This document shows positions 1-32,596 of a stretch of DNA of 32,596 bases, piece by piece (within the stretch, counting starts at the first letter, position 1; each line of letters begins with the position of its first letter). The notes below the pieces were generated by a model. That model was not told where the DNA came from, made no database searches, and saw only the letters and a program-made list of their open reading frames with translations. Source of the stretch: a virus; the IMG/VR virus record IMGVR_UViG_3300022937_000080, positions 1-32,596 of that record, one strand, 5' to 3'. Position numbers and translations under genes: made by a program.

Positions 1-1477
1 GATTATCAAAGTCTAAGTCCTGTCCTAGTTGTGTAATAATCACCGTTAAATCGTTCTGAAACTCAACAATGTGCGGTAATCCTACCTTTGCCAAGTAGTA
101 AGTTAAGCGTTGATTTAGATATGCTAGGTTCTGTTCGATGATCTTCTTACGCACAAAAGAATCCTTGTTTGTAAGAAGTTTGTATAGGAAATCCTGATGA
201 TCCTTTACCTTTGTAAGTTCATTCAGTGCGTCAAAACTCACTTCCTGTAGTGCAGTTTCCTTAAGATCATCTATTTGTTCCGCATAAGGATTAGTTTCTT
301 CTTTTTTCTGTCCTAGTTCCTTCTGTAAACTCTCAACAGTATTCCTGTGGTTGTATGCTTCTTCAACACTATCATACTGTGTTACTGGACAATTTTCTAG
401 TTCTCCGATATCACTTACAACTTTTGAGTGTTCTGCGTATTGTGTTTCGTTGGTTAGGATATGCAGAGCCGCTTCTTGTTTTTGTTCTTCCTTGTTTTTT
501 AAAATTTCTTCCTGTTGCGCATCATGTAGTTCCTGTCCGCAGGTATGGCACTTGTGTTCCTTTAACAGATCAACTTCCTTGTCCAGTTTGACAATTAATT
601 TTTCCTGCTTTTCATTATCGGCAGTAATTGATGCCATCCAACGCTGTGCTTCTTCCAGTTTTCTTTTCTTGTCGTTGAAGGTTTCCCAACACTTGTGTGC
701 TTCAATTTCTGCTTCAATGTCAATTTTTTCCAAGACAGCAATGTTTTTTTCTAATTCTTTAATAGTTTGTTGTTTGCTATCTTCCCACAGTCGCTGTTTG
801 CGTTCAAGGCTTTCGATATTCTGTTGTATTCTTTCATTGCTTGCCTTGACAGTTTCAATTCTTGTGTTTTCTGCGTTAATCGCATCTCGATTTTCACGCA
901 TCTTTTCTTTAAGGCCGTCTGCCTTTTCAGAAAGCAGCGTGATACCAAGCAGTTGTTCAATGATCATCCTTTGATCGTTGTTCTTCATGGAAAGGAATGG
1001 TTCAGTATAAGTGTTCAGTGCAAGAATGTGCTTGAACATATCATGACTCATGCCAAATAAATCTTCAATGGCCTTTTGTGTTTCTCTGCTATCACCCTGC
1101 GCTTCGTCATTATCAGTAGGTTCCTGTTCAGTTCCATTAACTGCGAATTTTAATACGTTGGGTTTTCTTCCTCTATGGATGGAATATTCAATACCATCCT
1201 TTTCAAAGTCAATGGTAACCAGCATGCCCTTGCCGTTAATCTTGTTAATAAGATTATCTCTCTTGATATTTGTAAGGGCGTTGCCATAAATTGCATAACT
1301 TAGAGCATTGACGATAGTGGTTTTACCAGTGCCGTTTCTGGAACCGCTATCATCTCCGCCTAAGTCTAGGTTTTCACCTAAAACTAGAGTAAGTTCGCCT
1401 TTGTCAAAGTCAATGGCCTGGGTTTGATTGCCCACGCTCATAAAGTTTTTGACTGTAATATTTTTAATTTTTATCAT
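1..1477 (-). CDS. gp46: gp46-like recombination endonuclease subunit (Rad50/SbcC family), partial
   Basis: Large subunit of the phage Mre11/Rad50-type nuclease; in T4 gp46 works with gp47 to resect DNA ends for recombination and recombination-dependent replication. I translated the minus strand from ATG 1477; 492 codons are present and the frame runs off the left edge (T4 gp46 is 560 aa). Visible: N-terminal ABC ATPase half with a P-loop ending in RNGTGKT (residues 47-53), then ALSYAIYG, HRGRKPNV and GMSHDMFKHI, all typical of gp46. Long charged coiled-coil stretches flank a zinc-hook CHTC (Cys310 and Cys313). The signature motif and Walker B would lie beyond the edge. The start overlaps the gp47 stop as ATGA, so the two are probably translationally coupled. 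Odd point: about ten extra residues (LDLGGDDSGS) sit between GEN and the P-loop core. Confidence 0.93.
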   Translation of the reverse strand, partial: MIKIKNITVKNFMSVGNQTQAIDFDKGELTLVLGENLDLGGDDSGSRNGTGKTTIVNALSYAIYGNALTNIKRDNLINKINGKGMLVTIDFEKDGIEYSIHRGRKPNVLKFAVNGTEQEPTDNDEAQGDSRETQKAIEDLFGMSHDMFKHILALNTYTEPFLSMKNNDQRMIIEQLLGITLLSEKADGLKEKMRENRDAINAENTRIETVKASNERIQQNIESLERKQRLWEDSKQQTIKELEKNIAVLEKIDIEAEIEAHKCWETFNDKKRKLEEAQRWMASITADNEKQEKLIVKLDKEVDLLKEHKCHTCGQELHDAQQEEILKNKEEQKQEAALHILTNETQYAEHSKVVSDIGELENCPVTQYDSVEEAYNHRNTVESLQKELGQKKEETNPYAEQIDDLKETALQEVSFDALNELTKVKDHQDFLYKLLTNKDSFVRKKIIEQNLAYLNQRLTYYLAKVGLPHIVEFQNDLTVIITQLGQDLDFDN

Positions 1478-2484
1478 AGATCTCGATAAATCTCCGTCAG
1501 CATACGCTTGTCATACGTTTCGCTATCTAGTTGTTCAATCTGATTTAATACGATTGTATCAACGCTTTCGAATGAAAGGTCAATAGGATCAACATTTGAT
1601 TCCACTTCTACCTTTTCTGGAATCAACATTAGTTCACGCAGTTTGAATTGCGGAATAAACTGTTCCTTAATAAAGTTTGCTTCTTCAAATGTAATTTGAA
1701 CATCAATTGTTACACGAGCATGCATCTTTTCTTTTAGATGATCTTCTGGTTTGTCTAACAATTGTGAAAGTTTAAAAGTTCTGTATACAGGTTGTCCTTC
1801 CCATGTTTTGAATTCAGGCTTTCCGCCCCATTCAAGCAACATCATTCCGCGATCATCGTCCCATGCATCTGCATAGTTGTGCGGAAATGCATTACCAATG
1901 TATGTTACATTGCCTTTGGTTTGGCGTTTATGGAAATGTCCACTAAACACATACTCCTGATTTACAAAATGATCCGGCTGCAATTCTCCATGATCCGGCA
2001 TTTCAACCATTGCATTCATCTTAAAGTATGGTAGTTCGAAGTGACCAAACACATACCTGCTTTGAATATTCTTAACTTCCTTCCACTCATCTCCCACTAA
2101 CCAAGGAAGCAGTGTTACTTCACCTTCTGTTAGTTGTTCTGTGATTGGAACGATGTTAGGAAACAGTCGCATAAACTCAATGGAGTTAATTTCACGCTTG
2201 TCCTTGTAGAATAAATCATGGTTACCAACCATGAAGTAGGTTTTTTCAAAGGTTTCGTTTAGTCTTTCTAGATTGGAAACTGTGTAATTCATTGTGCTAA
2301 CATCAGTAGTCGCACGGTTATGGTGCCAGTCTCCTAAAAAGATACAGGTCTCAGCACCAGCGGCTTTTGCTTCTTCGCAAAACCATTTTACAAATTCTTC
2401 ACAATCAATGTTGTGTGTCCTGCTTCCACTCTTCATTCCAAAATGAATGTCTGTAAAGCAGGCTGCTTTTTTAAATAACGGCAT
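1474..2484 (-). CDS. gp47: gp47-like recombination endonuclease subunit (Mre11/SbcD metallophosphoesterase)
   Basis: Nuclease subunit that pairs with gp46. The 336-aa product is close in size to T4 gp47 and carries the calcineurin-like phosphoesterase motifs in order: D12-I-H14, GDWHH at 51-55 (family GDxxH), GNHD at 87-90, and a late SGHFHKRQ matching the metal-binding GHxH motif. The C-terminal third, rich in Glu and Lys, fits the capping and partner-binding part of the family. A strong Shine-Dalgarno (AAGGAG, minus strand 2495-2490) lies 5 nt before the ATG and fixes the start. The gene is followed by gp46 with a 4-nt overlap and is preceded by a sigma70-like promoter, so the pair may be transcribed separately from gp55. 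Confidence 0.95.
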   Translation of the reverse strand: MPLFKKAACFTDIHFGMKSGSRTHNIDCEEFVKWFCEEAKAAGAETCIFLGDWHHNRATTDVSTMNYTVSNLERLNETFEKTYFMVGNHDLFYKDKREINSIEFMRLFPNIVPITEQLTEGEVTLLPWLVGDEWKEVKNIQSRYVFGHFELPYFKMNAMVEMPDHGELQPDHFVNQEYVFSGHFHKRQTKGNVTYIGNAFPHNYADAWDDDRGMMLLEWGGKPEFKTWEGQPVYRTFKLSQLLDKPEDHLKEKMHARVTIDVQITFEEANFIKEQFIPQFKLRELMLIPEKVEVESNVDPIDLSFESVDTIVLNQIEQLDSETYDKRMLTEIYRDL

Positions 2485-2500
2485 TTTTACTCCTTACTAT

Positions 2501-2529
2501 ATTGTAATGGATGTTTTGATATTTGTCAA
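2501..2529 (-). promoter_or_regulatory. Sigma70-like promoter for gp47-gp46
   Basis: On the minus strand a perfect -35 TTGACA (2529-2524) is followed after 17 nt by TACAAT (2506-2501), five of six matches to the -10 consensus. The -35 overlaps the gp55 stop codon. The expected start of transcription, about 2494, leaves a leader of only about 10 nt that begins within the gp47 Shine-Dalgarno, which is unusually short. The match is read directly from the sequence; activity is inferred. Confidence 0.6.
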
Positions 2530-3362
2530 GAGTCTTCTTTTTTCGTTTCACCGCGCGGATATTGTAACCCATTGTCGCGACCCTGTTCCTGCCGAGTCCA
2601 ACTTGGATTCATTCCATTCATTTCCAATATGTCATCACGAATATTTTGATTGCGTTTTTCAATATTAATAATACGAACGAATGAATTGGTTACAGCCGCA
2701 GTGTAATAGGCAAATGGATTCTGTGATTTTGATTCATCAAACTGCAAACCAATTTGTGCAAGTTGCAGTATTGCTTGTCCTTTCATTTCATCGTTATAGG
2801 TATAACCGCGGACATTGCCACGGGTAGCATAACGATCACACAGTTTCATCCACATTCTTGCAAGATCATCTGTTGCCTTGCCCGCCTTGGGATTGAAGAA
2901 ACCATTTTCCATTCCACCTTCCCAATGGCTCTTGCCCACGCATATAAGATTGTCCTTTTCATCAAACTTCCAATGCTGGAATGGTGGAAAGTTAACCTTA
3001 ACGTGCCTATCAGCAACAGTTTTCTTTGTTTTCTTGCGTGTTAGGTCCTCTGGAATGTGTTCGAAAGTCATAATTCGAAAGACCAAGTCTTCTTTCTGCA
3101 TCTTTCGATAATCAATTTCAAACTGTTTTGCTGGAATCTTTTTACCAGCCGCTTCTACGGCTGCTTCGTGGTTTTGTTTTGCGATCCTTGCAGCACGATT
3201 TCTTTTCGCTTCTGCAATGGTTCTTATGTTGATTTTTTCTAGACTTGGCAGTATTACATCATATTGATGATATTCAGGGTCTACATAGGAGCAAAATGTA
3301 TTTTTACTGCGGTGTATTTCTGCCAATAGGTCCTTGTTTGTAAGATATTTGATTTTTTTCAT
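2526..3362 (-). CDS. gp55: gp55-like sigma factor for late transcription
   Basis: Divergent sigma-family protein that in T4 replaces the host sigma on RNA polymerase and recognises the late promoter octamer. The 278-aa product has the gp55 core near residues 195-255: DEMKGQAILQLAQIGLQFD, then KSQNPFAYYTAAVTNSFVRI and EKRNQNIRDD, corresponding to the sigma region 2-like segment. It is about 90 aa longer than T4 gp55 (185 aa), mostly at the basic, Lys/Arg-rich N-terminus. The Shine-Dalgarno is GGAGA at 3380-3376, rather far (about 13 nt) from the ATG. Position beside gp47-gp46 matches the T4-like order. The C-terminus (ETKKEDS) is hydrophilic and shows no obvious hydrophobic clamp-binding tail. 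The family call rests on the core segment and synteny. Confidence 0.8.
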   Translation of the reverse strand: MKKIKYLTNKDLLAEIHRSKNTFCSYVDPEYHQYDVILPSLEKINIRTIAEAKRNRAARIAKQNHEAAVEAAGKKIPAKQFEIDYRKMQKEDLVFRIMTFEHIPEDLTRKKTKKTVADRHVKVNFPPFQHWKFDEKDNLICVGKSHWEGGMENGFFNPKAGKATDDLARMWMKLCDRYATRGNVRGYTYNDEMKGQAILQLAQIGLQFDESKSQNPFAYYTAAVTNSFVRIINIEKRNQNIRDDILEMNGMNPSWTRQEQGRDNGLQYPRGETKKEDS

Positions 3363-3447
3363 AATTTGTGAACGTTCTCCTAATATTTATTATAATAGCA
3401 TATAATGAAAGAAATAAATAGAGTAAAGATAAGGAAATTTTACCAAA
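3363..3447. promoter_or_regulatory. Divergent promoter region between gp55 and the structural genes
   Basis: This 85-nt, strongly AT-rich gap separates the two divergent gene blocks and is the longest non-coding stretch in the window. On the minus strand, TGCTATTAT (3400-3392) resembles an extended -10, and AATAAATA (3391-3384) resembles a T4 late octamer, both pointing at gp55. On the plus strand there are two TATAAT hexamers (3391-3396 and 3401-3406) without a good -35, and AATAAATA at 3413-3420. No hairpin was evident. Confidence 0.6.
3413..3420 (+). promoter_or_regulatory. T4-type late promoter octamer before the tail-tube cap gene
   Basis: AATAAATA differs from the T4 late consensus TATAAATA at one position. 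It lies 27 nt before the ATG at 3448 and upstream of the AAGGA Shine-Dalgarno (3431-3435), a spacing that fits a late transcript of the structural block. The octamer is short and the region is AT-rich, so chance occurrence is possible. Confidence 0.5.
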
Positions 3448-4605
3448 ATGTTAAGCATAAACCCTCTTTCAACATTAGTTGCTAAAATAACAACAGCAAC
3501 CACAGAAGCGATACAGGCCGCCGAAGCATCTGTTCCTCAAATTGAAAACGCTTTGGAAAAAGCAAAGATAGATGAAACGGTTGGAAAGTTCGGTGGTGCT
3601 ATTGGAAGTGGTTTAAACCAAGCAACGGCGGAAGGTCTTATTGCTGATGCAGGAACGGCAATGGGCAAGGCATCGTCGGTGATCTCTTCACAGGTTGGTG
3701 CTGACTCAATTACATCCTTGGCTGCTAACACAGGCAATATTGGAGCCGCAGCAGCAGGCGCAACAGCGATAGGAGATAAAATTAAATCAATAGGAGGAGC
3801 CGCAGCCGGTGCATTAACCGGATCCGATATAACATCTTCCTTGAGTGATTTAACAGGTGGAAGCCTAGCAGGCGGTTTTAAATCAGTCGCTAAAGATATT
3901 TCCAAGGCCGCTGGTGCACTTAATGATTTCCTTAGTCTCAAGAGAGGAGAAAATTTACCCAAGGATGGTGAATTATTTGAACAGTCCGGATCTCCAATAC
4001 AATTATCGCCACAAACAGGAAATGATTGGCGTGTAAGAATAAATTGTGATTGGAGCATTTTTGGCAGTCCTCTTTTTTCTAGATTTAAAAATGGCGGTGT
4101 GGTATTTCCTTATCAACCACAGGTGACATTTTCAACCAAGGCAAATTATTCTTCGATAGATCCAGTTCATAATAACTATCCATTCCAGGCATACAAAAAC
4201 AGCCAGGTAGATGACATATCGATTACCGGCAAGTTTACCGCTGAAACAGAAATGGATGCTGAATATTGGATTGCCGCAACAACTTTCTTTAGAACAGCAA
4301 CAAAAATGTTCTTTGGTAAAGGAGCAAATGTTGGCGCACCTCCGGTAATATGTATATTAAATGGTTACGGCGCAAATGTTTTTGACAATGTTCCTGTTGT
4401 TATAAAAAGTTTTTCGGTTGATTTACCAGAGGATGTGAACTATGTTAAATGTTCATTGACCGGAAGTGCAACGTGGGTGCCTATCATTAGTAGCATAACC
4501 GTAATGCTAACTCCTGTATACAACAGAAGAAACCTAAGACAGTTCAGCCTACAGGATTATGCAAAAGGATCATTAAAGACACCAACAGGACAAGGATACA
4601 TTTAA
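3448..4605 (+). CDS. gp48: Baseplate tail-tube cap protein (gp48/gp54-like)
   Basis: First gene of the structural block, 385 aa (T4 gp48 is 364 aa, gp54 is 320 aa). In T4 these proteins sit on the hub and start the tail tube. The C-terminal half (about residues 190-385) looks like a tube-type beta domain: VRINCDWSIFGSPLFSRF, then FPYQPQVTFSTKANYSSID, NYPFQAYKNSQVDDISITGK and TEMDAEYWIAATTFFRTATK, as in the cap and tail-tube family. The first about 170 residues are Ala/Gly/Ser-rich, with low complexity and no recognisable fold. Shine-Dalgarno AAGGA at 3431-3435. The stop is one base before the next start. I cannot tell gp48 from gp54; only one such gene is in the window. Confidence 0.72.
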   Translation: MLSINPLSTLVAKITTATTEAIQAAEASVPQIENALEKAKIDETVGKFGGAIGSGLNQATAEGLIADAGTAMGKASSVISSQVGADSITSLAANTGNIGAAAAGATAIGDKIKSIGGAAAGALTGSDITSSLSDLTGGSLAGGFKSVAKDISKAAGALNDFLSLKRGENLPKDGELFEQSGSPIQLSPQTGNDWRVRINCDWSIFGSPLFSRFKNGGVVFPYQPQVTFSTKANYSSIDPVHNNYPFQAYKNSQVDDISITGKFTAETEMDAEYWIAATTFFRTATKMFFGKGANVGAPPVICILNGYGANVFDNVPVVIKSFSVDLPEDVNYVKCSLTGSATWVPIISSITVMLTPVYNRRNLRQFSLQDYAKGSLKTPTGQGYI

Positions 4606-4606
4606 T

Positions 4607-4906
4607 ATGGCAACATACAGTCAATCTTCACCGTGGGCAACAACCAAGCAAAATAATCTATACATGGAACTGCTCAACATCAGACCAGTTCCTGCTGAAA
4701 AGGATGATTATCTTTATACCATAGAAAATCAATATAAGCACAGACCAGATTTGTTGGCCTATGATCTTTATGGTGATCCTAAACTATGGTGGGTGTTTGT
4801 TCAAAGAAACATGGAAACAATCAGCGATCCAATCTTTGATTTCGAGCCAGGAACAAAAATTTATATTCCTAAGAAATCTAATTTAAATAGATATTTAGGA
4901 GTTTAA
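4607..4906 (+). CDS. gp53: Baseplate wedge subunit gp53
   Basis: A 99-aa wedge protein. Family features: SSPWATT near the N-terminus, YKHRPDLLAYDLYGDPKLWW in the middle, and a LysM-like end FEPGTKIYIPKK, the segment gp53 shares with LysM-type baseplate adaptors. In T4, gp53 (196 aa) joins wedges together around the hub; this version is about half that length and lacks the additional C-terminal part. Shine-Dalgarno AAGGA at 4592-4596. It is separated from its neighbours by single bases, so the genes are probably co-translated. Confidence 0.88.
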   Translation: MATYSQSSPWATTKQNNLYMELLNIRPVPAEKDDYLYTIENQYKHRPDLLAYDLYGDPKLWWVFVQRNMETISDPIFDFEPGTKIYIPKKSNLNRYLGV

Positions 4907-4907
4907 C

Positions 4908-7520
4908 GTGGCTGAAGCCGAATTCATTGAACGCAGACTAGTAGAAACCGCATCCGGTCGATTAGATACGAGAAGCAGAAATATAGACAGAACACAGTCT
5001 TATATTGACGTGCAGAAGCGTGGCGGAACGGTAAGAATATACGGAACGCAGGAACAATTAGATAGATACCAAAATAAAAAGCCTGACGGCTCTCCCAATC
5101 AAATTACTAAAGCAGAAACAGCAATACCCCAGGGAATAGTCGACCTATCTAAGAGTGAAAGCGATAAGGCCGTTAATGAAATTGTAAACGGTAAGTCAAC
5201 CATAAAGCCTGATACCAACGCATCAACAAGCGGAGTGGCAGGATCAAATCTAGAAAACATCATACGGAATCCATTAGAAACTTTTGCTTCCTATTCTCCT
5301 TTATGGACGCTGGCGGTTCTTACACCGCAGCAATTTAATAATCCTCTTTCTTATAGGAATGCAAATGGATTATCCTTTGGAGGTCAATCGTTTGATGTTA
5401 AAACAAAATTTGTTGATGACGATGGAGGATTCGAAGGAGAAAAAACAACAACACTGGAAAGCGGAATAATTTTTTCAAGTGCTGGTAGAGGAGATCAATA
5501 CAGAACCGCAACGGCTTTCGGAACACCGGAATACTACATAGACAATTTTGAAATGACTTCAGTTGTTGCTGCCAATACTAAAACTGGAAACCAGAATGCT
5601 ATATCATTTACATTTGATATCATGGAACCTTACAGCATGGGATTATTATTGCAGACCTTACAGGTTGCGGCAATTAAAGCAGGATATGTAAACTATCTCG
5701 ATTCGCCTTTCCTATTAAAATTAGATCTAGTTGGATATGGCGAAGATGGTAAGGTTATCAAAACAATTAAACCCAAATTTTTTGTTGTTAAATTAAAAAA
5801 AGTTACATTCAATGTCGATGAGACCGGAAGTAAGTATGCGGTTGAAGCATATCCTTTCAATCACCAAGGTTATGCAGATACTGTTGATACTGCCTGGACT
5901 GACATAAACATTCAGGCAACAACAGATTCATCAACAGATACTGCTCTAGATCCTGATGAAAGAGGAACAGTGAGAGATGTTCTAGCAACAGGACAGAAGA
6001 GTCTTGTAAAACTTTTGAATGACAACGAGCAGCAACTGGTTAACGAAGGCAAGTATAAAATTAAGGACATTTACGAAATACAGTTTCCGGAATCTTCCAG
6101 TGATTTTATTTCTCATGAAGGAAGCGATAACACCCAATCGGATCAAGGAGCAACTGTTACTCCGGGTGGACCTCCTGGACGTTCTGTTAGTAGTGGTAAA
6201 AAGTTAAACACAACAAACAAGAACATTGGTAATAATGCAATCGCAAAATCAGATTTTGGATTTGATGTGGGCGAAGGCGGTAACTTTCCATTCAAGGATG
6301 AAAAGGATGTTATCGATGAAGAAACAGGAAGAGTTAAGCGCGGTGTGATGCAGATAGATGAAAAGGCAAGATCCTTCCATTTTATGCAGAGTCAAAAATT
6401 AACAGATATCATCACGCAAGTTATTCTTAGTTCGACGTATGCCAAAAAAGCAACGCAAGAATCTCTAACAGCAGACGGTTTTATAAACTGGTTTAAGATT
6501 GACGTTCAGGTAGAATTTTTAGAATACGATGATCTAATTGGTGATTTTGCAAAAAAATATACCTTTAGAGTTGTTCCTTTCAAGGTCCATTCTAGTGTGT
6601 TTGGAAATCCAAATGCAGTTCCGCCTGGCCTAGCAGAATTAGAAAGAAAAATTGTAAAGAGATATGATTATATCTACACAGGGCAAAATGTTGACGTTCT
6701 AAATTTTGAAATTAAAATTGACTATTTGTTCTATTCAGGAGCGAATCCTGCAACGGAATCAAAAACTAAAAATGAACAGAACATGGATAACAAGGGTGTC
6801 AAGGAACAAACAGCCAAGGAAGTAAAAACGCAGGAAGGTGAAGAAAAGAAAGCACAAACTGCCAATCTTGGTAAGAGTAAGATCAAGAAAGATCCTGGAA
6901 TGTTTTCCATGATGAAGGGCGGTTCCGGTTCAACAAATGTAGAACAAAAGGTAGCAGAAAATTTTCAGAATGCATTTATAAATGTTACCAGTGCTGACTT
7001 GGTAAAGGTAGATTTAGATATTGTTGGTGATACGTTCTGGTTAGTTGATAGCGGCTTATCAAATTATTTTGCGAAGGAATCCGACACTTCGAGCCAGTTG
7101 ACAGAAGATGGCACAATGAACTACGAAGGTAGCGATATCTATATCTACATAAGTTTTAGAACGCCTGCGGATATCAACACAAAAAGAGGCTTGATAGAAT
7201 TTTCCTACAAGGATAAGGAAAGTCCTTTTAGTGGAGTATACAGAGTGTATAAGTGCATCAGCCATTTTGAAAGTGGTAAATTTACACAGACCTTGCAGTG
7301 CGTTAGAATGCAAGCACAGCCTCAAGACTTTGACGGCAAAACAACAACGGTTAACAAACAAACATCAACACAAGTTAAAATTGGTGGTGAATCTAAACCC
7401 AAGGATAATCCTTCGGAAAAAACAAGTTCATCAGCAACTGACACCATTCCTGCGGGAACACAAGGAAATGAAACAGACGGTAGTGTGAGTGGTCTTAATA
7501 TTGATATTGATGGACCATAA
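4908..7520 (+). CDS. Probable baseplate hub protein (gp27-equivalent), 870 aa
   Basis: Starts at GTG 4908 behind AGGAG (4897-4901, 6-nt spacing). I do not recognise it by a signature motif. Two hub/tube-like beta parts are visible: residues about 122-320 (NPLETFASYSPLWTLAVLTP, later FTFDIMEPYSMGLLLQTLQ, PKFFVVKLKKVTF and VEAYPFNHQGYAD) and about 500-610 (IDVQVEFLEYDDLIGDFA, KRYDYIYTGQNVDVLNFEIK). A Lys/Glu/Gln-rich linker at about 616-664 leads to a third part ending near 801 (GVYRVYKCISHFESGKFTQT), followed by a hydrophilic Ser/Thr/Lys-rich tail. Direct proximity to the gp5 spike gene fits a gp27 role, because in T4 the gp27 trimer carries the gp5 spike. No gp27 is otherwise seen. Alternative: a separate virion structural protein between hub and tube. 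Confidence 0.6.
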   Translation: MAEAEFIERRLVETASGRLDTRSRNIDRTQSYIDVQKRGGTVRIYGTQEQLDRYQNKKPDGSPNQITKAETAIPQGIVDLSKSESDKAVNEIVNGKSTIKPDTNASTSGVAGSNLENIIRNPLETFASYSPLWTLAVLTPQQFNNPLSYRNANGLSFGGQSFDVKTKFVDDDGGFEGEKTTTLESGIIFSSAGRGDQYRTATAFGTPEYYIDNFEMTSVVAANTKTGNQNAISFTFDIMEPYSMGLLLQTLQVAAIKAGYVNYLDSPFLLKLDLVGYGEDGKVIKTIKPKFFVVKLKKVTFNVDETGSKYAVEAYPFNHQGYADTVDTAWTDINIQATTDSSTDTALDPDERGTVRDVLATGQKSLVKLLNDNEQQLVNEGKYKIKDIYEIQFPESSSDFISHEGSDNTQSDQGATVTPGGPPGRSVSSGKKLNTTNKNIGNNAIAKSDFGFDVGEGGNFPFKDEKDVIDEETGRVKRGVMQIDEKARSFHFMQSQKLTDIITQVILSSTYAKKATQESLTADGFINWFKIDVQVEFLEYDDLIGDFAKKYTFRVVPFKVHSSVFGNPNAVPPGLAELERKIVKRYDYIYTGQNVDVLNFEIKIDYLFYSGANPATESKTKNEQNMDNKGVKEQTAKEVKTQEGEEKKAQTANLGKSKIKKDPGMFSMMKGGSGSTNVEQKVAENFQNAFINVTSADLVKVDLDIVGDTFWLVDSGLSNYFAKESDTSSQLTEDGTMNYEGSDIYIYISFRTPADINTKRGLIEFSYKDKESPFSGVYRVYKCISHFESGKFTQTLQCVRMQAQPQDFDGKTTTVNKQTSTQVKIGGESKPKDNPSEKTSSSATDTIPAGTQGNETDGSVSGLNIDIDGP

Positions 7521-7533
7521 GGATAAGATTTAA

Positions 7534-9255
7534 ATGGCAATACAAAGAAGAACTCCTAGAAAAGAATCCTTAGGCATTTCGCTTGGAACGGGTGTATATC
7601 TCGCCAAGGTTGTTAGTGTAATGGATACTACATTCAATGGTAGACTAAAAGTTACACTGCTCAAGGATCAAGGAAATGACATAGGTTCTGATAGACAATC
7701 ATATATTGTAAACTATGCATCACCATTCTTTGGTTATACCCCATTTGAAGCAATGGGTAGAAATAATACAGATTTTAATGACACACAAAAATCATATGGA
7801 ATGTGGTTTGTTCCACCGGACGTTGGTGTAACTGTAATGTGTGTGTTTGTGGATGGAGATCCAGGAGAGGGGTATTGGTTTGCTTGTTTGCCACCTAGTT
7901 TTGCTAACCACATGGTTCCCGCCATAGGAGCAACCACAGAAGTAGATTTAACAGATGCTGATAAGAAAAAATATAATACAAAACAGCCTTTGCCCGTAGG
8001 AGAAATAAACAAAAGATTTAATTCTCAGGATAACGAAAAGAATGCGGAACTAATCAAGAAACCCGTTCATCCAATTGCTGATCATTTCTTGGAGCAAGGA
8101 ACGTTAGAAGATACAATTCGAGGAACGTCAACATCAACGGCAAGGCGCTCAACACCTAATGCCGTTTTTGGAATTAGCACACCAGGACCATTGGACTGGA
8201 GAGACGGATCCAAGAGAATGAATATCGGTGCAGCAGATAATCAATCGTTGTCTGGTGTTCCAGTAAGCAGACTAGGCGGATCACAATTTGTAATTGATGA
8301 TGGAGACGATAGATATCTTAGAACAACACCTGCTGGTGAAGGTCCTGTTGAATACGTGGATGTATTGAATAAGGAAATTGTTGGAACTGGTGAAAAAACA
8401 AATAAAAAAGGCAGTCCGACTATTCCTGTAAATGAATACACGAGATTACGAACAAGAACAGGACATCAGATTCTTCTTCATAATTCTGAAGATTTAATCT
8501 ACATAGGAAATTCTAAAGGCTCTGCTTGGTTAGAACTTACAAGTAATGGAAAGATTGATATCTATTCAGCGGATAGCATTAGCATTCATACCGAAACTGA
8601 TCTAAACATCAAGGCAGATAGAGATATTAATCTTGAAGCAGGAAGAAACATAAGCATGAAAGCAACTGCCGAATATGACAGCAAGGAAAATGCACATAGA
8701 ATGGATGACCAAGGAAATCCTCTTCCTAAAATTAATACCGCTGGTAATCAAGAAGCGGGCAGAATACAATTTGAAAGTGCTTTTAACATGAACCTGTTGA
8801 TAGGTGCAAATGGTAAGATTGAAACAAGAAGTTATAAAAATTCAGAGGATGTATTAGTCGCTGGCGATTTGGATATTAATGTGATAGGAAATACGAGAAT
8901 AGAACAGGCAATTAATCTTGATGTCAAGACAGGGTTGAGAACTTCTCTTACTGCTGGTGCTAACACAGAAATTTTAAGCACAGGGCAGCACATTGAAACT
9001 GCCTCACAGATACACATGAATGGTCCGGATGCTAGGACTGCGGATAGTGCAAAAACTATTGCGGGTCTATCCATTCATCAAAACATTTACACAAATACAG
9101 ATGCAGGCTGGGCAATGTCACAATATCAGGCTGGATCTATTAAATCTATAATGAAAAGAATTCCTATGCACGAGCCTTGGGCGCAACACGAAAACAATTC
9201 ACCTGCGTTCCAGACACCAACATTTACAGATAGGGAAATAGGAACGGAGGAGTAA
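7534..9255 (+). CDS. gp5: gp5-like baseplate central spike (VgrG-type), no lysozyme domain
   Basis: 573-aa trimeric spike protein expected at the tip of the tail tube. Residues about 15-135 form a gp5/VgrG OB-fold: GTGVYLAKVVSVMD, NGRLKVTLLKD, YGMWFVPPDVGVTVMCVFVD and GDPGEGYWFACL. Residues about 305-515 have the short repeating beta-strands of an intertwined beta-helix (WLELTSNGKIDIYS, HTETDLNIKADRDINLEAGR, NLDVKTGLRTSLTAGA). The stretch between them has no T4-lysozyme catalytic motif, so unlike T4 gp5 (575 aa, lysozyme in the middle) this spike probably does not cut peptidoglycan. Shine-Dalgarno AAGGA at 7519-7523 overlaps the previous stop. Confidence 0.85.
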   Translation: MAIQRRTPRKESLGISLGTGVYLAKVVSVMDTTFNGRLKVTLLKDQGNDIGSDRQSYIVNYASPFFGYTPFEAMGRNNTDFNDTQKSYGMWFVPPDVGVTVMCVFVDGDPGEGYWFACLPPSFANHMVPAIGATTEVDLTDADKKKYNTKQPLPVGEINKRFNSQDNEKNAELIKKPVHPIADHFLEQGTLEDTIRGTSTSTARRSTPNAVFGISTPGPLDWRDGSKRMNIGAADNQSLSGVPVSRLGGSQFVIDDGDDRYLRTTPAGEGPVEYVDVLNKEIVGTGEKTNKKGSPTIPVNEYTRLRTRTGHQILLHNSEDLIYIGNSKGSAWLELTSNGKIDIYSADSISIHTETDLNIKADRDINLEAGRNISMKATAEYDSKENAHRMDDQGNPLPKINTAGNQEAGRIQFESAFNMNLLIGANGKIETRSYKNSEDVLVAGDLDINVIGNTRIEQAINLDVKTGLRTSLTAGANTEILSTGQHIETASQIHMNGPDARTADSAKTIAGLSIHQNIYTNTDAGWAMSQYQAGSIKSIMKRIPMHEPWAQHENNSPAFQTPTFTDREIGTEE

Positions 9256-9256
9256 C

Positions 9257-9697
9257 ATGAGCAACAAACTATACAATCAAACAAAGGTTGCTGTTAACAA
9301 AGCATCAGTCGGAGATAAGGGAACAAGTTCTTTTACATACAAAGGATTTAGTTCTTCTGAATCAGCGAAAGGATTTAAACTGTATGATCTCGACCTAGTC
9401 AAACAGGACATTATCAATCATTTCTATATTAGAAAGGGTGAAAAGTTAGAAAATCCTGAGTTTGGAACGATTATTTGGGACATGATATTTGAACAGTTTA
9501 CTGAAGAAGTTAAAACCATGATAAGCAAGGATGTGGAAACCATAATAAACTACGATCCTAGGATTGCGGTAAACAGTGTCCAGGTAGATAGCACTGAACA
9601 GGGCATGAGAATTCAAGCAGATATAGTATACATTCCTTTCAATGTTAATGAAAGAATGACCTTTGACTTTGACAGAAATAACTCGGTTATAAAGTAA
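9257..9697 (+). CDS. gp25: Baseplate wedge subunit gp25
   Basis: 146-aa member of the GPW/gp25 family, an inner wedge component that in T4 initiates sheath assembly. Family pattern: YDLDLVKQDIINHFYIRKGE, LENPEFGTIIWDMIFEQF, then a C-terminal strand pair ending NERMTFDFDR. Length is close to T4 gp25 (132 aa). A strong GGAGGAG (9246-9252) overlaps the gp5 stop and lies 4 nt before the ATG. It is followed by a 42-nt gap holding a late-promoter-like site. Confidence 0.92.
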   Translation: MSNKLYNQTKVAVNKASVGDKGTSSFTYKGFSSSESAKGFKLYDLDLVKQDIINHFYIRKGEKLENPEFGTIIWDMIFEQFTEEVKTMISKDVETIINYDPRIAVNSVQVDSTEQGMRIQADIVYIPFNVNERMTFDFDRNNSVIK

Positions 9698-9714
9698 GCA
9701 GTTAATGAATAGTG

Positions 9715-9721
9715 CTAAATA
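9715..9721 (+). promoter_or_regulatory. Late promoter-like heptamer upstream of gp6
   Basis: CTAAATA (GCTAAATA with the preceding base) lies in the 42-nt gp25-gp6 gap, 18 nt before the gp6 ATG and before its AGGAT Shine-Dalgarno (9729-9733). It resembles the TATAAATA late octamer. Function is inferred from position. Confidence 0.45.
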
Positions 9722-9739
9722 TTACAATAGGATTAGCAA

Positions 9740-12700
9740 ATGAGCACAACTGATAGACAGACTAATTTAATACTCAACGAAGACTGGAAACGCATATATC
9801 AAACCTTTAAAAATGCGGATTTCAAGTCCTACGATTTTGAAAATTTACGCAGGGTTATCATTACATATCTGCGTGAAAACTATCCAGAAGATTTTAACGA
9901 TTACATTGAAAGTTCTGAATATCTTGCGCTCATAGATGCTGTCGCCTTCCTGGGACAGAGCCTGTCATTTAGGATTGATTTAGCCAGCAGAGAAAATTTT
10001 ATTGAATTAGCAGAAAAGAAGGAAAGTGTTTTAAGAATTGCAAGAATGCTTTCATACAATGCAAAGCGTAATATTGCTGCACAGGGCCTATTAAAATTTA
10101 CTTCAGTTTCAACAACTGAAAGCATTACTGATAGCAATGGTAGAGATCTATCACAGCAAACAGTTAGATGGAATGATCCTTCAAACTCAAACTGGGCAGA
10201 ACAGTTTATATTAATTCTAAACACAGCAATGTCTGACAACACTGAGTTTGGAAGAAGCCAAGGTTCTGCAACCATTCAGGGAATTCCAACAGAACAATAC
10301 AGATTTAGAACAACAACCACTGATGTTCCTTTATACACATTTTCAAAATCAGTAGCAGGAAGATCAATGTCCTTTGAACTGGTAAGCACATCATTTAAGG
10401 ATGCAGAAGAAATTTATGAAGAAGCACCAACTCCAGGCAACCAATTAGGTTTTGTCTACAGACAGGATGGACAGGGAGCAGGAAGTGCCAATACAGGTTT
10501 CTATCTAATGTTCAAGCAGGGAAGTTTAGAACTTGCTGACTTTACAATTCAAACACCTACCACAAATGAAACGGTAGCAGTTGAAAGCCAGAATATTAAT
10601 AATGATGACGTTTGGTTATTTAAATTAAACTCGCTTGGCGCACAGCAAGAACAGTGGACACAGGTTTCAACGCTAACAGGTAATAACATTGCCTATAACA
10701 GTTTAATAGGTAATATTAAAAACATCTATTCGGTCGCAACAAAACAAAACGATACGGTGGATTTAGTTTTCGCCGATGGTGTGTATGGAAATTTACCACA
10801 GGGATCTTTTAGAACCTACTACAGAGTCAGTAATGGTTTAAATTATGTAATTGCTCCTAACGAAATGAAAGGTATTAGCATCAACGTAAGTTATACCAAC
10901 AAGGCAGGAGTTGCTCATACACTTACAATAGGAATGGGATTACAATACAGCGTTACTTCTGCTTCGGCTACTGAGTCCGTTGATACAATTAGAAGAAATG
11001 CACCGGCACAGTATTATACACAAAATAGAATGGTTACTGGTGAGGATTATAATCTAGCACCACTATCCAGTTCGCAGAATATTCTAAAAGTAAAAGCAAT
11101 TAATAGAACATCCAGTGGAGTTTCTAGAAATTTTGATATTATAGATGCAAGTGGAAAATACAGTTCTGTAAATGTTTTTGCAGACGACGGTTATATCTAT
11201 AAAGAAGAAGGTGAAAAAACTCTTAACTTTAAGTTTACAAATAGAACTGACATAATAAACTTTATTAGAAATAGCGTTGAACCGGTATTCAATAGCACTG
11301 ATGTTTATAATTTTTATCTTACAAAGTTTCCTAATATTCTTTTTAGTGAGAGAAATACCTTATGGGAAGCGGTAACAAATGATATCAATATAGGAACTGG
11401 TTATTTTACGAATGCCACTGATAGCAGTTTACTTAAAGTAGGAACCTATACCACAAACAGTTTGAAGTATCTTTCAGTTGGTGCAAACATTAAATTTGAA
11501 GCACCGGAAGGATATGCATTTAAGAAAGGGTTGTTAGTAACCATTGATGCAAATGATGTAGAACAAACAAGTTATTTGTGGACCAGAGTGGTTAAGATAT
11601 CCGGCGATGGAACAAACGCAGGCCGCGGAACATTATCTTCCGGACTTGGACCAATAACATTTAATGATAATATTCCTACCGGAGCAATTGCAACCGAAAT
11701 TGTTCCTAAGTTTATTAATGATTTAAATTCTTCTTTAGAATCAGCAATGGTTAATCAATTGGTTGCCAATCAAAACTTTGGTTTAAGATATGACAATACC
11801 ACAAGCGAATGGAAAATAATCCAAACACAAAACTTGGATTTAACAGGAGCATTTAGTTTAGGTAAGGCAGGAGACATAACAAACGAAAATCTTGATGCTT
11901 CGTGGGTTATGGCCTTTGTTAAGGATAACGATCAATACGTTGTAAGAATTAGAAAGTTGGATTATGTGTTTGGTAGCATTGAGCAGAATAGATTTTATTT
12001 TGATAAAAACGAAAAAGCATACAATAATTTAACAGGTGAGTTGGTTAAGGATAAGGTTCGCGTTCTAGGAATAAATTCAGAAAGCAATGGATCCTCGGAA
12101 CTAAAGAAAGATTTTGATTTTGAAATCTCGGACACTATTTTATTTGATGACGGGTATGAAAGCACCAAGGAAATAAAATTAGCGTTTAGTGATTCGGACA
12201 GTGATGGTGTTGTTGATGATCCAGATTCATTTAAAAGAATTGTTGGCGAAGACCTTGATCTAAACTATCTATTCTTTGAAGAAACAAAGGATGAATACGG
12301 AACTACAATTTACACTCTTATTGAAAATGCTGAAGATACAATTCTAATAAAACAAAAAGAATCTTTGGTAAATGTAAATGATTATGACGATGGCCAATTA
12401 ATTTACTTTTATGATTCTGCAGAAAACAGAGTTAAGAGGGTTGATAGAACGACCAATACATTAGTTTTAGAAAGCAAATACAGAGCAAACATCGGCAGAA
12501 AAAATATTAAGTTTCAATATACACATGCTGCGAGCGAGGATAGAAGAATCGATCCTAGCGTTACAAACATTGTGGATCTTTATATTTTAACCAAGTCATA
12601 TGATAATTCATATAGAAATTATCTTGCAGGTGCAACAACAGAACCAGATGCTCCTACAACTGATAGTCTAAGAGTTGATTTTGGTTCCAGTCTAAATTCC

Positions 12701-13138
12701 ATTAAAACAATCAGCGATGAAATAATTTATCATCCTGTCAAGTATAAAGTTTTGTTTGGTAGCACGGCCGTTGAAAAACTACAGGCACAGTTTAAGGTTG
12801 TTAAGAATCCTAATAAAACATTAAACGATAATAATCTAAAGGTAAGAATTGTAAATGCCATAAACGAATTTTTCGCTATAAACAATTGGGACTTTGGAGA
12901 TAGATTTTATCTAAGTGAATTAACAACATATGTGATAAACTCTGTATCTCCGGATATTACTAATTTTGTTATTTTACCAAGACAACAATCTCAAGCATTT
13001 GGAAGCCTGTTTGAAATTCAAAGCAAACCGGATGAAATTTTTGTTAGTGGCGCCACAGTCGATGATATAGAAATAGTGGCAAGCATTACCGCTGCTGAAA
13101 TCAAGGCTGGTTCAAGTTCAGTAGTGAGTAATACATAA
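9740..13138 (+). CDS. gp6: Baseplate wedge subunit gp6, enlarged
   Basis: 1132 aa, against 660 aa for T4 gp6. gp6 dimers form the ring that joins neighbouring wedges. The N-terminus has the gp6 pattern: LNEDWKRIYQTFKNADFKSY, NYPEDFNDYIESSEYLALID, ENFIELAEKKESVLRIARML and SYNAKR. Central strands with RRNAPAQYYTQNRMVTGEDY (around residues 415-435) match the Baseplate_J/gp6 core, and the C-terminus has the gp6/J-like ending with INEFFAINNWDFGDRFYLSE. An extra region of several hundred residues (roughly 480-960) accounts for the size increase and contains an acidic DxDxDGxxDxxD motif at 818-829. The stop codon overlaps the next start as TAATG. Confidence 0.88.
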   Translation: MSTTDRQTNLILNEDWKRIYQTFKNADFKSYDFENLRRVIITYLRENYPEDFNDYIESSEYLALIDAVAFLGQSLSFRIDLASRENFIELAEKKESVLRIARMLSYNAKRNIAAQGLLKFTSVSTTESITDSNGRDLSQQTVRWNDPSNSNWAEQFILILNTAMSDNTEFGRSQGSATIQGIPTEQYRFRTTTTDVPLYTFSKSVAGRSMSFELVSTSFKDAEEIYEEAPTPGNQLGFVYRQDGQGAGSANTGFYLMFKQGSLELADFTIQTPTTNETVAVESQNINNDDVWLFKLNSLGAQQEQWTQVSTLTGNNIAYNSLIGNIKNIYSVATKQNDTVDLVFADGVYGNLPQGSFRTYYRVSNGLNYVIAPNEMKGISINVSYTNKAGVAHTLTIGMGLQYSVTSASATESVDTIRRNAPAQYYTQNRMVTGEDYNLAPLSSSQNILKVKAINRTSSGVSRNFDIIDASGKYSSVNVFADDGYIYKEEGEKTLNFKFTNRTDIINFIRNSVEPVFNSTDVYNFYLTKFPNILFSERNTLWEAVTNDINIGTGYFTNATDSSLLKVGTYTTNSLKYLSVGANIKFEAPEGYAFKKGLLVTIDANDVEQTSYLWTRVVKISGDGTNAGRGTLSSGLGPITFNDNIPTGAIATEIVPKFINDLNSSLESAMVNQLVANQNFGLRYDNTTSEWKIIQTQNLDLTGAFSLGKAGDITNENLDASWVMAFVKDNDQYVVRIRKLDYVFGSIEQNRFYFDKNEKAYNNLTGELVKDKVRVLGINSESNGSSELKKDFDFEISDTILFDDGYESTKEIKLAFSDSDSDGVVDDPDSFKRIVGEDLDLNYLFFEETKDEYGTTIYTLIENAEDTILIKQKESLVNVNDYDDGQLIYFYDSAENRVKRVDRTTNTLVLESKYRANIGRKNIKFQYTHAASEDRRIDPSVTNIVDLYILTKSYDNSYRNYLAGATTEPDAPTTDSLRVDFGSSLNSIKTISDEIIYHPVKYKVLFGSTAVEKLQAQFKVVKNPNKTLNDNNLKVRIVNAINEFFAINNWDFGDRFYLSELTTYVINSVSPDITNFVILPRQQSQAFGSLFEIQSKPDEIFVSGATVDDIEIVASITAAEIKAGSSSVVSNT

Positions 13139-16100
13139 TGGCAGATAAAGTTTACCCTAACAGTCAACTACCGATTAGAAAAAGTGAAAACTTTTTACCT
13201 AAGACGTTTCAAACAGATACAAACTCAAAGTTTTTATCTGGCGTAGTTGATCCTCTTATACAGCCTGGATCGCTTGATAAACTAAGTGGATATGTTGGTA
13301 AGAGATATGGAAAAACATACAAGGGATCTGATGTATATTTAGATACTGATGAGACTCTACGCAGCAGATATCAACTGGAACCGGGAGTAACGGTTGAGCA
13401 AGATCAAAAAATTGAAAAGTTCTATGACTATTTAGATTTTAGAAACATTTTAAATTATTTTGGTAACGCCAGCGAAAGAGACGACAAGATAACATACCAG
13501 GAACACTACAGTTGGAATCCTCCAATTGACTGGGACAAGTTTGTAAACTATAGAGAATATTATTGGGTTCCAGCAGGACCTCCTTCTATTCCGGTTTATG
13601 GACAAACAAAGGATGTTGTTAGCACCTATAAGGTAAACCAAGGACCTTTATCAACATGGGTATTAACACCAGATGGAGTTAGCAGCAATCCAACAATTAC
13701 TCTGTATAGAGGTCAAAAATATATTTTTGAAGTAAACAGCCCCAAGGAAGGTTTTACTCTTAGAACAAATTATGATACTGGATCTTTAATTTATGATCCG
13801 TTGAAAACATATGCGGTAGGAGATCTTGCTGTTTATGATAATAAATTATGGCGTGCAAAAAACGAAGTCATTGCAGGCGACGGTTCGACAATAGATTTAG
13901 AAACACAGGATTGGGAACTGGTTGATGACAATGCAACTTCTCAATCATTAAACTATAATGATGGAGTTACGAACAACGGAGTAGAAGTAGGAACACTTAC
14001 TTTTGAAGTTCCTTTAAATGCACCGGATGCTATATTCTACCAGAGTTCGCTCGATCCTAATAGATTAGGAAGATTTGTAATCGCAGACATTGATTCAAAC
14101 ACCTATATAGATGTTGAAAAAGAAATTATAGGTAAGCAACAGTATAAGAGTGCTAACGGAATAGAACTTTCCAATGGCATGGTGCTAGAATTTAGAGGTG
14201 AAGTTGAACCATCAAAGTATGCTACTGATACGTGGTTAGTTGAGGGCGTTGGAAAAGAAATACATCTAATTAGATTTGCTGATTTGGTTCCACCTATTGT
14301 AACTTCTGATGTTCCTGAAATATTATTTGATAACGAAGGATTTGACACACAACCTTTTGATGATGCAAGCCAATATCCTGCAATAAAAGATTATGTCACA
14401 ATTAACAGAAGCAGCAAGGATTCGAATCCATGGAGTAGATATAACCGTTGGTTCCATAGAAGTGTTTTAGAAAATGCTTATCAACTTAGAGATGAAGATT
14501 TTGATTCTATAGAAACTGCAAGAGCAAAGCGTCCTATTATAGAATTCCATCCTAATATTAAGTTGTTTGATCACGGAGCAACAGCCAAGACAACTGTTGA
14601 CTATGTTGACGATTATACAACGGATATTTTTTCAACAATAGAAGGAAGCACGGGATACAGCATTGACGGTGAATTCCTGTTCCAAGGCGCTAGAGTCTTG
14701 GTAACGGCAGATACAGACGGCTTAACAAACAATAAAATTTATGTGGTGAATTTTATTAATCAAAATGGTCGCAGACAAATTAACCTAAGAGAAGCAGACG
14801 ATGCTGAAAGTATAATTGGCGAATGCGTTCTGGTTCGTAGAGGAACTGCGAATGCCGGCAAGATGTATGACTACGATGGAAATAGTTGGAAACGCAGCCA
14901 AGAAAAAACAACAGTCAATCAAGAACCTCTCTTTGATGTTTTCGATGACAACGGAATTTCTTTCGCTGATGCTGACACATATCCTGTAAGCACATTTGTT
15001 GGTTCTAAAATAATAAGTTATAAGAAAGGTAACAGTGTTGTTGATTCCGAACTAGGATTTAGTCTTTCATACCTAAACATAGATAATGTTGGAGACATTT
15101 TATTCAATTGGAACCTTGATGTGGATTCCTTTGTCTATACCGTGAATAGACAGGAACTAACCAAAAATATAAACACAGGTTACATTAAAATTAATGGAGA
15201 CCTGGATAACGGTTGGAAACAAACTGAAAGAGATTTCCTACAACCTATTATTGATAGTGCAAAAATTCAAACCGAATCTAATTCAGTCACACTAACATCT
15301 GTAGACTGGAGCAAATTACCAGACGAGCATAGCATTGTTGTTTATGTAAACTCTGAGAAAACTGAAAGTTACACAAGAGATGCTGGAACGTTTACGTTTG
15401 ATAACACTTTAGCAGTTGATGATATTGTAACCGTTAAAATTGTAGCAGATGTCAATCCTAATACTGGATATTACGAAATTCCAGTTGGACTTGAAAAGAA
15501 TCCTTTAAACGAAAACCTAAATGAGTTTACACTAGGTGAAGCATTGGATCATGTTAAGAGCGGTTTAGAATTTGATACTAGATTTACAGGCAATCTTCCT
15601 GGAAGATCCAATCTAAGAGATTTATCAAATTTCCAAGAACACAGCAAGAGATTTTTAAAACACAGTGGTATCAGTGCAAGTGCTTTGTCTATTCTTGTAG
15701 ACAAAGAATATAATATTATTAAAGCATTACAATTTGCTAAAAAACAATATACAATCTTTAAAGATAATTTTCTAAAGAAAGCAATTGAAATTGAATTCGA
15801 AGGTAACACTGCAAATTTTGTAGATAAGATAATTGAGGATCTAACAAAAACCAAGAGCATTAATAGTCCGTTTGCTGATTCTGATATGATTGGTAGTGGA
15901 GCATTTACTGAGATTACTTATAATGTTGAAGATCCAGGCATCAAGACGTTTACACTAAATGAAAAATTTGATTTAGAAACTCTTAGCAGAAAAGCAGTTT
16001 ATATCTATTTAAATGATACACAATTGCTTGCAGGAAGAGATTATGAGTTTGATTCAACGTTTGGTTATGTAACAATTAACGCTAGTTTAGTTGAAGGAGA

Positions 16101-19100
16101 TGTTTTATCGATTAGAGAATATGTTTCCACATCGTTCAGCCATATACCACCGACACCTACGTCATTAGGATTATACAAGAAATATACTCCTATGAAATTT
16201 ATGGATGATACCTATAGAGAGACACAGGAAGTTATTCAAGGACACGATGGTAGCATTATAATTGCCTATGGCGACTTTAGAGATGATTTATTATTAGAAC
16301 TTGAATACAGAATCTATAATAACATCAAGAACGAATATGATCATGAAGTATTTGACATTGATAATAGTCTAGGTGGATATTATGGTAATGCATTGTTTAC
16401 AAAAGAAGAATTTGATAGCGTTACCAATCAAGAATTTTTAAGATGGGTAGCAAACACAAACCTTTCATACACTCTTAACGAATACTTTGTTGATGGCGAA
16501 CCATTTACATATACCTATTCGCAAATGGCAGATCCAACCAAGTCTGAAAATTTACCAGGATGGTGGAGAGGAGTTTATAAGTATTTTTACGATACAGATA
16601 GACCACATCGCTGTCCATGGGAAATGCTTGGGTTTAGTGAAAAGCCTACGTGGTGGGAAGAAGAATATGGTCCAGCACCATATACTAGCGGTAACTTAAT
16701 TTTATGGGAAGACATCAGAGATGGTTATGTGAGAGGAGGTCCAAATCCAGGACCGGTCAAACGATATGCAAGGTCTTCAATACTAAACCATATACCGGTT
16801 GATTGTGACGGAAATCTTTTAAGTCCATTGGATAGTGGTATTGCTACAAACTTTACCCTTATAAACAATAAGGGAAGTTTTAAACTTGGCGATGTATCAC
16901 CTGCTGAATATGCCTATAGATCAAGCAGCGAGTTTCCTTTTGTTACAACAATTGCTCTTTGTTTATTAAGACCATTTGAATTTATAATTGCCAACTTTGA
17001 TAAGGCAAAAACAAAACGTAATGCAGTCAATCAAATAGTTGATAATGTTACGAATAATTTCTTAAGAACAACTGACTTAAAATTACCAGTTGCCGGAGAA
17101 ACATTAACTAGCGGTTTAGGATTTTATCTTTCAGCACTTTCAAAATCATCAGGAAAGACAGTTTCCGATGCACAGGCAATGTTGGATAATATAAATGTTA
17201 AATTATCAAACAGGCTATCTGGATTCGTTGATAAGGAACAGCAAAAATATTTACTAGATTCCAAGAACCCTAGTTCTTCGAGTAGCAGTATTTTTATTCC
17301 TAGCGAAAACTTTGATATCATCTTTAATGTAAGTGCTCCTATTCTCAGCATTGCATACAGTGGCGTAATATTTGAAAAGTCTGAAGGCGGCTGGGTAGTA
17401 AATGGATATGATGATGTAAATCCTTACTTTAACTATTTCAATGCCATTCCTAATCAAAAGGATCCTGTCATTAGCGTTGGCGGTGTCAGTGAAACTTTTG
17501 TAGTCTGGAGTGCCAACCAAAGATATAATAATGGCTCCATAATTGAATATAGAAATGATTATTATAGAGCAACTTCAACACACACTAGTGATACAACTTT
17601 TGATAAAAGTTATTGGCAAAAACTACCTCAACTGCCGGTTAAGAATGCGGTTGAAGCACAGAGAAGAAGAAACTTTAACAAAACATCTATCAGACAAATA
17701 AGTTACGGAACCAAGTTAACCAGCGTTCAGGATGTTGTAGATTTCTTGTTAGGTTATCAGGCTTATCTTGAAGCACTTGGATTTAAATTTGAAAACTACA
17801 ATAGAGAAAATCAAGTAGTCCAGGATTGGGTAACAGCAAGTAAAGAATTTATGTTCTGGACAAGACAGAACTGGGCAGTAGGATCATTGATTACACTGAG
17901 TCCTGGTGCGGAAAAATTAACCGTGACAACACCTGTCGGTGTTGTTGATAATCTGCTTAATAGTTTTTATGAATATAACATTCTTAAGGATAATGGTGAA
18001 CCATTAGATCCTAAGAATATTGATGTAACTAGAGATTTCCAAACATTTACTATTAACACAGTTAACACGACACAGGGCATATATTATCTTAAGATGAATT
18101 ATGTTCTGAAAGAACATGTAACGGTGTTTGATGACAGAACAGTTTTCAATGATGTTATCTTTGACAAGAAAACAGGTTATAGACAAGAAAGAATTAAAAG
18201 TATAGGGTTTAGAACAGTAGACTGGGATGGAGATTATACAAGTCCGGGTTTCTTGTTTGATAATGTAAACATAGCATCATGGCAGCCTTATAAGGATTAT
18301 AGACTTGGTGATATTGTTTCCTATAAATCATACAATTATACAAGCATTAAGAATCATACCAGCGGACAGGAATTTAATAATGACAGTTGGACATTACTAG
18401 ATTCCACACCCGAAAAACAATTAATTCCTAACTATGATTATAGAATTAATCAGATGGAAGATTACTTTGATGTTATGTCGCAGGGTCTTGGACAGAGTCA
18501 AAGAGAACTAGCAAGACACACCATTGGATATCAAACAAGAGAATATCTACAGAATCTAGCAGAAGATGATACAACACAATTTAGATTGTATCAGGGATTT
18601 GTTAGAGAAAAAGGAACATCAAATTCTATCGTCAAGTTATTTGGCAAGGTTGGGCGTTCAAGAAATCAAAGCGTAGAATTAAAAGAAGAATGGGCGTTTA
18701 AACTGGGCGAGTTTGGCGGAAGTGATCAGTCTAAGAATATTGAATTAAATTTAAAAACTGATGAATTTGAATTGAATCCTCAGCCCATACTTGTGGTATC
18801 AGATAAACAGGGCGATTATCTTGATAGATACTACAGACTAGATCAAGCAGATTTTAATTTTGCTCCTATTCCTTATACGACTGCTATTAATAAAGTTTCT
18901 TATGATAGTCTTCCTGTCAAGACAGCAGGATATGTCAAGATAGGACAAACAGAGCATACTGTTAAAACTAGAGACGACATCCTTAATATTAACATAGATG
19001 ATTTTTCCAATAATGATCATGTATGGATTACTTTTGACAATCAGTCATGGACAGTATTAAGAGGAAATTATTATTATGATCTTCCTATAGTCCATGCAGA

Positions 19101-22100
19101 ATCAGATGGAACAACAGTAACAATTACATTTAATAAAAGACACAACCTATCAGTTGATGATATAATTGGTGTTAACATTGATGGTATAAAAGGATTCCAT
19201 AAGGTTACTTCTATAATTTCAGGAACTGGAGACGGTAGTTCTTATAGCAGAGAGTTTGGTTTACAGTTTGAAGTTGATGAAGCACCCAATCTTGAATTTG
19301 AATCAAGTAGTTTAACATATCCTATGCTTTTCACAACAGCGAGATTTGATGATTATAATTCAATGGATGTGGAAAAAGTTGCACTTCTTGAAAAAGGATC
19401 AAAACTCTTTGTTGATAAAAATAATGATCAGCAATGGGAAGTTGTTGAAAAGAAAAAACAGTATGATCCAAAATTAATAGAATCGTTTGGAGTCTCTGTT
19501 CCTTCAAGAACTGGTTATAAAGTTTTATATGCTTCTGCACAAAAACAAAGCATTGTTTCAATACCAGGAAGCGAAAGAGTAGTTTGTTACTTTGAAACAA
19601 ATACCGGGTTGTCAACAAAACAAATACTAGAACCACTCAGTGGGTTTGTTGATTTTGTAAAAGGAACATTTGGTGAGGAACTTGCACTAAGTCCTGATAA
19701 CAAGTGGTTGGCAATTGGTTCACCTCGTGCAAGCGGAATCACAAGTAATTACAAAGGAACATTCCAGCCTAATGCAAATTATGCGGCTAATGATATTGTG
19801 TTGTATGCCGGAACTTTATGGAAAGCAAACAAATCAATAGTGGGAGATGGAAGCACGATAAATGTTTACTCTGAAGATTGGGTTGAAGTTAATAACATAG
19901 AAGCACTGGAAACTGGATCAAGTGATGGCTTTGAAGAGCAGGGAATGATCGATTTGTATGAATACTCTGCTCAACAGTGGAACTATCATGGAAGTTTTGT
20001 AAGTCCAAGACCAGACTCTGATAAATTGTTTGGTTCCAAGATTGCATTGGCACTAGATGGAACAAAATACAGCATGGTGGTTACATCACCAGGAACGAAT
20101 AATAACAAGGGCAGAGCATACATCTATGAATATGATTCCACAACACTTGAATGGAATCTAATAAACAATAACAATTTCAGAGGAGTCTACGAGCCAGGCG
20201 GTATGATTGATGCCGTTGACATACTTGTTGGTAGAACCTACACAATAAGTTATGTTGGAACAACCAACTTCATGGAAATGGGTGCAAACTCAAATACAAT
20301 AGGAATTGAATTTGTAGCAACTGAATCAGGATCGGGTGATGGTGTTGTTACACAGAATACATTCTATCCCAAAGGAAGTGTTGTATACCATGAAGGTTAT
20401 TTGTGGGAAGCATTGGCAGATAATGCGGGCGATGGAAGTTCAATAACACTGGAATCAAATGACTGGATTAGATTAGACGAAATCAATACATCATCAAGCC
20501 TACCACAGAGCGTTGCATTGGTTGACGACGGTTCCACCCTAGCAGGCGGAATTTTAAGTCCAACACAACTTGCTGAATTAATAAGTGAGGGTGATAAGTT
20601 CGGTGGCTCACTGGCAATGGATTATACGGGTAACACTTTAATTATAGGTGCATCGGAAGCAGACGGACAATACTTCTCGAACTACAGAGGTTTGTGGCAA
20701 GCAAACTTTGAGTATTCAGCAGGCGATACAGTAAAATTTGAGGATGGTTATTATCAGTTGGTCAATGAAGGCGATGATGCAGTTGCTGATGGTAGCACAC
20801 TTAGAAGTTATAACCAAAGACCGGAAAATGGTCTTCCTTGGATTAGCGTTGGAGATAGTTCTTCAGATGCTGTTGGAAAAGTTTTTGTTTATCAGAAGAA
20901 TGATAGCGGAATATACAAATTAATACAAACAATTACTACAGAATCTCTACAAGAGTTTAATGATATCGGCACAGCCGAAGCAATTAGTAGCGGTGATTTA
21001 TTTGGTTATGCTCTAGACATAGATTATGCAGGAAACACTTTGGTCGTAACCAGTCCAAAAGCAGATAAAAACTTCCAGAATCAAGGAAGTGCCTATGTGT
21101 TTAAGTTTGAATCGGATTCCACATTCACAGGATTTAGACTAAAACAAAAGATAGAAAGTTATGCTAGGTATCCAAACGAATACTTTGGTCAGAGCATTTG
21201 TATTTCAGATGATACCAGTAGAATAGTTGTAGGTGCTAGTAACAGTCCTTACTCTCTGCCAATTAGATTTGATGGATCTCAAACACAATTTGATCAAGGA
21301 AGCACTTCATTCAAGACACTGGATGGATATTCAGGTGCAGTTTATGTGTTTGAAAGAAAACAGGATAGATACTTCCTTGCTGAAAAATTAGAAGATGATC
21401 TATCACTGAACGAATCGTTCGGACACAGCATTTCTTGCACATCGGATCTTGTATTGGTGGGTTCACCTAATTACATAACTCCTGCTCCTCACAACGAAAC
21501 ACTTGCTTATGACGGAGACAAAACTGGTATGGCTAGACTGTTCAAGAAACAGACAGGCATAAACAGTTTAGAAAGAATAGGAATTCAACCACAGACAGTG
21601 GACATTGAAAATATCAAGAGAATTGCACTGTATGATAAGGGCAGTGATGTAAAAATTCAAGATATTGAAATGGTTGATCCTGCCAAGATGAAAATCTTAG
21701 CATCTGCGGAAAGAAATATTTCCTTTAAGACTCCGTATGATCCTGCCGTGTATACACTAGGAACGGAAGATGTTGTTGTTGACGATTCAATTGCTTGGTA
21801 TAAAAAGAATGTAGGAAAACTTTGGTGGAACCTTTCAACAGCCAAGTGGATTAATTATGAACAGGGAGATACATCCTACAGATCAGCAAACTGGGGTAGA
21901 CAGGCAGAAGGTTCAAGCATAGATGTTTACGAATGGGTTGAATCAAAATTATTACCTAGCGAATGGGCATCGGTTGCAGATACTAACGAAGGACTCAGAT
22001 TAGGAATTTCAGGACAACCTTTATATCCTGATGATACTGTATACTCGGAAAAACAACTTTTAAATGTTAACACTGGCGAAGTTACAGAAACATTATACTA

Positions 22101-25100
22101 CTATTGGGTAGTTGGAAAGACGACCGTTCCTAGCAATGTGTTAGGAAGAACAGTTTCAGCAGCAGAAGTTGCAACAACAATTAGTGATCCAAGTTCGGTT
22201 GGAAATACATTTGTTGCTCTTGCTGATAGCAACAAAATTATTTTTTACAATTATAGAAATATTGTTTCTTCGGATGAAACAATACTTAATATTGAATATT
22301 ATACAAACTCTGCCGCCAAGAATGCAATACACAATGAATATCAGTTGTTAACCGAAGGTGTTGCTGATAGTGTTCCTGCGGATAAACTTGAAAGAAAATG
22401 GATTGACAGTTTGGTAGGGTATGATAAGGAAGGTAATAGAGTTCCTGATCCTAACTTACCTGATAAACAAAAATATGGTATTTCGTTTAGACCTAAACAG
22501 AGCATGTTTGAAAATAGAAAACAGATACTCGGTCAATCAATCCAACACGTAAATGAAATATTAATCAAGGAACCGTTTGCAGATTTTATAAACTTTGAAT
22601 ATTTAAATCTGCTAGATGAACAGCCTGATGAAAGTCTATATCTTTATGACGTGAAGGTTACAAATTATATCGATCTAGAAACAGTAGGAACGGTTAGAGT
22701 TAAGAAAGCAGAACTTACACCAAACATCATTGATAATGAAATAAGTTCAATTAATATTGTTGATCCTGGTTTTGGTTATAGACCACAACAATTGTTCAAT
22801 CAAGAAGTTGCTGGAGTATATCAAGGACCAAGCGTTACAATCGATGGTGACGGTGTTGGTGCAGAAGCAGTTACACACATCGACGGCCAAGGAAGAATAG
22901 TTGCTGTTGTGGTTACAAACCCGGGTGAAAAATACACCTATGCAAATGTAACTGTAAGAAACTTCAGCGTGTTGGTAGAAACTGATTCCACAGCAAATAA
23001 CTATTGGTCAATATATGCCTGGGATGATGTAAGAAAAACATTCTTTAGAAGTGCTTCACAAGGATTTGATACTACCAAATATTGGTCATACGATGATTGG
23101 TGGAAAGAAGGTTATTCAAATACTTCAAGAATAATTACTGAAATATTAGAAGTATCACAAGAACCTACGCTTACAGTAGAAGTTGGTGACCTAATTAGAA
23201 TCAAGGAATACGGCGCAGGTGGCTGGGCAGTCTTTGAAAAAACTAGCGATACATCAACAGTTCTTCTTGACAATTATCAACTAGTTGGTAGACAGAATGG
23301 AACAATTCAATTATCCGAAACACTTTATAATATTAATGTTTCGGGTGTAGGATTTGATAATTTACAATCTTTCGATACAGGATTATATGATTTAGAACCC
23401 ACACAGGAATTAAGAAATATATTAAAAGCAGTTAAGGAAAATATTTTCATCGGTGATTATCAAGTCGAATGGAACAAATTATTCTTTAGTTCTGTAAGAT
23501 ATGTATTCCACGAACAGGCATATGTGGATTGGGCTTTCAAGACCAGTTTCCTAAATGCAACACACAATGTTGGTGAACTGGAGCAACCTGTAAACTATAG
23601 AAATGATAATCTTGATAGTTATAACAGTTACATAGATGAAGTAAAACCTTACAGAACAACGGTAAGAGAATACGTAAGCAGATATAACAAACAAGACACC
23701 AATGGTGCTGCAACAACTGACTTTGATTTACCGAGTGTATATTCGCAAGAACAAGGAAAGATAGTTACAGTAAATGAACAGAGCACAGAAATAACTTCTT
23801 ATCCTTACAAGTGGTGGCTGGATAACAAAGGATATTCCATTGTAGATATTGACATAGCAGACGGTGGTGCAGACTACACAAGTCCGCCTAGCGTTGTTAT
23901 TGAAGGTAATGGAACCGGAGCAAAAGCACAGGCTTATATTTCGAGCGGCAAGGTAGTAGGAATAACTGTTACTAACAAAGGACAAGGTTATACAATCACT
24001 CCTACAATTTCTTTGGTAGGTGGTAATGGTAGTTCAACCAGCAAGGCTAGAGCAGTTGCAATACTAGGTGATAGCAAAGCAAGAACAATTCAAGTTGGTG
24101 TTAAATTTGATAGAATAAACAAAGAAGGACTGTATCAAAACTTTGATGATAGCCAAACATTTACGGCATCTGGTTCTTCTTCCGTGTTTGATTTAAAATA
24201 TGCTCCGACTAGAGATAAAAACAAAATTTCAATTAAGAAAAACGGTCAATTGGTTTTAGGCAGTGAATACAGTATTTCCTTGTATAGATCAACTGTCGAC
24301 ACCTTTGCTTTATTAAAAGGCAAGATAGTGTTTGAACAGGCTCCTGCCTTGGGAGATGTCATTGAAATAACATATGAAAAGAATGACGAGTTATTTGATA
24401 GTGTTAACAGAATTAGCAAATACTACAGTCCTACCAGTGGAATGAAAGGAACTGATCTTGATCAGTTAATGACAGGTATAGATTATGGTGGTGTTCAGAT
24501 CCAAGGAACAACTTTTGACGTAACAGGAGGCTGGGATGCCCTACCATGGTTTACTGATAGTTGGGATAGCGTAGAAGCGAGTTCGGATTATTACCATGTG
24601 TGTGACGGAAGCACAAACTTTGTTACATTACCTTATACTCCGGCAGATGGACAGGAAATTAACATTTATCTAAAGAGAGCAGGCGAAGCAATTCTACCAA
24701 GCATTGATGACCTACAATATTCAGACCAGGTTGCAGATCCTCCTATCATAAGAATTGATGATCCATATTTCCTTGCAGGAAACGATTCATCAACGTCCGC
24801 AAATCCAAATGCAGAAATGCCTACATTCTATGGAGACGGTAGCACAAATTCTGTTGAAATAGGTCAGTATATTACAACCAATCCTGGAGATATATTAGTA
24901 TTCAGACCTGTCGAGAGCGATGGTGCTGTAACAATTACTGATCCTAATATTGTTGATACTAACCTAAGTGGTGGAACGCTGTCAGCAATGGACGGTGCGT
25001 ATGCTACTGCCACTGGTATAACAGCAGAAGAAATTAAAATTGAAGGCGGAAGATTTATTGGACCAGAAGAAGTTCCTGCACCAGAAGAAAATATTCCAGG

Positions 25101-27108
25101 ACAGATACTTGATGGATTAAGCATAAAGGTATTCCAATCAACCACTAGTGGTGCTGCACCAGTTCAATCTCGTGTATTCAAGACTGATGGAAGCACAACT
25201 ACTTTTGATATAGGTCAGAAAATTTATGAAACTAAATCCACAATAGTTTATGTTGACGGGTTGAAAAAAGAACTTGACACGGATTATACTGTTAGCGTAA
25301 AAGATAGCACGGTAACATTTTTAACTGAACCTGTTGTTGACAGTGTGGTTGAAATAATTTCAATCGGCATTGGCGGTATTGCAATACTTGATTATCAAGA
25401 ATTTATTGCCGACGGTGATACTAATCTTTTCTTAACAAATGCAAATTATAATGATACAACAAATGTGTTTACGACCATTGATGGAATAGAAACAGATTCT
25501 GTGTTTACCAATAGCACGGGAGTGGTTGATACAGTCGGAAGATCATTGGTGCAGTTTGGTGCAACACCTAGTGCTAATTCTGTAATCAAAATAATCGCAC
25601 TTGGCGCATCAACTGATGTTGATTCTAGTTTGCTTTCATTGGTAAGAGTAAACAATCAAACAATAATACATGATGGTAGCACTCGCAGTTATGATCTTGA
25701 TAACTTTGTTTCGTTAGAAAGAGAAAGTGCAATATCCAGCATGGTAGTTGACGTTAATGGAACTAAACTGATCGGTGTTGACACGGTGTATGCAGTGTAT
25801 GACGGAACAACAAAAGATTTTACTCTTGGTGTTGATCCGGAAGAAGCACCAGGCGCAATCCTATCTGCAAATATTAGCGTTTTCATTAACGGTGAAAGAA
25901 AAACATTTATTTCTGATTATGTTTATAACGGAACAACAAAAGTATTGACCATTGAAGCGGATCTAACAGTAGGTGATACTATTAAGATTGAAAATAATCT
26001 AAGAAGCGAATATTCAATTGTCGGAGGTAACCTAGTAATAGATTCCGCAGTTACACTTAATCCAGGCGATGAGATAAACGTTGTATGGTTAAGTGAATAT
26101 CCTTCAATGCAGATGGTAACTGACAGAGAAACAGGTGGCAAGGTAGTTTATGAATTACCATTCATTCCGCTTTCGGTCAGTTATGTTTGGGTATACAAAA
26201 ATGGCATCAAGCAAATTCAGGATGTGGATTATTACATCTCATTACCAAGGGGTGTTATCTATCTCAACGAGGATACTACAGAATCTGATACAATTACCAT
26301 AGTAACATTTGGATCGTCTATATTTAGATTACCTAGCGCCTTTGAAATTAACAAGGACATGCTAAACGTTTATAGATACAATAGATATTCTAGATCAGCA
26401 GAAGTTACATTGGCTAATGCATTAAATTACTATGACACAGAAATTACGGTTACTGATGCAAGCGATTTATTCCAACCAATTTCTAGTAGAAACATACCAG
26501 GCGCTATTATAATTAACAGCGAAAGAATAGAATACATGCAGAAGAATGGCAATGTTCTTAGCCAACTAAGAAGAGGAGTTCATGGAACTGCAATCAAGGA
26601 AGTTCACTCTGCGGGATCTAGTGTGATTAATATTGGTCCTGAGGAAAATTTACCTTATGCTGAGGAGCAACAAAGAACAGATTTTGTTAGCGATGGCAGT
26701 AGTTTGCTTATAGGACCATTGGAATTTACTCCTACGCAGAACACTTCATCTACATGGTCAGCAACAACCATTCCAGCAGAATATGGTAGATGCGATACTA
26801 TTGAAGTATTTGTTGCAGGACGCAGATTAAGAAAAACACCATTAACTGTGTTTGATGAAACTTTAGGGCCTACCAGTCCTAGCGGAGATAAGGAAATTGA
26901 AGCAGAATTTTCAGTGGATGGAGTGAATCCATACGTAAGATTAACAACACCAGTGTCTGCAGGCACACGTATAACGGTTATTAAGCGTGTTGGCCAAACA
27001 TGGTATGATAAAGGAGAAACAACGGTAACTACAGGTGCTACTTTGCTTGAAAATGCTACGCCAATTAGCAAGTTCATTGCTGCAAAGACAACTGGTTTAC
27101 CTGAATAA
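13138..27108 (+). CDS. Giant multidomain baseplate/virion protein in the gp7 position, 4656 aa
   Basis: Single uninterrupted frame of 13,971 nt, product about 0.5 MDa. It follows gp6 exactly where T4 has gp7 (1032 aa), suggesting a wedge role, but I see no clear gp7 motif. Order by residue: N-terminal 1-150 (FLPKTFQTDTNSKFLSGVVD, YREYYWVPAGPP); CBM-like repeat at 219; beta-hairpin modules around 740-990; Trp/Tyr-rich block 1142-1239; further CBM-like repeats at 1454 and 1712; a helical segment at 1766-1840 (GYQTREYLQNLAEDDT); interrupted FG-GAP-like propeller 2178-2808; paired Gly-rich repeats at 3205 and 3569; repeated beta-modules 3675-4400; end module with QLRRGVHGTA near 4485. No signal peptide, membrane segment or enzyme motif. 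There is no Shine-Dalgarno; the start overlaps the gp6 stop (TAATG), so translation is probably coupled. Gene assignment is certain, function inferred. Confidence 0.85.
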   Translation: MADKVYPNSQLPIRKSENFLPKTFQTDTNSKFLSGVVDPLIQPGSLDKLSGYVGKRYGKTYKGSDVYLDTDETLRSRYQLEPGVTVEQDQKIEKFYDYLDFRNILNYFGNASERDDKITYQEHYSWNPPIDWDKFVNYREYYWVPAGPPSIPVYGQTKDVVSTYKVNQGPLSTWVLTPDGVSSNPTITLYRGQKYIFEVNSPKEGFTLRTNYDTGSLIYDPLKTYAVGDLAVYDNKLWRAKNEVIAGDGSTIDLETQDWELVDDNATSQSLNYNDGVTNNGVEVGTLTFEVPLNAPDAIFYQSSLDPNRLGRFVIADIDSNTYIDVEKEIIGKQQYKSANGIELSNGMVLEFRGEVEPSKYATDTWLVEGVGKEIHLIRFADLVPPIVTSDVPEILFDNEGFDTQPFDDASQYPAIKDYVTINRSSKDSNPWSRYNRWFHRSVLENAYQLRDEDFDSIETARAKRPIIEFHPNIKLFDHGATAKTTVDYVDDYTTDIFSTIEGSTGYSIDGEFLFQGARVLVTADTDGLTNNKIYVVNFINQNGRRQINLREADDAESIIGECVLVRRGTANAGKMYDYDGNSWKRSQEKTTVNQEPLFDVFDDNGISFADADTYPVSTFVGSKIISYKKGNSVVDSELGFSLSYLNIDNVGDILFNWNLDVDSFVYTVNRQELTKNINTGYIKINGDLDNGWKQTERDFLQPIIDSAKIQTESNSVTLTSVDWSKLPDEHSIVVYVNSEKTESYTRDAGTFTFDNTLAVDDIVTVKIVADVNPNTGYYEIPVGLEKNPLNENLNEFTLGEALDHVKSGLEFDTRFTGNLPGRSNLRDLSNFQEHSKRFLKHSGISASALSILVDKEYNIIKALQFAKKQYTIFKDNFLKKAIEIEFEGNTANFVDKIIEDLTKTKSINSPFADSDMIGSGAFTEITYNVEDPGIKTFTLNEKFDLETLSRKAVYIYLNDTQLLAGRDYEFDSTFGYVTINASLVEGDVLSIREYVSTSFSHIPPTPTSLGLYKKYTPMKFMDDTYRETQEVIQGHDGSIIIAYGDFRDDLLLELEYRIYNNIKNEYDHEVFDIDNSLGGYYGNALFTKEEFDSVTNQEFLRWVANTNLSYTLNEYFVDGEPFTYTYSQMADPTKSENLPGWWRGVYKYFYDTDRPHRCPWEMLGFSEKPTWWEEEYGPAPYTSGNLILWEDIRDGYVRGGPNPGPVKRYARSSILNHIPVDCDGNLLSPLDSGIATNFTLINNKGSFKLGDVSPAEYAYRSSSEFPFVTTIALCLLRPFEFIIANFDKAKTKRNAVNQIVDNVTNNFLRTTDLKLPVAGETLTSGLGFYLSALSKSSGKTVSDAQAMLDNINVKLSNRLSGFVDKEQQKYLLDSKNPSSSSSSIFIPSENFDIIFNVSAPILSIAYSGVIFEKSEGGWVVNGYDDVNPYFNYFNAIPNQKDPVISVGGVSETFVVWSANQRYNNGSIIEYRNDYYRATSTHTSDTTFDKSYWQKLPQLPVKNAVEAQRRRNFNKTSIRQISYGTKLTSVQDVVDFLLGYQAYLEALGFKFENYNRENQVVQDWVTASKEFMFWTRQNWAVGSLITLSPGAEKLTVTTPVGVVDNLLNSFYEYNILKDNGEPLDPKNIDVTRDFQTFTINTVNTTQGIYYLKMNYVLKEHVTVFDDRTVFNDVIFDKKTGYRQERIKSIGFRTVDWDGDYTSPGFLFDNVNIASWQPYKDYRLGDIVSYKSYNYTSIKNHTSGQEFNNDSWTLLDSTPEKQLIPNYDYRINQMEDYFDVMSQGLGQSQRELARHTIGYQTREYLQNLAEDDTTQFRLYQGFVREKGTSNSIVKLFGKVGRSRNQSVELKEEWAFKLGEFGGSDQSKNIELNLKTDEFELNPQPILVVSDKQGDYLDRYYRLDQADFNFAPIPYTTAINKVSYDSLPVKTAGYVKIGQTEHTVKTRDDILNINIDDFSNNDHVWITFDNQSWTVLRGNYYYDLPIVHAESDGTTVTITFNKRHNLSVDDIIGVNIDGIKGFHKVTSIISGTGDGSSYSREFGLQFEVDEAPNLEFESSSLTYPMLFTTARFDDYNSMDVEKVALLEKGSKLFVDKNNDQQWEVVEKKKQYDPKLIESFGVSVPSRTGYKVLYASAQKQSIVSIPGSERVVCYFETNTGLSTKQILEPLSGFVDFVKGTFGEELALSPDNKWLAIGSPRASGITSNYKGTFQPNANYAANDIVLYAGTLWKANKSIVGDGSTINVYSEDWVEVNNIEALETGSSDGFEEQGMIDLYEYSAQQWNYHGSFVSPRPDSDKLFGSKIALALDGTKYSMVVTSPGTNNNKGRAYIYEYDSTTLEWNLINNNNFRGVYEPGGMIDAVDILVGRTYTISYVGTTNFMEMGANSNTIGIEFVATESGSGDGVVTQNTFYPKGSVVYHEGYLWEALADNAGDGSSITLESNDWIRLDEINTSSSLPQSVALVDDGSTLAGGILSPTQLAELISEGDKFGGSLAMDYTGNTLIIGASEADGQYFSNYRGLWQANFEYSAGDTVKFEDGYYQLVNEGDDAVADGSTLRSYNQRPENGLPWISVGDSSSDAVGKVFVYQKNDSGIYKLIQTITTESLQEFNDIGTAEAISSGDLFGYALDIDYAGNTLVVTSPKADKNFQNQGSAYVFKFESDSTFTGFRLKQKIESYARYPNEYFGQSICISDDTSRIVVGASNSPYSLPIRFDGSQTQFDQGSTSFKTLDGYSGAVYVFERKQDRYFLAEKLEDDLSLNESFGHSISCTSDLVLVGSPNYITPAPHNETLAYDGDKTGMARLFKKQTGINSLERIGIQPQTVDIENIKRIALYDKGSDVKIQDIEMVDPAKMKILASAERNISFKTPYDPAVYTLGTEDVVVDDSIAWYKKNVGKLWWNLSTAKWINYEQGDTSYRSANWGRQAEGSSIDVYEWVESKLLPSEWASVADTNEGLRLGISGQPLYPDDTVYSEKQLLNVNTGEVTETLYYYWVVGKTTVPSNVLGRTVSAAEVATTISDPSSVGNTFVALADSNKIIFYNYRNIVSSDETILNIEYYTNSAAKNAIHNEYQLLTEGVADSVPADKLERKWIDSLVGYDKEGNRVPDPNLPDKQKYGISFRPKQSMFENRKQILGQSIQHVNEILIKEPFADFINFEYLNLLDEQPDESLYLYDVKVTNYIDLETVGTVRVKKAELTPNIIDNEISSINIVDPGFGYRPQQLFNQEVAGVYQGPSVTIDGDGVGAEAVTHIDGQGRIVAVVVTNPGEKYTYANVTVRNFSVLVETDSTANNYWSIYAWDDVRKTFFRSASQGFDTTKYWSYDDWWKEGYSNTSRIITEILEVSQEPTLTVEVGDLIRIKEYGAGGWAVFEKTSDTSTVLLDNYQLVGRQNGTIQLSETLYNINVSGVGFDNLQSFDTGLYDLEPTQELRNILKAVKENIFIGDYQVEWNKLFFSSVRYVFHEQAYVDWAFKTSFLNATHNVGELEQPVNYRNDNLDSYNSYIDEVKPYRTTVREYVSRYNKQDTNGAATTDFDLPSVYSQEQGKIVTVNEQSTEITSYPYKWWLDNKGYSIVDIDIADGGADYTSPPSVVIEGNGTGAKAQAYISSGKVVGITVTNKGQGYTITPTISLVGGNGSSTSKARAVAILGDSKARTIQVGVKFDRINKEGLYQNFDDSQTFTASGSSSVFDLKYAPTRDKNKISIKKNGQLVLGSEYSISLYRSTVDTFALLKGKIVFEQAPALGDVIEITYEKNDELFDSVNRISKYYSPTSGMKGTDLDQLMTGIDYGGVQIQGTTFDVTGGWDALPWFTDSWDSVEASSDYYHVCDGSTNFVTLPYTPADGQEINIYLKRAGEAILPSIDDLQYSDQVADPPIIRIDDPYFLAGNDSSTSANPNAEMPTFYGDGSTNSVEIGQYITTNPGDILVFRPVESDGAVTITDPNIVDTNLSGGTLSAMDGAYATATGITAEEIKIEGGRFIGPEEVPAPEENIPGQILDGLSIKVFQSTTSGAAPVQSRVFKTDGSTTTFDIGQKIYETKSTIVYVDGLKKELDTDYTVSVKDSTVTFLTEPVVDSVVEIISIGIGGIAILDYQEFIADGDTNLFLTNANYNDTTNVFTTIDGIETDSVFTNSTGVVDTVGRSLVQFGATPSANSVIKIIALGASTDVDSSLLSLVRVNNQTIIHDGSTRSYDLDNFVSLERESAISSMVVDVNGTKLIGVDTVYAVYDGTTKDFTLGVDPEEAPGAILSANISVFINGERKTFISDYVYNGTTKVLTIEADLTVGDTIKIENNLRSEYSIVGGNLVIDSAVTLNPGDEINVVWLSEYPSMQMVTDRETGGKVVYELPFIPLSVSYVWVYKNGIKQIQDVDYYISLPRGVIYLNEDTTESDTITIVTFGSSIFRLPSAFEINKDMLNVYRYNRYSRSAEVTLANALNYYDTEITVTDASDLFQPISSRNIPGAIIINSERIEYMQKNGNVLSQLRRGVHGTAIKEVHSAGSSVINIGPEENLPYAEEQQRTDFVSDGSSLLIGPLEFTPTQNTSSTWSATTIPAEYGRCDTIEVFVAGRRLRKTPLTVFDETLGPTSPSGDKEIEAEFSVDGVNPYVRLTTPVSAGTRITVIKRVGQTWYDKGETTVTTGATLLENATPISKFIAAKTTGLPE
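13792..20854 (+). repeat. Six scattered carbohydrate-binding-module-like repeats in the giant protein
   Basis: Copies of about 40-55 residues share the pattern aromatic-x(4)-Y-x(2)-GDxVxYxxxLWxA, a GDGST turn, then xxDWxxL/V. They begin near residues 219 (KTYAVGDLAVYDNKLWRAK), 1454 (QRYNNGSIIEYRNDYYRA), 1712 (KDYRLGDIVSYKSYNYTS), 2205 (ANYAANDIVLYAGTLWKA), 2407 (YPKGSVVYHEGYLWEA) and 2516 (FEYSAGDTVKFEDGYYQL). The layout resembles CBM5/12 chitin-binding-like modules, which commonly occur in phage tail proteins. Binding is not shown. The copies differ at DNA level, so the duplications are old. Confidence 0.65.
16561..16854 (+). other. Trp/Tyr-rich block of the giant protein
   Basis: Residues about 1142-1239 are dense in aromatics, Pro, Gly and Cys: WWRGVYKYFYDTDRPHRCPW, EMLGFSEKPTWWEEEYGPAP and LILWEDIRDG. 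The composition is very unlike the flanking beta-repeat regions and suggests a compact, specifically folded module. I do not recognise the family. Confidence 0.45.
19669..21560 (+). other. FG-GAP-like beta-propeller segment of the giant protein, with inserts
   Basis: Six repeats with the pattern FG-x-S/A-(I/L)-x-(5-8)-L-x-V/I-x-A/S-S/P appear at residues 2178 (FGEELALSPDNKWLAIGSPR), 2297 (FGSKIALALDG), 2487 (KFGGSLAMDYTGNTLIIGAS), 2622 (FGYALDIDYAGNTLVVTSPK), 2683 (FGQSICISDDTSRIVVGAS) and 2761 (FGHSISCTSDLVLVGSP). Most are followed by a G(S/R)AY(V/I)(F/Y)-type strand, as in integrin-alpha FG-GAP propellers. Three CBM-like repeats (2205, 2407, 2516) and a VGRTYTI..VGTTNF module (2355-2404) interrupt the blades. 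Confidence 0.65.
22750..24069 (+). repeat. Two Gly-rich tandem-type repeats in the giant protein
   Basis: Residues about 3205-3280 and 3569-3644 share one plan: IxDxGxxY near the start, a PSVxIxGxGxGAxA segment (PSVTIDGDGVGAEA; PSVVIEGNGTGAKA), then IVAVVVTNPGEKYT or VVGITVTNKGQGYT. They are separated by about 290 residues that contain a segment with PVNYRNDNLDSYNSYIDEVK. The function of this repeat type is unknown to me. Confidence 0.6.
24157..26330 (+). repeat. Array of beta-hairpin repeat modules near the C-terminus of the giant protein
   Basis: Repeated units of about 70-100 residues share DG(S/T)T-x-x-(F/Y)-x-(L/I) at the start, then V-Y/F-V/I-(D/N)G, a D/S-Y-x-(V/Y) strand, and a final GD-x-I/V-x-I. 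Examples: FKTDGSTTTFDIG then TIVYVDGLKKELDTDYTVSV; IIHDGSTRSYDLDNF then VVDVNGTKLIGVD; YDGTTKDFTLGVD then ISVFINGERKTFISDYVY; and VWVYKNGIKQIQDVDYYISL. Similar single units occur earlier, near residues 740-990. The pattern fits Ig-like or jelly-roll structural repeats of tail proteins. Confidence 0.55.
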
Positions 27109-27111
27109 ATA
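27104..27111 (+). promoter_or_regulatory. Late promoter-like octamer overlapping the end of the giant gene
   Basis: AATAAATA includes the TAA stop of the giant gene and lies 25 nt before the ATG at 27137, like the octamers at 3413 and 9715. It could start a separate late transcript for the 198-aa protein and the fibres. Confidence 0.45.
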
Positions 27112-27136
27112 CACTATGAAAACCGAAGAGAAAAAT

Positions 27137-27733
27137 ATGCCAAACGATAAAGATAATCTAGATTCGAACAAGCCTGCCGTTAACGAAACGGGTGGGTTTC
27201 ATTTTGAAGGACATATTAAGATTTTTGATCCACAAAATGGAGAAGTTTTTGTGGACAAGCGTAATGCAATTCACTACGAAAATATGAGTGTTGCAATGGT
27301 TAACAGCCTTTCAAACCAAGGGCTAGGAACCATATATGAAATGGCACTAGGAAGCGGTGGAACTACCGTAGATCCTACAGGCTTAATTACATATCTAACA
27401 CCAAACACTGTGGGAATAAACAGCAGTCTTTACAATCAAACTTACACAAAGGTAGTTGATCAAAATGCTGTTACGAATACTGATCCTACTAGAAATAAAA
27501 TGGAAATTAGGCATGTCAGCGGTGCAACCTATAGTGATATTGTTGTAAGTTGTTTGCTTGATTATGGTGAACCGGACGGTCAAGAAGCATTTGATAATAG
27601 CGTAAATCTAGATGGCAATTTTGTTTTTGACGAGTTGGGATTAAAATCATATGATCCTAACGGCAGTGGTAAGTTATTAACTCATGTAATTTTCACCCAG
27701 TTCAAAAATCTCTTAATAGGCTACTACAGATAG
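27137..27733 (+). CDS. Conserved structural protein between giant wedge gene and tail fibres, 198 aa
   Basis: I recognise this as a type found beside tail-fibre genes in marine T4-like phages, but know no assigned function. Landmarks: GHIKIFDPQNGEVFVDKRNA, then NAIHYENMSVAMVNSLSNQG, EMALGSGGTTVDPTG, DPTRNKMEIRHVSGATY and FDELGLKSYDPNG. It is globular, with no membrane or signal segment. Start choice: the frame is open further upstream and has ATGs at 27035 and 27116, but ATG 27137 has GAAGAG 6 nt upstream, whereas 27116 has none and 27035 lies inside the giant gene. Ends with TAG. A fibre adaptor or wedge accessory is a reasonable guess from position. Confidence 0.72.
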   Translation: MPNDKDNLDSNKPAVNETGGFHFEGHIKIFDPQNGEVFVDKRNAIHYENMSVAMVNSLSNQGLGTIYEMALGSGGTTVDPTGLITYLTPNTVGINSSLYNQTYTKVVDQNAVTNTDPTRNKMEIRHVSGATYSDIVVSCLLDYGEPDGQEAFDNSVNLDGNFVFDELGLKSYDPNGSGKLLTHVIFTQFKNLLIGYYR

Positions 27734-27783
27734 ATTACACAATTCGAGTTCAAAGTTTAACTGGTTTTAACGAGGTATAATAG

Positions 27784-29928
27784 ATGCCATATATTGTAAA
27801 TTTTACAGACAAAGAAAATAAAAGTCCAATTACGGTTTTCGATAATACTTCTAGCCAGGACACAAGTTTAACATTTCCTGGACGTAATGTTACAGGATAT
27901 GGACAAATTATTGCAGAAAACTTTTTATCGCTGCTAGAAAATTTTGCATCAGCAACACAACCAGTCAATCCAGTCGAAGGACAGTTATGGTATGATACGA
28001 CCAATGGAGTATTACAACTTTTTGATAATACAAACTGGAAGGCAGCATCTAACATACAAAAATCTCCGACTGAACCTAGTGTTGAGGATTCGAAGGTCGG
28101 CGAATTATGGGTTGATACAACAAATCAACAATTAAGAATTTATACAGGAACTAGATGGTTATTGGTAGGACCTACTGAAAGTGCTATCGATGGTTTAAGA
28201 TATGGTCCAGCAGTTGAAAAGATTATTGATCAGGATAACCTTGATAAAAATGTTTTAATTTTATACATTGCAGACCAACCAGTTGTAATTGTATCCAAGG
28301 ATACATTTACTCCTAAGATTAATATTACAGGTTTTGAAAGAATACAATCTGGTATCAATGTAGCAACTCCAGCAAACGATGACGAAGCATTAGAGTTTGC
28401 AAGCATCTTCTTAGGAGGCAACCTACCTAAACTAATAGGAACTGCAAAGAATGCTGATGCACTTAATGTCGGCGGTGTTGAAGTTTCAGCAGGAAAGTTT
28501 CTTAGAAGTGATAAACTTAACACAACTGAGTTTGGTTTAAACGTAAGAAATAATTCGGGTATGATAATTGGAATAGATGGAAACTTCCAATTAACAACTT
28601 CTTCCACAGCAGCAAAAGTTTATAACTCAGCAGCAGGTAGTTCATTAGATTTACAAATTAATAGAAATGGTGTTCCAAGCACCATTCTAAGAGTGTTGGA
28701 CGATAGAGTAGGTATTAATGTTGCTGCTCCTGATGCAGAATTAGATGTTGATGGAGACATACAGTTATCAGGAACACTTTTAGTAAACAACACAAATGAA
28801 TCAATTAACCTTTCAACGGGAAGTTTACAGACCGCAGGCGGTGTGGCAATTAACAAAAACCTTAAGATAGGAACCACACTTGATGTTTCAGGATTAACAA
28901 CTCTTACAAATGCTGTTCCTTTGGGCAGTGATACATATGATTTAGGAACCACTTCAAGAAGATGGAATAGTGTTATAGCGAAGAAAGTTATAGCAGATGA
29001 AATCGAAGGAACAATTTCTGGTAACATTACGGGTAATGCTAACACGGCAACAAACCTAAAGAATGTAACAAGTTTTTCAATGTCAGGAGACGTTGTTGCT
29101 CCGGCTATACAATTTGATGGACAGGTAGGTAGTTATTCAAAAGTATTTTCTACTTCACTTACCGCTAACATTATTAAGAGTAAGTCTCAACCAACGCCCA
29201 ACGTATCTGCAAAAGAAGATCAAATATTGGTATATAGACCATCAGCAGAAGCAGGTGGCTCATCAGGATTATTAAAACAGGATAGAAATACATTTGTTGG
29301 AGACCTAGGAGTTCCAATCGGCGGTATTATACCTTATGCAGGTTCAACTGCACCTTATGGTTATCTACTTTGCGATGGCGGTGAAGTTGAAATAGCAAAA
29401 TTCCAAACATTATACGATGTCATTGGAACAACATATAATGGTAGTGCTGCACTGAATGGTTCAGGAACGTTTAGAGTTCCAGATCTAAGAGGTAGATTTG
29501 CACTAGGTAAGCACAACATGGACAACAATATTAACGTGCCAAATGCGTTAGGTGGATTTGTAGATAACGGTGGCGGCACACCTAGTCCTGCAAGAGTAGA
29601 AGGAACTGAACCTGAAACTTTAGCAGCATCGAGTGGTAGCAGCAAGGTTTCATTAACACTTTCTAACTTGCCTGATCACAGCCACACTTTACAGGCTGAT
29701 GGACAGCAGTTCTATGTTACTAGAAATGACACGGCACCAACAGTTTCTTCAATTCCAGGTAGAGGACCAAATAACCCAGGCGAATCACAGTATTTGTCAG
29801 ACAGTGGACCAGTTAAGAAGCCAACAGGCGTTACTCTTGGATCTGCTGTTGGTATTATGAATCCATACTTAACATTAAATTATATAATTAGATCTGGACC
29901 ACCAGCATTTGAAACGATAGGAACATAA
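27784..29928 (+). CDS. Tail fibre protein with phage tail collar domain (gp12-like end), fibre paralogue 1
   Basis: 714 aa; Shine-Dalgarno GAGG at 27772-27775. The N-terminal about 200 residues are shared with the next two genes and contain two short W/Y repeats (GQLWYDTT at 66 and GELWVDTT at 106, each followed by a threonine- and aromatic-rich xxIYTGTRW-type strand). The middle has LGSDTYDLGTTSRRWNSV, a pattern common in fibre shafts. Residues about 506-600 are a tail collar domain (PIGGIIPYAG, APYGYLLCDGG, FRVPDLRGRFALG). Near the end LPDHSHTL holds an HxH pair (H632, H634), like the metal-binding motif of T4 short-fibre tips. The collar domain suggests a host-binding short fibre, occupying the gp12 place. 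Confidence 0.85.
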   Translation: MPYIVNFTDKENKSPITVFDNTSSQDTSLTFPGRNVTGYGQIIAENFLSLLENFASATQPVNPVEGQLWYDTTNGVLQLFDNTNWKAASNIQKSPTEPSVEDSKVGELWVDTTNQQLRIYTGTRWLLVGPTESAIDGLRYGPAVEKIIDQDNLDKNVLILYIADQPVVIVSKDTFTPKINITGFERIQSGINVATPANDDEALEFASIFLGGNLPKLIGTAKNADALNVGGVEVSAGKFLRSDKLNTTEFGLNVRNNSGMIIGIDGNFQLTTSSTAAKVYNSAAGSSLDLQINRNGVPSTILRVLDDRVGINVAAPDAELDVDGDIQLSGTLLVNNTNESINLSTGSLQTAGGVAINKNLKIGTTLDVSGLTTLTNAVPLGSDTYDLGTTSRRWNSVIAKKVIADEIEGTISGNITGNANTATNLKNVTSFSMSGDVVAPAIQFDGQVGSYSKVFSTSLTANIIKSKSQPTPNVSAKEDQILVYRPSAEAGGSSGLLKQDRNTFVGDLGVPIGGIIPYAGSTAPYGYLLCDGGEVEIAKFQTLYDVIGTTYNGSAALNGSGTFRVPDLRGRFALGKHNMDNNINVPNALGGFVDNGGGTPSPARVEGTEPETLAASSGSSKVSLTLSNLPDHSHTLQADGQQFYVTRNDTAPTVSSIPGRGPNNPGESQYLSDSGPVKKPTGVTLGSAVGIMNPYLTLNYIIRSGPPAFETIGT

Positions 29929-29929
29929 G

Positions 29930-31825
29930 ATGGCATATCAGATAAACAAAACCGATGGAACAATTGTAGCAACAGTTGCAGATGGACAGGTTGATAATCT
30001 GTCAACTGATATTACTCTTATTGGTAAAAATTACAGTGGCTTTGGTGAAGCACTAAATGAAAACTTTATCAAACTATTAGAAAACTTTTCAAGCACCACA
30101 CAACCAGAACATCCTGTAAAAGGTCAAATTTGGTTTGACGCAACGGAAAATAAATTAAAAGTATACAGCGGAACAGCATTTGTTCCTGTGAGTTCAGCAA
30201 CAATTGCAAACACACAACCAACTACACTTGGTGTTGGCGACCTTTGGTTCAACGAAAATGCCAAACAGTTATATTTTTATGACGGAACAGAAACAATATT
30301 GCTTGGACCTGACTATTCTGAACAACAGGGCGTTAGTGGTTTAAAAGTTTCCAGCATATTGGATACACTTAACCAGACTCGTGTTATTACTTCATTATAC
30401 AATAACGGTGTTCTACTAGGAATATTTGCAAAAGACTCCTTCACACCAAAGAATGCAATAGAAGGATTCAGTGGTAGCATTGAACCAGGTTTCAATCAAG
30501 GAACACTTGCAGGAATAAAGTTTGATGTAACGGCAACAAATGCAGAACAGTTGGGTGGTATTGATGCAACAACATATGCGAGAAGAGATACTTCCAACTC
30601 ATTTACAGGACAGGTTAGGGTAAACAGCAACTTGGGAATAGTATTTGGTTCAGGTGACCAAGGTAACCTCACAGTTGATGGTAACAGTAACGTATTCTTT
30701 TCAAATGCTGCTTCCGATAAGGAACTAACAATTAACGTTAGAAAGGGAATTGTCCAGGAAGATGCCATAGTAATTGATGCTGCAAGCAGAGCAATTGGTC
30801 TTTATGAAAGTTTTACATCAAGTTCGGTCACAGTAGGCGGAGACTTTGAAGTAAAAGGAGATACCGTAATTAGAGGAACGCTTACGATTAACGATGGCGA
30901 TCTTCTAGTAGAAAATACACAAAACCTAGTTGTAGAAAACAAGAACATCATCCTAGCAGAAACGGGTAATGCTGCTACCAACTCTGATACAATATCAGAT
31001 GGCGGTGGAATTATTCTTAAAGGTCCTGCAGGAAATGTTGATCACGTATTACTTTGGTCAAACCTAGGTATTGCGGCAGATTCGAGAACACCTGCGCTGG
31101 CAGCACAGGCTTGGACAAGTTCGGAACACATAAATCTTGCAACTGGTAAGGAATTTAAAATTGACGGTGTAACGGTTCTAAGTGGATCTGCACTAGGAAC
31201 GGGAATTACAAGCATTCCTGGTGTTACATCTTTCGGAACACAAAACGTTGTTAACATAGGTTCAACACCTCCGACATCGGACATGAAGTTGGAAGTTGAC
31301 AGCGGAAGTAGCAATCCTAGAATTACAACGCTGCTAGCCAACTCGGATCTAGAATTAGCACCGGACGGAACGGGTAATATTGCACTTATAGGTAGTCCTA
31401 AGATTACAGGAATGCTAGATCCTACGGACGCACAGGATGCTGCAACAAAAGAATATGTTGATAATGTTGTTGAAACAAGAAGTTTAGCATTTTCGATGGA
31501 CTTAACTGACGGTAAACCAAACAGTTATATTGCAAATACCATTTTAGCAGATCTTGCACCCGTGGCAGACTACAGAAATGGAACTATAGCAAGAATACTT
31601 TGCACGGTTGTTTCAAACTCTACGGTAAATTTAGACATTAATCCTTTGATTAGTGATCCAACAGCAGAATTTAATACGCCAACTGGAACTGCATATGCGG
31701 TAACTAATGTTTCCATTAGCACTGCAACTGTTCCGGCAGCAACTATAACAACAACTAGAGTTATTAAGGTATTCCAGTTGCTTGCAGGCACATGGACATA
31801 CGTATCAGAATCGGTATTACCATAA
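29930..31825 (+). CDS. Tail fibre protein, fibre paralogue 2
   Basis: 631 aa, starting 1 nt after the previous stop, with AGGAA (29919-29923) as Shine-Dalgarno. Residues 1 to about 190 resemble fibre 1 (GFGEALNENFIKLLENFSST, HPVKGQIWFDATENKLKVYS). It then diverges: a beta-rich shaft (TQNLVVENKNIILAETGNAA, SDGGGIILKGPAGN), the fibre motif DPTDAQDAATKEYVD at residues 497-511, and a hydrophobic C-terminal domain (DLAPVADYRNGTIARILCTV) in place of a collar domain. The DAATKEYVD-type motif is frequent in T-even-type fibre shafts. The tip probably differs in binding from fibre 1. Confidence 0.82.
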   Translation: MAYQINKTDGTIVATVADGQVDNLSTDITLIGKNYSGFGEALNENFIKLLENFSSTTQPEHPVKGQIWFDATENKLKVYSGTAFVPVSSATIANTQPTTLGVGDLWFNENAKQLYFYDGTETILLGPDYSEQQGVSGLKVSSILDTLNQTRVITSLYNNGVLLGIFAKDSFTPKNAIEGFSGSIEPGFNQGTLAGIKFDVTATNAEQLGGIDATTYARRDTSNSFTGQVRVNSNLGIVFGSGDQGNLTVDGNSNVFFSNAASDKELTINVRKGIVQEDAIVIDAASRAIGLYESFTSSSVTVGGDFEVKGDTVIRGTLTINDGDLLVENTQNLVVENKNIILAETGNAATNSDTISDGGGIILKGPAGNVDHVLLWSNLGIAADSRTPALAAQAWTSSEHINLATGKEFKIDGVTVLSGSALGTGITSIPGVTSFGTQNVVNIGSTPPTSDMKLEVDSGSSNPRITTLLANSDLELAPDGTGNIALIGSPKITGMLDPTDAQDAATKEYVDNVVETRSLAFSMDLTDGKPNSYIANTILADLAPVADYRNGTIARILCTVVSNSTVNLDINPLISDPTAEFNTPTGTAYAVTNVSISTATVPAATITTTRVIKVFQLLAGTWTYVSESVLP

Positions 31826-31843
31826 GGAAATTGAGGAGCGTAA

Positions 31844-32596
31844 ATGGCATATGTAATTAATAAGAGCGATGGAACAGCGTTTGTAACGCTCGAAGACGCA
31901 ACAGTTGATAATTCTACAAGTATTACACTCGTAGGAAGAAACTATGTCGGATACGGCGAAGCGCAAAACGAGAATTTTCTATTTCTATTAGAAAATTTTG
32001 CCCACGAAATTGCACCAGTAAAACCAATCATCGGACAGTTGTGGTATGATAAGACTCTAAGTGTTATCAAGGTCTATGATGGAACAAATTGGGTGGCTCT
32101 TGGAGCAGCAACATATTCTGCTGATGCACCATCTAACCCAGGAACAGGATCTTTTTGGTTTAAATCAAGTTCAAATGTTCTGTATACCTACAATGGAACT
32201 GATTGGGTATTGGTAGGTCCAGAAACAGCAGAAGGTTTCGCAACAACAAGAGCAGTAAGCACAACACTATTTTCAAGCACAGGAATAAATCATGCCGTTA
32301 TACAATTAACGGTTGACGGAACTGTGGTTGGTATTATTTCAAATGCTACATTTACTATAAATTCATCCAATCCAGTTGCTGGATTTAGTGATCTAGAAGC
32401 AGGATTAAACATTAGCAGCGGAATGTTCTTGAACGGAAATGTAAAGGGTAATTCTAGCACTGCTACTGTATTAGAAAATTTAAGAACAATTAATGGTGTA
32501 GGCTTTAATGGATCTCAGGATATTACAATTAAGGCGTCTACTACAAATAAATTAGAATCAGGTGATTATATTACCGGAAGTGATTTTGATGGTAGT
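31844..32596 (+). CDS. Tail fibre protein, fibre paralogue 3 (partial, cut by right edge)
   Basis: 251 codons are present, open to the edge. GAGGAG (31833-31838) lies 5 nt before ATG 31844. The N-terminus begins AYVINKSDGTAFVTLEDA and has GYGEAQNENFLFLLENFAHE and GQLWYDKTLSVIKVYDGTNW, aligning with fibres 1 and 2; the second W repeat is GSFWFKSSSNVLYTYNGTDW. After residue about 190 it enters a shaft (LNGNVKGNSSTATVLENLRT). Its tip lies outside the window. Confidence 0.8.
   Translation, partial: MAYVINKSDGTAFVTLEDATVDNSTSITLVGRNYVGYGEAQNENFLFLLENFAHEIAPVKPIIGQLWYDKTLSVIKVYDGTNWVALGAATYSADAPSNPGTGSFWFKSSSNVLYTYNGTDWVLVGPETAEGFATTRAVSTTLFSSTGINHAVIQLTVDGTVVGIISNATFTINSSNPVAGFSDLEAGLNISSGMFLNGNVKGNSSTATVLENLRTINGVGFNGSQDITIKASTTNKLESGDYITGSDFDGS

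Follow-up and report, generated by a model that had tools for sequence, protein, structure and literature searches.

A giant protein of the jumbo-phage family PHROG 10938 at the position of gp7 in the baseplate operon of an environmental virus

In bacteriophage T4 the gene for gp7, a wedge protein of 1032 amino acids, sits between gp6 and the fibre genes. We have studied a linear IMG/VR fragment of 32.6 kb (the window, 32,596 nucleotides) where the same place is held by a single open frame of 4656 codons. What is this giant protein, and does it take the role of gp7, alone or together with that of other wedge proteins? The frame runs on the plus strand from ATG to TGA without any break, and its product has a calculated mass of 520 kDa. 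At the base composition of the window such an unbroken run would arise by chance with a probability of about 10^-160. The ATG overlaps the final base of the gp6 frame; the order of the operon is gp53-like, gp5, gp25, gp6 and giant, with a large virion protein also encoded upstream, between the gene in the gp53 position and gp5. The main features are collected in Table 1.

Table 1. Features of the window and of the giant protein; positions are those of the window, residues (aa) those of the giant
Feature	Position	Strand	Evidence
Small baseplate wedge subunit, gp53 position	4607..4906	+	phrog_7145
gp5-like baseplate hub	7534..9255	+	Profile matches
gp25-like baseplate wedge subunit	9257..9697	+	Profile and PF04965
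gp6-like baseplate wedge subunit, 1132 aa	9740..13138	+	phrog_10646 E=5e-296; T4 gp6 family phrog_219 E=4e-23
Giant virion protein, PHROG 10938 family, 4656 aa, 520 kDa	13138..27108	+	E=0, 1015.6 bits
Conserved N-terminal core, aa 1-143, kept in every relative, 121Q and GAP32 among them	13138..13566	+	Alignment
CBM5/12-like module 1 (not in 121Q or GAP32), aa 219-264	13792..13929	+	Pfam E=0.005 alone
Conserved core, aa 418-921	14389..15900	+	Alignment
Beta module, aa 937-994	15946..16119	+	Internal comparison
Conserved core, aa 996-1461, most conserved stretch PWEMLGFSxKPTWW	16123..17520	+	Alignment; within AlphaFold2 model
CBM5/12-like module 2, aa 1457-1499	17506..17634	+	Pfam E=9e-6
Conserved core, aa 1519-1707	17692..18258	+	Alignment
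CBM5/12-like module 3, aa 1715-1756	18280..18405	+	Pfam E=7e-7, above curated cut-off; Foldseek chitin-binding matches
Helical segment, aa 1766-1838, with LYQGFVREKGTSNSIVKLF	18433..18651	+	Model; likeness to gp7 KG[TIS] by eye only
FG-GAP repeat region, aa ~2178-2779	19669..21474	+	Pfam FG-GAP_2 E=1.4e-22 on 19549-21507
CBM5/12-like module 4, aa 2208-2254, between FG-GAP repeats	19759..19899	+	Internal comparison, Pfam signal
CBM5/12-like module 5, aa 2406-2449, between FG-GAP repeats	20353..20484	+	Internal comparison only
Conserved core, aa 2832-3844, including FKTSF motif region	21631..24669	+	Alignment; AlphaFold2 model
GxGY module 1, aa 3201-3280, source of the gp8-family (phrog_438) match	22738..22977	+	Profile match
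GxGY module 2, aa 3567-3633	23836..24036	+	Profile match
Conserved 205-aa protein directly after the giant	27116..27733	+	phrog_11259
Fibre or collar protein, T4 gp12-like	27784..29928	+	Pfam Collar E=5.5e-19; T4 gp12 profile match, 84% probability

The giant is not unique: by its sequence it is a further member of a family of jumbo-phage virion proteins which has already been catalogued. In a profile search it matches PHROG 10938, "virion structural protein", in four stretches; PHROG files this family under head and packaging. By tblastn, 86 phage records contain relatives, and among those listed almost every genome exceeds 280 kb; in IMG/VR at least 572 stretches encode relatives. The cultured members are those of PA5oct (gp355, 3857 aa), GAP32 (GAP32_230, 3341 aa), CBB (CBB_236, 3340 aa), 121Q (121Q_582, 3323 aa), Atu_ph07 (gp180, 4449 aa) and RaK2: they have in common with our giant the family and the place after gp6. 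The 121Q-type phage Sharanji (OR545507), recorded on E. coli K-12 MG1655, is a further member. Four of them were aligned and are 24-32% identical to it. The giant in the window differs from the cultured members by its greater length (4656 as compared with 3323-4449 aa), by its five CBM5/12-like modules, where 0-1 have been detected in them, and by a larger number of FG-GAP repeats. Full-length homologues in IMG/VR have about 4.4-5.5 kaa and come from dozens of independent contigs, so that the giant size is not an accident of assembly. The single frame of 4656 residues described in the first-pass annotation is thereby confirmed. An artefact due to a fused or misassembled frame might be suspected, as the window is carried by a single contig and one relative (L021, 3708-17365) has the gene divided, through sequencing error or gene fission, between two frames which overlap (3127 and 1435 codons), but it is already refuted by the presence of the same unbroken frame in dozens of independent contigs and in several cultured phages.

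The position of the giant is equally constant. A gp6-like frame adjoins it in 149 of the 149 distinct loci which have enough upstream sequence, as had been proposed for the window, where the giant starts on the last base of gp6. The order gp25-gp6-giant is kept in PA5oct, GAP32 and CBB; 121Q has a gp25-like gene, gp6 and the giant with an inserted HNH gene, and in Atu_ph07 gp6 is followed by the giant. Mass spectrometry of CBB virions detected the giant of this phage by 21 unique peptides, which cover 7.7% of it (PMC5259590, Table 4), and the gp6 homologue CBB_237 is present in the same virion preparation (PMC5259590). The PA5oct record flags both giant gp355 and its gp6 as ESI-MS/MS. Presence in the virion is shown for these two homologues, of CBB and PA5oct. 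The gene order upholds the placement of the giant at the gp7 position of a baseplate operon. It is a real, well-conserved protein of this operon and belongs to a known family.

Contractile machines join two gp6-type proteins with one gp7-type protein, so that some protein should fill the place of gp7 here. Scaffolds of the (gp6)2-gp7 type recur in T4, in XM1 and in T6SS (PMC10457771, PMC6300606). The gp7-type protein which holds two gp6-type proteins together in the wedge can be small: that of XM1, gp17, has 242 residues (PMC10457771). In T6SS, TssF and TssG are combined in the same ratio (PMC6300606). We have compared the giant with gp7 in several ways, and no sequence or fold relation with T4 gp7 was detected in the parts tested. 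The gp7 profiles of T4, cyanophages and Melnitz give no significant match with the giant, and the gp7 profile phrog_964 gives no match. The Pfam domains Gp7_helical, Gp7_5th and Gp7_6th are not found in it; here the search with a lenient threshold covered aa 740-1900. Finer tiles gave nothing convincing with the gp7 core, with a combined core of the gp7 superfamily or with an N-terminal helix profile: the top score of the combined core profile has 37% probability and falls in a beta-rich stretch, aa 4404-4480 (26347-26577). At aa 1818-1834 there is a sequence predicted to be helical, LYQGFVREKGTSNSIVKLF, which by eye is like FYSTKGIEASYKFLF in T4 and FYSAKGTSFSIAYLF in P-SSM4; its scores are those of the background. 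When a gp7 model centred on KG[TIS] was run over the giants with hmmsearch, the best matches took in a KGT or KGS site in 50 of 130, with the same scores as reversed sequences.

Two regions were modelled with AlphaFold2: aa 740-1900 (mba588f74502e) with pLDDT 86 and pTM 0.77, and aa 2815-3700 (m0a8065be262c) with pLDDT 82 and pTM 0.51. No T4 gp7-like fold appears in them. Neither model has a match in the PDB at E<=0.001 with Foldseek, nor any likeness to another large solved protein, in searches which used whole models, where small local likenesses can stay hidden. The strong matches in a search against viral models are the giant family itself, for example Atu_ph07. Among the small-domain Foldseek matches of the aa 740-1900 model chitin-binding domains are prominent (1ed7, 1.8 A over 45 columns), in agreement with Pfam. 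The whole giant has no match among the PDB sequences.

A separate gp7 was also looked for: neither four complete genomes of jumbo phages nor the long IMG/VR relatives contain a usable match to T4 gp7, PF23786 or Tail_P2_I. The T4 profiles are weak in the lineage of the giant, since that of gp6 misses gp6 in two long relatives which carry a gp6-like frame; a gp7 which is not recognised could therefore be encoded elsewhere. From its position, the virion presence of its homologues and the lack of any other recognised candidate, rather than from homology, the giant is most likely the counterpart of gp7.

We consider it rather probable that the giant is a structural baseplate protein of PHROG 10938 which replaces T4 gp7 in the wedge and has been lengthened by inserted modules. 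Its conserved core would dock on gp6, by analogy with the (gp6)2-gp7 scaffold, where gp7, XM1 gp17 and TssG dock on proteins of the gp6 type. The inserted CBM5/12-like, FG-GAP, GxGY and beta modules would project outward and may help to contact surface glycans or to hold fibres; a large share of the extra length over the shortest relatives would come from the insertion of such modules. Should the giant indeed take the place of gp7, the wedge in a large group of T4-related environmental phages is built from a different and much larger protein. It would be a wedge protein which has grown through insertion of glycan-binding modules, with host recognition tied to the baseplate scaffold.

The modules are well apparent in the sequence. 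For the whole giant PF02839 reaches 45.4 bits, over a curated cut-off of 26.2, and module 3 alone has 29.7 bits. Taken singly, four of the five CBM5/12-like modules still give a signal in Pfam, which in one case exceeds the cut-off, while module 5 alone has no match with Pfam. They are predicted sugar-binding modules. The FG-GAP repeat region is probably a beta-propeller and is largely absent from 121Q and GAP32. The beta module recurs at aa 3680-3744, 4016-4077, 4240-4286 and 4344-4392. Segments of at least 25 residues which are absent from both GAP32 and 121Q are found at aa 144-417, 922-995 and 1462-1518; further segments absent from both are aa 1708-1757, ~2013-2831 and 3845-3904. They contain the five CBM5/12-like modules, the FG-GAP region and one beta module, so that a good part of the length is explained by insertion. 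The agreement, though good, is incomplete: most of aa 2013-2170 is free of named modules, as is a part of aa 144-417, and in 52 homologues the length of the giant is not correlated with how many CBM and FG-GAP repeats it has (Spearman 0.16, p=0.27). Judged from these comparisons, module insertion accounts for much of the length over the shortest members, not for all the length variation in the family.

The sugar-binding and fibre-type modules, together with the lack of homology to any gp7, could also be those of a peripheral adhesin, a whisker or a fibre-network protein encoded behind gp6; a smaller virion protein which has not been recognised would then be gp7. These phages have many virion proteins to which no function has been assigned (PMC6102473). 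We find this unlikely: the giant is invariably adjacent to gp6, it has a long conserved core with many invariant residues, and no candidate gp7 was recognised elsewhere in the four complete genomes.

The other alternative, put forward in the first-pass annotation, is that the giant has absorbed neighbouring wedge functions: gp7 would be fused with gp8, perhaps also with gp10 and gp11, and one chain would do the work of several T4 proteins. The core would unite these functions and carry built-in sugar-binding modules, a wedge arm made of one protein, with host contact and the trigger of contraction in a single polypeptide. We judge it improbable. The genomic context is in its favour. No gp8-gp11 genes are found between gp6 and the collar gene, and within the 32.6-kb window T4 gp8 and gp11 are not recognisable; to this extent the earlier observation stands, with the reservation that the absence of a gene proves little in a window which is only a linear fragment. 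Nor is a separate gp7 or gp8 recognised in several long relatives or in the four jumbo-phage genomes which are complete; this holds with T4 gp8, and cyanophage gp8 finds no gp8 in giant-bearing genomes outside the GxGY stretch. The masses also agree. In a T4 wedge gp7 is present once, gp8 twice and gp9, gp10 and gp11 three times each; together they weigh about 558 kDa, close to the 520 kDa of the giant. This agreement fails for the minimal relatives, which have 3.3 kaa.

The sequence of the giant itself speaks against absorption. Its 500-residue tiles give no significant match with the T4 profiles of gp7, gp8, gp9, gp10 and gp11. Against a set which comprises T4 gp6-gp11 and, from cyanophages, gp7, gp8 and structural proteins, the tiles match through the GxGY module only. 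The best score of gp10 has 24% probability (aa 4226-4320); gp9 and gp11 give no match, with profiles of limited sensitivity built from two sequences each. The cyanophage gp8 family phrog_438 matches at aa 3168-3280 and further on, in positions 163-277 of the profile, whereas T4 gp8 matches the same profile at positions 3-86, 139-185 and 441-478. As the profile positions differ, the matches correspond essentially to a module inside cyanophage gp8 which is absent from T4 gp8. Moreover, gp9/gp10-like domains are found on separate genes in relatives: in a long one, G005, a frame of 2458 aa distinct from the giant carries an N-terminal domain of the gp9/gp10 type (E=1.7e-8, above the curated cut-off), and PA5oct has a gp10 C-terminal-like protein on a separate gene. 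Absorption of gp8-gp11 is not supported by these comparisons. Two annotations suggested by profile matches were rejected: phrog_438 as an absorbed gp8, since the GxGY module is absent from T4 gp8 and recurs in many other proteins, and phrog_460 as a head-closure protein.

Giant proteins behind gp6 are also found in cyanophages. P-SSM4 has an annotated gp7 of 7312 codons (57144-79082), S-CREM1 one of 5422 codons, ACG-2014f one of 4225 aa and S-SSM7 one of 3007 aa. These Kyanoviridae proteins are like the giant in the window by their place directly behind gp6 and by their GxGY modules, but they carry a T4 gp7-like KG[TIS] core which is detected by hmmsearch. Profile comparisons show no core homology between them and our giant: only the GxGY modules match. 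We count 13 of these modules in the part of P-SSM4 gp7 which was read (L257) and 16 in that of S-CREM1 (L258), and the module is also present in several other proteins of the same cyanophage genomes. ACG-2014f keeps a separate gp8, so that gigantism behind gp6 does not need absorption of gp8. Replacement of gp7 by a protein unlike that of T4 has been proposed before: in pelagimyophages and cyanomyophages T4 gp7 is absent and seems replaced by VrlC, according to a 2020 study (PMC7029224). If the giant in the window fills the gp7 role, gigantism at the gp7 locus is found both in jumbo phages and in cyanophages, two lineages with giants in which a mobile module is the only common element detected. 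The points worth keeping are the modular growth of the giant and this mobile module which it shares with the cyanophage giants.

The surroundings of the giant have features of their own. The gp6-like protein is enlarged too (1132 aa compared with 660 in T4), and the T4 family matches only parts of it. As for the small wedge subunit in the gp53 position, the CBB paper names CBB_242 gp53 (PMC5259590). After the giant comes the 205-aa protein, then the collar-domain gene. The 205-aa protein has 130 related frames in the fetched loci, its PA5oct homologue is flagged ESI-MS/MS, and a comparison with T4 gp6-gp11 gives no match. After the collar-domain gene there are two further fibre-type frames (29930-31825 and 31844-32596), the last one cut by the end of the window. 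A domain of some 90 residues (phrog_15511, phrog_14394) recurs at the N-terminus of all three frames, where it may serve as a shared anchor. At the other end, two frames of virion proteins lie between the late sigma gene and gp5 (4908-7520 and 3448-4605; phrog_11190, phrog_12050). Beside the baseplate operon, the minus strand of positions 2-3362 encodes gp46/gp47-like (SbcC/SbcD) proteins and a gp55-like late sigma factor, and the same set is found beside the baseplate operon of PA5oct and GAP32.
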